NCBI RefSeq assembly: GCF_040024445.1
Contig: NZ_CP157276.1
Coordinates: 2,046,001 to 2,110,000 of the forward strand
Reading direction: 5' to 3'
Source of the DNA: Prescottella soli
Lineage (GTDB): Bacteria > Actinomycetota > Actinomycetes > Mycobacteriales > Mycobacteriaceae
DNA: 64,000 nt
The position numbers and the translations under genes were made by a program. The notes below the pieces were generated by a model that saw only the letters and a program-made list of their open reading frames with translations, did not search any database and had not been told where the DNA came from. Positions 1 to 64,000 of the stretch are shown piece by piece (the stretch's first letter is position 1; the number at the start of each line of letters is the position of its first letter).

Positions 1-209
1 ATCCACTCGAGCTTGCGCACCTTGTTGCCGCCCCAGCCGCCGGACCCGTACACGCTGTCGTCCTTGAGCCAGATCCGGTTTCGAGTTCCGAGTCCCTCGA
101 GCTTCCGGACCGGGGTGGGCGATTCCCCGAGGCGGACATACGGAAGCGATTCGACGAGCTGAGGGAAGCGTCGATGCAGTTGGGGCGGGGTGGTCGTCAC
201 GTCACGCAT
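1..209 (-). CDS. PLP-dependent deaminase/desulfhydrase, N-terminal part (cut by window edge)
   Basis: Only the first 69 codons are inside the window; the gene runs off the left edge. The visible part ends with a GGWGGNKVRKLEW stretch, the segment that carries the PLP lysine in the ACC deaminase / D-cysteine desulfhydrase branch of the tryptophan-synthase-beta fold. Before it comes a 'KLEGLG..NRIWLKDDS' segment typical of the same family. The ATG lies inside the last codons of the HIT gene upstream (8-base overlap), so the two are probably co-transcribed and translationally coupled. The substrate (D-cysteine, ACC or another amino acid) cannot be told from this fragment. Confidence 0.75.
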   Translation of the reverse strand, partial: MRDVTTTPPQLHRRFPQLVESLPYVRLGESPTPVRKLEGLGTRNRIWLKDDSVYGSGGWGGNKVRKLEW

Positions 210-630
210 CCTGCACTCCGAGCCGTCCGCGGATCGAACCCGCCAGGTAGTCGAGGTCGGCTCGCGGCGGCGTGCCGGGCCGACCGCGCAGACCGAACCC
301 GTCACCCACTGTCCGCGGCACCACATGGAGGTGCACGTGGAACACCTCCTGACCGGCCGTCACCCCGTCTGCGAGGAAGAAGTTGATTCCGTCCGCAGCC
401 ACCGTGCTCTCACGCAACGCGGCCGCCATCCGCTGCCCCACTCGGAAGAGGCGACCGCCGTCGACGGGGTCGAGCGCGGCCAGGTTCGCGGCGTGCGTCT
501 TGGGCACCACCAGCAGGTGACCGGGCGTGAACGGCCGGATGTCCATGAACGCAATCGTGTGCTCGTCGTCGTACACGATGCTCGCCTCGGCCTCGCCCTC
601 GACGATGGCGCAGAACACGCAGTGACTCAT
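202..630 (-). CDS. HIT family nucleotide-binding hydrolase
   Basis: 142 residues. The N-terminus 'CVFCAIVEGEAEASIVYDDE' and the late HVHLHV triad are diagnostic of the histidine-triad (Hint/HIT) superfamily, which hydrolyses adenosine phosphoramidates or related nucleotides using the central His. An upstream extension is open in frame, but the ATG at 630 begins exactly at the conserved MSHCVFC start, so I chose it. The stop overlaps the start of the PLP-enzyme gene. The paralogue at 20823-21248 is another member of the superfamily. The physiological substrate is unknown. Confidence 0.9.
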   Translation of the reverse strand: MSHCVFCAIVEGEAEASIVYDDEHTIAFMDIRPFTPGHLLVVPKTHAANLAALDPVDGGRLFRVGQRMAAALRESTVAADGINFFLADGVTAGQEVFHVHLHVVPRTVGDGFGLRGRPGTPPRADLDYLAGSIRGRLGVQDA

Positions 631-641
631 GTTTGACGATG

Positions 642-1196
642 TTATGCGGCAAACGCCGGCGCGACGTAGCTTCGTACCATGTTTCGTTCCGCCTCCGTGT
701 CGGAGGCGGGCCACGCCAGCAGTGCCAGCACCACTCGGACGATCCATTGTCCGGCCGCGTCGTCCGTCGCGATCCCGGTGAGCGTCGTCGCGATCCGGGT
801 GAGATCGGGCGACGCGACAAGGAATTCGTCGGCCGCGCCGGAGCGGGTGTGCGCGAACCAGTGGGACAGCGTCGGGTCGGCGCGCACCGCGGCCACCGAC
901 GTGAGTATCGCCTCGACCACCCGATCGGCGCCGTCGAGCCCGTCGACGGCCTGCCGCACACGGTCCGCGACGCCGGCCGCGCCCGCCGACACGACCGCTG
1001 CCACCAGTGCCGGCTTACCGCCGACGTAGCGGTAGAGCGTCGCCCGCGAACACCCCGCCCGCTCGGCGACGTCGACCGCGCTCACCCGATCGAATCCACG
1101 CTCGAGGAACAACTCCGTGGCCGCGGCCGTGATCCGCTCGACCGCGAGCACGCGCCGCCGCCCGCCCGCCAGCCAGTCGTCCGCTCCCCCGGCCAT
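642..1196 (-). CDS. TetR family transcriptional regulator
   Basis: 184 residues. The N-terminal helix-turn-helix has the classic TetR form: 'ATELFLERGFDRVSAVDVAERAGCSRATLYRYVGGK'. The C-terminal ligand domain ends in a hydrophobic helix and is not further recognisable. I prefer the ATG at 1196 because a GGAG lies about six bases upstream; an in-frame GTG at 1217 is the alternative. It diverges from the cytochrome P450 gene, and a perfect inverted repeat at 1224-1238 sits between them. It therefore probably controls itself and the P450. Confidence 0.88.
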   Translation of the reverse strand: MAGGADDWLAGGRRRVLAVERITAAATELFLERGFDRVSAVDVAERAGCSRATLYRYVGGKPALVAAVVSAGAAGVADRVRQAVDGLDGADRVVEAILTSVAAVRADPTLSHWFAHTRSGAADEFLVASPDLTRIATTLTGIATDDAAGQWIVRVVLALLAWPASDTEAERNMVRSYVAPAFAA

Positions 1197-1223
1197 CCGC
1201 ACTCCGATCACCCGCACACCTTC

Positions 1224-1238
1224 GTCTCAGTGTGAGAC
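1224..1238. promoter_or_regulatory. Candidate TetR operator (inverted repeat)
   Basis: GTCTCA-GTG-TGAGAC is a perfect 6-base inverted repeat with a 3-base spacer. It starts 28 bases upstream of the TetR ATG, in the intergenic region shared with the P450. Size, symmetry and place fit an operator for the adjacent TetR. No binding data exist here. Confidence 0.5.
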
Positions 1239-1443
1239 ATACTCGCCGATCGGTCTACAACACGCTTCTCGCGACCGCGGCACCCACCAGCACGGACGCA
1301 CGACGCCGCCACCAACCGGAGACACCGCGAAACCCCTGGTGAAGTACCCCTTCTCACTTCTCCCCGAACCATTGACACACGTCGCCGACGCCGGGAACGG
1401 TGAAGAAGATGCAACACGTTCGAACACAGTGAAGGGATGGCCC

Positions 1444-2670
1444 GTGACCGCGACACCACTGGACGGCATCGACATATTCGATCCCGAGCACCTCGACGAC
1501 CCGTACGCCCTCTACGCGGCGCTGCGCGAACACGCGCCCGTCTACCGGGTGCCCGGCACCGACTTCCACCTGGTGTCGTCGTGGGCGCTGGTGACGGAGG
1601 CGCTCGCCCGGCCAGACGACTTCTCGTCGAACCTCACCGGCGCGATGGTGCACCAGCCCGGCGGCCCACCGGTCACGTTCGACATGGACGGCGGCGGCCG
1701 GGCCGTCCACGTCCTCGCCACCGCGGACGATCCCGCCCACGCGCTGCACCGCAAGCTCGTCCTGGCGACGCTCGCCAAGCGCATCCGCACGCTCGGCCCC
1801 ACCGTCGACACGCTCGTCGACGAACTGTGGGACGCAGGCCTGAGATCGGACGGCTCGTTCGAGTGGGCCCGCGACATGGCCGACAAGCTGCCTCTCGCGC
1901 TCGTCGCGAGCCTGATCGGGCTGCCGCAGGAGGACGTCCCACAGCTGCTGGCGTGGGCGTACGACAGCACCGAACTGATCGGCGGCATCGTGACCGGTGA
2001 TCGGCTCGCGTCGCTCGTGACGTCCGCGGCCGAGCTCGCCGGATACCTGCACACGAAATTCACCGCCGCCAAGCGGGATCCGCAGACCGATCTGCTCGGA
2101 GTGCTCGCCCACGCATGCAACGAGGGTGCGCTCACCGACGACGTCGCGGTCCTCGTCCTCGTCCAGCTGGTGGGTGCCGGCGGCGAATCGACGGCGGGGC
2201 TGATCGCCAGCGGGGCACGCATCCTCGCGAGCCGACCCGAGTTGCAGGACCGGCTGCGCCGCGATCCCACCCTGATCGACCCGTTCCTCGACGAGGCCCT
2301 GCGACTCGAATCGCCGTTCCGCGGCCACCACCGGCACGTCGTCGCCGACACCACCCTCGGCGGAGTGCCCCTGCCCGCCGGCAGCCACCTCCTGCTGCTG
2401 TGGGGTGCCGCCAACCGCGACGCGTCCGCCTTCGAGAACCCGGACGACGTCGTCCTGGACCGTCCGAACCTCAAGGGCCACCTCGCGTTCGGCAAGGGGT
2501 TGCACTTCTGCGTCGGGTCGGCGCTGGCCCGGACGGAGGCGCTCGCGGCGCTCACCGCACTGCTCACGCGCACCACGTCGTTCGAGGTCGAGGCCGGCGG
2601 AGCCGAGTGGGTCCCGAGCCTGCTCGTGCGCCGGCACCGGTCCCTGCCGCTGCGAATCACGACCATGTGA
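1444..2670 (+). CDS. Cytochrome P450
   Basis: 408 residues, normal for a soluble bacterial P450. The I-helix is GAGGESTAG (about residues 243-251), the ExxR motif is EALR (284-287), and the heme loop is FGKGLHFCVG with the thiolate ligand at Cys356. The GTG at 1444 has AAGGG about seven bases upstream and puts the family's usual 'DIFDPEHLDDPYALYAALRE' at the N-terminus. The open frame continues upstream, but that part has no family similarity. No ferredoxin or reductase gene is adjacent, so redox partners must come from elsewhere. It diverges from a TetR gene. The substrate is unknown; the downstream KstD-like flavoprotein makes a sterol or terpenoid possible but unproven. Confidence 0.95.
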   Translation: MTATPLDGIDIFDPEHLDDPYALYAALREHAPVYRVPGTDFHLVSSWALVTEALARPDDFSSNLTGAMVHQPGGPPVTFDMDGGGRAVHVLATADDPAHALHRKLVLATLAKRIRTLGPTVDTLVDELWDAGLRSDGSFEWARDMADKLPLALVASLIGLPQEDVPQLLAWAYDSTELIGGIVTGDRLASLVTSAAELAGYLHTKFTAAKRDPQTDLLGVLAHACNEGALTDDVAVLVLVQLVGAGGESTAGLIASGARILASRPELQDRLRRDPTLIDPFLDEALRLESPFRGHHRHVVADTTLGGVPLPAGSHLLLLWGAANRDASAFENPDDVVLDRPNLKGHLAFGKGLHFCVGSALARTEALAALTALLTRTTSFEVEAGGAEWVPSLLVRRHRSLPLRITTM

Positions 2671-2812
2671 CCGGAGACCTACAGCGGCCCAGACGAATTG
2701 GCAGAACGAACCCGCCGTCCCGCTGACCGGAAAACCACCTCCCCACCCCGCGACTCCCGCCCTACTGTGACGGGCACCACAAACAGCTTCCGCCCCAGGA
2801 CAGGAGTTTCGG

Positions 2813-4291
2813 ATGAGCGCACGCGTACCGGTCAGCCCGATCGACGCGGCCGAGATCGACGCCTACGACCACGAGACCGATGTCCTGATCATCGGTTACG
2901 GCTGCGCCGGTGCGTCCGCCGCGCTCGACGCGAACGCCTCGGGCGCCGACGTGATCCTGCTCGAACGGCAGAGCGGCGGCGGCGGCTCGTCGGCGCTGTC
3001 CGGCGGCGAGATGTACCTCGGCGGCGGCACCCCGATCCAGGAGGCGTGTGGGTTCGCCGACACCGCCGAGGACATGGAGAAGTTCCTGCTCGCCGCGCTC
3101 GGCCCGGACGCCGACCAGGAGAAGGTGGGCCTCTACAGCCGCGAGAGCGTCGCCCACTACCAGTGGCTCGTCGACCACGGCGTGCCGTTCAAGCCGTCGC
3201 TGTGGGATTCGCCGACGTGGGTGCCGCCGACCGACGACGGCCTGATGTGGATGGGCGAGAACGCCTATCCGTTCTACGAGATCGCCGAGCCCGCGCCGCG
3301 GGGTCACCGCGTCACCTCGGACGGCTTCGGCGGCAAGGTGCTGATGGCGGTGCTGAGCGAGGCCCTCACGAAGACCGACATCGCGGTCCACGCCGACACC
3401 ACCGCGCTGCGTCTCGTCGTCGAGGGCGACCGGGTCGTCGGTGTGGTCGCACGACACTTCAACGCCACCGTCACCTACCGGGCCCGGCGCGGCGTGATCA
3501 TCACGACCGGCGGCTTCGCCGACAACAAGGAGATGCTCGCGCAGCACGCGCCGCAACTCGTGGGGCTGGGCGTCAACAGCGACGGCGGCGACGACGGGCG
3601 CGGCATCGTGATGGCGCAGGCGGTCGGCGCGGCCGTCAAGCACATGTCCGCGGGCCAGGTCGGCATCTCGCTGGTGCCGGGAATGATGGTGCGCGGCATG
3701 ATCGTCAACAGCGTCGGTCAGCGGTTCATCAACGAGGACGTCTACCCCGGCCTGGTGGGGCAGGCGGCCCTGTTCAAGCACAACCTGCAGGTGTGGGTCA
3801 TCCTCGACGAGCAGGCGTACGAGGAGGTCCCGGTCGACGAACGCTGGGGCGTGCAGCCGCATTTCGTCGCCGAGACCCTCGAGGAGCTCGAACGCGAGAT
3901 CGGGATGCCGGAGGGCGCGCTGCAGAACACGGTCGGCGAGTACAACCGGTTCGCCGAGCACGGCGAGGACCCCTACTTCCGCAAGTCGGCGCGCTGGCTG
4001 CGGCCCCTGCAGTCGCCGTTCGCGGCCATCGACGTCCAGCGCGGCATGGCCCCGCCGGAGTACGGCGACGGCGGGACCGGCGGTGGCGGCGCCGAGGTGT
4101 TCACCATCGGCGGCCTGCGGACCACCGTCGACGGCCGCGTCCTAGACCTCGACGGGAACGCGATCCCCGGGCTCTTCGCGGCCGGACGCGCGACGTCGGG
4201 CCTGCACTCGTGGGGCTACATCAGCGGCACCTCGCTCGGCGACGGCACGTTCTTCGGCCGGCGCGCGGGTGTCGCCGCCGCGAGCGAGTAG
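2813..4291 (+). CDS. FAD-dependent dehydrogenase, KstD / fumarate-reductase flavoprotein family
   Basis: 492 residues. A Rossmann motif GYGCAG (28-33) is followed by the 'LLERQSGGGGSSALSGG' FAD loop. The C-terminus 'AGRATSGLHSWGYISGTSLGDGTFFGRRAG' is the FAD-closing segment of the 3-ketosteroid-1-dehydrogenase / urocanate- and fumarate-reductase superfamily. An AGGACAGGAG ribosome site lies at 2797-2806. It follows the P450 by 142 bases on the same strand. The exact reaction (steroid ring dehydrogenation or reduction of another enone) cannot be assigned. Its last 150 bases are antisense to the extended 3' end of the convergent ABC exporter gene. Confidence 0.85.
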   Translation: MSARVPVSPIDAAEIDAYDHETDVLIIGYGCAGASAALDANASGADVILLERQSGGGGSSALSGGEMYLGGGTPIQEACGFADTAEDMEKFLLAALGPDADQEKVGLYSRESVAHYQWLVDHGVPFKPSLWDSPTWVPPTDDGLMWMGENAYPFYEIAEPAPRGHRVTSDGFGGKVLMAVLSEALTKTDIAVHADTTALRLVVEGDRVVGVVARHFNATVTYRARRGVIITTGGFADNKEMLAQHAPQLVGLGVNSDGGDDGRGIVMAQAVGAAVKHMSAGQVGISLVPGMMVRGMIVNSVGQRFINEDVYPGLVGQAALFKHNLQVWVILDEQAYEEVPVDERWGVQPHFVAETLEELEREIGMPEGALQNTVGEYNRFAEHGEDPYFRKSARWLRPLQSPFAAIDVQRGMAPPEYGDGGTGGGGAEVFTIGGLRTTVDGRVLDLDGNAIPGLFAAGRATSGLHSWGYISGTSLGDGTFFGRRAGVAAASE

Positions 4292-6094
4292 CGCGGCGTA
4301 GCGACCGCCGAGCGCGCGCAGCTCCTCGTGGGTGCCGCGCTCGGCGACCCGCCCGTGGTCGAGGACCACGATCTGATCGGCGTCCCGGATCGTCGAGAGG
4401 CGGTGCGCGATCGTGATCGTGGTCCGGCCGCGGCTGACGACGTCGAGCGCGTCCTGCACCGCCCGCTCGGTCTCGTTGTCGAGCGCGCTGGTGGCCTCGT
4501 CGAGCACCAGGATCCGCGGGTCCCGCAACAGGGTTCGCGCGATCGCGATGCGCTGCTTCTCGCCGCCGGAGAACCGGTGCCCGCGCGCGCCGACGACGGT
4601 GTCGTAGCCGTCGGGCAGCGACGAGATCAGCTCGTGCACCTGCGCGGCGCGGGCCGCCGCTTCGATCTCGGCGTCGGTCGCCTCCGGTCGGGCGTGCCGC
4701 AGGTTCTCGCGGATCGTCGCGTGCAGCAGGTACGTCTCCTGCGAGACCACGCCGACCAGCTCGGACAGCTGCGCGAGCCGGATGTCGCGCAGGTCCACAC
4801 CGTCGACGGTCACCGCACCCGACGTCGGGTCGTGCAGGCGGGCGACGAGCGATGCCAGCGTGGTCTTGCCGGAACCGGTTTCACCGACCAACGCGAGCGA
4901 CGATCCGGCGGCGACGTCGATCGTGACGTCGGACAGCGCGTCCCGGTCGGCATTCTCGTACCGGAAGCCGACGTGTTCGAAACGCACCGCACCGTCGGCC
5001 CGTTCACGCGGCATGGGAACCGGGCGTTCGGGGTCGTCGATCTCCACCGGCAGGTCCAGATACTCGAAGATCCGGCTGAACAGTGCCAGCGAACTCGTCA
5101 CGGACACACCGACGTCCAGCAGCTGCATCAGCGGCCGGAAAAGGGCACCCTGCAATCCGGTGAACGCGACCAACGTGCCGATCGTCATGCCCCCGGAGGT
5201 AGCGGGCAAGCCGGCAGCGAGGTAGAGCAGCGCGGGGATGGCCGCGAACACGATGCTCATCGTCGCCATCCGCCAGCGACCCGACAGCTCGGAGCGGACT
5301 TCGAGGTCGGTGAGCACCAGCGACGAGTCCGTAAAGCGTTGAGACATCGCGGGACCCGCACCGAGCGTCTTGCCGAGCTGGATGCCGCTGATCGAGAGTG
5401 ACTCCTCGATCTGGGTCTGCATGTCGGCGAGGGTGCGCTGACGCTCGGTGGTGATGGCGCGTCGCATCCGGGCGACCTTGCGAGTCAACCAGATCGCCGG
5501 CGGCAGCACGATCAGCGAGAGCAGCGAGAGGCGCCAGCTGAGCACGGCCATCGCGACCGCGGTCCCCACCACGGTGGTGAGGTTGGACGCGATCGAGGTG
5601 GCCGTGGACGTGACCACCGTCTGCATCCCGCCGATGTCGTTGGTGAGCCGGGACTGGATCTCGCCGCCGCGGGTGCGGGTGAAGAACCCGAGGGACTGTC
5701 GCTGCAGGTGCGTGAAGACGCGGGTGCGCAGGTTGTGCATGATCCGCTGCCCGACCGTCGTCGAGATCCATGTCTGGATCACGCCGAACACCGAACTCGC
5801 GACCGTGATCGCGAGCATGCCGAGCACCGCCCATACGAGCAGCGTCACGTTCTGCTCGGGGATCGCGCGGTCGATCACCTCACGCACCAGGAACGGATTG
5901 GCCAGCGAGATCGTCGACGACGCCACGATGAGCGCGACGACGACCGCGATCTGCCAGCGATACGGCGCGAACAGGGCGCCGATCCGGCGCAGGCTGACCG
6001 GTTTCTCGGCAAGCTGGGCGCGGTCCGCGGGGTCGACCTTCGCGCCGCGCGGGCCGCGTCCGGGACCGGGTCCGCCGAAATGAGGGCTTGTCAT
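4142..6094 (-). CDS. ABC exporter, fused TMD-NBD
   Basis: 650 residues. The N-terminal half has about six membrane segments. The C-terminal ATPase has intact Walker A (VGETGSGKTT, near residue 409), signature FSGGEKQR, Walker B ILVLDEATSALD and an IAHRLS switch His, so it should work as a homodimeric multidrug- or lipid-type exporter. It diverges from a MarR regulator across an 89-base gap, the usual layout of a MarR-controlled efflux pump. Oddity: about 45-50 residues after the normal end of the NBD ('GGRYAALLARGGDTR') are Arg/Ala/Glu-rich and read antisense to the conserved C-terminus of the flavoprotein gene. They look like run-on into the neighbour rather than a domain. Confidence 0.92.
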   Translation of the reverse strand: MTSPHFGGPGPGRGPRGAKVDPADRAQLAEKPVSLRRIGALFAPYRWQIAVVVALIVASSTISLANPFLVREVIDRAIPEQNVTLLVWAVLGMLAITVASSVFGVIQTWISTTVGQRIMHNLRTRVFTHLQRQSLGFFTRTRGGEIQSRLTNDIGGMQTVVTSTATSIASNLTTVVGTAVAMAVLSWRLSLLSLIVLPPAIWLTRKVARMRRAITTERQRTLADMQTQIEESLSISGIQLGKTLGAGPAMSQRFTDSSLVLTDLEVRSELSGRWRMATMSIVFAAIPALLYLAAGLPATSGGMTIGTLVAFTGLQGALFRPLMQLLDVGVSVTSSLALFSRIFEYLDLPVEIDDPERPVPMPRERADGAVRFEHVGFRYENADRDALSDVTIDVAAGSSLALVGETGSGKTTLASLVARLHDPTSGAVTVDGVDLRDIRLAQLSELVGVVSQETYLLHATIRENLRHARPEATDAEIEAAARAAQVHELISSLPDGYDTVVGARGHRFSGGEKQRIAIARTLLRDPRILVLDEATSALDNETERAVQDALDVVSRGRTTITIAHRLSTIRDADQIVVLDHGRVAERGTHEELRALGGRYAALLARGGDTRAPAEERAVAERGAADVAPRVQARRRASGREEPGDRVPVEV

Positions 6095-6132
6095 GCCATC
6101 ACCCCTCTCAGATGTCGGGGCAAGCCTATTGC

Positions 6133-6145
6133 TGAGGTTGCCTCA
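6133..6145. promoter_or_regulatory. Candidate MarR operator
   Basis: TGAGG-TTG-CCTCA is a perfect inverted repeat in the 89-base gap between the divergent ABC exporter and MarR genes. Further TGAGG half-sites follow at about 6149 and 6165. A TTGACA (minus-strand reading of 6158-6163) could be the -35 of the exporter promoter, which would put the repeat inside its spacer. This arrangement fits repression by the adjacent MarR protein. Confidence 0.5.
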
Positions 6146-6183
6146 ACATGAGGTGACTGTCAAGTGAGGTAAGCTCCGGCAGC

Positions 6184-6615
6184 ATGACGGACGTATCGCC
6201 CGAGCAGCTTCGCGACCTCATGATGTCGACGTCGCGGGCGCTGCGCCGGCGCTGGTTCACCGCCCTCGAGCCGTGGGGGTTGTCACCGCACGAGTTCCGC
6301 GCGCTGCGCATCATCCAGCAGGAGTCCGGCGGCCGTCCTCGCCTCGGCGACGTGGCCAAGGCCCTGCGCATCGCGCCCCGCTCGGCCACCGAGGTGGTCG
6401 ACCGACTCCAGAAGCGCGACCTCGTCGAACGCGTCGCCGACGACGCCGACCGCCGGGCGGTGTGCGTGCAACTCACCGACACCGGCAGCGCACTCCTCAC
6501 CAAGATGTCGGCCGCCCGCGACGCGCAGGCCGCCGACTTCTTCGGCCCGCTCGACGCACACGACCGCGCCGAACTCAGCCGCATCCTCGACAAGCTCACC
6601 GCCGACGAGTGCTGA
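6184..6615 (+). CDS. MarR family transcriptional regulator
   Basis: 143 residues. Winged-helix core: 'RPRLGDVAKALRIAPRSATEVVDRLQKRDLVERVADDADRRAVCVQLTDTG' shows the recognition helix and the DxRxxxVxLT wing of MarR proteins. It is divergent from the ABC exporter. The likely role is ligand-relieved repression of that exporter and of itself through the TGAGG repeat between them. The ligand is unknown. Confidence 0.92.
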   Translation: MTDVSPEQLRDLMMSTSRALRRRWFTALEPWGLSPHEFRALRIIQQESGGRPRLGDVAKALRIAPRSATEVVDRLQKRDLVERVADDADRRAVCVQLTDTGSALLTKMSAARDAQAADFFGPLDAHDRAELSRILDKLTADEC

Positions 6616-6814
6616 CCCCTCCGGGGCGGTCGACGAACGCGACGCCGGTGTCGAAGCCGCCCCGGAGCGCGCGGCTGAGCTCGGTGAGCAGCAGGGGCAG
6701 CACTCCCCGACCCTGAAAGCGCCGATCGACGGCCGCCGGCCGGTGCAGGAACAGGCGCCCCGAGTCCTGCGAACCTGGTCCGACGACCGCCGCACCGTGA
6801 TCGTCATGATCCGA
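6596..6814 (-). pseudogene. GNAT acetyltransferase remnant
   Basis: This minus-strand frame is open between a TAA at 6815-6817 and a TGA at 6596-6598 but has no usable start codon. It reads 'FLHRPAAVDRRFQGRGVLPL' and then 'LLTELSRALRGGFDTGVAFVD'. The first part matches motif A (V-x-x-x-x-Q/RGxGxG/A) of GCN5-related acetyltransferases, though the final glycine is missing. The N-terminal half and the C-terminal strand are absent, and the 3' end overlaps the marR coding end. I read it as a decayed gene. It could also be a chance frame in GC-rich DNA. Confidence 0.4.
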
Positions 6815-6829
6815 TTATGGAACGGCCAC

Positions 6830-6859
6830 GGTCAGGGTCAGGGTCAGGGTCAGGGTCAG
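6830..6859. repeat. GGTCAG tandem repeat (5 copies)
   Basis: Five perfect head-to-tail copies of GGTCAG abut and overlap by a few bases the stop codon of the reductase gene at 6856. It is a short simple-sequence tract with no visible function. Slippage here would not alter the protein except at its last codon. Confidence 0.85.
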
Positions 6860-8019
6860 CGGATCGTGGTGGTGGTCGTGATCCGCTTGCTGAGCGTGAC
6901 GCCCGTCGCGTCGAGCACCTTCGTGACGAACGGCTCCGGATCGATGCACGCCTCCGGGGACATCACACCGGTGCGGGAGATACGCCCCTCGAGCATCTCC
7001 CGCACAGCGGCCGCGGCGGCGTGCGGGGTGGGGTCCGCGGCGACACCGTCGGTGTAGACGACCTGCGTCTCGAACACGGCACGGGCAGCCTCTCCGCCGA
7101 TCTCGCCGTCCGCGATGATCTGCATCACGGTTCCCGGCTGCCCGCCCCACTCGACGGCGAGACCCTTCTCGCCCTCCTTCGTCGCCATGTAGCGGGCGAG
7201 GAACTGGCGCGGCGACATCGGCAGACCGTCGAGCTTGTCCGGGTTGGTCAGGCCGAGCTTCTCGAACTGCTGCCACAGCTCATTGCCGGCCTGCTCGAAC
7301 CACGTGTAGCGCACGGTGGCATTGCGCAGGCCCGGCATGTAGGTACCGAGCGTGATCCCTTCGGGGTGGCCCATGTATCCGGCATGCGCAGTGGTGTCGA
7401 ACGGCGCCGCGAACGAGAATGGCTTGGGATCGCCCCACGCGGGGACCCGCTGCATCCTGCCGTCGATGTACTGCACGACGTCACCGGACATCGAATGGAG
7501 CATGTGCTCGTTGATCGTCGCGCCCATGTCGACCATGTAGGGGATCGCCATCGCCACGTCGACGCTGTGCGCCGAGTCCAACGACTCGACCGCCCAGCGG
7601 CCGATCAGGCTCGTGATGCCGGGGGCGTAGCCCATACCGAAGATGACGCTCACGCCGGCGGCCTTGGCGGCCTCGTCGAGATCGGCGGCCGACACGAGCT
7701 GCTCGGCGACGTCGAATTCGTCGCAGACGTCGACATAGTTGACACCGCACTCGATCGCAGCACGGATGATCGGCATACCGAACCGGTAGAACGGACCGAC
7801 CGCGTTGAAGACGACGTCGGCCCCGGCGATCACCGATTTGATGCCGGCCGGATCCGTCGCGTCGAAATACTCTGCCTTTCCGCCCAGTTCGCTCGCGACG
7901 GCCCTCGCCTTGTCGACATCGATGTCGGCGATGACGAGTTCGTCGTAGCTGCCGGTGGGCGCGAGGATCCGTGCAACGGAGCTTGCGATGGAACCGGCAC
8001 TGAGGATGACAAGTTTCAT
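6856..8019 (-). CDS. Saccharopine-dehydrogenase-like NAD(P)-binding oxidoreductase
   Basis: 387 residues. The N-terminal Rossmann unit 'MKLVILSAGSIASSVARIL', followed by 'LVIADID' and 'VFNAVGPFYRFG', is that of the saccharopine dehydrogenase / trans-acting enoyl-reductase-like family. The usual GxGxxG is altered to AGSIAS. The ATG at 8019 has GAGGTG nine bases upstream; a GTG four codons earlier is less likely. The C-terminus ends in a Thr run. The gene diverges from a TetR regulator, with a candidate operator between them, suggesting ligand-induced catabolism or detoxification. The substrate is unknown, and membership in the family does not imply lysine metabolism. Confidence 0.75.
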   Translation of the reverse strand: MKLVILSAGSIASSVARILAPTGSYDELVIADIDVDKARAVASELGGKAEYFDATDPAGIKSVIAGADVVFNAVGPFYRFGMPIIRAAIECGVNYVDVCDEFDVAEQLVSAADLDEAAKAAGVSVIFGMGYAPGITSLIGRWAVESLDSAHSVDVAMAIPYMVDMGATINEHMLHSMSGDVVQYIDGRMQRVPAWGDPKPFSFAAPFDTTAHAGYMGHPEGITLGTYMPGLRNATVRYTWFEQAGNELWQQFEKLGLTNPDKLDGLPMSPRQFLARYMATKEGEKGLAVEWGGQPGTVMQIIADGEIGGEAARAVFETQVVYTDGVAADPTPHAAAAAVREMLEGRISRTGVMSPEACIDPEPFVTKVLDATGVTLSKRITTTTTIR

Positions 8020-8168
8020 GGAGTGATGCACCTCTGTCTGCGTTACTGAAGGGGTGCTTGTCCCGGAATCGGCTGCGGGACTTGCGATATACGCTCATCG
8101 CCGAGCTCGTCATCGAGCCCCGACACGGCGCGCGGCAGCCAAGTATGGCATCGATCACATCGCCGTGC

Positions 8169-8179
8169 GTACACTGTAC
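8169..8179. promoter_or_regulatory. Candidate TetR operator (GTACA-C-TGTAC)
   Basis: A perfect 5-base inverted repeat around one base, extendable to TG.GTACACTGTAC.CA with one mismatched pair. It lies in the 209-base gap between the divergent reductase and TetR genes, about 50 bases upstream of the TetR start. It suits binding by the neighbouring TetR dimer. Confidence 0.5.
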
Positions 8180-8228
8180 ACACGACGTCTCCGCGATGTC
8201 ACTACCCGAAGAGAGAGAATTTCCGAGA

Positions 8229-8909
8229 ATGAAGGAAGCCGGAAGACCGCCGCTGACACGAGAGCGAATCGCACTGGCAGGCATCGGCATTGCAGATTCC
8301 GAGGGAATCGGCACAGTTTCCATGCGTCGGGTGGCCGCGACGCTGGGCGTGTCCACGATGTCCTCGTACCGGCACGTCAAGGACCGCGACGACCTCGTCG
8401 TCGCGATGGTCGACACGATCACCGGAAGAACTCCCCTCCCCCGCGATCCCGGGGTGACCTGGCCCGAACTGATCCGCACGATGGCGCTCGGCGACTGGCA
8501 GGCGTTCGTCCGGCACCCGTGGCTGATCAGCGTCTGGTCCACTCCACGTCGACGCGTGGACGCCGCATCGCTGGACCAGTTGGAACTCGTCCTCGAGCGC
8601 CTCGAACGGGCCGGGATCGACCGTTCCGCGGGCTACACAGTGATCTTCGGCGTCGCCGGCCTGACCCTGGGGATGGCCGCCATGGCCATCGACGACCCGG
8701 GGGAAGAACTGAAATCGGGAGTCGACCTGGCCGAATGGCGACGTCGGACGGGCATGGACCTGGACGAACAGTTCGCAGCGGATCACGGTCGCGCCGCGCG
8801 ATTCATGGCCGAACTGCACGAGCACACCGGGTACAGCAACTTCACGGCTGCACTGGAAGGGTTCATCACCGGCATCGCAACCCGCTACGGTGCCCCGCTC
8901 ACCCACTGA
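8229..8909 (+). CDS. TetR family regulator with tetracycline-repressor-type C-terminal domain
   Basis: 226 residues from the ATG at 8229. The HTH reads 'GIADSEGIGTVSMRRVAATLGVSTMSSYRHVKDRDDLVVAMVD'. The rest resembles the TetR_C_1-type ligand domain found in many actinobacterial regulators (a W-P-E-L-I...W..F..HPW pattern). I chose this start because MKEAGRPPLTRERI begins the conserved region and a purine-rich GAGAGAGAA stretch precedes it; in-frame starts further upstream would run through the presumed operator. It diverges from the saccharopine-dehydrogenase-like gene and lies 318 bases upstream of an MFS transporter on the same strand, so it may control either or both. Confidence 0.85.
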   Translation: MKEAGRPPLTRERIALAGIGIADSEGIGTVSMRRVAATLGVSTMSSYRHVKDRDDLVVAMVDTITGRTPLPRDPGVTWPELIRTMALGDWQAFVRHPWLISVWSTPRRRVDAASLDQLELVLERLERAGIDRSAGYTVIFGVAGLTLGMAAMAIDDPGEELKSGVDLAEWRRRTGMDLDEQFAADHGRAARFMAELHEHTGYSNFTAALEGFITGIATRYGAPLTH

Positions 8910-9227
8910 ATCGCAGCATCGAAATCGGTTGTCGCGTCACCGCTCTCGTCGATTTGACCGATTCAACCGATCCATCGGGCGGCCGATTCGCGCGCTCACG
9001 TCGGCGTTTCGAAGAAGCCTCCCGCTGGGCGGGACACACGCCTTCCATGCGGAATGCTGAGCTCTAGCATTCGCATTCTCCACACGACACCGGGCAACGC
9101 CGTAGGCCAAGGTCGGCCAATACCGTTTTGCCTCATGCCATTACAGCTCTCCTTCAGCGTTCGACGCGTTCCGCGGTACCAAGGTTTTTCCCGGAGCACC
9201 GCACCCGCCTTCGGAAGGACATCACGC
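8910..9227. other. Intergenic region upstream of MFS gene
   Basis: 318 bases without a convincing gene. The one clear structure is an imperfect hairpin at 9049-9074: AATGCT and AGCATT arms around GAGCTCT, with GCG/CGC flanks. It could be an operator or a weak terminator of the TetR gene. A purine-rich GGAAGGAC just before 9228 serves as the MFS ribosome site. I saw no convincing -10/-35 pair. Confidence 0.4.
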
Positions 9228-10757
9228 ATGCACTCTCACGGCCCCACTCTCGACACCGACTCCCCTGAACCCGACCGCCCCCACGAGCCTGCCCACGAAG
9301 GCTGGACGCCCAGGGTAGTTCTGTCCCTGCTCTCGATGGGCCTGCTGCTCGAACTCCTGTCGATCAGCTACATGCTGATCTCGATCGCCTTGCCCGACAT
9401 CTCAGCCCATTACCAAACCACGCAGGGCGCCTGGCTGCTGACGGCGTTCGTGTTGCTCGGCGCCGTCGCCTCACCACTGATCGGCAAGCTCGCCGACACC
9501 CACGGCAAGCGCAAACTGCTGATGGTGTGTATAGCGCTGGCTGCCCTCGGCGCCTTCATCTCCGCGATCGCCCCGTCCTTCGGCATCCTGGTGATCGGCC
9601 GTGCTCTCACCGGCATGCTCAACCCCTGCTTGTTCCTCGTATACACCCTCATCCGCGACGTGTTCCCCAAGCGCACCATCGCGATGTCGGTCAGCGTCGT
9701 CATCAGCGGTATGGGCCTCGTTGCCATCCCTGCCCCGTTCCTCGCCGGCTGGCTCGTCGACAACTTCGGGTTCCGCAGCATGTTCTGGTTCACCCTGATC
9801 TGCCTCGTGGTCCTGGCCCCGATGATCCTGCTCACGACCGATGAATCGAACCAGCGACTGCACTCGCGCCTCGACCTGGTCGGCGCGATCCTGCTCGGCA
9901 CAGGAATCGGCAGTGCGCTCGTCGGCATCAGCTTCGGACCGGACTGGGGCTGGACCGCACCCGGCACCCTCGCCTATCTCCTCGGCGGTGTGGCGCTGCT
10001 GGTGGCGTGGATTGTTTCGGCACGACGGATCGAGCAACCGCTGATCGACCTCCGCCTGCTGACGAACCGGCCGGTCGCGCTGACCACACTCACCAGCGGT
10101 CTGGTCTACGCCAACGGCGCGGTGTACACAACCATCCTGCCGTTCATGGCCATGACTCCGGGCGAACTCGGTCTGGGCTACGGATTCGGCGTCGACGCAG
10201 AAGGCTTTGCGATCTACCAGGCACCGTTCGGTGCCGCCACCGTCTTCGGCGGCGTCATCGTCGGCTGGGTCGTCCGTCGCGTCGGACCACGCGTCACGAT
10301 GATCACGGGCCTCGTTCTCATGACCGCCGGCACCGCCGCGACCGCCCTGTCGCACGAGAGCAAGGCCTCGGTCATCGTCTTCAGCGCGATTGTCGGCCTG
10401 GGTACCGGCCTCGGCTACGCGAGCACACCGAACCTGCTGCTGGCCACCGTTCCGCAATCGTTGCAGGCCACCACGGGCGCACTCGCGTCCGTCTCGCAGA
10501 ACATCCTGCCCGCAGTGTTGCCCGTGGTCGCCTTCTCGGTGCTCAACTCGAAGATCGCGATGGAACTCGACGGAGCAGCCTTCTACTCGGACAACGGCAT
10601 CACCATCGGTTACCTCATCGCTGCAGCAGCCGCCGCCGTCGCCATCATCACCGCCCTGGCTCTGCCCCGCAAGGCCGAGCAGCAGGCCGACCTCCAGGCG
10701 GTCGCAGATGATGCCGGCGCCGACGTTGCGGCAGCTACTGCGCCAGCGTTGCCGTAG
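9228..10757 (+). CDS. MFS transporter, DHA2-like drug:H+ antiporter family
   Basis: 509 residues with about 13-14 hydrophobic segments. It carries the family's motif A variant GKLADTHGKRK after the second helix, and the 'ALPDISAHYQTTQGAWLLTAFVL' opening typical of DHA2 permeases (EmrB/QacA type). The ATG at 9228 has GGAAGGAC seven bases upstream; a longer frame exists but is not hydrophobic or conserved. The last 23 bases overlap the convergent dienelactone hydrolase gene. Likely proton-driven efflux of a small molecule. The TetR upstream on the same strand is a candidate regulator. Confidence 0.88.
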   Translation: MHSHGPTLDTDSPEPDRPHEPAHEGWTPRVVLSLLSMGLLLELLSISYMLISIALPDISAHYQTTQGAWLLTAFVLLGAVASPLIGKLADTHGKRKLLMVCIALAALGAFISAIAPSFGILVIGRALTGMLNPCLFLVYTLIRDVFPKRTIAMSVSVVISGMGLVAIPAPFLAGWLVDNFGFRSMFWFTLICLVVLAPMILLTTDESNQRLHSRLDLVGAILLGTGIGSALVGISFGPDWGWTAPGTLAYLLGGVALLVAWIVSARRIEQPLIDLRLLTNRPVALTTLTSGLVYANGAVYTTILPFMAMTPGELGLGYGFGVDAEGFAIYQAPFGAATVFGGVIVGWVVRRVGPRVTMITGLVLMTAGTAATALSHESKASVIVFSAIVGLGTGLGYASTPNLLLATVPQSLQATTGALASVSQNILPAVLPVVAFSVLNSKIAMELDGAAFYSDNGITIGYLIAAAAAAVAIITALALPRKAEQQADLQAVADDAGADVAAATAPALP

Positions 10758-11451
10758 CGAAGGCGAGCACCTGCGGCCAGGAAATATCCCACGCCGCTTT
10801 GTTCACCGGATCGCCGTGCCGCGCACGGGCACTGAACCCGTGCGCGGCACCCGGGTATGCATGCACGATCGTCGCCCCGGTGTCCCGCGACTGCAGCGCA
10901 GCCTGCAGTGTCCCGAAGGTTCCGGTCGACAGGATCGTGTCGGCGCCTGCGTGCAGCACCATGACCGGTGCCGCAATCGCTGGGGCAAGCGCAACCGCGT
11001 CGACCACATGGTTCGCCGCCGCCGGATCCCAGATCGACGGATGGTACGCAACGACATTCGCGAGTTCGCGGTCGCGCGCACCGAGCAGCAGCGAGAAGCG
11101 GCCGCCCAGGCACCAGCCGATCACACCGACCCGACGGGCACCCAGTTCACCGCGTGCGTAGTCGAGCAGGGCGTCCATCTCCGCCAGGCACGCCTCGTCG
11201 TCGAGCTGACCCATGAGCTCGAACAGGCGTTCCTTCGGGGTGTCGTCGAGGCTCGGACCGTGCCACGGATCCCACACCAGCGCGGTGATCCCGGCCGCGG
11301 CGACGTCGGCGGCGTAGTCGCGCACCTGCTCGTCGATCCCGTTGATCATCGGCAGCAGCAGCATGACGGTGTCGCTGCCGCCCTCCGGCCGCGCGAGGTG
11401 CGCGGTGAGCTCACCGACGCGAACAGTCCGAGCCTCGACCGCGAAACCCAT
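10735..11451 (-). CDS. Dienelactone hydrolase family protein
   Basis: 238 residues, alpha/beta hydrolase. The nucleophile motif is GWCLGGRF with Cys in place of Ser, as in dienelactone hydrolases. The acid is in AGADTI and the base His in YPGAAHGF, in the expected order. The ATG lies two bases after the purB stop, so it is almost certainly the last gene of a purB transcript. The link with purine synthesis is positional only; the substrate (a dienelactone or carboxymethylenebutenolide-like compound) is inferred from family alone. The 3' end overlaps the convergent MFS gene by 23 bases. Confidence 0.88.
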   Translation of the reverse strand: MGFAVEARTVRVGELTAHLARPEGGSDTVMLLLPMINGIDEQVRDYAADVAAAGITALVWDPWHGPSLDDTPKERLFELMGQLDDEACLAEMDALLDYARGELGARRVGVIGWCLGGRFSLLLGARDRELANVVAYHPSIWDPAAANHVVDAVALAPAIAAPVMVLHAGADTILSTGTFGTLQAALQSRDTGATIVHAYPGAAHGFSARARHGDPVNKAAWDISWPQVLAFATATLAQ

Positions 11452-11453
11452 TG

Positions 11454-12875
11454 CTAGAGAATCGCTCCGGGGGTGTAGCGAGCGGCGGCGGGGTTGGCGT
11501 CGACAAGCTTCTGCACCTCGGCGACCACCGAGTCGACCTGCGCGCCGGCAGCACCCACGAACGCGGTGCGGTCGGCGAGGGCAGAGTCGAGCGCGGCCCG
11601 GTCGAGCGGCAGACGCTCGTCGGCGGCCAGGCGGTCGAGCAGATCGGGCTCCTTGCCCTCCTCGCGCATCGCGAGAGCAACGGCGACCGCGTGCTCCTTG
11701 ATGGCCTCGTGCGCGGTCTCGCGTCCGACGCCCGCGCGGACGGCGGCCATGAGGACCTTGGTGGTGGCGAGGAACGGCAGGTAGCGGTTCAGCTCGTTCT
11801 CGATGACGGCCGGGTAGGCGCCGAACTCGGCGAGCACGGTCAGGAACGTCTCCATCTGGCCGTCGATCGCGAAGAACGCGTCCGGCAGCGCGACACGTCG
11901 GACGACGGAGCAGAACACGTCGCCCTCGTTCCACTGCGCACCGGCCAGCTCGGCGGCCATCGATGCGTAACCGCGCAGCACCACCTGCAGGCCGTTGACG
12001 CGCTCGCACGAGCGGGTGTTCATCTTGTGCGGCATCGCCGACGAGCCCACCTGGCCCGGCTGGAAGCCCTCGGTGACCAGCTCATGGCCGGCCATCAGGC
12101 GGATGGTGTGCGCCATCGACGACGACGCGGCACCGACCTGAACCAGCGCGGACAGCACATCGTGGTCGAGCGAACGCGGGTAGACCTGGCCGACGCTGGT
12201 GAACACGTGCGCGAAGCCGAGGTGCTCGGCGACCTTGGCCTCGAGCTGCTCGAGCTTGGCGGCGTCGCCGTCGAGCAGATCGAGCATGTCCTGCGAGGTG
12301 CCCATCGGGCCCTTGATGCCGCGCAGCGGGTAGCGGTCGATGAGCTCACGCACGCGGGTGAGCGCGACCAGCAGCTCGTCGGCGGCCGACGCGAAGCGCT
12401 TGCCGAGGGTCGTGGCCTGCGCGGCGACGTTGTGGGAGCGCCCGGCCATCACGATGCCGGTGTACTCGGCGGCCCGCTCGCCCAGGCGGGCGGCGATGGC
12501 GACGCCGTGGTTGTAGACGTGCTCGAGCGAGCGCAGCACCTGCAGCTGCTCGACGTTCTCGGTGAGGTCGCGGCTGGTCATGCCCTTGTGGACGTGCTCG
12601 TGACCGGCGAGGGCGTTGAACTCCTCGATGCGGGCCTTCACGTCGTGGCGGGTGACCCGCTCCCGCTCGGCGATCGAGTCGAGGTCGACCTGCTCGAGGA
12701 CCCGCTCGTAGTCGGCGACGGCCTCGGCGGGGACGTCGATCCCGAGCTCGGCCTGGGCGCGCAGCACCGCCAACCACAGCTGACGCTCGAGCACGATCTT
12801 GTACTCCGGCGACCACAGCGCCTTCAGCTCGGGGCTGGCGTAACGGTTGGCAAGGACATTCGGGATGCGGCTCAC
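11454..12875 (-). CDS. purB: Adenylosuccinate lyase
   Basis: 473 residues, the right length. The signature GSSAMPHKMN of the fumarase/aspartase superfamily is intact. 'TSRDLTENVEQLQ' (the HDxTSxD-like region), 'AGRSHNVAAQATTLGKRFA' and 'KGPMGTSQD' match PurB. It catalyses two steps: SAICAR to AICAR and adenylosuccinate to AMP, each releasing fumarate. It starts with GTG. purD lies 2 kb upstream on the same strand, separated by an aminotransferase and a TetR gene, so this is a loose purine neighbourhood rather than one strict operon. Confidence 0.96.
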   Translation of the reverse strand: MSRIPNVLANRYASPELKALWSPEYKIVLERQLWLAVLRAQAELGIDVPAEAVADYERVLEQVDLDSIAERERVTRHDVKARIEEFNALAGHEHVHKGMTSRDLTENVEQLQVLRSLEHVYNHGVAIAARLGERAAEYTGIVMAGRSHNVAAQATTLGKRFASAADELLVALTRVRELIDRYPLRGIKGPMGTSQDMLDLLDGDAAKLEQLEAKVAEHLGFAHVFTSVGQVYPRSLDHDVLSALVQVGAASSSMAHTIRLMAGHELVTEGFQPGQVGSSAMPHKMNTRSCERVNGLQVVLRGYASMAAELAGAQWNEGDVFCSVVRRVALPDAFFAIDGQMETFLTVLAEFGAYPAVIENELNRYLPFLATTKVLMAAVRAGVGRETAHEAIKEHAVAVALAMREEGKEPDLLDRLAADERLPLDRAALDSALADRTAFVGAAGAQVDSVVAEVQKLVDANPAAARYTPGAIL

Positions 12876-12911
12876 GAGGCCCCAGTTTACGGCCGGACCC
12901 GAACACCCTCG

Positions 12912-13523
12912 TCAGCGCACCGTCGGCGGCGCCAGGTCGTCGATCAGGTCGAGCAGCATCGCCCGGGCCATTGCCCGCGGATCGGGGTCGACCTCGCTGA
13001 GCGCCCCCACGACGACCCCGTCGACGACGGCGACCAGCCGGCGCAGCTGCTGCTCGCGCACGGCACGCCCGGACCGGCGCAGCACCTCGGCGAGCAGGTC
13101 ATCGAGCTGGGCGCGCAGTCGCAGCTGGACGTCGCGCAGCTCCGGATGCCGGGCGGAGGCGACGAACCGCTCGTACCGCGCGATGAGCCGCTCGCGGCCG
13201 CCGTCGCCCGCGTCGTCCGGTCCCACCAGCAGATCCACGATCAGGTCGACGGTCGCCTCGACGCCGCGGCGTCGCTGGGTGACGTCGTCGATGCGTTCGC
13301 GCATCGCGTCGAGCTCACGGTTGCCGTTGTGCTCGACGGCCAACGCCACCAGCTCGTCGAGCGAACTGAAGTAGTAGGTGGTGGACGCCAGCGGAAGACC
13401 CGCCCGGGACGCCACGGCACGGTGCCGGACCGCGTCGAATCCGCCCTCGAGCAGCAGATCCGCCGCGGCGGTGACCAGCGTCCGCCGTCTCCTCTCGCCC
13501 TTGGGGGTCGCGGCGGAAGTCAT
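12912..13523 (-). CDS. TetR family transcriptional regulator
   Basis: 203 residues. HTH 'TAAADLLLEGGFDAVRHRAVASRAGLPLASTTYYFSSLDELVALAVEHN' is the form in which a YYFSSLDEL recognition helix replaces the usual YxHFxxK. The ATG at 13523 begins MTSAATPKGERRR; a longer frame to 13547 adds eight residues. It lies between the aminotransferase and purB on the same strand (36 bases before purB's GTG). Its targets are unknown; autoregulation and control of the downstream purB/hydrolase genes are possible. Confidence 0.88.
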   Translation of the reverse strand: MTSAATPKGERRRRTLVTAAADLLLEGGFDAVRHRAVASRAGLPLASTTYYFSSLDELVALAVEHNGNRELDAMRERIDDVTQRRRGVEATVDLIVDLLVGPDDAGDGGRERLIARYERFVASARHPELRDVQLRLRAQLDDLLAEVLRRSGRAVREQQLRRLVAVVDGVVVGALSEVDPDPRAMARAMLLDLIDDLAPPTVR

Positions 13524-13614
13524 CCCCTCATCGTGCCAGCCGGACACCCCGTGCCAGGGCGGATTCGGCGAAGAGTGCGAAACCGCCCATGTCCGACGAC
13601 CGACTAACGACCGA

Positions 13615-14775
13615 CTAGCGGGGCAGCCATCCCTCCAGGCGGGTGAGGGCGTCCTGGATCTCCGCCGTCGATCCGGCGAACGACAGCCGCACGGTGTGGT
13701 CGCCGTGCGCGGTGTCGAAGTCGATGCCGGGCGCCAGCGCGAGCCCGGTGTCGGCGAGCAGGCGCGCGCACCACGACGTCGAGTCGTCGGTCAGGTGCGC
13801 GATGTCGGCGTACACGTAGAAGGCACCGTCGGCCGGCGCCAACTCGGTGAGCCCGAGCTTCGGCAGGCCCGTGAGCAGCAGCTCCCGGTTCACGGCGTAC
13901 CGCTGGACGTGGCCGTCGAGCTCGGCGCGGGACTCGTCGCAGAACGCCGCGACGGCCGCGTACTGCGAGATCGCCGGCGGGCACACCGTCATGTTCGACG
14001 CGAGCCGCTGCAGCGCGCGGCGCAGGTACTCGGGCACGAGCATCCAGCCCATCCGCCAGCCGGTCATCGAGAAGTACTTCGACACCGAGCCGACGACGAC
14101 GGCCGAGCGCGAGGTCTCCCACGCGCACGCCGTGACCTGCCCGCCGCCGAATTCGATGCCGTGGTAGATCTCGTCCGAGATCAGCAGGGTGTCGTGCTCC
14201 TCGCACCAGCGGGCCAGCGCGGCCAGTTCCACCGGGTCGATGACGGTGCCGGTGGGGTTCGCGGGGCTCGCGACGATCAGGCCCGCGGGCGGGGTGTCCA
14301 TCGCCTCGAGCATCGCGACCGTCGGCTGGAACCGGGTCTCCGGTCCGCAGTCGATCTCGACGACGTTGCAGCCCAACGCCGTCAGCGTGTTCCGGTAGGC
14401 GGGGTAGCCGGGGCGCGCGACGACGACGGTGTCACCGGCGTCGAACGCGGCCAGGAACAGCAGCGTGAACGCGCCCGACGACCCGGTGGTGACGACCACC
14501 TCGTCGGCGTGGACGGAGATCCCGGACCGGGTGCTCTGATAGTCGGCGATGGCCTCGCGGAGCGGTTCGATCCCGAACGTCTCGGTGTAGCCGAGCAGGT
14601 GGTTGTCCAGCGATTCGCGGGCCGCGCGCAGCACGGGTCGCGGTGCCGGCGTGGACGGCTGACCGGCCGCGAGCGACAGCACGTCGCCGTGGGTGCGCTG
14701 CCGCTCGTTCGCGGCCTTCCACACATCCATGACGTGGAACGCGGGGATGGACGATCGCTGGGAGTCGGTACGCAC
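13615..14775 (-). CDS. Class I/II PLP-dependent aminotransferase
   Basis: 386 residues. The PLP lysine lies in GSVSKYFSMTGWRMGW. 'SPANPTGTVI' and 'LISDEIYHGIEF' supply the conserved Asn and Asp that hold the cofactor, and 'RLSFAGS' the substrate-binding Arg. This is the aspartate-aminotransferase fold I pattern (AAT superfamily). It starts with GTG. It is the second gene of the purD-to-purB stretch but follows a strong hairpin (14846-14879), so it probably has its own promoter. The amino donor and acceptor cannot be assigned. Confidence 0.9.
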   Translation of the reverse strand: MRTDSQRSSIPAFHVMDVWKAANERQRTHGDVLSLAAGQPSTPAPRPVLRAARESLDNHLLGYTETFGIEPLREAIADYQSTRSGISVHADEVVVTTGSSGAFTLLFLAAFDAGDTVVVARPGYPAYRNTLTALGCNVVEIDCGPETRFQPTVAMLEAMDTPPAGLIVASPANPTGTVIDPVELAALARWCEEHDTLLISDEIYHGIEFGGGQVTACAWETSRSAVVVGSVSKYFSMTGWRMGWMLVPEYLRRALQRLASNMTVCPPAISQYAAVAAFCDESRAELDGHVQRYAVNRELLLTGLPKLGLTELAPADGAFYVYADIAHLTDDSTSWCARLLADTGLALAPGIDFDTAHGDHTVRLSFAGSTAEIQDALTRLEGWLPR

Positions 14776-14845
14776 GTCTCCGACGTTAGCGCGCAGAACA
14801 GCGCCGCCCGAATCCGGTGCCGGACCGTTGCCGCTCCGGAAACGA

Positions 14846-14879
14846 CGACGCCGCGCCCCCGATCGGGAACGCGGCGTCG
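14846..14879 (-). terminator. Hairpin terminator after purD
   Basis: A perfect 10-base stem, CGACGCCGCG pairing with CGCGGCGTCG, around a 14-base loop. It starts 20 bases downstream of the purD stop and ends before the aminotransferase start. There is no U-tract, which is common for actinobacterial terminators. Confidence 0.65.
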
Positions 14880-14898
14880 CGAAGAGTGGAGCGGCGGG

Positions 14899-16152
14899 TC
14901 AGATGGAGATTCGGCCCTCGACCGCGGCCAGGCCGATGTCGCTGCGGAAGTGTCCGCCCGGCAGCTTGACCTCGGCCAGCCGCGCGTACGCGTCCTCGCG
15001 GGCCTCCGTCAGGTCGGCGCCGACACCGACGACGCTCAGGACGCGGCCGCCGGCGGAGACGATGGTGCCGTCCTCGTGGGCCGCGGTGCCGGCGTGCAGG
15101 ACGCCCTCGGCCTCGGAGCCGGTGATGACGTCACCGGTGCGCGGGGTGGCCGGGTAGTTCTCGGCGGCGAGGACGACGGTGACCGCGGCGCCATCGCGCC
15201 ACTGCAGCGGCGGGACCGACGCGAGGGTGCCGGTCGCGGCGGCGTTCAGCACCTCGCCGAGCGGCGACTCGAGCAGCGCCAGAACGGCCTGCGTCTCGGG
15301 GTCACCGAAGCGGCAGTTGAACTCGACGACAGCCGGGCCGTCCTTACCCATCGCGAGACCCGCGTAGAGCAGACCCGTGAACGGGCAGCCCCGCTTCGCC
15401 ATCTCGACCGCGACGGGCTTGACGACCTCGTCCACGATCTGCGTGACGGCCTCGGCCGGCAGCCACGGCAGCGGCGTGTAGGCGCCCATGCCACCGGTGT
15501 TGGGGCCGGTGTCGCCGTCGCCGACGCGCTTGTGGTCCTGCGCGGGCAGCAGCGGGACCACGGTCTCGCCGTCGACCAGGCAGAACAGCGAGACCTCGGG
15601 GCCGTCGAGGAACGACTCGAGCAGCACGGGGTGCCCGATCTCGAGGCACTCGGCGGCGTGGTCGCGCGCGGCGCTGCGGTCGGTGGTGACGACGACGCCC
15701 TTGCCGGCGGCGAGCCCGTCGTCCTTGACGACCCAGTTGGGGCCGAAGCGGTCGAGGGCCGCGTCCAGCTCGGCCGGGTTGTCGACGACCTCGCTGTGTG
15801 CGGTACGGACACCGGCGGCGGCCATGACGTCCTTGGCGAACGCCTTGGAGCCCTCGATGCGGGCGGCCTCGGCGGACGGACCGAAGCACGCGATCCCGGC
15901 CCCACGGACGGCGTCGGCGACGCCGAGCACCAGCGGAACCTCGGGGCCGATGACGACCAGGTCGGCGGCCTGCGACTGTGCGAGCGCGACGACGGCGTCA
16001 CCGGACGCGACGTCGACCGCGTGGGTCTCGGCGATGCGGGCGATGCCGGCATTGCCGGGGGCACACATCAGCTTGTCGACGCCCGGGTCGCGGGCGAGGG
16101 CCAACAGAAGGGCATGTTCACGGGCTCCGGAGCCGATCACGAGTACGCGCAC
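14899..16152 (-). CDS. purD: Phosphoribosylamine-glycine ligase (GAR synthetase)
   Basis: 417 residues, full length. The N-terminus '[19 protein letters not shown]' with 'APGNAGIA' is the PurD signature. '[13 protein letters not shown]', the ATP-grasp loop '[13 protein letters not shown]', '[24 protein letters not shown]' and '[12 protein letters not shown]' follow in order. It joins glycine to phosphoribosylamine with ATP, the second step of purine synthesis. It starts with GTG. A strong hairpin follows the stop. Confidence 0.97.
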
Positions 16153-16204
16153 AGGTGTCAGCCTACGGCCCGGCCCGAGCCGTCTCGACCACGACCTCGG
16201 CCGC

Positions 16205-16447
16205 CTACTGCCGGTAGGACTCGACCTCGTCGACGGGCCGGGCCGCGGCCGTGTCGGCGTCCTCGCCGAACTCCTCCCGCGCCCGCCGCTGCCGCAGCAG
16301 ATCCCAGCACTGGTCGAGACGTTCCTCGACGAGCGTCAGGCGGGCGCGGTCCTCGTCGCCGAGGCCGCCACCGGCCGCGCGGGCACGGAGTTCCTTCTCT
16401 TCGCGAACCAGTTCGTCGATGTGTTCGATGACGTCGTGATCGGTCAT
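16205..16447 (-). CDS. DUF2630 family protein
   Basis: 80 residues, mostly charged and helical. '[20 protein letters not shown]', then '[29 protein letters not shown]' is the pattern I associate with DUF2630, a small actinobacterial family of unknown function. A GGAAAGGAGG ribosome site lies just before the ATG, predicting good translation. It stands between purD and the glycosyltransferase pair, all on the minus strand with short gaps. It is probably a soluble coiled-coil dimer; the role is unknown. Confidence 0.8.
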
Positions 16448-16490
16448 GTTGCCTCCTTTCCTGGAGGGTAGGCCCGTCCGCCCGGGTCCG

Positions 16491-18623
16491 TCACCGTTCC
16501 GCCGTCAGGTCGTAGATCGTGACCCCCTCGACCGTGGAAGACGTGAAGTTGGCCTGGACCCACTCTGAGATCTGCGACGCGGCGCCCTGGCCGCCTCCGC
16601 GGCCGCCACCCATGCCGCCCGCGATGAAGTAGTGGATCTTTCCGTCGGCCACGTACTGCTGGAACTGCTCGAGCGTGGGTGACGGGTCGCTGCCGTTGAA
16701 CCCGCCGATCGGCATCACGGGACGCTCGGTCGCGAGCTGGTAGCCCGACGCGGTGTTGGAGCCGATCGCCGCGGCCACCCAGGTGAAGTCGTCCGCGTGG
16801 CTGCGCAGCAGCGCCGTCAGCTCGTCACCCGGGGTGCTGGCCGACAGCAGGCCACCGCTGCCCCCGAAGCCACCCGGCATTCCACCGGGCCCACCCTGCA
16901 TCTCGAACGTGCCGGCTCCGCCGTTTGCACGGTCGCCCTGTCCGCGCGTGCCGTCGGCCGTCCCGGGGTTGCCGGGCATCCCGGCACCGTTGCCCGGCAT
17001 CGGCATCCCGTCCTGCTGCTCCCACATACCCCGCATGCCGCCGGGCCCACCGTGACCCATGCCGCCCTGGACGCCCGGTCCGGCCGACGGGATGGACCCC
17101 GCGTGTCCGGTACCGATCGTGTCGGTCGCGTACGCCACCGGTCCGGCCAACGCGGTGAAGAGCGTCGCCACGATCACGACGACGGCGGCGCGTGCCCGCA
17201 GGACGGCCGGCACCAACATCGCGACCGCAGCCAGGGCGCCCACGACGATCACCGCCCACCGCAACCACGGCACGAAATCGGGGCTGCGGCCCAACAGCAT
17301 CCACGCGGTCGTCGCGGTCACCACGATCGTCACGGCGGCGACGATCCGGACCCACAACAGCTCGCGACGGCGCCACAGCGTCACCGCGCCGGCACCGACG
17401 ACCGCCGCGACCGCGGGCGCCAACGCCACCGTGTAGTACGAGTGGAAGATGCCGGCCATGAAGCTGAACACCAGACCGGTGACGAGCAGCCACGACCCGA
17501 ACGCGATGAACGAGGCGCGGCGGACGTCGGACCGAGCGGCGCGCCCGCACAGCACGATTCCCGCGACCAGCAGGATCAGCGCCGTCGGCAGCAGCCACGC
17601 GATCTGACCGCCCTGCGCGGGCTCGAACAGCCGCGTGATGCCGGTGCTCCCCCACATGCCGCCGCCGGGACCGCCGCCACCGGGCATCCCGTCGCCACCG
17701 GGGAAGCCGCCCGGCGCGCCGCCGGGCATCGCGTCGGCAGCGGCGAACCCGCCGCGTGCGCCTCCGCCACCCGGCACGACGCTGCCGCGCTCGTTGCCAC
17801 TCAATCGCCCGAAACCGTTGTAGCCCAGCGTCAGTTCGAGGATCGAATTGTTCTGCGATCCACCGATCCACGGCCGCGAGTCCGCCGGCCACAGCTCGAC
17901 CGTGAGCAGCCACCATCCGGCGGAGACGACCAGCGCGCCCAGGGCAGCGAACAGTTGCAGGATCCGCTTGCCGAGCTTCGGTGGGCCGGCGATCAGATAG
18001 GTCAGCGCCAGCGGCGGCACCACCAGCATCACCTGGAGCTGCTTGGTGAGGAATCCGAGCCCGACGAAGGCGCCGGTCAGCACCAGCCACCGCGTGCGGC
18101 CGTCCTCGACGCCGCGCAACGTCGCCCACACCGCAGCGATCATCAACAACACCAGCAGTGCGTCCGGATTGTTGAACCGGAACATCAGCACCGCGACCGG
18201 TGTCAACGCCAGGACCAGGCCCGCGAGGAGTCCGGCGGCGGCACCGAAGTACCGGCGCACGGTCGCCCACAACAACGCGACGGACGCCACGCCGATCAGC
18301 ACCTGCGGCACCAGGATGCTCCACGAATTGAGCCCGAACACCCGCACCGACAGCGCCATCACCCACAGCGATGCCGGCGGCTTGTCCACGGTGATCGAGT
18401 TGGCCGCGTCCGACGAGCCGAAGAAGAACGCCTTCCACGACACCGAGCCCGCCTGGACAGCGGCCGAGTAGAACGAGTTGGCCCACCCCGAGGCACTCAA
18501 GTTCCACAGGTACGCGACGGCGGTTCCGACGAGCAGCGCCGCCAGCGCCCAGTACTCGGCATTCCGTTTCGGGGCGGCAGCCGGCTGCGCCGCCTCCACC
18601 GGGCGATCCATGGTGACGCTCAC
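16491..18623 (-). CDS. GT39-type (ArnT-like) membrane glycosyltransferase with Gly/Met-rich extracytoplasmic inserts
   Basis: 710 residues. The N-terminal half has GT-C fold features: multiple membrane helices, an extracytoplasmic loop starting near residue 47, 'ITVDKPPASLWVMALSVRVFG' around residue 77, and 'FRFNNPDALLVLLM' near 149. This matches the ArnT/PMT-like 'glycosyltransferase family 39' of actinobacteria, which uses a polyprenyl-phosphate sugar outside the membrane. Two long low-complexity Gly/Met/Pro blocks (residues about 281-326 and 505-594) and a short one (667-680) interrupt the protein. It starts with GTG, overlapping the stop of the GT2-GtrA gene by four bases. That pairing suggests the GT2 makes the polyprenyl-phosphate donor this enzyme uses. 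The acceptor is unknown. Confidence 0.85.
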   Translation of the reverse strand: MSVTMDRPVEAAQPAAAPKRNAEYWALAALLVGTAVAYLWNLSASGWANSFYSAAVQAGSVSWKAFFFGSSDAANSITVDKPPASLWVMALSVRVFGLNSWSILVPQVLIGVASVALLWATVRRYFGAAAGLLAGLVLALTPVAVLMFRFNNPDALLVLLMIAAVWATLRGVEDGRTRWLVLTGAFVGLGFLTKQLQVMLVVPPLALTYLIAGPPKLGKRILQLFAALGALVVSAGWWLLTVELWPADSRPWIGGSQNNSILELTLGYNGFGRLSGNERGSVVPGGGGARGGFAAADAMPGGAPGGFPGGDGMPGGGGPGGGMWGSTGITRLFEPAQGGQIAWLLPTALILLVAGIVLCGRAARSDVRRASFIAFGSWLLVTGLVFSFMAGIFHSYYTVALAPAVAAVVGAGAVTLWRRRELLWVRIVAAVTIVVTATTAWMLLGRSPDFVPWLRWAVIVVGALAAVAMLVPAVLRARAAVVVIVATLFTALAGPVAYATDTIGTGHAGSIPSAGPGVQGGMGHGGPGGMRGMWEQQDGMPMPGNGAGMPGNPGTADGTRGQGDRANGGAGTFEMQGGPGGMPGGFGGSGGLLSASTPGDELTALLRSHADDFTWVAAAIGSNTASGYQLATERPVMPIGGFNGSDPSPTLEQFQQYVADGKIHYFIAGGMGGGRGGGQGAASQISEWVQANFTSSTVEGVTIYDLTAER

Positions 18624-19858
18624 CGCGTGACTCCTTCCGTGGCTCCGTGCCGGAACACCCAGCGCAGGCCGATGAAACGTGTAAGTGTGGCAACGAGATT
18701 CGCAATCACCAGAACCGCGAGCTCGAGATGCGGGGATGCACCGGGTGCGAACCGGTGCAGCGCCGCGAGCGATCCGCTCGTGACAGCCAGCCCGAATCCG
18801 AAGACGATCAGGCCCTGCAACTGGTGCCGGCCCGCGTCATGACGTCCGCGGACGCCGAAGGTGAACGCCCGGTTGGCCGCGGTGTTCGCGACCGCCGTGA
18901 TCAGGAGTGCGACGGCATTGGCCCACTGCGCGCCGAGTGGGCCCTGGATCGCGAGGTAGAGCAATGCGTACGCGACCGTGCTGGCAACCCCGACGACGGC
19001 GAACCGCACGAGCTGCCCGAGCATCGCGGGGGACGATCCGGGGGCCAGGGCACCCCGACCGAGGCTCTCCCGCAGCGACGCGAGCGGTAGCGCACCCGTC
19101 GCCAGCGCGCGGCCCACTCGCGCCACGCCCTGGAGGTCGGCGAGAGCGGTCGCGACGATGTCCACCCGACTGTCGGGGTCGTCGACCCAGTCGACGGGCA
19201 CCTCGTGGATGCGCATCCCGGCACGTTCGGCGAGCACCAGCAGTTCGGTGTCGAAGAACCAGCCGCCGTCCTCGACCAGGGGCAGCAGCGCCCGCGCCAC
19301 GTCGGCGCGCACCGCCTTGAATCCGCACTGGGCGTCCGAGAAGTGCGCGTGCAGTGTGCCGCGCAGGATCAGGTTGTAACTGCGAGAGATGAACTCCCTC
19401 TTGGGGCCGCGCACGACCCGCGAGGAACGGGCCAGTCGGGAGCCGATTGCGACGTCCGAGTGCCCCGACAGCAGCGGTGCGACCAGCGGCATCAGCGCTT
19501 CGAGCCCGGTGGACAGGTCGACGTCCATGTAGACCAGGACCTGGGCGTCGGACCGCCCCCACGCCGCCCGCAGCGCCCGTCCCCGCCCCTTCTCGTCGAG
19601 GTGCAGAACGCGGACGTCGTCGAACTCGTCGGCGAGGGCCCGCGCGATGCCGAGGGTGTCGTCGGTGCTGGCGTTGTCCGCGATCGTGACCCGGGCGGTG
19701 TAGGGCACCTCGGCGGACAGGTAGGTCCGCAGCCGGCGCACGCATCCCTCGAGCGCCGACTGCTCGTTGTACACGGGTACGACGATGTCGAGGGCGGGGG
19801 CAATGGTCATCGCCTCGGGCCGCTGCAGGTCAACCGAGGACTGAGGTTCGGTCGTCAT
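18620..19858 (-). CDS. GT2 polyprenyl-phosphate sugar transferase fused to GtrA domain
   Basis: 412 residues. The N-terminal two-thirds is a GT2 enzyme: 'DIVVPVYNEQSALEGCVRRL', 'ADNASTDDT', a DVD metal motif in 'LVYMDVDLSTGLEAL', and 'SDAQCGFKAVRADVA', the DPM1/GtrB pattern. The C-terminal third, from about residue 280, has four membrane helices with 'RFAVVGVASTVAYALLYLAI' and 'ANRAFTFGVRG', the GtrA family. Such fusions make and flip or hold a polyprenyl-phosphate monosaccharide. It overlaps the GT39 gene by four bases and should feed it. An ATG at 19810 (residue 17) is an alternative start. A small ACCCCA/TGGGGT hairpin lies just upstream of the chosen ATG. Confidence 0.9.
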   Translation of the reverse strand: MTTEPQSSVDLQRPEAMTIAPALDIVVPVYNEQSALEGCVRRLRTYLSAEVPYTARVTIADNASTDDTLGIARALADEFDDVRVLHLDEKGRGRALRAAWGRSDAQVLVYMDVDLSTGLEALMPLVAPLLSGHSDVAIGSRLARSSRVVRGPKREFISRSYNLILRGTLHAHFSDAQCGFKAVRADVARALLPLVEDGGWFFDTELLVLAERAGMRIHEVPVDWVDDPDSRVDIVATALADLQGVARVGRALATGALPLASLRESLGRGALAPGSSPAMLGQLVRFAVVGVASTVAYALLYLAIQGPLGAQWANAVALLITAVANTAANRAFTFGVRGRHDAGRHQLQGLIVFGFGLAVTSGSLAALHRFAPGASPHLELAVLVIANLVATLTRFIGLRWVFRHGATEGVTR

Positions 19859-19927
19859 GCACCCCAGAATGTGGGGTCCGGCTCGGAGCCAGCTGCGGCC
19901 CGGCTGTGAGGTTCCTGTCAGAGCCGA

Positions 19928-19959
19928 CCGCCGTCACCGGAAATGTCCGGTGACGGCGG
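19928..19959 (-). terminator. Perfect 14-bp hairpin terminator after the YdcF-like gene
   Basis: CCGCCGTCACCGGA pairs perfectly with TCCGGTGACGGCGG around a 4-base loop (AATG). It lies 29 bases downstream of the YdcF-family stop and 69 bases before the GT2 ATG on the same strand, separating the two units. No U-tract is present. Confidence 0.8.
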
Positions 19960-19988
19960 AATGGTTCGGGGCGGCGTGCGTTTCGCGG

Positions 19989-20648
19989 TCAGTACGGCGC
20001 GACGACGCCCGCGATCGGGATGCGGCCGGCGACGGCGACGCGGAAGTCGACCATCGCTCGCTGCAGGTGGTCGGGGCTGGTCACGACGACGGCGCCGCTG
20101 GCACCGCGCTGCGCGAGGATGTCGTTCGTGTTCCGGGCGTTCTCGACCGTCGACCGCGACGTGTTCTCCTCGGTGATCCGGATCGGCGGGATTCCGTTGG
20201 CGACGAGCCACTGCCGCATCGCCTGCGCCTCGGTGACACCGGACTGGGGCACACCGCCGGTCACGATGATCGGGGAGACCGGAAACCGCTGCGCCAGTTG
20301 GAGAGCCGCCTGCAGCCGCGACACGAGCACCGGCCGCATCGTCCCGTCCGGGTACAGGCCGGCACCGAGCACCACGATGTTGGTGGTGAACGGGGTGAAG
20401 GCCAGCATCACCGGAACCTGCGTGGTGAGCGTCTCCTGCCGGGTGCAGTTCAGGATCTGGTCCCGATCCGGACTCTGGCATCCGCCGACCACGGACAGCG
20501 CGCCGTTGACCAGGGTGGTCGGCGACAGTGCATCGACGATGTCGAGCGAGGATTCGGCGCCGGCCTGGCCGGGAATCGCCAATCCGACTGCGGCGGCGGC
20601 AAGGACGGCCGAAAAGAGGATCCGTCGGGGTGACGGGAACACGGACAT
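19989..20648 (-). CDS. Secreted YdcF/DUF218 family protein
   Basis: 219 residues with a Sec signal peptide (about residues 1-31, cleavage near AGA-ES). The body has the DUF218/YdcF hallmarks: 'IVVLGAGLYPDGTMRPVLVSRLQAALQLAQR', 'PIIVTGGVPQSGVTEAQAM', 'ITEENTSRSTVENARNT' and 'VVVTSPDHLQRA'. Members bind nucleotides or handle envelope precursors (SanA, ElyC), but the reaction is unsettled. Unlike the membrane-anchored relatives, it appears to be exported. Two Cys at residues 57 and 68 may form a disulfide. It stands alone between two minus-strand units. Confidence 0.88.
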   Translation of the reverse strand: MSVFPSPRRILFSAVLAAAAVGLAIPGQAGAESSLDIVDALSPTTLVNGALSVVGGCQSPDRDQILNCTRQETLTTQVPVMLAFTPFTTNIVVLGAGLYPDGTMRPVLVSRLQAALQLAQRFPVSPIIVTGGVPQSGVTEAQAMRQWLVANGIPPIRITEENTSRSTVENARNTNDILAQRGASGAVVVTSPDHLQRAMVDFRVAVAGRIPIAGVVAPY

Positions 20649-20822
20649 ACAACTCCCCCTCGAGTAACGGTCCCCCGACCGAATGCTGCGATAGTCAATC
20701 AGTGTGGACTACCGAGCGTGATCTCGCCGTCCGTTCCGTGATATTCCGTGGTCACGACGCTGCCACCGCCCGCGAGCGCGGGCGGAGTACCGGCCACCGT
20801 CGGTGGCACCTATCCTCGCGGT

Positions 20823-21248
20823 ATGCCTTCAGTGTTCAGCGCCATCATCGCCGGAGACCTGCCCGGACGTTTCGTGTGGGAGGACGAGGACGTCGTCGCG
20901 TTCCTCACCATCGCCCCCGTGACCCAGGGTCACACGCTCGTCGTCCCCCGCAAGGAGGTCGACCAGTGGCAGGACGTCGACGATGAACTGTTCGACAAGT
21001 GCACCACCGTCTCGCGCGAAATCGCCAAGGCCGTCCGCAAGGCATTCGATGCGCCCCGCGCCGGCTTCCTGATCGCCGGCCTCGAGGTGCCGCACCTGCA
21101 CATGCACGTGTTCCCCGCGTACACCATGGGCAACTTCGACATCAGCGGCGCCGACCCGAACCCCTCGGCCGAGTCCCTGGACGAGGCCGCGGTCAAGATC
21201 AAGGCGGCGCTGCGCGAACTCGGCAACGGCGAGTTCGTTCCCGCCTGA
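20823..21248 (+). CDS. HIT family protein
   Basis: 141 residues. The N-terminus '[47 protein letters not shown]' and HLHMHVFP are the HIT pattern (HxHxHxx). It should hydrolyse nucleotide phosphoramidates or dinucleotides. It starts with ATG at 20823; the frame is open upstream but not conserved there. It converges on the histidine kinase gene with only six bases between stops. It is unlinked by strand to other genes, so probably a single-gene unit. Confidence 0.9.
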
Positions 21249-21254
21249 CCGACC

Positions 21255-22649
21255 TCACCCCCGCGGCAGTCGCACCCGGAAGGTTGCCCCCTTACCGGGT
21301 GCGCTGTCGACGGCCACGGTGCCACCGTGCGCCGCCACGATCGCCGCGACGATCGAGAGGCCCAGTCCGCTGCCGCCGCTCGCCCGGGTCCGGGATTCGT
21401 CGGCGCGATAGAACCGTTCGAACACCCGCGTCGCATCCGCCTCGTTCAGCCCCGGTCCGGTATCGGCCACCTCGAGCACCGCGTCCTCGCCCCCTGTCCC
21501 CACCCGCACCGTCACCGATGCAGCAGAAGGGGTGTGTTCGAGCGCGTTCCCGATCAGGTTGCCGACCACCTGACGCAGCCGGGCGTTGTCGCCCAGTACT
21601 TCCGCGGGACCCGAATCGGGCAGGAACTCCAACGTGATTCGACGCTGCGGCGCGATGGCCCGCGCGTCGTGAACGGCATCGGCGGCCACCGTGAGCAGGT
21701 CCACCGGGTGCCGCTCGAAGGGACGCTGGGCGTCCATGCGAGCGAGCATCAGCAGGTCCTCGACCAGCAGACCCATGCGGGTGGCCTGGTCCTCGATGCG
21801 GCTCATCACCATCTCGGTGTCCGTCGACGCGCCTTGCCGATAGAGTTCGGCGAAGCCGCGGATCGTCGCCAGCGGGGTGCGGAGTTCGTGGCTGGCGTCG
21901 GCGACGAACCGACGCATCCGTTCCTCCGACCGGCGCGCCGATTCCTCCGACGCGGCCGTGGCGGCGAACGCCGACTGGATCTGTGCGAGCATGCCGTTCA
22001 GCGCCGACGACAACCTGCCCACCTCGGTCCGATCATCCCGTTCGGGCACTCGCCGGTGCAGATCGCCGGCCGCGATCCCGGCCGCGGTCTCCTCGACCTC
22101 GCGCAGTGGCCGCAGGCTGCGGCGCACCACGAAATGGGCCCCGAATCCGAGGACCACGAGGACCACCGCGCCGATCCCGACCTGCAGCACGACGAGGCGG
22201 TCCACAGTCTCGTCGATATCGGTGAGTTTCATCGCCACCGTCGTCGTGCCCGCCGGGCTGATCACCGACATCTCGCGCCATCGGATGCCACCACCACCGG
22301 CCGAACCCACCGTGACCGGACCCGGATCGTCTACCAGTACCGGTGTGGCATTGGTGCTTTCGTCGTTCACTTCCATCCGGACCGAGCCGTCGGGGGCGGT
22401 GGTCCGGACGAAGAACGGGCTGGGGGGACGGTTCGGCCCGGGCTCGGCCAGCGGCGGTCCCACCCGCGGATCCCGCGGCTTCGCCCACCCGTGGGCGGCG
22501 TCGAACAGTTGCCGATCCGTCCGGTCCAGCAGCGAGCGCTCCATCGCCGAGGTCACCGCGATACCGGACGCCAGCAGACCGGCCGCGGCCAGCAGGAGGA
22601 GCGCGGTGACGAGCGTGATCCGCAACGGCAGTGCGCGCAGGCGCCTCAT
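21255..22649 (-). CDS. Two-component sensor histidine kinase
   Basis: 464 residues. Two membrane helices (about 10-32 and 152-172) flank an extracytoplasmic domain of some 120 residues. A HAMP linker follows, then HisKA 'FVADASHELRTPLATIRGF' with the phospho-His, N-box 'VGNLIGNALEHTP', G1 'DTGPGLN' and G2 'GSGLGLSIV'. All catalytic boxes are intact. It lies nine bases after the response-regulator gene, the usual RR-HK order of actinobacterial pairs (TrcRS/TcrXY-like organisation). The signal is unknown. Confidence 0.95.
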   Translation of the reverse strand: MRRLRALPLRITLVTALLLLAAAGLLASGIAVTSAMERSLLDRTDRQLFDAAHGWAKPRDPRVGPPLAEPGPNRPPSPFFVRTTAPDGSVRMEVNDESTNATPVLVDDPGPVTVGSAGGGGIRWREMSVISPAGTTTVAMKLTDIDETVDRLVVLQVGIGAVVLVVLGFGAHFVVRRSLRPLREVEETAAGIAAGDLHRRVPERDDRTEVGRLSSALNGMLAQIQSAFAATAASEESARRSEERMRRFVADASHELRTPLATIRGFAELYRQGASTDTEMVMSRIEDQATRMGLLVEDLLMLARMDAQRPFERHPVDLLTVAADAVHDARAIAPQRRITLEFLPDSGPAEVLGDNARLRQVVGNLIGNALEHTPSAASVTVRVGTGGEDAVLEVADTGPGLNEADATRVFERFYRADESRTRASGGSGLGLSIVAAIVAAHGGTVAVDSAPGKGATFRVRLPRG

Positions 22650-22658
22650 CGTCGCCGC

Positions 22659-23360
22659 CTACCGGGGTTCACGCATCACGTAGCCCACACCCCGCAACGT
22701 GTGGATCAGGCGCGGCTCGGTGGTGTCGATCTTGCGTCGCAGGTACGAGACGTACGACTCGACCACACCGACCTCGCCGCCGAAGTCGTAGTTCCACACG
22801 TGATCGAGGATCCGCGGCTTGCTCAGCACGGTGCCGGCGTTCACCATGAAATACCGCAACAGCGTGAACTCGGTGGGCGACAACGGCACCAGCTGGCCCG
22901 CCTTCCACACCTCACGGGTGTCGTCGTCCAGTTCGATGTCCGCGAAGCTGACTCGGGACGACTGCTTGTCCGGGTCACCGTGACCGGCCCGGCGCAGGAT
23001 CACCCGCAGCCGCGCGACCACCTCTTCGAGACTGAAGGGTTTGGTGACGTAGTCGTCGGCCCCGATCGTCAGTCCGGTCACCTTGTCCTCCAAGGCATCC
23101 CGTGCCGTGAGGAACAGGACCGGGGCATCGACGCCGTCGGCGCGCAGACGCCGCAACATTCCGAAGCCGTCCATACCGGGCATCATGACGTCGAGGATGA
23201 GGGCATCCGGCCGGAACGTCCGCGCCCGGTCGAGCCCCTCGGCGCCGTTCGTCGCGGTCGCCACCTCGAAGCCCTGGAAGCGGAGGCTGACCGACAGCAG
23301 TTCGACGAGTGTCGGCTCGTCGTCGACGATCAGCACCCGGGCCTGCGGCGTTTCGTTCAC
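22659..23360 (-). CDS. OmpR/PhoB-type response regulator
   Basis: 233 residues from a GTG at 23360. Receiver: 'VLIVDDEPTLVELLSVSL', phospho-Asp in 'DALILDVMMPGMDGFGML', Thr in 'LFLTARDALED' and Lys in 'GADDYVTKPFSLEEV'. The C-terminal winged helix is complete: 'VPLSPTEFTLLRYFMVNAGTVLSKPRILDHVWNYDF', 'VVESYVSYLRRKID', 'LIHTLRGVGYVMRE'. A GGGAG lies 11 bases upstream. The frame stays open upstream without similarity. It is paired with the kinase just downstream. Its direct targets are unknown; the small peptide gene upstream is separated by a terminator hairpin. Confidence 0.95.
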   Translation of the reverse strand: MNETPQARVLIVDDEPTLVELLSVSLRFQGFEVATATNGAEGLDRARTFRPDALILDVMMPGMDGFGMLRRLRADGVDAPVLFLTARDALEDKVTGLTIGADDYVTKPFSLEEVVARLRVILRRAGHGDPDKQSSRVSFADIELDDDTREVWKAGQLVPLSPTEFTLLRYFMVNAGTVLSKPRILDHVWNYDFGGEVGVVESYVSYLRRKIDTTEPRLIHTLRGVGYVMREPR

Positions 23361-23438
23361 CTCACCAGAATCTCCCGCCCAACTGTATTCGGGCTGGGCG
23401 TTCGCTGGGAAGTTCCTGTGAATGCCCCACCTGCACCA

Positions 23439-23481
23439 CGGAGGTGCCGCCGCCGGACGCCGACCGGCGGAGGCACCTCCG
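23439..23481 (-). terminator. Hairpin terminator after the 45-residue peptide gene
   Basis: CGGAGGTGCC pairs with GGCACCTCCG, and the stem continues with CCGCCGG/CCGGCGG after one mismatch, giving about 17 base pairs around a 7-base loop. It lies 26 bases after the stop of the small peptide gene and about 80 bases before the response-regulator GTG. Confidence 0.75.
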
Positions 23482-23506
23482 GGCTCGCACCCTGTGCGTG
23501 ACCAGG

Positions 23507-23644
23507 TCAGCTGAGCGCGGCGCCCCCGGCGAAGAACGCGGCGAGCCCGACCGCCGCGCCGAGGCCGCCGAGAATGCCGGCGGCACCGCCGACGATCGTG
23601 GCGATGTTGCCCATCAACTGCAGATCCGAAGCTGTCGAACCCAT
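23507..23644 (-). CDS. 45-residue glycine-zipper hydrophobic peptide
   Basis: The peptide starts MGSTASDLQLMGNI and continues into an uncharged run rich in Gly and Ala, with GGxxGxxGGxGxxxG spacing, ending AALS. One acidic residue (Asp7) is the only charge. A perfect AGGAGG is six bases from the ATG and a strong hairpin follows the gene, so it is a genuine monocistronic, well translated unit. There is no classic signal peptide. Short acidic or neutral peptides of this size form cell-wall channels in mycolic-acid bacteria (PorA/PorH), and glycine zippers also occur in two-peptide bacteriocins and small membrane toxins. I cannot choose between these. Confidence 0.75.
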   Translation of the reverse strand: MGSTASDLQLMGNIATIVGGAAGILGGLGAAVGLAAFFAGGAALS

Positions 23645-23792
23645 TGGTTTCCTCCTGTTCGTCCGCACGACGGTTCGTGCGGAGTGGTGTGCTCCCGCCG
23701 GTCGACGGTGAGCGTGTCTCGCCGCGACTCCGCATGACGGCACGCGCGGACGAGCACGAATCGGTCAGCAGGCCACGGCTGCAGAAGGCGGG

Positions 23793-25040
23793 TCAGGCGG
23801 TCGCGACCGAGCGCAGCGGAGGTGAGACCTCCGATTCCGCCCAGCGGGCCTGGAAGGCCGCGTGCGGAATGCCGTCGGTCCACACTCCGTCGATCGCGAG
23901 TCCTGCAGCGAGCCTCCCGATTTCGTCGGCAGCCATCGCGCCGCGCTCCCCCTCGATCGCCACGATCGTGTGCTCGTCGACCCGATCGATGTAGGGCAGC
24001 GCCGTCGGGGTCTCGCACACCATGCAGGGCCGGGTGTGCGCGGGACCGAGGGCCTTTCCGGGAAGGAGTTCGGTCAGCAGGTCGAGCGACTCGCGGATGT
24101 CCTCGTGCCGGCCGCCGGTGCGAACCCAACGGGTGATCGCCTCAGCGGAGTCGAGTGGGTTGTCGAGCAGACTGCGGCCGGAACACTTGAGATACCACCG
24201 GCCGTCCGGGTACTGCAGAGGCGACATGATGATCCCGCCGTAGACCACCTGGTCACCGGAGGTCTTCATGTACATCATCGCCGGAATGTCGAACTCGGCC
24301 GGATCGGACACCTCGACGAGGACCACCGTCGCGCCGTAAGTGCGCATGTCCAGCGGCCGCGGGAGGAGTCCGCCGACGTTGGTCGCGGCGCCCGTCGCGA
24401 CGACAACCTTTCCGGCACGCCATGTTTCACCCGAGCGGGAGGTGACTCTCACCCCTCGACGAGAGCGCTCCACACTGTCGACCACGTCACGGATCAACAC
24501 TGCGCCGCGCGAGACGGCCGCGGCCAGTTCCGCTCGCACCAGCGCGCGCGGATTCACGATGAAGGCGTCCCGTTGCACTATGCCGATGTGACCGGGAGCG
24601 AACCGCAGCTCGGGATACTCCCGCCGCAGTTCCTCGTCGCTCAATTGCTGCACCGCGACGTTGAGGTCGGCCGCGTTCCCGGCGAGCACCGCCCGGTCGA
24701 ACCAGTCGGCGACCTCGCCGCCCTCCGAGCCGTCGGGCATGACCGTGAGCGAGTGCCGCGACATGGCGAACTCCACTCCGGTGCGTCTCTGCAGGTCAGG
24801 GAATCGACGGATCGACCTCATCGTCAGCATCGACGTCATCAGCGGGACCTCGAGGACGTGCGCCAGCCGCCCCTGGTCGTAGTACCCGGCCCACACTCCG
24901 TCGTGGTCCGCGAACCCCGACGGCTCGTCCGGTCCCACGACGAGCACCGACGCGCCGCGCTCACTCAGATGCCGTGCGGTGGCCGCGCCGATGGGTCCCG
25001 CCCCGACGACGATGACGTCGAAATAGCCTTCACCCTGCAT
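23793..25040 (-). CDS. DAO-family FAD-dependent oxidoreductase
   Basis: 415 residues. The N-terminal 'DVIVVGAGPIGAATARHLSERGASVLVVG' is a GxGxxG FAD Rossmann unit. The mid and C-terminal parts ('GKVVVATGAATNVGGLLPRPLD', 'PCMVCETPTALPYIDRV', 'VAIEGERGAMAADEIGRLAA') match the D-amino-acid / sarcosine oxidase superfamily. The ATG at 25040 has GAGGAG upstream; a longer open frame is not conserved. It diverges from a TetR-family gene and probably oxidises an amine or amino acid under its control. No subunit genes of a multimeric sarcosine oxidase are adjacent. Confidence 0.87.
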   Translation of the reverse strand: MQGEGYFDVIVVGAGPIGAATARHLSERGASVLVVGPDEPSGFADHDGVWAGYYDQGRLAHVLEVPLMTSMLTMRSIRRFPDLQRRTGVEFAMSRHSLTVMPDGSEGGEVADWFDRAVLAGNAADLNVAVQQLSDEELRREYPELRFAPGHIGIVQRDAFIVNPRALVRAELAAAVSRGAVLIRDVVDSVERSRRGVRVTSRSGETWRAGKVVVATGAATNVGGLLPRPLDMRTYGATVVLVEVSDPAEFDIPAMMYMKTSGDQVVYGGIIMSPLQYPDGRWYLKCSGRSLLDNPLDSAEAITRWVRTGGRHEDIRESLDLLTELLPGKALGPAHTRPCMVCETPTALPYIDRVDEHTIVAIEGERGAMAADEIGRLAAGLAIDGVWTDGIPHAAFQARWAESEVSPPLRSVATA

Positions 25041-25231
25041 GAATTCTCCTCGTTGGCTGCCCCGGGACAGAACTCGGCCCCCGGAAGGCTCGATCGCGAT
25101 GCCGCCGCGACCACCTGGCTCTGGGAGGCTGGACCGGCGCGTTCGGCGGCGTGTGACGGAAATCATTCATCGCCCTTGCCGCTAAGTCAACAGTATGTGT
25201 CGTTAAGAGTTGGTCGGGAGAGGAGACGACG

Positions 25232-25810
25232 TTGAACGACAAGCCCGAGCGGGTTCGGACGGGTGGCCGGAGCGAGAAAGTTCGCGTGGCCGTCGGCGAG
25301 GCGTGTCTGGGATTCCTCGCCGAGGGGCGCCTGGACTTCACCACCGTCGAGGTCGCCGCCCGCGCCGGCGTCAGCCGCAAGACGATCTACCGCTGGTGGC
25401 CGACGCACAACGACCTGCTCGTCGAGGCGCTGTCGATGCACGTCCGCCAGGTCGCCCCACCGGACACGGGCGCGTGGGAATCCGACGTCCGCGCCTTCGC
25501 CGAGCAGATCGCCGAATACGCCGCCAGCCCGGTCGAAGTCGCATCGGCCGCACTCATGGCGAGCCACCGCTACCCCGACTTCAACGAGCTCGTGCTCGAG
25601 CGGTACCGGCCCGTTCTCGACGCATGGCAACAGATGGTGCAGCGCGCGATCGACCGGGGCGAGGCCAACTCGGACCACACACCGGAGGCCGTGGTGAACA
25701 CACTGTCCGCGCCTCTGTTCATGGCGCCGATGATGCTCGGTCGCCGAGCCTCCGCCGAGGAGGTGGAGCAGGTCGTCGGGATGGTGCTCTCTGCCACACG
25801 GCCGTCCTAG
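25232..25810 (+). CDS. TetR family transcriptional regulator
   Basis: 192 residues. HTH 'FLAEGRLDFTTVEVAARAGVSRKTIYRWWPTHNDLLVEAL' with the IYRWW variant seen in a subset of actinobacterial TetRs. The start is TTG at 25232 with GAGGAGA five bases upstream. It diverges from the DAO-family oxidase and lies 40 bases before the guanidine riboswitch on the same strand. It most likely controls the oxidase. Read-through into the SMR exporter is possible, but the riboswitch gives that gene separate control. Confidence 0.88.
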   Translation: MNDKPERVRTGGRSEKVRVAVGEACLGFLAEGRLDFTTVEVAARAGVSRKTIYRWWPTHNDLLVEALSMHVRQVAPPDTGAWESDVRAFAEQIAEYAASPVEVASAALMASHRYPDFNELVLERYRPVLDAWQQMVQRAIDRGEANSDHTPEAVVNTLSAPLFMAPMMLGRRASAEEVEQVVGMVLSATRPS

Positions 25811-25823
25811 CCGCGCAGATTTC

Positions 25824-25837
25824 GGTACCGTGGTACC
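25824..25837. promoter_or_regulatory. Inverted repeat GGTACC-GT-GGTACC
   Basis: Two perfect 6-base palindromic arms separated by two bases, 13 bases after the TetR stop and 13 bases before the riboswitch. It could be an operator in the promoter of the riboswitch transcript or a weak terminator of the TetR gene. Evidence is positional only. Confidence 0.35.
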
Positions 25838-25850
25838 AGTCAATTGACAT

Positions 25851-25891
25851 CCGGACGAGCACACCGTACCCGGCCAGCGACAAGACGGTGT
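25851..25891 (+). promoter_or_regulatory. Guanidine-III (ykkC-III) riboswitch
   Basis: The 41-base element begins CCGGACGAG and contains CCGTACCCGG and GACAAGACGG, the conserved blocks of the guanidine-III class. CCGG (25851-25854) pairs with CCGG (25870-25873), and ACACCGT (25861-25867) pairs perfectly with ACGGTGT (25885-25891). Together these make the crossed, pseudoknotted P1/P2 fold of this class. From memory it agrees closely with the crystallised Thermobifida fusca example. It ends two to three bases before the GGAGAG ribosome site of the SMR gene, so guanidinium binding most likely sets ribosome access to that site. Confidence 0.93.
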
Positions 25892-25909
25892 TTGGAGAGT
25901 TGAAACACC

Positions 25910-26224
25910 ATGGCTTGGATCGTGCTCGTGATCTCCGGCGTCCTGGAAGCGGTGTGGGCCACCGCCCTCGGCAAGTCGGAAGGCTTCACTCGACTCGGAC
26001 CGTCGATCGTGTTCGGCGTCGGCATCGTGCTCAGCATGGCCGGCCTCGCCTACGCGATGCGGACCCTTCCGATCGGCACGTCGTACGCGGTGTGGGTCGG
26101 CATCGGCGCGGCCCTGACCGTCAGCTACGCGATGATCACCGGCACCGAGAGCGCATCGCTCGTGAAGATCCTGCTGATCCTCGGCATCGTCGGCTGCGTG
26201 ATCGGGCTGAAGGCCCTGCACTGA
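25910..26224 (+). CDS. sugE: SMR-family guanidinium exporter (SugE/Gdx)
   Basis: 104 residues with four membrane helices. 'MAWIVLVISGVLEAVWATALGKSEGFTRLGPSIVF' carries the membrane Glu (E13) that binds cation and protons in small multidrug resistance proteins. The 'GLAYAMRTLPIGTSYAVWVGIGAALTV' middle is the SugE/Gdx form. The guanidine-III riboswitch just upstream identifies the physiological cargo as guanidinium, exported in exchange for protons by an antiparallel dimer. GGAGAG lies at 25894-25899. Control is by the riboswitch. Confidence 0.94.
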   Translation: MAWIVLVISGVLEAVWATALGKSEGFTRLGPSIVFGVGIVLSMAGLAYAMRTLPIGTSYAVWVGIGAALTVSYAMITGTESASLVKILLILGIVGCVIGLKALH

Positions 26225-26286
26225 CCGCTCCCGCACCATGGACCGAACGTCCCGTTTGACTGTGTGGCGGGGGTTACAGTAAACGG

Positions 26287-27123
26287 ATGAATCTGGTGTC
26301 AGCGATCACGTTTCCGGTCCGGGCCGGGCTCGCCATCGCGGATTCGGCGCTCGAGATTGCCGGGACCGCGCTCGCGACGACGCGAATGGCGCTGGCCAGC
26401 CCGACGGTGACCGGCGTGAGCGCCGCGACCCTCGCCAACCCACGCGGACCGCTGCAACTGGTCCAGCAGATCGCGGCACTCGCGTCCGACGAACGCCCGC
26501 TCGGCCAGGCGCTGCGCCCCGGCGGACCGCTCGATCGGCTGCTGGCACCGGGCGGCGTCGTCGACCGTCTCACCTCCGACGGGGGCACCCTCGAGCGCCT
26601 GTTCGAGCCCGGCGGCCCTCTCGAACGGGTGCTCGCTCCGGGCGGCCCGCTGGATCGGGTGCTGGCCGAGGACGGGCCGCTGGACCGAATCCTGTCGGAG
26701 GACGGACCGCTGGAACGACTCCTCGCACCGGGCGGGCTGCTCGATCGCCTCACCGCCGAGGACGGGCCGCTCGAGCGACTCACTGCCGAAGACGGGGCCG
26801 TCGAGCGACTGACGAAGAAGGACGGGATCGTCGACAAGGCGCTCGCCGAGGACGGCATCCTCGAGACGCTTCTCGCGGAGGACGGCGCGTTCGAGCGGCT
26901 CATCGCGGAGGGCGGCCCGCTCGATCAGATCGTGGCCCTGTCCGAGACGCTGACGGCGCTGGCGCCGAACCTGCAACGGATGAGCGCGAGCATCGACCTG
27001 CTGCAGGAGACCGTCGGCATCCTCAGCGCGGCGGTGGGACCGCTCGGCGACCTGGCGGGGCGTCTCCCCGGACGCTGGCTCAAGGGCGGCCGTGGTGGCG
27101 ATCTGTCCCTCGGCCCCGCCTGA
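26287..27123 (+). CDS. Decapeptide-repeat protein of unknown function
   Basis: 278 residues. Residues 1-50 form two amphipathic or weakly hydrophobic helices. Residues 77-216 are 14 head-to-tail copies of a 10-residue unit with consensus x-(E/P)-(D/G)-G-(P/x)-(L/V)-(D/E)-R-(L/V)-(L/T). A degenerate unit precedes them. The remainder (217-262) is helical with 'LNxRMSASIDLLQETVGILS' character and ends in a basic Gly-rich tail. There is no signal peptide and no Cys. A fixed 10-residue period with GG/DG turns suggests a short helix-turn solenoid or an extended rod. It lies 62 bases after the guanidinium exporter on the same strand. I do not recognise a family with certainty. Confidence 0.85.
   Translation: MNLVSAITFPVRAGLAIADSALEIAGTALATTRMALASPTVTGVSAATLANPRGPLQLVQQIAALASDERPLGQALRPGGPLDRLLAPGGVVDRLTSDGGTLERLFEPGGPLERVLAPGGPLDRVLAEDGPLDRILSEDGPLERLLAPGGLLDRLTAEDGPLERLTAEDGAVERLTKKDGIVDKALAEDGILETLLAEDGAFERLIAEGGPLDQIVALSETLTALAPNLQRMSASIDLLQETVGILSAAVGPLGDLAGRLPGRWLKGGRGGDLSLGPA
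26515..26934 (+). repeat. 14 x 30-bp coding repeat
   Basis: These bases encode the 14 decapeptide units of the gene at 26287-27123, one per 30 bp. Units diverge at the DNA level but keep blocks such as GAGGACGGGCCGCT and CCGGGCGG. This is a source of possible copy-number change between strains. Confidence 0.85.
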
Positions 27124-27413
27124 CCGACGCGAGCTGTGTCCCACAACGGGATACGTCTCGACGTCGTGTTCCGCACCCGCGGCAAGGGACTTCGGTCCCG
27201 ATGAAACCGGGAATTCGTAACGAATACACCAGCGTTCGGCGACGTTGATTCCGTTTGTATAACCACTTTCGGGAGACGCTTCCCAAGTTCCTTCGCGTCG
27301 CTAGCCTTGCCAATGGCGCGGTTGGTCCGTCCCGGACGCCGCACCGCCGGTTACATCGGTGTCGACGACGCCGGACGGCAACGGACGTACCTGGAAGGCA
27401 CGGAAGAAGTCGA
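27124..27413. other. Intergenic region before the 43-residue peptide
   Basis: 290 bases with no convincing gene. It has lower GC than its surroundings around 27205-27270. It holds the perfect inverted repeat ATTCG-TAA-CGAAT (27213-27225), a possible operator, and a small GGGAC/GTCCC hairpin just before it. A promoter for the peptide gene is likely here, but I cannot place -35/-10 elements with confidence. Confidence 0.45.
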
Positions 27414-27545
27414 ATGAACCACATCTCGAACAACCGTCAGACCACCGCGAACGGCCTCCGCACCGGAGCGATCAGCACCGAGGAGATCAAGTCCCGTATC
27501 GCAGCGATGTTCGGAGACGCCCCCGCCGCTTCCCAGGACAAGTGA
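27414..27545 (+). CDS. Small 43-residue protein of unknown function
   Basis: Short ORF with GGAAGAAG five bases upstream of the ATG. It is polar and Cys-free, with a predicted central helix around 'ISTEEIKSRIAAMFG' and a loose C-terminus ending ASQDK. It could be a genuine small protein or a peptide precursor; no modifying enzyme gene is adjacent, which weighs against a RiPP. It converges on the XRE-cupin gene with 22 bases between stops. A longer in-frame extension upstream is Arg-rich and looks non-coding. Confidence 0.55.
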   Translation: MNHISNNRQTTANGLRTGAISTEEIKSRIAAMFGDAPAASQDK

Positions 27546-27567
27546 GGCTCCGCCTCCCCCCTTCGAC

Positions 27568-28164
27568 TCACTCCCCCGTCTCGTCCCCGGCCGGACGCGC
27601 GCGGATGTGCGCGCGCTCGCCCTGGCGGCCGAAGAGCCCGAGGAACTCGACTGGTTCGGTGCCGGCGGCACCGAACCAGTGCGGAACCCGGGTGTCGAAC
27701 TCGGCGGCCTCGCCCGGTTGCAGCACGAGATCGCGGTCGCCGAGAACCAATCGCAGGCGTCCGTTGAGCACGTACAGCCACTCGTAGCCTTCGTGCACGC
27801 GCAGGTCGGGCTCCCGCTCCCCCTTCCCACCCGGAATCACGTGTTTGTACGCCTGGATCCCGCCGGGCCGACGCGTCAGCGGCACGATCGTCCGGTCGCC
27901 GCGCCGGATCGGCTGCATGTGGATACGCGGATCCCCTGTCGGCGGAGCCCCGACCAGTTCGTCGAGCGGCACGCCGTACGCCCTGGCCAGCGGCAGCAGC
28001 AGTTCCAGGTTCGGCTTGCGCTGGCCCGATTCGAGCCGCGAGAGCGTGCTCACCGAGATCCCGGTGTCGGTGGACAGGTCCGCCAGCGTCACGCCCCGCT
28101 GCTGTCGCAGCGCCCGTAGCCGCGGACCGACCGCGTCGAGGATCCGATCCATGTCGTCGTCCAT
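27568..28164 (-). CDS. XRE-family regulator with C-terminal cupin
   Basis: 198 residues. The N-terminal HTH_3 is 'LRALRQQRGVTLADLSTDTGISVSTLSRLESGQRKPNLELLLPLARAYGVPLDELVG'. The C-terminal cupin_2 has 'RVHEGYEWLYVLNGRLRLVLGDRDLVLQPGEAAEFDTRVPHWFGAAG', with metal-ligand-like His/Glu positions. Such fusions sense small molecules through the cupin. The start at 28164 (MDDDMDRIL) leaves 90 bases to the divergent flavoprotein gene for shared promoters; longer frames would overlap them. It likely controls the flavoprotein-methyltransferase pair. Confidence 0.88.
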   Translation of the reverse strand: MDDDMDRILDAVGPRLRALRQQRGVTLADLSTDTGISVSTLSRLESGQRKPNLELLLPLARAYGVPLDELVGAPPTGDPRIHMQPIRRGDRTIVPLTRRPGGIQAYKHVIPGGKGEREPDLRVHEGYEWLYVLNGRLRLVLGDRDLVLQPGEAAEFDTRVPHWFGAAGTEPVEFLGLFGRQGERAHIRARPAGDETGE

Positions 28165-28254
28165 GACGACAGCTTGCCACTTCGGCAAAATTGCTTGCTC
28201 GAATTCGACGACGGTCGGCATGGTGGTGGCCGAACGAGAAAAGGGGAGTCATCG

Positions 28255-29226
28255 ATGAGTGATCAGCTGCTGGACGACTACGACGTGGTGGTGATCGGCG
28301 GGGGCGCCGCCGGACTGGAGGGCGCGCTGATGCTGGCCCGCGCGCGCCGGACGGTCCTGGTGGTCGACGCCGGCGACCCGCGCAACGCACCGGCGGCCGG
28401 GGTGCACGGATTCCTGTCGCGCGACGGCCTGCCGCCCACCGAGTTGACCGCGATCGGGCGCGACGAGGTCCGCCGCTACGGCGGCCGAGTCGTCCCGGGC
28501 ACCGTCACCGACGCCCGCCGAACCGACGGCGGTTTCACGGTGACGATCTCCGGTGACCGGCGGGTGCGCGCCCGGCGGCTCCTCGTGACCACCGGCCTCG
28601 TCGACGAACTGCCCGACGTTCCCGGGATCCGGGAACGCTGGGGACGCGATGTCCTGCACTGCCCGTACTGCCACGGCTGGGAGATCGGCGACCAACCGGT
28701 CGGCGTGCTCGCCACCGGACCGATGTCGGTGCACCAGGCACTGATGTTCCGGCAGTGGACCGACGACGTCGTGCTGTTCCGGCACACCGGACCCGAGCCG
28801 AGCACCGAGGAGCGCGAACAGCTCGAGGCGCGCGGCATCCGCGTCGTCGACGGCGTCGTGGATTCGCTGGTGATCGATGGCGACCACCTCACCGGTGTCC
28901 GGCTCGCGGACGGCACGGTCGTCGCGCGTCGAGCGCTGGTGGTGGCGCCGCGCTTCGTGGCCCGCGTCGACGCCCTCACCTCGCTGGGTCTCGAGACCGA
29001 GCTCGAGCCGATGTCCGGCGGACAGTTCGTACCGTCCGATTGGTCCGGACTGACGAAGGTGCCCGGGGTGTGGGCCGCGGGCAACGTCACCGACATCAAG
29101 GCGCAGGTACTGGGAGCCGCCGCGGGTGCCGCGCTGGCCGCCACCGCGCTCAACAACGATCTCATCGCCGAGGACACGAACCGTGCCGTCGCCGAACTTC
29201 GGGCACGGCAGCAGAAGGGAGCCTGA
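28255..29226 (+). CDS. Thioredoxin-reductase-like NAD(P)/FAD oxidoreductase
   Basis: 323 residues. FAD motif 'DVVVIGGGAAGLEGALMLARARRTVLVVDAG', then the redox motif CPYC in 'DVLHCPYCHGWEIGD', and a late 'GVWAAGNVTDIKAQVLGAAAGAALAATAL' FAD-contact helix. The NAD(P) motif is weak ('VGVLATGPMSVHQA'), lacking a clear GxGxxA. This matches the TrxR-like flavoproteins encoded beside XRE-cupin regulators in actinobacteria. AAGGGGAG lies at 28241-28248. The next gene starts two bases after its stop, so it forms an operon with a methyltransferase. The physiological partner of the dithiol is unknown. Confidence 0.88.
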   Translation: MSDQLLDDYDVVVIGGGAAGLEGALMLARARRTVLVVDAGDPRNAPAAGVHGFLSRDGLPPTELTAIGRDEVRRYGGRVVPGTVTDARRTDGGFTVTISGDRRVRARRLLVTTGLVDELPDVPGIRERWGRDVLHCPYCHGWEIGDQPVGVLATGPMSVHQALMFRQWTDDVVLFRHTGPEPSTEEREQLEARGIRVVDGVVDSLVIDGDHLTGVRLADGTVVARRALVVAPRFVARVDALTSLGLETELEPMSGGQFVPSDWSGLTKVPGVWAAGNVTDIKAQVLGAAAGAALAATALNNDLIAEDTNRAVAELRARQQKGA

Positions 29227-29228
29227 GA

Positions 29229-29870
29229 ATGACCGACATGACCGAGGTGTTCGACGAGGATTTCTGGAACGAGCGCTACCGCTCGAGCCACCGCCTGTGG
29301 AGCGGGAACCCGAATCCCAATCTGGTGAACGAGGTTTCGGGCCTCGCCCCGGCGACGGCACTGGATGTCGGCTGCGGTGAGGGCGCCGACGCCATCTGGC
29401 TCGCCCGGCGCGGCGCGGCGGTGACAGCCATCGATCTGTCCACCGTTGCGATCGAACGCGCCGCCGGTCACGCGGCCGACGCCGGCAGCGACATCGCCGA
29501 GCGGATCACGTGGCAGCAGGCGGACCTGCTCGAGTGGACTCCGGACAACAGGACGGGGTACGACCTTGTGACCTCGCAGTACGTACACCTGCCGACCGGC
29601 CCGCGCGAGCTGCTGTACCAGCGCCTCGCAGAGCTGGTCGCACCCGGCGGCACTCTGCTGATCGTCGGCCACCACCCGTCGGACCTGGATACCAGCATCC
29701 CGCGCCCGCCCCGGCCGGAACTGTTCTTCACCCCGGAAGATGTTGTGGCGCTGCTCGATCCGCAGGAATGGACGGTCGACACCGCGACCGCGACGTCGCG
29801 GACCGTCACCCACGGCGACCACGAGGTCACCATCCACGACTCGGTCGTGCGGGCGCACCGAGCGGGCTGA
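29229..29870 (+). CDS. Class I SAM-dependent methyltransferase (TehB-like)
   Basis: 213 residues. Motif I 'ALDVGCGEGADAIWLARRGAAVTAIDLS', then 'ITWQQADLLEW' and 'YDLVTSQYVHLP' are the SAM-binding elements. The N-terminal 'FWNERYRSSHRLWSGNPNPNLV' is the thiopurine/tellurite-type methyltransferase opening. It is translationally coupled to the flavoprotein gene (two-base gap). Together they suggest a detoxification module controlled by the XRE-cupin protein. The methyl acceptor is unknown. Confidence 0.88.
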   Translation: MTDMTEVFDEDFWNERYRSSHRLWSGNPNPNLVNEVSGLAPATALDVGCGEGADAIWLARRGAAVTAIDLSTVAIERAAGHAADAGSDIAERITWQQADLLEWTPDNRTGYDLVTSQYVHLPTGPRELLYQRLAELVAPGGTLLIVGHHPSDLDTSIPRPPRPELFFTPEDVVALLDPQEWTVDTATATSRTVTHGDHEVTIHDSVVRAHRAG

Positions 29871-29881
29871 TCGAGGCTCGG

Positions 29882-29917
29882 CGCGGCCGCGTCGCCCACG
29901 GGGTCGGCGCGGCCGCG
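29882..29917 (+). terminator. Hairpin from two CGCGGCCGCG copies
   Basis: TCGGCGCGGCCGCG occurs twice (29878-29891 and 29904-29917). The palindromic CGCGGCCGCG of one copy can pair with the other to give a 10-bp stem with a 16-base loop, 11 bases after the methyltransferase stop. A plausible terminator without a U-tract. Confidence 0.5.
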
Positions 29918-30028
29918 GCTCAAAACAGGTAGCGGACGGGAGTGGAACAGGTAGTTCTGACGGTGCACACGGGCACCCGGGCGCGGCAACCTGGAGTAGG
30001 TCGGTTCGAAACCGGAGGAGAACTACTC

Positions 30029-30214
30029 ATGATGCGACGCGGACGTAAGACGCTGATCGCACTCGACAGCGGCGACTGGTGCTTCGGCAGGGTCGTCGGA
30101 CGACGCCGGGGCGGGTCCGGGATCCGCGTTCAGCTACTGAAGAACGACGCGGGCGAGAAGTACCCCACTTTCACAATCGCCGACGCGAAATCGGGGGACG
30201 GCTTCGCCCTGTGA
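30029..30214 (+). CDS. Small basic protein of unknown function
   Basis: 61 residues, starting MMRRGRKTLIALDSGDWCFG and ending SGDGFAL. GGAGGAG lies eight bases before the ATG, a strong ribosome site. It is basic in the middle (GRVVGRRRGGSG) and beta-rich, like a tiny SH3-like or KOW-like fold, but I do not recognise the family. A longer in-frame start at 29942 lacks a ribosome site. It stands alone between the methyltransferase terminator and the VOC gene. Confidence 0.6.
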   Translation: MMRRGRKTLIALDSGDWCFGRVVGRRRGGSGIRVQLLKNDAGEKYPTFTIADAKSGDGFAL

Positions 30215-30305
30215 ACGAATACACCGGTGGCGAACTGACGCAATTCACCGTTTGTTCGGTGAGGAAATCGGCTTTCGATTGCAATGCGGCTAGTAGCGTC
30301 CAGGG

Positions 30306-30689
30306 ATGGCCGTTGGACATTTGGGTTCGATAACAATGGACTGCGCGGATCCGCCCGCGCTCGCCCGCTTCTGGTGCGACATCCTGGGCGGCAGGATCAC
30401 CAACTCCAACGAGAAGTTCGTGAGCATGGAGGCCCCCGACGCGATGCTGACGATGATCCGCGTGCCGGAATACCGGGCACCGTCCTGGCCGGACAACGCC
30501 GTGCCGACGCAGATCCATCTCGACCTCGTCGTCGACGACCTCGATGCCGCCGAGACCGAGGCGGTGCGGCTCGGAGCGCGCATCGCCCCGGAGCAATACG
30601 CCCCCGACAAGTGCCGGGTGCTGCTCGACCCCGCAGGCCATCCTTTCTGCGTCTGCCGTCCGCCCGGAGGGCGAAGACTGGGAGCGTGA
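30306..30689 (+). CDS. VOC-family (glyoxalase/bleomycin-resistance-like) protein
   Basis: 127 residues. 'LGSITMDCADPPALARFWCDILGG' and 'HLDLVVDDLDAAETEAVRLGARIA', ending 'LLDPAGHPFCVCR', are the paired beta-alpha-beta-beta-beta units of the vicinal-oxygen-chelate fold in its small actinobacterial form. It is a small cytosolic dimer; the substrate is unknown. A TCACCG/CGGTGA hairpin (30245-30262) lies in its leader. A strong bidirectional terminator follows. Confidence 0.85.
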   Translation: MAVGHLGSITMDCADPPALARFWCDILGGRITNSNEKFVSMEAPDAMLTMIRVPEYRAPSWPDNAVPTQIHLDLVVDDLDAAETEAVRLGARIAPEQYAPDKCRVLLDPAGHPFCVCRPPGGRRLGA

Positions 30690-30712
30690 CGTGAAGTCGC
30701 GCGCAGAAGACA

Positions 30713-30749
30713 AAGGACCCTCGTCGGCGTAATGCCGGCGAGGGTCCTT
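30713..30749. terminator. Bidirectional terminator between VOC gene and tRNA-Thr
   Basis: AAGGACCCTCG pairs perfectly with CGAGGGTCCTT, and an inner CGGC/GCCG stem continues it after one mismatch. CTTCTT follows on the plus strand and CTTTG on the minus strand. It can end the VOC transcript (stop 24 bases upstream) and the tRNA transcript (3' end seven bases away). Confidence 0.85.
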
Positions 30750-30755
30750 CTTCGG

Positions 30756-30827
30756 AGCCCCCTGTCAGGATTGAACTGACGACCGCTCGCTTACAAGGCG
30801 AGTGCTCTACCACTGAGCTAAGGAGGC
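30756..30827 (-). tRNA. tRNA-Thr (anticodon TGT)
   Basis: 72 bases. Acceptor arms GCCTCCT and AGGGGGC pair (one T-G wobble). D-arm AGCTCAGTGGTAGAGC. Anticodon stem CTCGC/GCGAG around CTTGTAA gives anticodon TGT, reading ACA. The T-arm is 'TCAGTTCAATCCTGA'. CCA is not encoded (bases after the discriminator are CCG). It stands alone, with a strong hairpin just after its 3' end. Confidence 0.95.
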
Positions 30828-30910
30828 AGTCGAGCGCGCTCATCATATCCATACCCGATGGTGGTGCGCGTAACCGTGCCGCGACCGCCCGTTTTGGTTA
30901 GCGTTGTCCC

Positions 30911-31291
30911 ATGCGCATCTCGGAGATCGCCACGATTCTCGCGTGGCATGACGCCCTCAACTCGTCCGACATCGACACGCTCCTCGCGGTCTCGAGCGAC
31001 GACATCGAACTGGGAGGTTCGGAAGGTGCCGCGCAGGGCCTGACCGCGCTGCGGGAATGGGCCGATTCAGCGGGACTTACACTGGTCCCCGGCCGGATGT
31101 TCATGCACGACGGAGTCGTCGTCGTCGAGGAGCAGGCCACCTGGGCGGCCAAGCCGGGCGAGTCGAAGACCGTTGGCACCGCCTTCCGCGTCGTGAACGA
31201 CCAGGTGACCGCTGTCTTCCGGCACGACACGCTCGAATCGGCACTGGAGGCCACCGATCTCACCGAGAAGGATCTCGTCACCGACATCTGA
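30911..31291 (+). CDS. NTF2-like (SnoaL-type) family protein
   Basis: 126 residues. 'ILAWHDALNSSDIDTLLAVSSDDIELGGSEGAAQGLTALREWADSAG' and 'VVVVEEQATW...TAFRVVNDQVTAVFRHDTLESAL' follow the cone-shaped NTF2/SnoaL fold. Function is unknown; members include isomerases and accessory domains. Its stop is one base before the GTG of thrE, so the two are probably translated from one mRNA. Confidence 0.82.
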   Translation: MRISEIATILAWHDALNSSDIDTLLAVSSDDIELGGSEGAAQGLTALREWADSAGLTLVPGRMFMHDGVVVVEEQATWAAKPGESKTVGTAFRVVNDQVTAVFRHDTLESALEATDLTEKDLVTDI

Positions 31292-31292
31292 C

Positions 31293-32762
31293 GTGCGCAG
31301 GTTCGCGGCGTCGATCGGAAGTCTCGTCAAGGACCGTCGGGCGACGGTCGACACGGTCACAGCGGCTCCCACACCGCTGCAGCCGATCGACCTCACCGAC
31401 GACGCCCGCGTTGCCGAGGTACTCGACCTCGCGGTGCGTATCGGGGACCTGCTGCTGGCGTCGGGCACCTCCGCGGTCGACACCGCCACGCAGGTCCGCT
31501 TCGTCGCCGCGACGTACGGCCTGGCACAGTGCGACGTCGACGTCACCTACAACTCGATCGTGCTCTCCGCGCACCGCGGGCCTCTGATCCCGCCGGCGAG
31601 CACGATGCGGATCGTGCACTACCGGTCGATGGACTTCACCCGCCTCGCGGCCGCCGACCGCCTCACCCGGCGGATCCGGCTCGAGGCGATCACCCCGGCG
31701 CAGGCACACGCCGCCCTCGATGCCATCGTCTCCGCGCCGCACCCCTACAACCGCTGGATCGCGACGCTCGGCTGGGCCGGCGTGGCCGCCGCGGTCGCCG
31801 TGCTGCTCGGCGCCGGCCCGTTCATCACGATCGTCGCGTTCCTCACCACCGTGGTGATCGACCGCGTCAATCGGGTCCTCAACCGGTTCGGGCTGCCCTA
31901 CTTCTTCCAGCAGATGATGGGCGGGCTGATCGCGGCCACTCCGGCGATGGCGCTGTACGCGGTCCGGGATCACCTGGGGGTGGAGGTCAGACCATCGCTG
32001 ATCATCGCGGCCGGGGTGGTGGTGCTGCTGTCCGGCCTGTCGTTGGTCGGTTCGGTGCAGGACGCCATCACCGGCGCGCCGATCACGGCTTCGGCCCGGT
32101 TCTTCGAAGTCGTGATGATGACCGGCGGCATCATCGCCGGTGTCGCGCTGTCCCTGCGGGTCGCGAGCGCGCTCGGCGCGGACCTGCCGCTCATCAGCAA
32201 CGTCCCGCCCCCCGACATCACCCAACTTCCTGTGAAGGTGATCGCGGGCGCGTTGACGTCGATGTTCTTCGCACTCGCGTGCTACGCCGAGCGGCGGGCG
32301 CTGACGGCCGCCGGTCTGGGCGGCGCCGCGGGCCTGCTCTTCTTCGTGCTCGCGCAGAGCATGGGCATCGGCCCGGTGATCTCGTCGGCGATCGCGGCGA
32401 CCGTGGTCGGTTTCGCGGGCGGTCTCATGGCACGACGGGCGCTGACCCCGCCACTCGTCGTGGCGGTGGCGGGCATCACGCCGCTGCTGCCGGGTCTGTC
32501 CTTGTATCGCGGTCTGTACGCGATGTTGAACGACGAGGTGATCGTCGGCCTGACCGCGCTGCTGGGCGCGTTCGGTGTCGGGTGCGCGCTGGCGGCGGGC
32601 GTCACGCTCGGCGAATGGGGCGCTCGGACGTTGCGGCGCCCGCCACGGCGCCGCAATGCGACATTGCGCCGAAACACGACGCTGCGCCGCCCGCGATTCG
32701 GGCGACGCAGCGTGACGATGAGCAATTCCGTGTCCGACTCCGTGACTCGGAACGTCACGTAG
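31293..32762 (+). CDS. thrE: Threonine/serine exporter, ThrE family
   Basis: 489 residues. The N-terminal soluble half has 'VLDLAVRIGDLLLASGTSAVDTATQVRFVAATYGL...CDVDVTYNSIVLS' (ThrE/DUF1212), followed by about ten membrane helices including 'LLPGLSLYRGLYAMLND', the form known from C. glutamicum ThrE. It exports Thr/Ser using the proton gradient. GTG start one base after the NTF2-like stop. The last 45 residues are an Arg-rich tail with LRR-x(3-4)-LRR repeats, whose DNA folds into two hairpins. That part overlaps what looks like a transcription terminator. It converges on the MbtH-like gene with 15 bases between stops. Confidence 0.92.
   Translation: MRRFAASIGSLVKDRRATVDTVTAAPTPLQPIDLTDDARVAEVLDLAVRIGDLLLASGTSAVDTATQVRFVAATYGLAQCDVDVTYNSIVLSAHRGPLIPPASTMRIVHYRSMDFTRLAAADRLTRRIRLEAITPAQAHAALDAIVSAPHPYNRWIATLGWAGVAAAVAVLLGAGPFITIVAFLTTVVIDRVNRVLNRFGLPYFFQQMMGGLIAATPAMALYAVRDHLGVEVRPSLIIAAGVVVLLSGLSLVGSVQDAITGAPITASARFFEVVMMTGGIIAGVALSLRVASALGADLPLISNVPPPDITQLPVKVIAGALTSMFFALACYAERRALTAAGLGGAAGLLFFVLAQSMGIGPVISSAIAATVVGFAGGLMARRALTPPLVVAVAGITPLLPGLSLYRGLYAMLNDEVIVGLTALLGAFGVGCALAAGVTLGEWGARTLRRPPRRRNATLRRNTTLRRPRFGRRSVTMSNSVSDSVTRNVT
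32653..32713. terminator. Two hairpins inside the 3' end of thrE (probable terminator for the siderophore operon)
   Basis: The first hairpin is GCAATG-CGA-CATTGC (32653-32667). The second is ACGCTGCG and CGCCCG pairing with CGGGCG and CGCAGCGT around a 5-base loop (32679-32713, 14 bp with one mismatch). They lie 65-125 bases downstream of the MbtH-like stop on the minus strand and are read as codons for the Arg-rich ThrE tail on the plus strand. Confidence 0.5.
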
Positions 32763-32777
32763 TCGGAACCGGACGGA

Positions 32778-33011
32778 TTACTTCTCGGCGTTCTTCTGGT
32801 CCTGCTCCATGGCCTCACGCAAGCTCTTCGGCCGCATGTCGGTCCAGTTCTTCTCGACGTATTCGACGCACGCCTGACGCGAATCCTCGCCGAAGACGAT
32901 CCTCCAGCCCTGGGGGACCTCGGAGAACGTGGGCCACAGGGAATGCTGGTCTTCGTCGTTGACCAGCACGTAGAAGCGGCCGTCTTCGTCGTCGAACGGA
33001 TTGGTGCTCAT
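32778..33011 (-). CDS. MbtH-like NRPS accessory protein
   Basis: 77 residues. '[61 protein letters not shown]' is a full MbtH domain with the conserved NxExQxSLWP, P-x-GW and W-T-D-x-R-P-x-S-L elements. Such proteins bind and activate the adenylation domains of NRPSs, here surely the 5586-residue enzyme upstream. The ATG overlaps the stop of the ornithine hydroxylase gene by four bases. Expression should follow the iron-controlled NRPS transcript. Confidence 0.96.
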
Positions 33012-34345
33012 CTGACCTCGCTTGTTGCGTACGGGTTGGCTGCGTTCAGCCTAGCAAGGCGTCCGCTGATATCTCGATGAGCGAGAATCGAATTGAGTAT
33101 CTCTCCCGCGCGCACTGCAACATTGGACAGCAATGACGCCGTCAAGCCGTGTGTTTTCTCCGTTCCGCCCTGCAGGTAGATGCCCCCGGTGACGTCCGGT
33201 CCGGCGTCGAGGCGGTAATCGCGGCCGACGCCGCGATCTAGCCCCACGCCGGGAAACGACTCGCCGAACAGCGAGTCGAGCGGGGTCGCCGAGAACCCGG
33301 TGGCCAACACCAGCGCGTCGCACACGAGCGTGTCGGTGAGGCCGTCGAGGGTGCTGTGCACCGACACCTCGATGCCGTCGGCGTCCTCGCGCACCGCACT
33401 GACCTCGGACGCACGTCGCATGAACAGCCTCTGCTCGCCGCGCACCCGCTCCTGGTACTCGGCGGCGTACAGCGCGTTGATCAGTTCGATGTCGACCACC
33501 GAGTAGTTGGTGCCGCGGTGCAGCTCGAGCAGGCGTTCACGCTCCGCCGTGGACGCGGCGTGCAGTTCGTCCACGGTGCCCGGATCGAAGATCCGGTTCG
33601 CGTACGGGCTGTCGTCGGCCGGGCTGAACCCGAACCGGGAGAACACGCTGTGAACCTCGGCCTCGGGATAGTTGCCGTGCAGGTACTGCACCACCTCTGC
33701 CGCGCTCTGGCCGGCGCCGAGGACGACGAATCGCTGATGCACCGGCTCCGGCAACTCCGCGATGTGGAACAGGAACTGGTGGTTGTGGAAACACCGGGCC
33801 GACGGCGTCGCCCACTCCGGCAGCCGTTCCCGCAATCCCGCACCCACCACGACATTTCGGGCCCGGACGACGGTGCCGTCCGAGAGCGAGAGCGCGAACC
33901 TGTCCACCGCTCCCCCGTCGTCGATCCCCTCGACCACGGCGACGGTGGTGCCGTACCGGACGTCGGCGGCGACGCGCCCGGCCGCCCACTGCAGATAGTC
34001 CTGGAACTCCACCCGCGTGGGAAAGAACGTCTGGTGGTTCACGAAGTCGACGAGCCGTCCGCGATCGTGCAGATACGAGAAGAAGCTGTACCCGCTGCGC
34101 GGGTTGCGGAACGTGACGAGATCCTTGGGGAACGCAATCTGCATGGTCGCGCCGTCGAGGAGCATGCCGCGATGCCAGCCGAACTCGTCCTGCTTCTCGA
34201 AGAAGCACGCGGTGATCCGCTCGTCGGGGTGGCACTCCGCGTTGTGCTCCTCGATCGCGATCGCGAGTGCGAGGTTAGACGGACCGAACCCGATCCCGAC
34301 CACGTCGAGCGTTTCGTCACCGTCGGCTCGTTGACTGTCAGTCAT
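33008..34345 (-). CDS. L-ornithine N5-monooxygenase (SidA/PvdA family)
   Basis: 445 residues. FAD motif [12 protein letters not shown] (17-28), '[25 protein letters not shown]' typical of hydroxamate N-hydroxylases, NADPH motif '[21 protein letters not shown]', and '[14 protein letters not shown]' (the D/L-ATGY-like motif). It hydroxylates the side-chain amine of L-ornithine, the first step to the hydroxamate ligands. It lies 136 bases downstream of the NRPS and overlaps the MbtH-like gene. Ornithine rather than lysine is inferred from the A-domain codes of the NRPS. I recall the equivalent R. equi gene as rhbE. Confidence 0.94.
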
Positions 34346-34413
34346 CGCTCATGTCCGTCCTCGTAGCCCCACCGCTGTTGGGTCCCCGCATCTTCCGTTG
34401 GAGAAGATAGCAA

Positions 34414-34437
34414 AGGCTACCCTCATTAGGGGAGCCT
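34414..34437 (-). promoter_or_regulatory. Imperfect palindrome/hairpin between NRPS and hydroxylase genes
   Basis: Arms AGGCTACCCT and AGGGGAGCCT pair at nine of ten positions around CATT. It lies 45 bases after the NRPS stop and about 70 bases before the hydroxylase ATG. It could attenuate read-through, protect the downstream mRNA end, or be a degenerate iron box: the overlapping minus-strand 19-mer matches the IdeR consensus at only about 12 positions. Confidence 0.4.
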
Positions 34438-34481
34438 ACGGATACCGGCTTCGGCGTGTGACGCGTCACAGCCGATCCGAG

Positions 34482-37400
34482 TCAGGCGACACCTCCCCCG
34501 CTCACGACCGACGCCAGCAGCGCCGACAGCTCCCGCGCCCACCCCACGACCGCGTCGCGGTCGAGCGCACCGGTGGAGAACTCGAAGTGGGCGTGCACCG
34601 GACCCGTCCCCGCCGGCTCGTAGAAACTGAGCGTCAGCTCCGCCGACGGCTGTCCGACCGGCACCGGCAGGAACCCGTCGAGCACGCCCTCGAGCGCATC
34701 GAAGCGGGCCTGCTCGTGGTGGACCAGCATCACCTGCGGATAGCGACCGCCGGCACTGGCGCCATCGAGTTCGGCTGCAACGTAGGCGAATCCGACGTCC
34801 TGATGATCGAGCGCCTCGAGATTCGAGGAACGGACGCGGGCGAGCAGTTCCTCGAAGTCCGGGGTTCCGCTCGTGTCGGTCCGCATCACGACGACGTTGA
34901 AGAAGCACCCGATCATCGGAGCGAGCGCGTCCTCGGATCGGCCCGCGACGAGCGAGCCGATCGGAATGTCGGTGCCCGCACCGCTCCTCGTCAGCAGCGT
35001 GGCCAACGCCGCCTGCAGGATCATGAACATGCTCGTCCCGGTGCGAACCGCGAGCCGGTCGATCCCGTCGTGCAGGTCGGCATCGATCTCGATCGACACC
35101 ATCTCGCGCCGCGGCTCCCGCACTCCCGCCGGGGCGGGAAGGTGGAGACGGAAGGGCATGTCGGACAGCCTGTTCCGCCAGTATTCGAGCTGTCGGGCGT
35201 GTCGGCTCGACGGATCGGCAGGGTCACCGAGCAACCGCTGCTGCCAGCGCACGTAGTCCGGGTATTCCACCGCGAGCGGCTCCCACTGCGGCGCACTGCC
35301 GCCGGCGCGGGACGCATACGCGGACAACAGGTCTCCGAGCAGCGGCACCACCGACCACTCGTCCACCGCGAGGTAGTGCATCGTGAGCAGCAGTACCTGA
35401 CGTCCGGCGTCGTCGCTCACCAGGTGCACGCGCAGCGGCGCCTCCCCGGTGAGGTCGATCCGGAGCTGTGCCAGCTCGTAGGCCCGCCGGTGCAGGTCGT
35501 CGTCGCCGACGTCGATCACGTCGATGCCCGGGCGTGGACCGTCGGAGGCGAACACCTCGGAACCGTCCGGCGCGAACACGGTTCGCAGCGGCATGTGCCG
35601 GTCGACGACGTCGTCGAGTGCCCGCGCCAGCATCTCGGGATCGATGCGCTCTCGCAGTCGTAGCGCGAGCGCATGGTCGGCCCGCGCGGACGACCCCGCG
35701 GCGCGGTGACGCAGCCAGTGCAGCCGCTGCGCCGGGGCCAGAGAGACGGGAGCGTCGTCGCCGGTCGCGACCAGCGCCGGCCGCCCGGGGTTGTCGGCAC
35801 GCCGGACGACCTCGGCCAGCTCGGCCACCGTCGGGGCGTCGAACACGTCACGGATGGTGATCTCGCGCCCGAACACGGTGCGGACCCGGCCCACGAGCTT
35901 CATCGAGGCCATCGAGTGCCCGCCGAGGTCGAAGAAGCCGTCGTGGATGCCGACCACGGGCAGGCGCAGGATCTCCGAGAAGATCTCGCACAGTTCGGTT
36001 TCGACGTCGTCGCGCGGGCTGCCGTCGCCGGCGAGGATCGCCCAGTCCGGCGCCGGCAACGCCTTTCGGTCGAGCTTGCCGTTCGGGGTGAGCGGCAGCG
36101 CACCGGGCAGCACCACGACCATCGTCGGCACCATGTAGTCCGGCAACGTCCGAGCGGCGTGCGCACGAACCTCCGACGCGTCCACGGCGGGAGCGGAATC
36201 CGATCCGTCGACGAACTCCGGTGACACGTAGCCGACCAGTCGGGTGATGCCGCCGCCGGTGTCTGCGACCACCGCGGCCTGGCTCACCCCGGGGTGACTC
36301 GCGAGCGCGGCGATGATCTCGCCGAGCTCGATCCGGAACCCGCGGATCTTCACCTGGTCGTCGACGCGGCCGAGGAAGTCGATGTTCCCGTCGGACCGCC
36401 ACCGCGCCCGGTCACCGGTGCGGTACATGCGCCCCGGCCCGTACGGATTCGCGATGAACCGGCCCGCCGTGAGCGCCGGCCGGCCCAGGTAGCCCCGTGC
36501 CAGACCGCGCCCGGCGATGTACAACTCACCGGCGATGCCCGGCGGCACCGGACGCAGCCGGTCGTCGAGGACGTAGGCCTGCTCGTTGGGGTCGGGGATG
36601 CCGATCGGCACCGACTGCGTCCACCCCGGCTGCGCCTGCCACAGCGTGTTGTTGACCGTCGCCTCGGTGAGCCCGTAGGCGGCGAGCAGGTTCAACCGCT
36701 CGGCCCAGCGACCGATCAGGTCCGGCGGCACCGTCTCGGTCCCCACCAGCACGGTGCAGCCTTCCGGCACAGCACATCCCGGCGGCAGTGCGGCCATGAG
36801 CGACGGTGGCAGGATCGCGTGCGTGACCTTGCGCTCGTGCATGAAGTCGGTGAGCTCCGGACCGGCCACGCGGGCCTCCTCCGGGACGATCACCAACGCC
36901 GACCCGGTGCACAGCGCCATCGACAACTCGAACACCGCGACGTCGAAGCCGACGGAGGCGAACTGCATGACCACCGACCCGGTGGTCAGCTTCATCCGGT
37001 CCTCGGCCGTCGCGACGAGGCTCATGATGCCCTCATGTGGCAGGACCGCGCCCTTGGGACGGCCCGTCGAGCCGGACGTGTAGATCACGTACGCCGCGTG
37101 CTCGAGCCCCGGCGGCGGCGTCGGCAGTCCGTCGGTGGTGCGACCGTAGGTTTCGGCGATCACGAGTGGATCGTCGAGCAGGACGCGCTCGAGGTCCGGC
37201 GCGGCGATGCGCGCCGATTCGGACGACGTCGTCAGCAGGATCCCGGCACCCGAATCCTCGAGCATGTACGAGATGCGGTCCGCCGGGTGGGTCAGATCGA
37301 GCGGTAGATAGGCCGCGCCCAGACGCAACACCCCGAGCACCGACGCCACCATGTCGATCGACCGCGGAACGGCCAGGCCCACCACGCTTTCCGTGCGGAC

Positions 37401-40400
37401 CCCGCGTGCCGCGAGGACGGCCGCGATGCTCCTGGACCGCTTGTCGAGCTCGGCGTACGTCGCCTCGCCGTTCCGGTCCGCGACGGCCACCGCCGTGGGG
37501 GTCTCCCGCGCCCACCGCTCGAACGCCTCCGGCAGCGTCAGCTCCTCGACGAGACGGGAGGTGTCGTTGAAGGCGCGCAGCACCGCGTCGCGCTCGCCGC
37601 CCAGGAACACGTCGACGTCGGACACCCGGGTCGCGGGATCCGCGGCGACGGCCCCGAGGACCGCGACCTGGCGGCGGGCCATGCGGTCGACGGTGTCGCG
37701 GTCGAACAGGTCGGCGCTGTACTCGAGCCGCAACCGCACCCGCTCCTCGTCGAGGAATTCGGTCCAGTTGAACACCAGGTCGAACTTGGCGGTGCGCTCC
37801 TCGATCGACACCGGCGCGAGCGCCAGGTCGGGCGACGGCGCCGGGTCGGCGGTGCGGCTGTGGTAGCCGACCATCACCTGGAACAGCGGGTTCCGGGCCA
37901 GCGTGCGAGCCGGGTTGAGTCGCTCGACGACGGATTCGAACGGCACGTCCGCGTGCGAGAACGCGGCCAGGTCGAGGTCCTTGACCCGGGCCAGCAGTTC
38001 CACGAACGTCGGGTCACCCGAGACGTCGGTGCGGAGCACCACCGTGTTGACGAAGAAGCCGACCAGGTCGTCGAGTCCCTGCTCGGCACGCCCGGCGACC
38101 GGCGCACCCAACGGCAGGTCGTCGCCGGCGCCGAGCCGCTGCAGCAGGGTGGCCGACGCAGCGTGCAGCACCATGAACATGCTGGCGCCGTGCTCGCGGG
38201 CGAGTGCCCGCAATGCGCCGGTCGTATCGGCGTCCAGGTCGAGTTCGATTGCGCCACCGGCGAAGCTGGGGCGCGCGGGCCGGGTGCGATCCGCCGGGAG
38301 CGCCAGTTCCTCCGGTGCACCGTCGAGGACGCCGGCCCAGTAGTCGAGCTGGCCGCTGATCAGCGAGTCGGCGTCGGACGGCTCGCCGAGCAGCGCCCGC
38401 TGCCACAGCGTGAAGTCCGCATACTGCACCGGCAGCGGCGCCCACTCCGGCGCCGCGCCGCGGACGCGTGCCGCGTAGGCGACCATCAGGTCGCGCAGGA
38501 ACGGCCGGTCCGACCACTCGTCGGTGGCGATGTGGTGCAGGACCAGGGCGAGCACGTGCTCGCCCTGACCGATACGGATCACCGTGGCGCGCACGGGAAT
38601 CTCGGTGGTGAGGTCGAACGGGCGCCCGACCGCGGCGGCCACCAGCGCGGGTGTCTCATCCGGCTCCGCCTCGACGACGGCCACCTCGGGCCGCGCGTCG
38701 GCCAGGATCACCTGGACCGGCTCCCCGTCGTGTTCGTCGAACACGGTGCGCAGCACCTCGTGCCGGGCGACGACGTCGGCGAGTGCCTCCGTGAACGCGG
38801 ACGCGTCGAGGTCACCGCGCAGGCGCAGCACGATCGGGAAGTTGTAGGCGGCAGAATCGCCTTCCATCTGCTGGATCACCCACAGCCGCTGCTGCGCCGG
38901 CGAGAGCGGCAGCTGCTCGGGTCGCTCCCCCGCCACCAGCACCGGTCGGGTCGACTCTCCGCGCCCGAAGATCCGACGCGCGAGCTCGGCGACGGTGGGT
39001 GCCTCGAACAGGTCCCGCATCGTCAGCTCGGCAGACAGTTCCGCGCGCGCCCGGCTGATCAGCCGGGTGGCGAGCAGCGAGTGCCCGCCCAGGTCGAAGA
39101 AGTTGTCGTCGATGCCGAGCTCGACGTCCAGCTCGAGGACCTCGCCGAACAGTCGGCACAGGGCCTCCTCGACGGCGTCCCGCGGCGCACGGGATTCGTC
39201 CGAACCCTGTCCGAGCACCGTGTCGGCGGACGGCAGCGCCCGGACGTCGAGCTTGCCGTTGACGGTCATGGGCAGCGTGTCGACCTCGATGAAGGCGACC
39301 GGAACCATGTAGTCCGGCAGCACCTTCCGCGCGTGAGCGGCGACGTCGACGGCCGCGCCCGCGCGCGCGGGCACCACGTAGGCGACCAGACGCTTGACCC
39401 CGCCCGGTCCGGCGTCGGCGATCACCGCGGCCTGGCGCACCGCGTCGAGCGCGGCCAGCACGGATTCGACCTCGCCCAGTTCGACTCGGTGCCCGCGGAT
39501 CTTCACCTGGTCGTCGGTGCGGCCGAGGAAGTCGATGTTGCCGTCGGACCCGCGCCGGACCAGGTCGCCGGTGCGGTACATCCGGGCTCCGCCGCCCACG
39601 ATCGGGTCGGCGACGAACCGCTCGGCGGTGAGGCCGAACCGGTGGAGGTAGCCGCGCGCGAGCCCGACACCGGAGATGTACAGCTCGCCCGGCACGCCGT
39701 CGGCGACCGGCCGCAGCCAGCCGTCGAGGATGTGCGCGGCGGTGTTCCAGATCGGCCGGCCCACCGTCGGCGTGGCGCTGTCCGCCGTACCGCCGCCGAG
39801 CGTGTTGATCGTGTACTCGGTGGGGCCGTACAGGTTGTAGCCGGACGTGCCGTCGGTGTCGCGCAACGCGTCCCACACCTGATCGGAGACGGCCTCGCCG
39901 CCGAGCAGCACCAGCGGCGGTCGGTGCCGTCTCGGTCCGTCGTCGAGCAGGCCCTCCTCGATGAGATGCCGCGCGTACGTGGGGGTCACGTTGACGACGT
40001 CGATCTCGTGCGCGTCGCCGTACGCGACCAGCGCCCGTGCGTCACGCCGCAGGTCCTCGTCGCAGATGTGCACCTCGTGGCCCTCGACGAGCCAGAGCAG
40101 CTCCTCCCACGACATGTCGAACGCGAACGACACGGTGTGCGCGATGCGCAGCGTGCGCCCGCCCGACCCGCGCACGACCGGTTCGAAGATCGCCTCGCGG
40201 TGGTTGAACTGCATGTTCGTCAGGCCGCGGTACGGCGTCACGACGCCCTTGGGTCGGCCGGTGGAGCCGGACGTGTAGATCACGTAGGCGGGATGGTCCA
40301 GGCGGCCGGGGGTGCCGGGCGCGAAGCCGCCGAGTTCGGTGTCGGTGAGCGCGGACCCGTCGGCGGCGCGGAGCGTGTCGACGGCAGTCGCGTCGTCGAG

Positions 40401-43400
40401 GACGATCGTGTCCACCATTGCCGCCGAGAGGCTTTCGGCGACTGCCGAGGTGGTCACCATCGTCACCGGGCGAGCGTCGTCGAGCATCCCGACCAGACGC
40501 TCGGCCGGGTGGTCCAGTTCGAGCGGCAGGTACGCGGCACCGGTCCGCAGCACCGCGAACAGCGCGACGACGGTCTCCACCGACCGCGGCAGCGCCAGCG
40601 CCGCGATCTTCTCGGGACCGGCACCGTGCGCGAGCAGCACCCGCACCATCCGGTTGATCCGGGCGTCCAGCTCGGCGTACGTGACGGTGACGTCGCCGAA
40701 CACCAGCGCGGTGGTGTCCGGGATCTGCTGCGCGGTCTCGGCGAACAGGTCCGCGATCGTCTTCTCCGGCAACGGGTGTGTGGTCTCCGTGCGGTACGCC
40801 TCGATGCGGCTGCGGTCCGACGGCGCGAGTGTGTCGGTCCGGCCGACGAGCACGTCGACGTCATCCGCGAACTGTTCGAGCAGTCGGACGAATCCCGTGA
40901 GCATGCGCTCGGCGTCCTTCGCCGCCACCGTGTCCGGGTGGAACTCGAACTTCACCTTGGTCTCGGCGCCGGGCGTGACGACCACCGTCAGCGGGTAGTG
41001 CGTGTGGTCGATGCTGTCGCCGCCGCTGATGTCGTGCGCGGCGTGCAGCGCCGAGACCTGGTTCTCGTCGACGAAGTTCTGCAGCACGTACAGCACGTCG
41101 AACAGTTCGCGGTGCTCGCTCGTCCGCTGGATCGCCGCGAGGCCGAGGTAGTCGTAGGGCATCAGCTCCAGCCGCTCGGACTGGGTGCGACGCATCAGAT
41201 CGGCGACGGACTCGTTCGGCCGCAGCGACATCCGCACCGGCACGGTGTTGAGGAACATGCCGGCCACCGAGTCGATTCCCGGCACCTCCGGCGGGCGGCC
41301 CGCCACCGTCGTGCCGAACACGACGTCACCGCGCCCGGTCGCACCGGCCAGCACCACTCCGAGCGCCGCATTGAGGATCGCGTTGAACGTGACGCCCGCC
41401 CGCGCGGCCTGCGCGCGCAGGCGCTCGCCGAGGTCGCGGGACAGCACGGCGTCGCGGCGGTCGGGCAGACCCGTCGGCTCGCCGGTTCGCCGGGCGAGCA
41501 GCGTCGGCTCCTCGAGCCCGGACAGCGCGCGCCTCCACGCCGTCTCGGCGGCGCCGCCGTCGCGGCCGGCGAGCCAGGACAGGTAGTCGTCGAATCCGCC
41601 GTCGGGCGTGACGAATCCGGTGTCGTCGCCGCCGGTCTCGTACAGCGCGAGCAGCTGGCTGACGACCAGGCCGTTGGACCAGCCGTCCCACAGCAGGAAC
41701 TGGCGGTTGATCACCAGGCGGTCGCGGTCCTCGCCGAGGCGCAGCACCGTCGCCCGCCACAGCGGCGGGGCCGCTAGGTCGAACGGCGTGCGCCGATCCT
41801 CGAGCATCAGCTGCGCGGCCCGCTCCTCGCGGGCGGCGGCGTCGAGGTCGCGCAGATCCACCTCGGTGATCGGGACGTCGAGTCCGGCGCTGACGAACTG
41901 CACCGGCGCGGTCAGTCCCGCACTGGCGAATCCGGCACGCAGCGTCGGGTTGCGGCGCTGCAGGGTGCGGATCGCGGCGGCCAGTCGCTCCAGGTCCAGG
42001 TGCCGGTCGAAGTCCAGCGAGAACTGGGCGGTGTAAATGTCGGCGCCGTCGGCGATTCCGGCCTGGAAGTACAGGCCCTCCTGCAGCGGCGACAGCGGCC
42101 AGATGGTCTCGACGCCCGCGGGTGCGGCGTCGACGACGGTGTCGATCTCGCCCTGGGTGAGGGCCGCCAGCGGGACGTCGGACGGGGTGAGCGCGGCGGG
42201 CCCGTCGTGCTGCGAGGCGAGGACGACCAGTTCACTCAGTGCGGCCGCCCAACCGTCGCTCAGGGCGCGGGCGTCCGCGGCGGAAAGGTCCGGTTCGGAC
42301 CAGCCGAACACCGCGCTCAGCACGGGCCCGTCCTGGGTGTCCTCGCACAGCGCGTTGACGAGGAGCCGGTACGGGCCGCCCATGTCGGCGTCGGGATCGG
42401 TTGCCAGGACGTCGGTTTCGGGCGCCGTGGTCCACGGCCCGACGAGGCCGGCGGGCATCCGGCCCAGGTAGTTGAACAGCACCTGCGCCGACGCACCCGC
42501 GGCCAGCATCCCGGCGGTGCGGGCGTTGGCGTACCGCAGCATGCCGTAGCCGATGCCGCCGTCGGGCGCCGCGCGCAGCGCCTCCTTGACGGACTTGAGC
42601 GCATCGACGCCCTCGGTGCCGCCGGGAAGGCGCACCGGGCTGATGTTGGTGAACCAGCCGACGGTGCGGGACAGGTCGATGCCCGGCGCCAGCTCCTCAC
42701 GACCGTGCCGCTCGAGATCGACCAGCAGGTCCGACGCGCGGCCCTGCCCGGCGAACCAGCGGGTGACGGCGATGCGGAGCGCGGTCACCAGGACGTCGGT
42801 GACGTCGGCGTATGCGAGCGCGGGCACGGCGGTCAGCACGGCCTCGGTGTCGGCGACGGTCAACCGCACGGTGCGGCTCGATCCGGTGCCGATCGTGACG
42901 TCGCCCTGCGCGGACGGCACCAGTTCGGCTCCGGGAGCGGTGATCTCGCGCCAGTGCGCCAGCTCACGCAGCCGGGCGGGCTGCTGGGCATGCGCGGTGA
43001 CGAGGTCCGCGTACGCCTTCAGCGAGGTGCCGACGGGGTCGAGGGCGGCGGGCAGACCCGATCGGGCCGCCACCCACGACATCGGCAGGTCCTCGAGCAG
43101 CACCCGCCACGAGACACCGTCGACCACGAGGTGGTGGGCGACCAGGAGCAGGCGTCCGAGGTCGTGCTCGCCCGCGTCGAACCACACCGCCTCGACCACG
43201 GCGCCGGCCTCGGGATCGAGGCGGTCGGCCGCGGCGGACGACTCGGCCGCGATCACCGCACGCAACTGCGCATCGTCGTGGCCGGTGACGTCCACGCGGC
43301 GCAGCGACGGCGCGACGGCGCCGCGCTCGGCGATGTGCAGCGACCACACCCCCGGCGCGTGCCGGGTCAGGCGCTGCCGCAGCCCGTCGTGGTGGTCGAG

Positions 43401-46400
43401 GACGGACCGCAGTGCGGCCGTGAGGTTCTCGGCCGTCGCGCCGGCGGGGCTGTGCACCAGCACCGCCTGGTTGAAGCGGTCGGTGCCGCCGCTCCACTCC
43501 GAGAGCCGGTGCACGACCGGCATGGGCAGGGTGTCACCGGTGGTGACGATCGGCGTGCGTGTCGGCGTGGCCTCGGTCGCGGGTGCGTCGGCGTCGCCGA
43601 TCAGCCGCGCCAGCGCCCGCGCGGTGCGCTGCTCGAAGATCTGCCGCGGGGTGATCGAGATGCCGTCGCGGCGAGCGAGGTTCACCAGACGGATCGCGAG
43701 GATGCTGTCGCCGCCGAGCGCGAAGAAGTCGTCGTCCTCCCCGACGGTGTCGCGTCCGAGGACCTCGGCGACCAGCCCGGCGACGGCGGACGCCTGACCG
43801 GTCGGGGCCGAACTGTCCGGGCTCGTGGACGTTTCGACGACAGGTGCGGGAAGCGCCCGTCGGTCGAGCTTGCCACTGGGGCTCAGCGGCAACGCCTCGA
43901 CCACGACCAGTGCCGTGGGCACCATGAACTCCGGCAGCGCCCGTGCGACGTGACGGCGGACGGCGTCGGTGTCGAGCGCGGGGTCGGCGACGAGGTAGCC
44001 GACGAGCTGCTGGTGGCCGGGAATGTCCTCCCGGATCACCGCGGCCGCGTGGGCCACCTCGGGGTGCGTGGCCAGCCGGGCCTCGATCTCCCCCAGCTCG
44101 ATGCGGAAGCCGCGCAGCTTCACCTGATCGTCCGCGCGGCCCAGGTACTCGACCGCACCGTAGGCGCCACGGCGGACGACGTCACCGGTGCGGTACATGC
44201 GCTCGCCGGGGGCGCCGAACGGATCGGCGACAAAACGGTCGGCGGTGACATCGGGGCGACCGAGGTAGCCGCGCGCCAGCTGCGGGCCCGCGAGATAGAG
44301 CTCCCCCGCGCCTCCGTCGGTGACGGGCTGCAGGTACGGATCCAGAACGTACAGAGCGGTATTCGAGACCGGGTAGCCGATCGGGACAGCGGCGGCGTCG
44401 GCCGGCAGGTCCTGCACGGCCGACGCGAAGCTGACCTCCACCGACGCCTCGGTGGGGCCGTACAGGTTGTCGAGCAGCGCCCCGGGCAGAACCTCGGCGA
44501 ACCGACGCGCCACCGACAGCGGGAGCGCCTCACCGCTGGCCGCGACCACGCGCAGCCCCACACACGCCCGGGCCTCGGGCTCGGCGAGGAACAGCTCGAG
44601 CATCGACGGCACGAAATGGGCACGGGTGATCTTCGCGTCGACGATCAGCTCGGCCAGGTACTGCGGATCGCGGTGGCCGTCGGGCCGCGCGATCACGAGG
44701 GTCGCGCCGGCGAGGAGCGGCCCGAAGAACTCGGGCACCGAGACGTCGAAGCTCGACGGGGTCTTCTGCAGCACCCGGTCGGTGGGCAGGATCGGCCGGA
44801 ACGTCTGCATCCACAGCAACCGGTTGACCACACCCGCGTGCGGGACGACGACGCCCTTGGGTCGTCCGGTGGAGCCGGACGTGTAGATCACGTACGCCGG
44901 GTGCTGCGGGCACAGCGCGACCTCGGGCCGCTCGGTCGGGTATGCGTCGAGGTCGATCTCGTCGACGCGGATCGTCTCGGCGCCGGCATCCGGGAGGCCC
45001 GCGGCGACGGCGGCGGACGTCAGCACGCACACCGGGGCCGAGTCCTCGAGCATGTACGCGAGCCGCTCGGCCGGGTAGCCCGTGTCGAGGGGCACGTAGG
45101 CGCCGCCGGCCTTGCCGACCGCGAGCAGCGCCACCATCAGCTCGAGCGACCGCGGCAGCGCGACGGCCACCTTGGCCTCCGGTCGCACACCGCGGTCGAT
45201 CAGCAGGTGCGCCAGTCGGTTTGCGCGCTCGTGCAGCTGCCGGTAGGTGAGCGACCGCCCCTCGAACACCACCGCGGTGGCCTCGGGGGTGCGCGCCGCC
45301 TGCTCCTCGAGCAGCGCGGGCACGGTCGTGGACGGGAACTCGGTGCGCGGCGCCGGCGCGGGGCGCCCGGCAAGCGCGAGCGCCGCGACCGGGCGGTCGA
45401 TCGAGTCCGGCAGCCCCGACAGCAGGGCGACGAGCCCGTCCGCCATCTGTGCGGCGGTCGCGTCGCCGACGCGCGCGGCGTCGTACTTGACCTCGAACCG
45501 CAGCCGGTCGCCGGGCACCGCGACGACCGTCAGCGGGTACGGCGGATGCTCGTCGAACCGGATGCCGGTGAGTCGCACGGTGCCGGACGGATCCGCGATG
45601 GCCGTGTTCCCGATCGGGTAGTTCTCGACCACGACGAGCGTCTCGAAGAGTTCCTGCAGACCGGTGAGGCGGCGCAGTTCACCGAGTCCCACGTACTGGT
45701 GCTCGAGCAGCGCCGACTGCTCCGACTGCCAGCGCGTCAGGACGTCCGCGGCCGTCTCGTCGGGGCGCAGGCGGAGCCGGGCGGGCACGGTGTTGATGAA
45801 CAGTCCGACCATGGACTCGATGCCGGGCAGGTCGCCGCCGCGGCCCGACACGGTCGAGCCGAACAGCACGTCGCGGCGGCCGGTGAGGCGGGCCAGCAGC
45901 AGACCCCACGCGCCGTGGACGAAGGTGCCGGTGGTCAGCCCGCGGTCGCGACCCAACCGATCCAGCGCCTCGGTCGCGGCTACCGACAGCGAGACCTCCA
46001 CGCTGCGCACGCCCGCCGCTCCCGTGGCCGGGGCACCGGGCAGCGCGGGCGGCTCACCCGCCTCGGCGAGCGCCTGTCGCCACACCGCGAGCGACGCGTC
46101 ACGATCACGGGACGCCAACCATCCCAGGTAGTTCCGGTACGGCGCGGGCGCCGGCAGCGCGAGCGGGGTGCCGGACGGGGCGTAGAGCGCCATGAGCTCC
46201 CGCAGCATCACCGGCACCGACCAGCCGTCCGCGACCACGTGGTGGATCGACTGCAGCAGGAGGAACTTCGACGGTTCGACCCGGACCAGCGTGTAGCGCA
46301 CCAGCGGCGGACGCTCGAAGTCGAAGCCGCGCAACCGATCCTCGGCGAGCACGCGGTCGACGGTGCCCGACAGGTCGGGGTCACCGGACAGGTCGAGCAC

Positions 46401-49400
46401 GGTCATCGGGACGTCCGCCCGCGCCGAGACCACCTGCACCACACGGCCGTCGGAGAGCGGGCGCAGCGCCGCCCGGAGCACATCGTGCCGGTCGACGACG
46501 CCCTGCAGCGCCCGGTGCAGCGCGACCGCGTCGACCTCGCCGGTCAGCTCGACGATCTGCTGGACCACGTACGGATCGGCCACGGAGTCGGCGACGCCGT
46601 CGCGCTCGTAAACGCTGTGGAAGTAGATGCCGTCCTGCAGCGGAGTGGTCGGCAGGATGTCGGCCAGCGTCCGGGCGGATTCCGCGACGTGGTCGACGTC
46701 GGCCTGAGCCAGCGGCACCAGCGGGAAGTCCGACGGTGTGTGACCGCCGTCTGCCGCGGCGTCGGCGATCTCGCGCAACGCGGCGCTCCACCGGTCGGCG
46801 AACTCGTCGACCTCGGCCCGCGACAGCACTCCCCCGGCCCAGGTGAGCGTGGTGCGCAGCGTCGACCCGTCGGGGCCGTCGGTGGCGATCACGTCGACGG
46901 TGAGGGCGTGCCCCATCGGCATCGCCGGATCGCTTGCTCCGCCGGTCGCGATGGGCAGCCAGTCGCGGCCGGCGCCGGCCGCGACGCGGCCGAGGTAGTT
47001 GAACAGCACCGGCGACGCGGTGTCGGTCGCGAGCTCGTCTCCGCACTCGGTGAGGTATCGCAGTGCACCGTAACCGAATCCGTTGTTCGGGACGCGGCGG
47101 AGCTGCTCCTTGACGGACCTGAGCGCCGACGGGACGTGATCCGACGCGACGTCGAGGCGCACCGGGTAGACGGTGGTGAACCAGCCGACGGTGCGGGAGA
47201 TGTCGAGCGCCGTGCCGGACCGCCGGACGAGGTGCTCCTCGCGCCCGTGGCCCTCGAGGTCCACCAGGACATCCGCGCCCGCAGCGCCACGCCAGCGCCG
47301 CAGCGCGACGGCCAGTGCGGCGACGAGGACGTCACCGGCGCCCGCGTGGTACGCGGCGGGCACGTCGGCGAGCAGCGGCGCGGCGATGTCCGACGTCGTC
47401 TCCACCGTCAGGGTGTCCGCGGTGGACCACGTGTCGGTGGCGGGTTCCAGCGCGCGCGAACCTATCTCGAGCGCGCCGGGCGCCGTCACCGACCGCCAGT
47501 AGCCGAGTTCGTCGTCGAACGCGCCGGACCGCGCGCGCTCGTCCAGCAGGTGCGCCCACCGGCGCAGCGACGTCCCGACCGGAGGTAGGTCGACATCGGC
47601 CGAGCCGGTCGTGGACTCTGCCTCGGCGAGGATCGCGGTGGCGGCACGCGCGAAGTCCTCCAGCAGGATCCGCCACGACACGCCGTCGACGACGAGGTGA
47701 TGCGCGACGAGCAGCAGTCGTCCGGGCGCGTCGTCGGAGCGGAACAGGGCGGCCTGCAACATGATTCCGGACTCGGGATCGAGCAGGTCGACGATGACCT
47801 CGCGATCGGCGGCCACCGCGGCGTCCACGTCGCCGTCGGGCAGGTCCGACACGTGGACCGTCACCGGCTGGTCCGTCGCCGGAACCGTGAGAACGCCACG
47901 CTCACGGTCCCAACGGGCCCGCAGCGCGTCGTGTCGCGCCACGACCGCCTGCAGCGCCGCCGTCGCGGTCTCCTCGTCGAGCCCGGCCGGGGTCTGCACC
48001 AGCACCCACTGGTGGAAGGTGCGCACGTCGGTTCCGGCGGCGCACACGCGCGCCACGACGGGGATCGCCGGGACCTCGCCCACCGCGACGTCGTCGGCAT
48101 CCTGCGCGTCCGCGACCCGGCCGTCGACCACGGCCGCGAGCGCGCCGGCGGTCCGGAGTTGGAAGATGTCGCGCGCGGTGATCGAGAAGCCGTCGCGCCG
48201 AGCCTGATTGACGAGTGCGATCGCGACGATGCTGTCGCCGCCGAGGGCGAAGAAGTCGTCGGTGACGCCCACCTGTTCGAGGCTGAGCACGTCGCCGATC
48301 AACGCGCACAGCCTTGACTCGAGCGCGGTCCGCGGTGCGACGTGCTCGCTCGCCGCGGCCAGGTCGGGCGCCGGCAGCGCCCGGCGGTCGAGCTTGCCGT
48401 TCGGGGTGAGCGGGAACTCGTCCAGGACGACGAAGGCCGACGGCACCATGTACTCCGGCAGCTTGTCCGACGCCCACGCCCGCAGCGTCTCCGGGCCGAG
48501 TGAGCGGCCGGTGTCCGCAACCACGTACGCCGCAAGGTAGTTGGCCCCGGCCGGTGTCTTGCGGACCAGGACAGCGCTGTGCCGCACGTCCGGGTTGGAC
48601 GCGAGCGCGGCCTCGACGTCCTCGAGTTCGAGACGCATGCCGCGGATCTTCACCTGGTTGTCGGCGCGGCCGAGGAAGTCGAGGGTGCCGTCGGCGGCCC
48701 ACCGCGCCAGGTCGCCGGTGCGGTACAGGCGGGAACCGTCGTCCGCGAACGGGTTCGCGACGAAGCGTGACGCCGTCAGCCCGGGCGCGCCGACGTAGCC
48801 GCGGCCCAGCAGGTAGCCGCCCGCGTACAGTTCGCCGCCGATGCCCTCCGGGACCGGGTGCAGCTGCGAATCCAGCACGTACAGCTGGGTGTTGGGGTTG
48901 GGGCGGCCGATGGACGTCGCGATGCGGGCGGCGTCGTCGCGGTAGATCACGTGCGAGACACCGATCGTGGCCTCGGCCGGGCCGTAGCCGTGGTACAGCG
49001 TCGTCGACAGCTGTCGCCGGAACCGGTCGAACAGGTCCGGGGTGAGCACCTCGCCGCCGCACCACACGTGCCGCAGACCCGACAGCAGGTCGGTGCCGCG
49101 GGCCAGGTCGAGCAGCACGTCGAGCATCGACGACACCAGGTAGACGAACGTGACGCGTTCGCGGGCAATGAGATCGAGCAGGTACTGCGGGTCGCGCTCA
49201 CCGCCGGACTCGGTGACGATCAGGCGTCCGCCCGAGACCAGGGGCAGCAGGATCTCGTTGACGGAGATGTCGAACGACAGCGGCGCCTTGAACAGCGAGG
49301 CGTCGTCGGCGCCGAAGCCGAGGACTCGTTCGCGCTGCCACAGCAGGCGCGCACAGATCGCCTCGTGCCGGATCATCGCCCCCTTGGGCCGGCCGGTGGA

Positions 49401-51242
49401 GCCGGACGTGAAGATCACGTACGCGAGGCGGCGGCCGTCGAAACCGCCCTCCGGCAGCTCGATCGGATACTCACCATGCGCCCACGCATCGAGGTCGACG
49501 TCCACCGCGTCCGCACCCGCATCGACGCCGCCCGCACCGGTGAGCACCAGTCGGGCGCCGGCGTCGGCGAGCACGGAATCACGTCGTTCGCGCGGCCACG
49601 ACGGGTCCAGCGGGACGAACGCCCCGCCCGCGCACAACACCGCGAGCAGGCCGACGACCATCTCGGCGGACCGCGGAAGTCCCACGGCGACAACCTCTTC
49701 CGCTGCGAGTCCGCGCTCGCGCAGGTGGTGCGCGAGTTGCGCCACCCGTTCCGACAGCTCGCGGTAGGTCAGGCGGCGATCGCCGGCCACCAGCGCCTCG
49801 GCGTCGGGGGCGCGACGGGCGACCTCGGCGAACAGTTCCGGGACGGTGCACGAGGGCTGGGGTTCGGCCGTGTCGTTCCAGTCGATCAGGACGCGGCGGC
49901 GTTCGTCGTCGGTCATCGGCTCGAGCGCACGCACGGTGGCCATCGGGTTCCGGAGGAACTGGGACACGAAGTGCGCCAGACGTTCCTCGTGCCGCAGCAG
50001 TTCGGCGCGCTGCCCGGCCGGGGCGCGCAGGTCGATGCGGATCGGCTCGCCGTCCTCGCCGCCCTGGATCGAGAAGTCGAGGTCCCGGACCGGCCCGGTG
50101 ACCGAGCCGCGGATGTGCGCGGGGCTGCCGGCGAACTCGAGCACGTGCTCGAACATCATCGAGTTGATGCCCGGACCGAACACACGCCGGTCGGGCTCGA
50201 TCGCGCGTACCTCGCGGGCGAGGTCCTCGCCACGGAAACGCCCGTGGCGCAACGTTCCCACCAGTCGCGCGTCGATCGCCCGCGCGAGATCGCCGACGGT
50301 GGCGTCCGGATCCACGTGGAACGTCACCGGCAGGATCGTCGACGCCATGCCGGGCGTGCGGCGCATCGCGCGGCCGACGCGGGCGGCCATCGGCACCGAG
50401 ACCGTGAGGTCGCGCAGGCCCGTGACGCGATGGAGATACGCGACAATCAACGCCATCGGCAGCCGAGTGCGACGGATTCCCGCGGCGGACGCGAACTCGT
50501 ACAGTGCGTCCGCGATGGCGGCGTCGATCGTGACGGTCGTGGACTCGGGCGTTTCCGAGGCGTCGGCGCCGGCTGCGCAGATCTGCGGCGGCTCGGGCGC
50601 GTCGAGGATCTCGGCCAGCCAGTAGTCCCGGTCGGCCTCGAACCGCGCCGAGCCGCGGTAGTCGACGTCGGCGTCGACGAGGTCGCGCAGCGCCCACGCC
50701 CCGGCCGTCGACTCGAGGCCGGGATCGCCGTAGCGCGCGACCATGTCGGCGACAACCAGCGAGATGCCGAAGCCGTCGATGATGCTGTGGTGGTAGCGCT
50801 GGTACCAGACGGTGTGGTCGTCGGCGAGCCGCAGCAGTGCGTGCGCGAACAGCGCGTCGTCGCCCGTGACCTCGACGACGGTCGCCATGTCCCGGTCCAT
50901 CCACTCCTGCGCGGCGGCCTCGGGATCGGCGGCGTCGCGCACGTCGACCACCTCGAGCGGCCACGCGTCGGACGGCGCCGGCACCTGCCGCAGCGTCCGG
51001 TCCGCCCCGACCCGGAACCGAATGTGGAGTGCCTCCGCGTGGCCGACGGTCCGGCGGATCGCCTCGACCGCGCGGTCGAGGTCGATGGGTCCGGTGGCCT
51101 CCACGACCAGGGAGAGGTTGTAGATGGTGCTCTGCGGATCCAACTGCTGCGCGACGAGGACCTCGGACTGCGCCGCGGTGATGGGCAGACCCGCGACGGG
51201 CGCGTCGAGCATGGGGGCAGCCGGCAGGTGGTCCGCAGACAT
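34482..51242 (-). CDS. Four-module hydroxamate-siderophore NRPS (C-A-T-E-C-A-T-E-C-A-T-C-A-T-C)
   Basis: 5586 residues; domains by landmark (approximate). C1 15-455 (HHSIIDG). A1 470-970. T1 near 1000 (LGGDS). E1 1040-1490 (HHLVVDG). C2 1525-1960 (HHVVADG). A2 1985-2480. T2 near 2511. E2 2575-3040. C3 3045-3490 (QFLLWDG, HH lost). A3 3510-4020. T3 near 4051 (LGGHS). C4 4100-4540 (HHIATDE). A4 4560-5070. T4 near 5106. C5 5150-5586 (HYLAVDE, second His lost). All four A domains keep SGSTGRPKG and YRTGD. Hand alignment to GrsA gives codes DINYWGGIGK (A1, as coelichelin formyl-hydroxyornithine), DVPHASLVEK (A2, Ser-like), DMENLGLINK (A3, as coelichelin hydroxyornithine) and DVFILGAVNK (A4, unassigned). 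Predicted product: D-fhOrn-D-Ser-L-hOrn-X tetrapeptide. There is no TE or reductase domain. It resembles the tetramodular rhequichelin synthetase of R. equi as I recall it. An IdeR-type box lies about 60 bases upstream. Confidence 0.96.
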   Translation of the reverse strand: MSADHLPAAPMLDAPVAGLPITAAQSEVLVAQQLDPQSTIYNLSLVVEATGPIDLDRAVEAIRRTVGHAEALHIRFRVGADRTLRQVPAPSDAWPLEVVDVRDAADPEAAAQEWMDRDMATVVEVTGDDALFAHALLRLADDHTVWYQRYHHSIIDGFGISLVVADMVARYGDPGLESTAGAWALRDLVDADVDYRGSARFEADRDYWLAEILDAPEPPQICAAGADASETPESTTVTIDAAIADALYEFASAAGIRRTRLPMALIVAYLHRVTGLRDLTVSVPMAARVGRAMRRTPGMASTILPVTFHVDPDATVGDLARAIDARLVGTLRHGRFRGEDLAREVRAIEPDRRVFGPGINSMMFEHVLEFAGSPAHIRGSVTGPVRDLDFSIQGGEDGEPIRIDLRAPAGQRAELLRHEERLAHFVSQFLRNPMATVRALEPMTDDERRRVLIDWNDTAEPQPSCTVPELFAEVARRAPDAEALVAGDRRLTYRELSERVAQLAHHLRERGLAAEEVVAVGLPRSAEMVVGLLAVLCAGGAFVPLDPSWPRERRDSVLADAGARLVLTGAGGVDAGADAVDVDLDAWAHGEYPIELPEGGFDGRRLAYVIFTSGSTGRPKGAMIRHEAICARLLWQRERVLGFGADDASLFKAPLSFDISVNEILLPLVSGGRLIVTESGGERDPQYLLDLIARERVTFVYLVSSMLDVLLDLARGTDLLSGLRHVWCGGEVLTPDLFDRFRRQLSTTLYHGYGPAEATIGVSHVIYRDDAARIATSIGRPNPNTQLYVLDSQLHPVPEGIGGELYAGGYLLGRGYVGAPGLTASRFVANPFADDGSRLYRTGDLARWAADGTLDFLGRADNQVKIRGMRLELEDVEAALASNPDVRHSAVLVRKTPAGANYLAAYVVADTGRSLGPETLRAWASDKLPEYMVPSAFVVLDEFPLTPNGKLDRRALPAPDLAAASEHVAPRTALESRLCALIGDVLSLEQVGVTDDFFALGGDSIVAIALVNQARRDGFSITARDIFQLRTAGALAAVVDGRVADAQDADDVAVGEVPAIPVVARVCAAGTDVRTFHQWVLVQTPAGLDEETATAALQAVVARHDALRARWDRERGVLTVPATDQPVTVHVSDLPDGDVDAAVAADREVIVDLLDPESGIMLQAALFRSDDAPGRLLLVAHHLVVDGVSWRILLEDFARAATAILAEAESTTGSADVDLPPVGTSLRRWAHLLDERARSGAFDDELGYWRSVTAPGALEIGSRALEPATDTWSTADTLTVETTSDIAAPLLADVPAAYHAGAGDVLVAALAVALRRWRGAAGADVLVDLEGHGREEHLVRRSGTALDISRTVGWFTTVYPVRLDVASDHVPSALRSVKEQLRRVPNNGFGYGALRYLTECGDELATDTASPVLFNYLGRVAAGAGRDWLPIATGGASDPAMPMGHALTVDVIATDGPDGSTLRTTLTWAGGVLSRAEVDEFADRWSAALREIADAAADGGHTPSDFPLVPLAQADVDHVAESARTLADILPTTPLQDGIYFHSVYERDGVADSVADPYVVQQIVELTGEVDAVALHRALQGVVDRHDVLRAALRPLSDGRVVQVVSARADVPMTVLDLSGDPDLSGTVDRVLAEDRLRGFDFERPPLVRYTLVRVEPSKFLLLQSIHHVVADGWSVPVMLRELMALYAPSGTPLALPAPAPYRNYLGWLASRDRDASLAVWRQALAEAGEPPALPGAPATGAAGVRSVEVSLSVAATEALDRLGRDRGLTTGTFVHGAWGLLLARLTGRRDVLFGSTVSGRGGDLPGIESMVGLFINTVPARLRLRPDETAADVLTRWQSEQSALLEHQYVGLGELRRLTGLQELFETLVVVENYPIGNTAIADPSGTVRLTGIRFDEHPPYPLTVVAVPGDRLRFEVKYDAARVGDATAAQMADGLVALLSGLPDSIDRPVAALALAGRPAPAPRTEFPSTTVPALLEEQAARTPEATAVVFEGRSLTYRQLHERANRLAHLLIDRGVRPEAKVAVALPRSLELMVALLAVGKAGGAYVPLDTGYPAERLAYMLEDSAPVCVLTSAAVAAGLPDAGAETIRVDEIDLDAYPTERPEVALCPQHPAYVIYTSGSTGRPKGVVVPHAGVVNRLLWMQTFRPILPTDRVLQKTPSSFDVSVPEFFGPLLAGATLVIARPDGHRDPQYLAELIVDAKITRAHFVPSMLELFLAEPEARACVGLRVVAASGEALPLSVARRFAEVLPGALLDNLYGPTEASVEVSFASAVQDLPADAAAVPIGYPVSNTALYVLDPYLQPVTDGGAGELYLAGPQLARGYLGRPDVTADRFVADPFGAPGERMYRTGDVVRRGAYGAVEYLGRADDQVKLRGFRIELGEIEARLATHPEVAHAAAVIREDIPGHQQLVGYLVADPALDTDAVRRHVARALPEFMVPTALVVVEALPLSPSGKLDRRALPAPVVETSTSPDSSAPTGQASAVAGLVAEVLGRDTVGEDDDFFALGGDSILAIRLVNLARRDGISITPRQIFEQRTARALARLIGDADAPATEATPTRTPIVTTGDTLPMPVVHRLSEWSGGTDRFNQAVLVHSPAGATAENLTAALRSVLDHHDGLRQRLTRHAPGVWSLHIAERGAVAPSLRRVDVTGHDDAQLRAVIAAESSAAADRLDPEAGAVVEAVWFDAGEHDLGRLLLVAHHLVVDGVSWRVLLEDLPMSWVAARSGLPAALDPVGTSLKAYADLVTAHAQQPARLRELAHWREITAPGAELVPSAQGDVTIGTGSSRTVRLTVADTEAVLTAVPALAYADVTDVLVTALRIAVTRWFAGQGRASDLLVDLERHGREELAPGIDLSRTVGWFTNISPVRLPGGTEGVDALKSVKEALRAAPDGGIGYGMLRYANARTAGMLAAGASAQVLFNYLGRMPAGLVGPWTTAPETDVLATDPDADMGGPYRLLVNALCEDTQDGPVLSAVFGWSEPDLSAADARALSDGWAAALSELVVLASQHDGPAALTPSDVPLAALTQGEIDTVVDAAPAGVETIWPLSPLQEGLYFQAGIADGADIYTAQFSLDFDRHLDLERLAAAIRTLQRRNPTLRAGFASAGLTAPVQFVSAGLDVPITEVDLRDLDAAAREERAAQLMLEDRRTPFDLAAPPLWRATVLRLGEDRDRLVINRQFLLWDGWSNGLVVSQLLALYETGGDDTGFVTPDGGFDDYLSWLAGRDGGAAETAWRRALSGLEEPTLLARRTGEPTGLPDRRDAVLSRDLGERLRAQAARAGVTFNAILNAALGVVLAGATGRGDVVFGTTVAGRPPEVPGIDSVAGMFLNTVPVRMSLRPNESVADLMRRTQSERLELMPYDYLGLAAIQRTSEHRELFDVLYVLQNFVDENQVSALHAAHDISGGDSIDHTHYPLTVVVTPGAETKVKFEFHPDTVAAKDAERMLTGFVRLLEQFADDVDVLVGRTDTLAPSDRSRIEAYRTETTHPLPEKTIADLFAETAQQIPDTTALVFGDVTVTYAELDARINRMVRVLLAHGAGPEKIAALALPRSVETVVALFAVLRTGAAYLPLELDHPAERLVGMLDDARPVTMVTTSAVAESLSAAMVDTIVLDDATAVDTLRAADGSALTDTELGGFAPGTPGRLDHPAYVIYTSGSTGRPKGVVTPYRGLTNMQFNHREAIFEPVVRGSGGRTLRIAHTVSFAFDMSWEELLWLVEGHEVHICDEDLRRDARALVAYGDAHEIDVVNVTPTYARHLIEEGLLDDGPRRHRPPLVLLGGEAVSDQVWDALRDTDGTSGYNLYGPTEYTINTLGGGTADSATPTVGRPIWNTAAHILDGWLRPVADGVPGELYISGVGLARGYLHRFGLTAERFVADPIVGGGARMYRTGDLVRRGSDGNIDFLGRTDDQVKIRGHRVELGEVESVLAALDAVRQAAVIADAGPGGVKRLVAYVVPARAGAAVDVAAHARKVLPDYMVPVAFIEVDTLPMTVNGKLDVRALPSADTVLGQGSDESRAPRDAVEEALCRLFGEVLELDVELGIDDNFFDLGGHSLLATRLISRARAELSAELTMRDLFEAPTVAELARRIFGRGESTRPVLVAGERPEQLPLSPAQQRLWVIQQMEGDSAAYNFPIVLRLRGDLDASAFTEALADVVARHEVLRTVFDEHDGEPVQVILADARPEVAVVEAEPDETPALVAAAVGRPFDLTTEIPVRATVIRIGQGEHVLALVLHHIATDEWSDRPFLRDLMVAYAARVRGAAPEWAPLPVQYADFTLWQRALLGEPSDADSLISGQLDYWAGVLDGAPEELALPADRTRPARPSFAGGAIELDLDADTTGALRALAREHGASMFMVLHAASATLLQRLGAGDDLPLGAPVAGRAEQGLDDLVGFFVNTVVLRTDVSGDPTFVELLARVKDLDLAAFSHADVPFESVVERLNPARTLARNPLFQVMVGYHSRTADPAPSPDLALAPVSIEERTAKFDLVFNWTEFLDEERVRLRLEYSADLFDRDTVDRMARRQVAVLGAVAADPATRVSDVDVFLGGERDAVLRAFNDTSRLVEELTLPEAFERWARETPTAVAVADRNGEATYAELDKRSRSIAAVLAARGVRTESVVGLAVPRSIDMVASVLGVLRLGAAYLPLDLTHPADRISYMLEDSGAGILLTTSSESARIAAPDLERVLLDDPLVIAETYGRTTDGLPTPPPGLEHAAYVIYTSGSTGRPKGAVLPHEGIMSLVATAEDRMKLTTGSVVMQFASVGFDVAVFELSMALCTGSALVIVPEEARVAGPELTDFMHERKVTHAILPPSLMAALPPGCAVPEGCTVLVGTETVPPDLIGRWAERLNLLAAYGLTEATVNNTLWQAQPGWTQSVPIGIPDPNEQAYVLDDRLRPVPPGIAGELYIAGRGLARGYLGRPALTAGRFIANPYGPGRMYRTGDRARWRSDGNIDFLGRVDDQVKIRGFRIELGEIIAALASHPGVSQAAVVADTGGGITRLVGYVSPEFVDGSDSAPAVDASEVRAHAARTLPDYMVPTMVVVLPGALPLTPNGKLDRKALPAPDWAILAGDGSPRDDVETELCEIFSEILRLPVVGIHDGFFDLGGHSMASMKLVGRVRTVFGREITIRDVFDAPTVAELAEVVRRADNPGRPALVATGDDAPVSLAPAQRLHWLRHRAAGSSARADHALALRLRERIDPEMLARALDDVVDRHMPLRTVFAPDGSEVFASDGPRPGIDVIDVGDDDLHRRAYELAQLRIDLTGEAPLRVHLVSDDAGRQVLLLTMHYLAVDEWSVVPLLGDLLSAYASRAGGSAPQWEPLAVEYPDYVRWQQRLLGDPADPSSRHARQLEYWRNRLSDMPFRLHLPAPAGVREPRREMVSIEIDADLHDGIDRLAVRTGTSMFMILQAALATLLTRSGAGTDIPIGSLVAGRSEDALAPMIGCFFNVVVMRTDTSGTPDFEELLARVRSSNLEALDHQDVGFAYVAAELDGASAGGRYPQVMLVHHEQARFDALEGVLDGFLPVPVGQPSAELTLSFYEPAGTGPVHAHFEFSTGALDRDAVVGWARELSALLASVVSGGGVA

Positions 51243-51302
51243 ACAAATCCGATCGTCCGTCGTGGGCGCGCCGCGCGAGACGGACGCAGTATGAGAGGGA
51301 GT

Positions 51303-51321
51303 TTAGGATAGGCTAACCCAC
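51303..51321 (-). promoter_or_regulatory. Iron box (IdeR/DmdR1) upstream of the NRPS
   Basis: TTAGGATAGGCTAACCCAC matches 16 of 19 bases of the actinobacterial iron-box consensus TTAGGTTAGGCTAACCTAA. It ends about 61 bases upstream of the NRPS ATG and probably covers the promoter, so ferrous IdeR would shut the operon down under iron sufficiency. Confidence 0.88.
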
Positions 51322-51371
51322 CTCACGGGGAGAACACGCCCACCGCCCACCCGGATCGGCGCGCGGCGGCG

Positions 51372-52172
51372 CTAGCCGGCGAGGAAGTCGAGGACCACCT
51401 TGTTCACTGCCTCCGGGCGCTCGAGGTAGCCGTAGTGCCCGGTGTCCGGGATCTCCTGATACACCGCACCCGGGATCGCGTCGGCCACCTCCTTCGACAG
51501 GAAGGGCGGGATCATGCGGTCGTCGGCGAAACCGACGGACAGGCACGGGCGGGTGATGCCGCGGTAGGCCTGCGCCCGGTCGAAACTACGATCCATCGCG
51601 AGCTGGGCACGCACACCGGGCGAGGACTTGCCGGTGGAGAACTCGAAGACGTCGAGCCAGTCGCGGGCCGCATGCTGGTCGGCGAGCGTGGCCGGCGACA
51701 GGTTCATCAACGCGGTGATCGCGGCGCGGTACTTCGCCGGCAGGGTGATTCCCGAATCCTCGAGCTCGCGCTCGCCCTCGTTGAGGGTGCGCTGGAACTG
51801 GTCCATGCGGGCGTGACCGGCGAGGAACACCGCCTTGCGGACCAGCTCCGGGCGCGCGAGGGTCAGCTCCTGCGCGATGCGTGCGCCCATCGACGTGCCG
51901 ATGACGTGAGCGGGGCCGCCGAGCAGCTCGATCAACCCGGCCGTGTCGGCCACCAGGTCCTCGATCGTGATGCCGCCGACACTCTCCCCGGACGGCGCGA
52001 TGCCGCGGTTGTCGAACGTGCACACGCGGTAGCCCGCCGCCTGCAGCGCCGGCACCTGGTGCAGGTCCCACACACGGCCGGGACTTCCTGTACCCATGAT
52101 CAACACGACGAGGTCGCCCTCACCCTTGACCTGGTAGTTCAGAGGAATTCCGTTGATGGTGGCGATGGGCAT
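51372..52172 (-). CDS. Alpha/beta hydrolase
   Basis: 266 residues. 'VVLIMGTGSPGRVWDLHQVPALQAAGYRVCTFDNRGIAPS' (oxyanion region), nucleophile elbow GTSMGAR, an acid in 'SVGFADDRMIPP', and His in 'PDTGHYGYLERPEAV'. It is a complete Ser-Asp-His hydrolase of the general AB-hydrolase-1 type. GGAAGG lies upstream of the ATG. It is divergent from the formyltransferase across an iron box and sits directly upstream of the NRPS. Candidate roles are release of the finished peptide, proofreading of stalled chains, or hydrolysis of the ferri-siderophore. The sequence does not decide between them. Confidence 0.88.
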   Translation of the reverse strand: MPIATINGIPLNYQVKGEGDLVVLIMGTGSPGRVWDLHQVPALQAAGYRVCTFDNRGIAPSGESVGGITIEDLVADTAGLIELLGGPAHVIGTSMGARIAQELTLARPELVRKAVFLAGHARMDQFQRTLNEGERELEDSGITLPAKYRAAITALMNLSPATLADQHAARDWLDVFEFSTGKSSPGVRAQLAMDRSFDRAQAYRGITRPCLSVGFADDRMIPPFLSKEVADAIPGAVYQEIPDTGHYGYLERPEAVNKVVLDFLAG

Positions 52173-52207
52173 TGGCGGCCTTCCTCGTGCTGCGGTCACT
52201 GCGTCAC

Positions 52208-52226
52208 ATAGGGTTGGGTAACCTAA
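52208..52226. promoter_or_regulatory. Iron box between hydrolase and formyltransferase genes
   Basis: ATAGGGTTGGGTAACCTAA matches 15 of 19 bases of the iron-box consensus. It lies 35 bases upstream of the hydrolase ATG and 59 bases upstream of the formyltransferase TTG, so one IdeR site can control both divergent promoters. Confidence 0.82.
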
Positions 52227-52285
52227 TTTGCTGTGGTCGTCGCGAGTGGCGACTGTTCCGGCACAACCCGACCAGGAGGATCGCG

Positions 52286-53224
52286 TTGAGAGTCGCCACG
52301 CTGGGCTACCAAACCTGGGGCCACCGTACCCTGCAGGCCGTCCTCGATTCGGATCACGAGGTCGTGCTGGCCATCACGCACCCGAAGAGCGAGCACGCCT
52401 ACGAGAAGATGTGGGCCGACTCCGTCGCCGACCTCGCCGCCGAGCACGGCGTGCCCGTGCACATCGCGAACCGGCCCGACGAGGACTTCAAGGCCGCCCT
52501 GAAGGCCGCCGCACCGGACATCATCGTCGCCAACAACTGGCGAACGTGGCTGCCCCGCGACGTGTTCGACGCCCCGCGCTACGGCACCCTCAACATCCAC
52601 GACTCGCTGCTGCCCAAGTACACCGGCTTCTCGCCGCTCATCTGGGCGCTCATCAACGGCGAGGATGAGGTGGGCCTCACCGCGCACCTCATGGACGACG
52701 AACTGGACGCCGGCGACATCGTCCTGCAGCGTTCGACGCCGGTCGGCCCCAAGGACACCGTCACCGATCTGTTCCACCGCACCGTCGACATGATCGGCCC
52801 CATCACGCTCGACGCCCTCGCGCTCATCGAGTCCGGCCGCACCGACTGGACGCCGCAGGACCGCACGCAGGCCACGTTCTTCCACAAGCGTTCCGAGGAG
52901 GACAGTCGCATCGACTGGACATGGCCGGCCGACGCCATCGAGCGTCTCGTGCGCGCCCAGTCCGACCCGTACCCCAACGCGTTCACCACGTTCAAGGGAC
53001 AGCGCATCCGCGTGCTGCAGTCGTCGGTGTCGAAGGGCAACTACGGCGGCACCCCCGGCCGCGTCTTCATCCACGAGGCCCTCGGCATGGTCATCGTCGC
53101 CGGCCCCGACGCCCGCACCGGGCAGAACAAGGGTCTGGTCATCGAGCGCGTGCGCCTCGACGACGGCACCGAGATGTCGGGCAAGGAGTTCTTCCCGCAC
53201 GGTGGCGGGTACCTGGGACGCTGA
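52286..53224 (+). CDS. N10-formyltetrahydrofolate-dependent hydroxyornithine formyltransferase
   Basis: 312 residues from a TTG start with AGGAGGA five bases upstream. 'GTLNIHDSLLPKYTGFSPLIWALINGE...GLTAHLMDDELDAGDI' carries the formyltransferase triad Asn103, His105 and Asp141, with the same 38-residue Asn-Asp spacing as methionyl-tRNA formyltransferase. The C-terminal half is an FMT_C-like domain. It should formylate N5-hydroxyornithine to give the building block read by NRPS module 1 (as CchA and Rft do in coelichelin and rhodochelin). It is controlled by the divergent iron box. In R. equi the equivalent, as I recall, is rhbC. Confidence 0.92.
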   Translation: MRVATLGYQTWGHRTLQAVLDSDHEVVLAITHPKSEHAYEKMWADSVADLAAEHGVPVHIANRPDEDFKAALKAAAPDIIVANNWRTWLPRDVFDAPRYGTLNIHDSLLPKYTGFSPLIWALINGEDEVGLTAHLMDDELDAGDIVLQRSTPVGPKDTVTDLFHRTVDMIGPITLDALALIESGRTDWTPQDRTQATFFHKRSEEDSRIDWTWPADAIERLVRAQSDPYPNAFTTFKGQRIRVLQSSVSKGNYGGTPGRVFIHEALGMVIVAGPDARTGQNKGLVIERVRLDDGTEMSGKEFFPHGGGYLGR

Positions 53225-53392
53225 GTCTCATGGTGAGTTGTACCGCGGGCGCGTCCGGCGCCCCTGCGGTCAGCCGGACATTCGCGACCGGATACGGCAT
53301 TTGCGACACCACACCCGGTTTCTCCGGTTAGCCTCCCTCCGAAACCGCGGCGGCACCGGGCCGCCCGCGCCCGATGGCACTCGCGAGGACCC

Positions 53393-54229
53393 ATGGGATC
53401 GACCCGTACCGCCTTCAATCGACTGCTCCTGCTGATCGTGGGCCTGCTCGCCCTGGTCGCGCCGGTGGTCGCCGCCCCGCTCGCGAGTGCCGAGCCCACG
53501 ACGGACACCACCACCACCGCGATCCGCCTCGAGGGCGCGAAGAACTTCCGCGACATCGGCGGCTACGAGACGTCGGACGGCAAGCACGTCCGCACCGGGC
53601 TGGTGTTCCGCTCCAACAAGCTCAGCTCGCTCACCGACGCCGACCTCGCAAAGCTCACCACCGCGAACGTCACGCTCGACGTGGACCTGCGGAATATGTC
53701 GGAGCGCAAGGACGATCCGGACCGGATCCCCGAGGGAGTCCGCTACCAGGTGGCGGACGTCGTCTCGCTCGAACACGGCATCGCGTTTCACGAGTTCGTG
53801 CCGATCACGTTGGGCCGCGCGCTGATCGACGCCGCCGTGAACGGGTCGTCCGACATCGGCCAGTCCATCGGCTACCCGTTCATGGTGACCTACCGCGGCT
53901 CCGACGTCGCGTTCCGCGACCTGCTCACGGCGATCGCCGGCAACACCGCCGGCGCCACCGTGTACCACTGCAGCGCCGGCAAGGACCGCACCGGCTGGAG
54001 CACCGCGATCCTGCTGACCCTGCTGGGCGTGCCGAAGGAGACGGTGTACCAGGACTTCCTGGCCAGCAACACGTACCTGGGCCGCGACAAGGCCGTCGAG
54101 AGGTCGTGGCTCGACGCCGCTTTCGCTCAGGTCGACCGGCTGTACGGTGGTGTCGACAACTACGTGCGCAAGGGACTGGGAGTCGACCAGCAGACCATCG
54201 ACACCCTGCGGGCGCGCCTGCTGGTCTGA
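53393..54229 (+). CDS. Secreted PtpB-like tyrosine/lipid phosphatase
   Basis: 278 residues. A signal peptide (1-33, cleavage after ASA) is followed by 'LEGAKNFRDIGGYETSDGKHVRTGLVFRSNKLSSLTDADLAKL' and the P-loop HCSAGKDRTG (Cys193, Arg199). This is the DSP/PtpB family of M. tuberculosis Rv0153c and of Listeria LipA. PtpB itself is exported and acts on host phosphotyrosine and phosphoinositides; here a clear Sec signal is present. It lies inside the siderophore island but lacks an iron box of its own. A link to iron is not shown. Confidence 0.9.
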   Translation: MGSTRTAFNRLLLLIVGLLALVAPVVAAPLASAEPTTDTTTTAIRLEGAKNFRDIGGYETSDGKHVRTGLVFRSNKLSSLTDADLAKLTTANVTLDVDLRNMSERKDDPDRIPEGVRYQVADVVSLEHGIAFHEFVPITLGRALIDAAVNGSSDIGQSIGYPFMVTYRGSDVAFRDLLTAIAGNTAGATVYHCSAGKDRTGWSTAILLTLLGVPKETVYQDFLASNTYLGRDKAVERSWLDAAFAQVDRLYGGVDNYVRKGLGVDQQTIDTLRARLLV

Positions 54230-54260
54230 CCCACCTCATCTTCGGAAAGGCATCGCCCCG

Positions 54261-54785
54261 ATGGACACGATCGACCGGCTCAGGGACGAGATCGCCCGGA
54301 CGGGATTACTGACGGAGCCACAGGCCGACGACGGATTCGTGTTCGGGACCGCTCGGATGCGTGCCGCCGGAACCGACGTCACCGTGAACGTCGACCCCGA
54401 ACTCGACGACCGGTCCGACATGGACACCGCCGTGCTCCTCGCTGCGGTCGAACGAGTGCTGACGGTCACCGATGCCCGATGGGGTCGGATCGTCGACTCG
54501 GTCGCCGAGGAGATCGAGGAGGCGGTCGGCGATCAGAGTGTGATCGAGGCGACCGACCTGCGCGATGATCTGACGCTCACGTCCATGGCCGTCTTCCACG
54601 ACGCCGTACTTCTCTCCTTTGCCGCGCCGAAGCGGTTCCCCGACAGCTGGATCCGGGCCCAGCTCGACGAGGATCTCGACGTCGACGGTGTCGTCGTGGA
54701 CGAGAAGGACGACGACACCGAGGTCGTCGAGTTCGAGTCGCTCGACGACCTCCTGGACCACGTGAGTTCGGCCGACGACCGCTAG
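54261..54785 (+). CDS. Acidic protein of unknown function
   Basis: 174 residues, strongly acidic (the last 60 are Asp/Glu-rich), with no membrane segment or signal. It is an alternating alpha/beta cytosolic protein: 'FVFGTARMRAAGTDVTVNVDPELDDRSDMDTAVLLAAVERVL' and 'SMAVFHDAVLLSFAAPKRFPDSWIRAQLDEDLDVDGVVVDEK'. GGAAAGG lies about 11 bases before the ATG. It starts 31 bases after the phosphatase stop and is probably co-transcribed with it. It converges with the ABC exporter (25-base gap). I do not recognise a family. Confidence 0.8.
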   Translation: MDTIDRLRDEIARTGLLTEPQADDGFVFGTARMRAAGTDVTVNVDPELDDRSDMDTAVLLAAVERVLTVTDARWGRIVDSVAEEIEEAVGDQSVIEATDLRDDLTLTSMAVFHDAVLLSFAAPKRFPDSWIRAQLDEDLDVDGVVVDEKDDDTEVVEFESLDDLLDHVSSADDR

Positions 54786-54810
54786 GTCGTCCACACGCGG
54801 GGCGCCGGGA

Positions 54811-56592
54811 TCACGTTCGCACGGAATCGAGCCGCCCGCCCGACCCTTCCCACGCCGCCCACAGCTGCGCGTAGCGTCCGCCCGCGGCGACCAACTCGGC
54901 GGGTGTGCCCAGTTCGACGATCCGTCCGTGCTCGAGCACCACGACGCGGTCGGCGGTCGCGGCCTGCGTGAGCCGGTGCGCGACGACGAGCGTGGTCCGG
55001 CCGCGGGTCGCGGAGTCGGCGGCGCGCTCGAGTTCGCGCGCACCGGCGCTGCCGGCCTCGGCGGTCGCCTCGTCGAGGACCGCCACCTCCGGATCGGCGA
55101 GAACGAGGCGGGCCAGCGCCAACTCCTGGGCCTGGGCGGCGGTGAGCGGGTGACCGCCCTCCCCGACGACGGTGTCGAGTCCGTGCGCGAGAGCCCGCAC
55201 CCACGGCAGCGCGCCGACCGTGTCGAGGGCGGCGGTGACGTCGTCGGCCGACGCGTCCGGCCGGGCGAGTCGCAGGTCCTCGACGAGCGGTCCGGCGAAC
55301 ACGTGGACCTCCTGGCTGACGATCGCGACATACCGACGCAGGGCCCCAGCGCCCAACTCGCCCAGCGGAACCCCGCCGAGGCGGACCGTGCCCGACGTCG
55401 GCGGCAGCGATCCCGCCGCGAGCGCCGCGAGGGTCGACTTGCCGGCGCCCGTCGACCCGACCAGCGCCACCCGTTCCCTGGGCGCGATGCGCAGGCTCAC
55501 GCCGTGCAGCACCTCGTGACCGCCGTCGTAGCTGTGCCGCAGGTCCACCAGCTCGAGTGACCCGTCGGTCGGCTCGCCGCGGGTCCCGGGCTCGCCGGTC
55601 TCGGGGATCCCGAGCACGCCGACCAGTCGCGCGAGGCTCGCGCCCGCGGACTGCACCTCGTCGAACGTGTACAGCAGGGCGCCGATCGGATTGAACAGGC
55701 GGTGGAACAGCAGCGCCGCCGCGGTGGTCTGGCCGACGGTGACCGCGTCGGCGTCCACGAGCACGAAGCCGACCGCGAGAATGACGGCGAGACCGACGAA
55801 TTCGGCCCGGTTACCGCGCCCGGCGAACCGGGTGAACAGCCCGAAGACCCCGACCGCGAGGTCGCGGGCGTCCGCGGAGGCCCGGTCGATGTCGGCGAGG
55901 TGCCGGTCCTCGAGGCCGTACGCGCGGACCGTTCGGACACCCTGCATGCTGCTGACGAGGGCCTGCGAGCGCCGCCCCATCGCGACGCGCTCCCAGGCGT
56001 AGAGCGGTCCCGACCGCGGCAGGTACCACTTCAGCGCCAGCGCGTACATCGGCAGCGCGACCATCCCCGCCAGCCCCAGGCGCCAGTCGATTCCGACCAT
56101 CGCCACCATGCTCAGCAGCACCAGCAGCAGCGCGGAGATCAGGCTCGGTACGACGTCGGCGACGGCCTTGCCGATCACCGAGACGTCGTCGCCGACGCGG
56201 GAGAGCAAGTCGCCCTTGCCGACTCGTTCGATCGTCGGGATCGGCAGCCGCAGTGCCCGCGCCACCACCCGCTCCCGCAGTCCGGCGAGCGTGCCCTCGC
56301 CGAGCCGCGCGACGAGGTACGAGCCGACGCCGGTCAACGCCCCGGCGACGATCGCGGCCACGGTGATGACCACGACGACGCCGACGATCGTCGACGCCGG
56401 GGCGCCCTCACGCACCCGGTCGACGAGCACACCGAACACGTACACCGGTACCACCGCGGCCGCGGCCGCGACCAGCCCGACGACGAGGGTCAGCGCGGTC
56501 GTTCCCTTGCGCTGCCCCAACTCCCGTCCGAGCCAGCGCCAGCTCTCCGACGCCGACGCGATCGGCAGCAGTCGCGGCTCCGGCGCGCTCAT
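54811..56592 (-). CDS. ABC exporter subunit with intact Walker motifs but degenerate signature
   Basis: 593 residues, six-helix TMD plus NBD. Walker A (VGSTGAGKST, near 382), Walker B (VAVLDEATAE) and the switch His (VVAHRL) are intact. The LSGGQ signature is replaced by LTAAQ. It is therefore the ATP-binding and hydrolysing half of a heterodimer. The partner gene upstream has the opposite pattern and overlaps it by four bases. The iron box before the pair implies transport of siderophore. Fused TMD-NBD exporters beside NRPSs usually secrete the apo-siderophore; an IrtAB-like import role is the alternative, but neither subunit has the IrtA siderophore-reductase domain. Confidence 0.92.
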   Translation of the reverse strand: MSAPEPRLLPIASASESWRWLGRELGQRKGTTALTLVVGLVAAAAAVVPVYVFGVLVDRVREGAPASTIVGVVVVITVAAIVAGALTGVGSYLVARLGEGTLAGLRERVVARALRLPIPTIERVGKGDLLSRVGDDVSVIGKAVADVVPSLISALLLVLLSMVAMVGIDWRLGLAGMVALPMYALALKWYLPRSGPLYAWERVAMGRRSQALVSSMQGVRTVRAYGLEDRHLADIDRASADARDLAVGVFGLFTRFAGRGNRAEFVGLAVILAVGFVLVDADAVTVGQTTAAALLFHRLFNPIGALLYTFDEVQSAGASLARLVGVLGIPETGEPGTRGEPTDGSLELVDLRHSYDGGHEVLHGVSLRIAPRERVALVGSTGAGKSTLAALAAGSLPPTSGTVRLGGVPLGELGAGALRRYVAIVSQEVHVFAGPLVEDLRLARPDASADDVTAALDTVGALPWVRALAHGLDTVVGEGGHPLTAAQAQELALARLVLADPEVAVLDEATAEAGSAGARELERAADSATRGRTTLVVAHRLTQAATADRVVVLEHGRIVELGTPAELVAAGGRYAQLWAAWEGSGGRLDSVRT

Positions 56593-58286
56593 CGCAGCAC
56601 CGCCTTCCGGTAGTTCGCGTCGCGCGCGGACAGGTCCGCGTGGGTGCCCCCGGCGGTCACCCGGCCGGCGGCGAGGACGACGACGCGGTCCGTCACCGCC
56701 AGCAACGCGGGACTGCTGGTGATGAGCACGGTCGAGTGGGCGCGCTCGCCACCGTGCCGCGCGGACGCGATGCCCTCGGCGATGGCGTGCTCGGTGACGG
56801 CGTCGACGGCCGTGGTCGGATCGTGCAGCACCATGACGGGCGCCTGCGCGGCCAACGCACGGGCGAGCGCCACCCGCTGACGCTGCCCACCGGACAAGCT
56901 CGCCCCGCGGTCGGTGACCTCGTGGTCGAGGCCCGCCGGGTGCGCGTCGACGACGTCCACGGCGGCCGACGCGGTCAGGACCCGCTGCACCGCAGCGTGG
57001 TCCGCGCCCGGCGCACCGGCGGTGACGTTGGAGTGGACGGTGCCGGCGAACAGATCGGTGCGGTGCGGTTCCACCAGCACCGTGCGGCGCGCGTGCGTGA
57101 GTCCGAGGTCGGCCGACGCGACGCCGCCGATCCGGACCACTCCCCCGTACAGGTCCGGAGGCACCTGCCCGGACAGCACCTCCGCGAGGGCCTCGGCGTC
57201 CTCCGGCCGGTAGGCGACGACCCCGAGCAGCTCTCCGGGCGCGAGATCGAGCGTGACGTCCTCGAGGGACCGGTAGGCGACCGACCGCAACTCCACGTCG
57301 CTCGCGCCCGACCGCACCGATGTCCCCTCGGGCAGCAGCGGGTCGGCGTCGAGCACGAGGGCGAGCCGGTCCGCCGACGCCCGCGCGTTCGCGTACAGGC
57401 CCGGCACGCGCGCGAGCATGCCGAGCGGTTCCACGATGAACTGCGACAGACCGACGACGGTGATGAGTTCGCCCACCGAGATCCGCCCGTCGAGCGCGAA
57501 CCAGCCCGCGAAGCCGGCGACCGAGACCGCGAGCAGCGCGCTCACCGTCATCGACACGCCGACGAACACGCCGGTCGCCTTCGCGGCCCGCATCGTCGCG
57601 GCGAGCGCCTCACGGCTGACGGCGCGGTACCGCCGCGCCGCGGTCTCCTCGGCCCCGACGCCGCGCAGCGGGCGCAGCCCGCTCACCAGATCCGTCGCCA
57701 TGCCGGCCGCACGCGCCGACGTCTCCTGCCGTGCGGCCGCACGCCGGGTGATCAGCGGTGCCGCCAGCTGCAGCAGCCCCAGCATCACCGGCGTACCGAT
57801 CAGCACCGCCAGGCCGAGCTGCACGTCGATCCACAGCAGCGCGATCGCCGACGCGATCATCGCGGTCAACGCGGCCGCGACCCGCGGTACGACGTCGAGG
57901 ATCCACGCCTCCTTGTCGGCGTCCGAGGTGGAGACCGTCAACAGCTCCCCCGCCCGCAGCTCGGTGCGGACGCCGCGCGGATCGAGGATCCGGCCCGCGA
58001 CCTCGACCCGCAGCCGGTGCGCCTCCTGCTGGACCGCGGCCACGATGAACCGTGCGCCGATGCGCCAGGACGACGTCAACACCACGAACAGGACGGCCAG
58101 CGCCGCCAGCCACACCACGAGCGCCGTGACGTCGCCGGTCTCGACCGCGCGGTCGACGATGACCCCGATCCCGATCGGCACCGCGGTTTCCGCGACCTGG
58201 TGCACGCTCACCAGGACGGTGCCCGCGAACAACCGCGCACGGTTGCGCGCGAGTGTTCGCCGCAGAACCGCGATACCACCCGTCAT
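56589..58286 (-). CDS. ABC exporter subunit with degenerate Walker A/B but intact LSGGQ
   Basis: 565 residues. The TMD has about six helices. The NBD keeps 'ASLSGGQRQRVALARAL', but Walker A is lost ('GVVAYRPEDAEALAEVL', no Lys), the Walker B Glu is Pro (MVLHDPTTAVD), and the switch His is Ser (LITSSPALL). It can complete the active site of the partner (Walker A of one, signature of the other) but cannot bind ATP normally itself. GGAGG lies before the ATG and an iron box 24 bases upstream. The ATGA overlap with the partner supports a 1:1 heterodimer for siderophore transport. Confidence 0.92.
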   Translation of the reverse strand: MTGGIAVLRRTLARNRARLFAGTVLVSVHQVAETAVPIGIGVIVDRAVETGDVTALVVWLAALAVLFVVLTSSWRIGARFIVAAVQQEAHRLRVEVAGRILDPRGVRTELRAGELLTVSTSDADKEAWILDVVPRVAAALTAMIASAIALLWIDVQLGLAVLIGTPVMLGLLQLAAPLITRRAAARQETSARAAGMATDLVSGLRPLRGVGAEETAARRYRAVSREALAATMRAAKATGVFVGVSMTVSALLAVSVAGFAGWFALDGRISVGELITVVGLSQFIVEPLGMLARVPGLYANARASADRLALVLDADPLLPEGTSVRSGASDVELRSVAYRSLEDVTLDLAPGELLGVVAYRPEDAEALAEVLSGQVPPDLYGGVVRIGGVASADLGLTHARRTVLVEPHRTDLFAGTVHSNVTAGAPGADHAAVQRVLTASAAVDVVDAHPAGLDHEVTDRGASLSGGQRQRVALARALAAQAPVMVLHDPTTAVDAVTEHAIAEGIASARHGGERAHSTVLITSSPALLAVTDRVVVLAAGRVTAGGTHADLSARDANYRKAVLR

Positions 58287-58309
58287 CGATCCTCCACCCC
58301 CCGATCCAG

Positions 58310-58328
58310 TTAGGTAAGTAGACCCTAA
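58310..58328 (-). promoter_or_regulatory. Iron box upstream of the ABC exporter pair
   Basis: TTAGGTAAGTAGACCCTAA matches 14 of 19 consensus bases, including the full TTAGGT and CCTAA ends. It lies in a longer perfect palindrome with arms CCAGTTAGG and CCTAACTGG (58306-58332). It is 24 bases from the exporter ATG, so IdeR would cover the promoter or start. It also lies 92 bases upstream of the divergent 57-residue gene. Confidence 0.8.
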
Positions 58329-58419
58329 CTGGATGGTGAGTGGCGCTTACCCCGGCGGTTCTCATAGAGTCGCAGTAAGAACTACCTGCGCCGTAGTAGA
58401 GCAAGCCGGAAGGAACAAG

Positions 58420-58593
58420 ATGGCCGCGAAGACGACCACCGAGAACGACATCGCGGACGAGGACCTCGAGCCCGTAGCCGACGAGACTGCCCGGCAGGCC
58501 CAGCGCGTCGTCGCTGCGTATGCCGCCGACGCCGACGAATGCCGGATGCTGCTCTCGATGCTCGGCATCGGCCCGAACCCCAAGCTTGACTGA
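58420..58593 (+). CDS. 57-residue conserved-looking small protein
   Basis: It starts MAAKTTTENDIADEDLEP and is acidic and helical, with 'ETARQAQRVVAAYAADADECRMLLSMLGI' in the second half and one Cys. GGAAGGAAC lies just before the ATG. It is 30 bases upstream of otsA on the same strand and probably shares its transcript. It diverges from the iron-regulated exporter. I do not recognise the family. Confidence 0.75.
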   Translation: MAAKTTTENDIADEDLEPVADETARQAQRVVAAYAADADECRMLLSMLGIGPNPKLD

Positions 58594-58623
58594 CGAAGAC
58601 CGACAGGGAAGGTAAGGAGATCC

Positions 58624-60153
58624 GTGGCTGCGCGCTCGGAATCATCGACGAGTTCCGAGGGCGAGGCGGGCGCGGACTCCGACGGGGTCGAACTCCCCGG
58701 CTCCAACTTCGTTGTCGTCGCGAACCGACTACCCGTCGATCTCGAGAAGCTGCCCGACGGCACGACCCGCTGGAAGCGTAGCCCCGGCGGGCTCGTCACC
58801 GCGCTCGAGCCGATCCTGCGCAGCAACAAGGGCGCATGGGTGGGCTGGCCCGGTGTCGCGGACGTCGAGCTCGACCCGATCGTCGAGGACGGCCTCGACC
58901 TCTACCCCGTGCCGCTGAGCGCGCAGGAGGTCGCGGACTACTACGAGGGCTTCTCCAACGCCACCCTGTGGCCGCTCTACCACGACGTCATCGTCAAGCC
59001 GGAGTACCGGCGCGAGTGGTGGAATGCGTACGTCGAGGTGAATCGCCGGTTCGCCGAGGCCACCTCCAAGGCCGCCGCCGAGGGCGCGACCGTGTGGATC
59101 CAGGACTACCAGCTGCAGCTGGTGCCCAAGATGCTGCGGATGCTGCGCCCCGACCTCACCATCGGCTTCTTCCTGCACATCCCGTTCCCGCCGGTCGAGC
59201 TGTTCATGCAGATGCCGTGGCGGCGCGAGATCGTCGAGGGGCTCCTCGGCGCCGACCTCATCGGCTTCCACCTGCCCGGCGGCGCACAGAACTTCATGTA
59301 CCTCGCCCGGCGGCTCGCCGGACAGCAGACCTCCCGCGGCACCGTCGGCGTCCGCTCCAAGCTCGGCATCGTCCAGGTCGGCTTCCGGACCGTGCGTGTC
59401 GGCGCCTTCCCCATCTCGATCGACTCCGGGAAGCTCGACGAGATCTCGCGCCGCAAGTCGATTCGCGACCGCGCCAAGCAGATCCGCAAGGAACTCGGCA
59501 ACCCCAAGCACATCATGCTGGGCGTCGACCGCCTCGACTACACGAAGGGCATCGACGTCCGCCTCGACGCGCTGTACGAGCTCCTCGAGGAGGGCCGCGT
59601 CGACCCGGCCGACACCGTGATGGTCCAGCTCGCCACACCGAGCCGCGAGCGCGTCGAGAGCTACGTGCAGATGCGCGGTGCGATCGAGCAGACCGTCAGC
59701 CGCATCAACGGCGAGTACGCCGAGGTGGGCCGGCCTGTCGTGCACTACATCCACCGCCCCATCGGACGCGACGATCTGATCGCGTTCTTCGTCGCCGCCG
59801 ACGTCATGCTGGTGACGCCGCTGCGCGACGGCATGAACCTCGTCGCCAAGGAGTACGTGGCCTGCCGCAGCGACCTCGGCGGCGCCCTGCTGCTGAGCGA
59901 ATTCACCGGCGCCGCAGCCGAACTCCGCCAGGCCTTCCTGTGCAACCCGCACGACCTCGACGACGTCAAGGACAAGATGGAGGCCGCGCTCGAGCAGAAC
60001 CGCGAGGACGGCCGACGCCACATGCGCGCCCTGCGCCGCCAGGTCCTCGCGCACGACGTCGACCGGTGGGCCCGCTCCTTCCTCGACGCCCTCGACCAGC
60101 ACGGCATCGCCGGATCGGCCCTCCTGCCGCCGGACAGCGAGTTCGCCGACTAG
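58624..60153 (+). CDS. otsA: Trehalose-6-phosphate synthase
   Basis: 509 residues, GT20 family. '[35 protein letters not shown]' (donor loop with RxPGGL), '[16 protein letters not shown]', '[19 protein letters not shown]', '[11 protein letters not shown]' and '[18 protein letters not shown]' are all OtsA hallmarks. It makes trehalose-6-phosphate from UDP- or ADP-glucose and glucose-6-phosphate, feeding trehalose and hence trehalose mycolates. GTG start with GGAAGGTAAGGAG upstream. Its position beside the mce4 operon is the same as in M. tuberculosis (Rv3490). Confidence 0.97.
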
Positions 60154-60168
60154 CCCCACACGAACGAC

Positions 60169-60199
60169 AATGGGCTCCCGCATTGCGCGGGAGCCCATT
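60169..60199. terminator. Bidirectional terminator between otsA and the mce4 operon
   Basis: AATGGGCTCCCGC pairs perfectly over 13 bp with GCGGGAGCCCATT around a 5-base loop. TTTCGG follows on the plus strand. It ends both the otsA transcript (stop 16 bases away) and the convergent mce-associated transcript. Confidence 0.9.
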
Positions 60200-60222
60200 T
60201 CGGTTCTCGGAGTGGATCTGGA

Positions 60223-60729
60223 TCAGATCGGCGTCAGCCAGTTGATCAGCCAGTCGTCGCCATCCTTGACCATCTCGACCCGCACGCGACTGCCACTGCT
60301 GACCGCGTCCGGCGATTCGGAACTTGTGGTGATCTGGTTGAGGTAGAGCAGGGTCACGACGCGGTCCGGGCTCGCCTCGACGACCGACTTCGCCGACGTC
60401 GACACCTGCACATCGATCGACTTCTCCTTCGCGCCGGGAGCGATGGTGTTGTCGACAAGATCCAGATACTGCTTCTTGTAGTCCTCGGTGAGTCCGTCAG
60501 CGGCAGCGTGCAGCTGGTCCTGTGCGGTGTTGTGGTTGTAGGCGAGCATCGCGACGACCTTGCCGTCGACGACGTCGAGAACCTCGCTGCGCGCCTGCTC
60601 GGTTGCCTCCGTCTCGCGCATTCCACCCGGGCCCCAGTACAGCCAACCGGCCACGCCCGCCAGCGCCACGATGGTGATCGCGACGACGATCGTCAGGATC
60701 TTCTGCAGTTGCGTCACATTGTTTTTCAC
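60223..60729 (-). CDS. Mce-associated membrane protein (mam4B-type)
   Basis: 168 residues. One N-terminal membrane helix (about 12-32) is followed by an extracytoplasmic NTF2-like domain, 'EATEQARSEVLDVVDGKVVAMLAYNHNTAQDQLHAAADGLTEDYKKQYLDLVDNTIAPGAKEK'. This is the Mas/Mam pattern found at the 3' end of mce operons, with the position of Rv3492c. These proteins stabilise or connect the Mce lipid-import complex. The start overlaps the previous gene by four bases (ATGA), so it is last in the operon. Confidence 0.9.
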   Translation of the reverse strand: MKNNVTQLQKILTIVVAITIVALAGVAGWLYWGPGGMRETEATEQARSEVLDVVDGKVVAMLAYNHNTAQDQLHAAADGLTEDYKKQYLDLVDNTIAPGAKEKSIDVQVSTSAKSVVEASPDRVVTLLYLNQITTSSESPDAVSSGSRVRVEMVKDGDDWLINWLTPI

Positions 60730-61523
60730 GGCACGAACTCCACATTCGATGCGAGCAGGTTGCCACCCTCGTCGCAGATCACCACGCGCAACCGGAACGA
60801 CTTGTCCACCGGCGGCTCGTCGGCGTTCTTCTGATTGGCCTTCACCGCGACGAGCGACGTCTTGCAGTTGCCGTCCTCGCTCTCCAGCCCGGCCTCCACC
60901 ACCTCACCGGTCGTGCTCACGTTGAGCTTGGAGACCACACCCGCGAAGTCGTTGAGCCGGGCATCGAGGTCCGCCCGCAGCGGGCCGGTGGTGCCCTCGA
61001 ACAGCTTGTCGAGGTCTTCCTTGGCCGAGTCCGACCGCAGCGTACTGATGTTGATCGCCGTGGTGCGGGCGACGTCGACGTATCTTGCCCGCTCGACCGC
61101 CAGGTCCGAGGCATGCTTGCGATCGATGAGGAGGACCGTGATTGCGGCAACGAGCGCGACGATCACGACACCTGCCAGCACGCCCAGGACCAACTGCGCC
61201 TTCGATCGTTTCGCCGGCGGTTCGTCCGAGGGGGAATCTGCCTCGACCGCCGACGCCGTGGTCGGTTCAACCGCGGTGGTAGCGCCCGACCCGGTGGTAG
61301 TCGCGTCAGGTGTCCGGACCGCGGCTTCCTGCGGTGGCACGGGGGCTGCCGGCTTCACCGACGTCCCGCCGGACCCCGGCACCGTCGGTTCCGGAGTCGT
61401 GGTCGTCGGTGTGGTCACTTCAGAATTCGTCGGCTCGGCCCCGGAGGGGCCCGCCGGACGCGAGGCGCGTCGGCGGGCCTGCCGCCCGCCGTCCTCGCGT
61501 TCGGCAGCCTTGTCGATCGTCAT
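60726..61523 (-). CDS. Mce-associated membrane protein with long Pro/Thr cytoplasmic tail (mam4A-type)
   Basis: 265 residues. Residues 1-105 are disordered, rich in Thr, Pro and Ala ('TTPTTTTPEPTVPGSGG'). One membrane helix lies around 110-135, and the rest is the same NTF2-like Mam domain. The ATG overlaps the mce4F stop by four bases, and the stop overlaps the next mam gene by four. It is the equivalent of Rv3493c in the mce4 order. Confidence 0.88.
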   Translation of the reverse strand: MTIDKAAEREDGGRQARRRASRPAGPSGAEPTNSEVTTPTTTTPEPTVPGSGGTSVKPAAPVPPQEAAVRTPDATTTGSGATTAVEPTTASAVEADSPSDEPPAKRSKAQLVLGVLAGVVIVALVAAITVLLIDRKHASDLAVERARYVDVARTTAINISTLRSDSAKEDLDKLFEGTTGPLRADLDARLNDFAGVVSKLNVSTTGEVVEAGLESEDGNCKTSLVAVKANQKNADEPPVDKSFRLRVVICDEGGNLLASNVEFVP

Positions 61524-62923
61524 CGCCCTTGCTGGCCCTTCATAAGATCCTCCAATGACTGACCCGCGTTGCCACCGAGATTCGGCTGCGAGTAAGTCCT
61601 TCCGTCGGGGCCGATGTACGTGCCCGTCACCGGATCGTACCGACGTGCCGCCGTCGTGGCACCTGTCGTGACGGGACCCGGCACCGGCTTGTCGGCCGCG
61701 GCAGCGACCGGCTGCGGTGGGCCCTGCCACGGATTGTTGCCCACCGGGACGTAGCCGTCACGACACGCTTCCGGAGTGGGTCCACGCCTGTCGGGATACT
61801 CCATACAGGGCAGATTGCGCGCACCGCGGATCGCATTCGGATCGGACTGGTCGACCTTGCAGAACAGGTCCCCAGGCGTATCGACCAGAGACTCGTCGGC
61901 AGGCGATCGCCACTGGTCCGGCGGCAGGAAGCCCGTGGTGCACGGCGGCGGATCGTTGAGCTCCATATGGAAGTTCACCAGAGCACCGTCCTCAAATGGC
62001 CCGGCGCCAGCGATGGTAACCAGAGCAGCTGTCAACGGGGGGTACAGCACCAGGATCTGCTCGATCCCCGGGTTGTAGATGACGCCCACCTCACCGACGC
62101 TGACGAGATTGGCCAGCAGCAGCGGCAACGTCGGTTTGAGGTCCTGCAGAAGCTGGTTCGCTTCCTGCGCCGCGCCCGGCCCCTTCTCGATCACAGCGCG
62201 CAGATCCGGATCGCTGGTGCGGAGCTGGTTCGTGAACGTCACCAGATCTCTTGTCCAGGATCGGATTGCGTCGCTGCTTACCACCTGGGTGTCCAGCAAG
62301 GGTCCGGCCTGATCGATGAGCGTCTTCGTCGCGTCACTGTTCTTGTTCGCCTCCTCGACGAACAACCGGGCAGAATCGATCAGACGCTGCAGGTCGGGTC
62401 CGGAACCGTTGAACGCCTTGAACGATTCGTCGATCACCGTACGGAGCTTGGTGTCCGAGATGCTCGCCAACAACAAGTCGGCCTGATCGAGCATCGCGCC
62501 GACGTCCTGCGGGACGCTGGTGCGGCTCACCGGGATGACGTCGCCGCCCGAGAGCTGTTCGCTGGAGGCGGCGTCCTCCGGCGGGACCAGGTCGACGAAC
62601 TGCTCGCCGACCGCAGACACGCTCCGGACGTCGGCGTTGACGTCTGCCGGAATGTCGAAGCCGGAGTCGACGTTGAGCACCGCCTCTACGCCGGTGTCCG
62701 AGAGCCTGACCTCCTCGACCTTGCCCACCGTCGTTCCGCGGTAGGTGACGTTCGCGTTGCGGTACAGGCCACCCGTCGAGGGCAGCTCGACTGTCACCTT
62801 GTACCGCCCGATGCCGACCATGTCCTGCAACCGCACATACTGCGTGGCCATCACGACCAGACCGATCACGGTCAGGATCGAGAAGATCACCAACTGAACC
62901 TTGACGAACTTCGAGAGCATCAT
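61520..62923 (-). CDS. mce4F: Mce family protein, last of the set (Mce4F-type)
   Basis: 467 residues. An N-terminal membrane anchor (about 8-28) is followed by the MlaD/MCE domain: 'YKVTVELPSTGGLYRNANVTYRGTTVGKVEEVRLSDTGVEAVLNVDSGFDIPADVNADVRSVSAVGEQFVDLVPP'. Then comes a helical needle region and a Pro-rich C-terminus ending SLEDLMKGQQGR. It is part of the hexameric Mce channel that carries lipid across the periplasm. The order mce-E, mce-F, two mam genes, convergent otsA is that of mce4, the cholesterol importer, so sterols are the likely cargo. The start overlaps the previous mce gene by four bases. Confidence 0.9.
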   Translation of the reverse strand: MMLSKFVKVQLVIFSILTVIGLVVMATQYVRLQDMVGIGRYKVTVELPSTGGLYRNANVTYRGTTVGKVEEVRLSDTGVEAVLNVDSGFDIPADVNADVRSVSAVGEQFVDLVPPEDAASSEQLSGGDVIPVSRTSVPQDVGAMLDQADLLLASISDTKLRTVIDESFKAFNGSGPDLQRLIDSARLFVEEANKNSDATKTLIDQAGPLLDTQVVSSDAIRSWTRDLVTFTNQLRTSDPDLRAVIEKGPGAAQEANQLLQDLKPTLPLLLANLVSVGEVGVIYNPGIEQILVLYPPLTAALVTIAGAGPFEDGALVNFHMELNDPPPCTTGFLPPDQWRSPADESLVDTPGDLFCKVDQSDPNAIRGARNLPCMEYPDRRGPTPEACRDGYVPVGNNPWQGPPQPVAAAADKPVPGPVTTGATTAARRYDPVTGTYIGPDGRTYSQPNLGGNAGQSLEDLMKGQQGR

Positions 62924-64000
62924 GGTGCCGGCTCCCCCAACGGTAGACCTGGAATGTTGATCGGAGGCAAGCCCGGAATCTGGATCCCGCCTCCAGCAGC
63001 CGGCTTCGGCTTCTCGGTGGGTTTCGCGGCCGGTGTCTGCAACGGTGCGCGCAGCGGGTCCTGCGCCTGGCCGGCCACGCCCGCATCCTTCGCCAGGATG
63101 CCTTCGGGGCTACCGAGGCGTGCTCCCATCGGCGTTCCCGACAGGAAGTTCAGTTCGAGGCGGGGCACCGTGAGATCGATCGTCATGCCGAGGTTCGCGT
63201 AGTCACCACGGATGACGTTGTTCAGACCGGCCTGGGGGAACGGGAAGGTCAACAGCACGCCGAGAACCTGGGTAAGACTCTCGCCCGAGTTCGCCAGCGC
63301 CGTCAAGGTCGGGATGAGCGCGCGGACGTTCGTCGCGAAATCGTCGCCACTCTCCTTGATCAGCCTGTCCGCGACATCGCTGAGCTGCCCGAGCGACACC
63401 ATCGCGTTGGTGATGTCCTGCCGCTGATCGACGAGCACCTCGAGCGCCGGCGGGATCGCGTCCAGCGCCTTCGAGATGGTGTCCGTCTGCTTCGCGGCGG
63501 TACCCGCCAGACGGTTGATGCCCTCCATCGCCGACACGATCTCGTTGCGCTGCCGGTCGAGACTGCCGACGAGGGTATCCAACTGCGGCACCAGATCTCG
63601 GACCGAGTCCTCCCGTCCGCCCAATGCCTTGTTCAGTTCCGACGTGATGTCCTGCAGCTGCGCCAGTCCACCGCCGTTGAGCACCACTGACAGCGACGAC
63701 AAGGTCTGTTCGGTCGTCGGGTACACACCCGCGCGATCGAGCGGAATCACGTCGCCCCCGGCGAGCTTGCCCTTGGGCGCCTCCCCGACGGGCGGGGCCA
63801 GCTCCAGGTGGGCCGAACCGAGCAGGCTGGTCTGCCCGATCTTGGCGGTCGAGTTCTCCGGAAGATCGACGTCGCCGTTGAGCGACGCAGTGACCAGTGC
63901 GTGCCAGCCCTGAACCTCGATCTTCGAAACGCGGCCGACCGTCACATCGTCCACGAGGACCGGCGAATTCTCGGTCAGCGTCGTCACATTCGGCATCTGG
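62920..64000 (-). CDS. mce4E: Mce family lipoprotein-type subunit (Mce4E/LprN-type), 5' end outside window
   Basis: At least 360 residues; the N-terminus, with the expected anchor or lipobox, lies beyond 64000. The visible MCE domain contains 'LTENSPVLVDDVTVGRVSKIEVQGWHALVTASLNGDVDLPENSTAKIGQTSLLGSAHLELAPP'. A long helical region and a Pro/Gly-rich tail ('GLPPINIPGLPLGEPAP') follow. The position before the F subunit makes it the E (LprN-like) subunit. The operon should continue to the right with the A-D subunits and YrbE permeases. Confidence 0.88.
   Translation of the reverse strand, partial: QMPNVTTLTENSPVLVDDVTVGRVSKIEVQGWHALVTASLNGDVDLPENSTAKIGQTSLLGSAHLELAPPVGEAPKGKLAGGDVIPLDRAGVYPTTEQTLSSLSVVLNGGGLAQLQDITSELNKALGGREDSVRDLVPQLDTLVGSLDRQRNEIVSAMEGINRLAGTAAKQTDTISKALDAIPPALEVLVDQRQDITNAMVSLGQLSDVADRLIKESGDDFATNVRALIPTLTALANSGESLTQVLGVLLTFPFPQAGLNNVIRGDYANLGMTIDLTVPRLELNFLSGTPMGARLGSPEGILAKDAGVAGQAQDPLRAPLQTPAAKPTEKPKPAAGGGIQIPGLPPINIPGLPLGEPAP

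Follow-up and report, generated by a model that had tools for sequence, protein, structure and literature searches.

The locus described here very probably directs the iron-regulated biosynthesis of a rhequichelin-type tris-hydroxamate siderophore, similar to erythrochelin and foroxymithine. It lies in a window of 64 kb, the whole stretch of DNA analysed, from the 5.48 Mb single-contig genome of Prescottella soli. The locus is built around a four-module non-ribosomal peptide synthetase (NRPS; 34482..51242, minus strand), whose fourth substrate, X, is most likely N5-acyl-N5-hydroxyornithine, as judged from the code of its adenylation domain. The original prediction presented the locus as a serine-containing relative of coelichelin. 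The observation behind it is confirmed, and its interpretation is partly supported, being right in outline. The locus belongs to a known type, and the tetrapeptide prediction appears to be essentially in print already.

The NRPS is encoded by an open reading frame of 5586 amino acids with an ATG start and a single, terminal stop codon. Condensation, AMP-binding and PP-binding stretches were found by Pfam in both halves of the protein, a whole-genome Condensation search placed seven Condensation stretches in the frame, and core motifs located four adenylation (A) domains and four carrier serines. Read together with homology, these give the order C1-A1-T1-E1-C2-A2-T2-E2-C3-A3-T3-C4-A4-T4-Ct. All domains are on the minus strand, and the edges of the C and A domains are approximate. 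The first module contains the N-terminal condensation domain C1 (49908..51194), with an intact HHSIIDG motif, A1 (48363..49862) and the epimerase E1 (46698..48032). It is followed by C2 (45348..46637; HHVVADGWS), A2 (43848..45287) and E2 (42168..43487). The third module consists of C3 (40818..42107), whose motif NRQFLLWDGWS (41676-41708) is devoid of histidine at either place of HHxxxDG, and A3 (39228..40712). C4 (37608..38942; HHIATDEWS) and A4 (36048..37547) are succeeded by the terminal condensation domain Ct (34485..35792), which has Tyr in place of the second His (HYLAVDEWS). The epimerase model TIGR01720 matched E1 with 107.7 bits and E2 with 81 bits (cut-off 74.2), so the earlier statement that no modules but 1 and 2 end in an epimerase holds; C3 and Ct gave no match to this NCBIfam model.

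The substrate codes were read from one multiple alignment of the four A domains with GrsA residues 235-336 (PDB 1amu). The nine positions read DINYWGGIG, DVPHASLVE, DMENLGLIN and DVFILGAVN for A1 to A4, the same letters as in the original prediction. The tenth residue (Lys517) lies beyond the GrsA stretch and is given as Lys by convention, which is backed by the motif NGKLD in A1, A3 and A4 and SGKLD in A2. Aligned one at a time to the short GrsA stretch, the domains read DINYWGGIT, DVPHASLVT, DMWNLGLIS and DVFIVVAVN, with one or two deviations per code. We interpret these as end effects of the 102-residue reference, since the core-motif reading agrees with the multiple alignment. The codes DINYWGGIGK (A1) and DMENLGLINK (A3) equal the codes of the coelichelin synthetase CchH, and would select N5-formyl-N5-hydroxyornithine (fhOrn) and N5-hydroxyornithine (hOrn); DVPHASLVEK (A2) is Ser-like. 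Codes were assigned to fhOrn, hOrn and acetyl-hOrn from earlier literature; searches on A-domain codes themselves, and on erythrochelin with adenylation and hydroxyornithine, found no paper. As far as codes tell, the first three positions of the peptide proposed originally, D-fhOrn-D-Ser-L-hOrn-X, stand, with Ser likely. The fourth code does not remain unassigned, as it was there: DVFILGAVNK is what module 4 usually carries in the erythrochelin/foroxymithine/rhequichelin family, and the substrate of A4 is accordingly expected to be an N5-acyl-hOrn. A non-hydroxamate residue as X was considered and set aside on the family comparison of module-4 codes.

The hydroxylase and the formyltransferase on which the prediction relied are both present. 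The former is an N-monooxygenase of the Lys_Orn_oxgnase family (33008..34345, minus strand; PF13434, 1.7e-99), presumably an ornithine N5-hydroxylase; its best NCBIfam model falls far below the cut-off, so that the specificity for ornithine rests on context. It overlaps by 4 bases with the gene of an MbtH-like protein (32778..33011, minus strand; PF03621, 2e-29). The formyltransferase (52286..53224, plus strand; PF00551, 1.4e-31), for which a TTG start was picked by its ribosome-binding site, is divergent from the NRPS. Two ABC proteins, each combining a membrane and an ATPase part (54811..56592 and 56589..58286, minus strand), are probable siderophore exporters; their NCBIfam models are below cut-off. 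Directly upstream of the NRPS is an alpha/beta hydrolase (51372..52172, minus strand). It was matched in 13 of the 14 genomes of the genus, at 87-92% in the 12 others, and occurs in two pieces in the fourteenth (G003). Because it is kept in congeners devoid of the NRPS, it probably stands outside the pathway; a role as the pathway thioesterase was rejected for the same reason, and the NCBIfam model that fits it best, that of an enol-lactonase, is also below cut-off.

Three sites resembling the box of the iron regulator IdeR were found in the window with the IdeR consensus, allowing at most 5 mismatches in 19 positions; 10 simple shuffles yielded one such site in total. All three stand before pathway genes: one with 3 mismatches some 60 bases ahead of the NRPS start (51303..51321), one with 4 before the formyltransferase (52208..52226) and one with 5, 24 bases before the start of an ABC exporter (58310..58328). 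At the same threshold the box before the NRPS is present in all eight full-length loci of the genus and in none of four reduced loci described below. These boxes, the MbtH gene and the terminal C domain were absent from the original prediction. The boxes are consistent with control of the locus by iron.

Among the named genomes returned, in which genomes very near the window's own may be missing, the nearest is Prescottella agglutinans, with 91-92% identity over the last 1027 residues of the NRPS. P. equi DSM 20307 shows 83% over the same stretch. Its codes are DINYWGGIG, DVPHASLVE, DMENLGLIN and DVFILGAVN, so that the comparison with the R. equi rhequichelin synthetase suggested at the outset gives a match at all 36 aligned residues; to judge by its sequence this orthologue (G004 = L035) is most likely the rhequichelin synthetase. 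The full gene is present in seven other congeners, and all 28 of their codes are identical to those of the window. The genomes named in this comparison are taken as G001, P. agglutinans; G004, P. equi DSM 20307; G005, R. hoagii AcN21-7; G006, sp. OK519; G011, R. spongiicola; G013, R. xishaensis; and, in another genus, G263, R. oryzae. In 14 named Rhodococcus and Prescottella loci, covering modules 2-4 (A1 lies outside) and including six genomes that are also among the seven congeners, the A3 and A4 codes are invariant. The A2 code reads DVPHASLVE in nine, DVPHNSLVD in four and DVPHGSLVE in one (L045), and two of its places separate the equi from the erythropolis types. This variation confined to A2 fits the pattern given in PMC5550956, where three of the four A domains of the rhequichelin and rhodochelin synthetases are described as highly conserved and the sole differences as two active-site residues of A2. 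PMC7358434 describes a predicted erythrochelin cluster as shared by 27 of its R. erythropolis/R. qingshengii genomes. According to PMC7824959, rhequichelin still lacks a detailed characterisation.

A related layout, likewise closed by a terminal C domain, was found in six genomes of another family of the order (L160-L163, L168 and L169) and on a Streptomyces plasmid (L195). All seven carry DM.NLGLIN at module 3, and six have DVFILGAVN at module 4; the motif scan of L160 detected no A4. At module 2, L160, L168, L169 and L195 have the Ser-like DVWHFSLVD, which L161-L163 do not, and fewer E domains than in the window occur in L161, L168, L169 and L195. Their module-1 code is DVW..GAVN, as opposed to DINYWGGIG in the window. 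The shared layout and module-4 code place the window in the erythrochelin/foroxymithine/rhequichelin type. They also bear on a different reading, in which modules 1-3 act as in coelichelin synthesis, X is an ordinary amino acid and a linear acid is released. The A1 and A3 codes, equal to those of CchH, and the lack of E domains in modules 3 and 4 would suit such a peptide. We regard it as very unlikely, however, since the A4 code recurs in erythrochelin-layout synthetases and fits the same frame, DV...GAVN, as the module-1 codes of these synthetases, for which an acyl-hydroxyornithine is expected, as in erythrochelin. Moreover, the nearest thing to a coelichelin synthetase that was read, from Nonomuraea gerenzanensis (L198), is trimodular (DINYWGGIG, the Thr-like DFWNIGMVH and DM.NLGLIN) and has no terminal C domain. 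As the best frame for the window, kinship with coelichelin is thus set aside: the fourth module and the terminal C domain are both absent from L198.

The full NRPS is present in 8 of the 14 genomes of the genus, and the formyltransferase orthologue occurs in exactly the same eight; the other six gave no match at 1e-40, although G003 holds a remnant. The hydroxylase is found in these eight genomes; beyond them, G002 and G010 have the whole gene, G007 a cut form (residues 255-445) and G003 a remnant. The product might instead be a precursor or a side branch of another siderophore, the peptide itself not being the physiological one. Cross-talk of this kind is known for rhodochelin; PMC5550956 states that rhodochelin depends on genes elsewhere and groups its cluster with that of rhequichelin. 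The linkage of formyltransferase and full NRPS within the genus argues against it, as do PMC2947987 and PMC13332983, in which rhequichelin is treated as an independent siderophore, and such a role appears highly improbable.

The acyl group on X is less certain. The siderophore-type acetyltransferase family PF13523 gave no match in the window's genome at E 0.001, which makes formyl likelier than acetyl. Members of this family are present in 9 of the 14 genomes of the genus, namely in five of the eight with the full NRPS and in four of the six without it, so that its absence here leaves room for acetylation by another enzyme. A search for malonyl-CoA decarboxylase, as in the erythrochelin route, gave no match anywhere, controls included. 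A product of the same layout with N5-acetyl- in place of N5-formyl-hydroxyornithine as X, as at position 4 of erythrochelin, seems rather unlikely. It draws on the identity of DVFILGAVNK with the module-4 code of erythrochelin-layout synthetases and on the spread of PF13523 in the genus. Opposed to it, besides the lack of a PF13523 match, is the formyltransferase relative found no more than 3 kb from the NRPS in three (G157, G264 and G276) of five other-family genomes of this layout in which the A4 code was read; in the other two (G175 and G303) it lies elsewhere in the genome. A relative of this enzyme is present in all 26 further genomes searched, beside both kinds of A1 code, and its presence alone does not say which module uses formyl-hOrn.

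In the proposed pathway, ornithine would be N5-hydroxylated by the adjacent monooxygenase, and part of the hydroxyornithine would be N5-formylated by the divergent formyltransferase. The NRPS would then load fhOrn and Ser, both epimerised, followed by hOrn and N5-acyl-N5-hydroxyornithine, the acyl group being more likely formyl than acetyl. C3 is predicted to couple D-Ser to the N5-hydroxyamine of hOrn, which would bring the hydroxamates to three. The terminal C domain would then close a diketopiperazine between residues 3 and 4, yielding D-fhOrn-D-Ser-cyclo(L-hOrn-L-acyl-hOrn). In erythrochelin the third-residue hOrn is acylated on its N5-hydroxyamine and its alpha-amine is free for the diketopiperazine. 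Three hydroxamates together with a diketopiperazine of residues 3 and 4 require the alpha-amine of hOrn-3 to be free, and we infer that C3 must acylate the N5-hydroxyamine. The computed mass of the product is 533.2445 or 575.2551 with two formyl groups, and 547.2602 or 589.2708 with acetyl on X. The corresponding [M+H]+ values are 534.2518 and 548.2675 for the cyclic forms, 576.2624 and 590.2780 when an N-terminal acetyl is added, and 552.2624 and 566.2780 for the linear acids; ferric forms would be heavier by 52.91.

The second His of the HHxxxD motif is the catalytic His of condensation domains. It was surveyed in one alignment of 119 C-A pairs, collected by similarity to C3-A3 or to the C-terminal part of the window's NRPS; the rows include many close relatives, and R. 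oryzae is present twice (L045 and L167). The C domain that precedes a DM.NLGLIN A domain has no His in the second-His column in 45 of 47 rows, the residue being Leu, Phe, Val or Met. The two exceptions (L171 and L172) are second hydroxyornithine modules behind C4-like domains. In the other C domains the second His is kept in all 70 rows that have letters there, one of them with Pro at the first place; 2 gapped rows were set aside. The first-His column of the 45 His-less rows holds His in 25, Gln in 18 and Arg in 2. The rows with Gln or Arg come from Rhodococcus, Prescottella and others of the window's own family, within which G310 keeps His. With the exception of these rows, a shift of the loop by one residue could bring the upstream His into the active site. 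QFLLWDGWS itself is present in C3 of all 22 sequences, the window included, with six genomes counted twice. The same C3 motif occurs with and without a preceding E domain (without it in L168 and L169), so the motif follows the acceptor and not a D-donor. In the terminal C domain, Tyr stands in for the second His in the window and nine others of 12 rows, and in six of the eight full genes of the genus.

We tentatively propose a class of C domains that acylate hydroxyornithine at its side-chain N-hydroxyamine and do so with no catalytic His. C2 and C4, with the full HHxxxD, would make alpha-amides, C3 (QFLLWDG) the bond between Ser and the N5-hydroxamate, and Ct (HYLAVDE) the diketopiperazine. 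According to this proposal the second His would be dispensable in C3 and Ct because neither an alpha-effect nucleophile nor the closure of a six-membered ring needs a general base. The missing second His may, on the other hand, mean that the terminal C domain is inactive. A limited literature search met no record of histidine-less hydroxyornithine C domains, which may be in print all the same. If the proposal is true, the motif alone would tell which hydroxyornithines are linked through N5, and the connectivity of such siderophores could be read from genomes.

In four congeners (G002, G007, G010 and G012) the NRPS is represented by a frame of 870-989 amino acids, measured between stop codons, with matches to C1 and Ct: L073:14692-17328 in G002, L072:14464-17076 in G007, L074:13849-16818 in G010 and L075:14531-17224 in G012. 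These genes occupy the syntenic place, with the hydrolase upstream of them and the MbtH gene downstream. Each has two Condensation stretches and no other Pfam family; everything from A1 to T4 is gone, and the edges coincide with domain borders. The second His of C1, read by eye, is lost in all four (P, Q, E and E). G003, a frameshifted assembly of low quality in which rpoB is broken too, was searched by pieces only. It contains pieces of C1, E2 and Ct together with the remnants of hydroxylase and formyltransferase (L144, about 12691-16736), and showed no match above 60 bits to any A or T domain of the window. G008 gave no NRPS match at 1e-90. A search of the family matched 37 of 251 genomes, and frames of the reduced type were found in the four congeners only. 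In G003 and the four reduced loci the MbtH gene has hardly changed, presumably owing to a function with other NRPSs encoded in these genomes. The window's own genome has 59 Condensation matches and several other very large NRPS frames, of up to 8971 amino acids.

The reduced genes are apparently under purifying selection, as estimated from their substitutions. The dN/dS ratios (NG86; C1/Ct) are 0.33/0.23 for G007-G002 and 0.20/0.21 for G010-G012, compared with 0.11-0.20 for six pairs of full genes; across the reduced pairs (G007-G010) they are 0.42/0.36, and a comparison of full with reduced gene (G000-G007) gives 0.30/0.23. When the observed substitutions were placed at random, 2 and 5 of 500 trials kept an open frame, and the mean number of amino-acid changes was 259 and 298, against 159 and 163 seen. 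The reduced proteins therefore probably remain in use, unless a large part of the divergence is older than the deletion. Devoid of A and T domains and of the formyltransferase, the reduced loci should be unable to make the siderophore. A single common origin of the four genes was not rejected (p-AU 0.235 for Ct and 0.466 for C1 and Ct together), and the tree of C1 alone groups them with support 81/98. A gene cut to its condensation domains alone constitutes a natural experiment on such domains without carriers.

The prediction itself is of small weight, since the same is already known from R. equi and many Rhodococcus. What is gained is the placing of the fourth code as the family module-4 code, a terminal C domain that makes a cyclic end likely, and exact masses for the product. 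With the coelichelin synthetase CchH the locus shares the codes of A1 and A3, an E domain at the end of each of the first two modules, a hydroxylase and a formyltransferase. The coelichelin synthetase is unlike it in being trimodular, in activating Thr at module 2 and in having no terminal C domain, if its Nonomuraea counterpart is a guide; in place of three modules for fhOrn-Thr-hOrn, the window has four modules and a Ser-like A2. The closest known system is RhbC of Rhodococcus (Prescottella) equi, an orthologous locus with the same codes, provided that the DSM 20307 gene is rhbC. For RhbC, Miranda-CasoLuengo et al. (2012) reportedly predicted a product of N5-formyl-N5-hydroxyornithine, serine, N5-hydroxyornithine and N5-acyl-N5-hydroxyornithine. 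The erythrochelin synthetase EtcD of Saccharopolyspora erythraea is alike in its four modules, with Ser second and hOrn third, its terminal C domain, MbtH and ornithine monooxygenase, and presumably has the same order as the window, C-A-T-E-C-A-T-E-C-A-T-C-A-T-C. Erythrochelin carries N5-acetyl-hydroxyornithine at positions 1 and 4. The window differs from this type by DINYWGGIGK at module 1, where the homologues of this layout have DVW..GAVN, and by a formyltransferase in the cluster. Compared by structure alone, the predicted product with two formyl groups would equal the Streptomyces siderophore foroxymithine, either complete or lacking its N-terminal acetyl.
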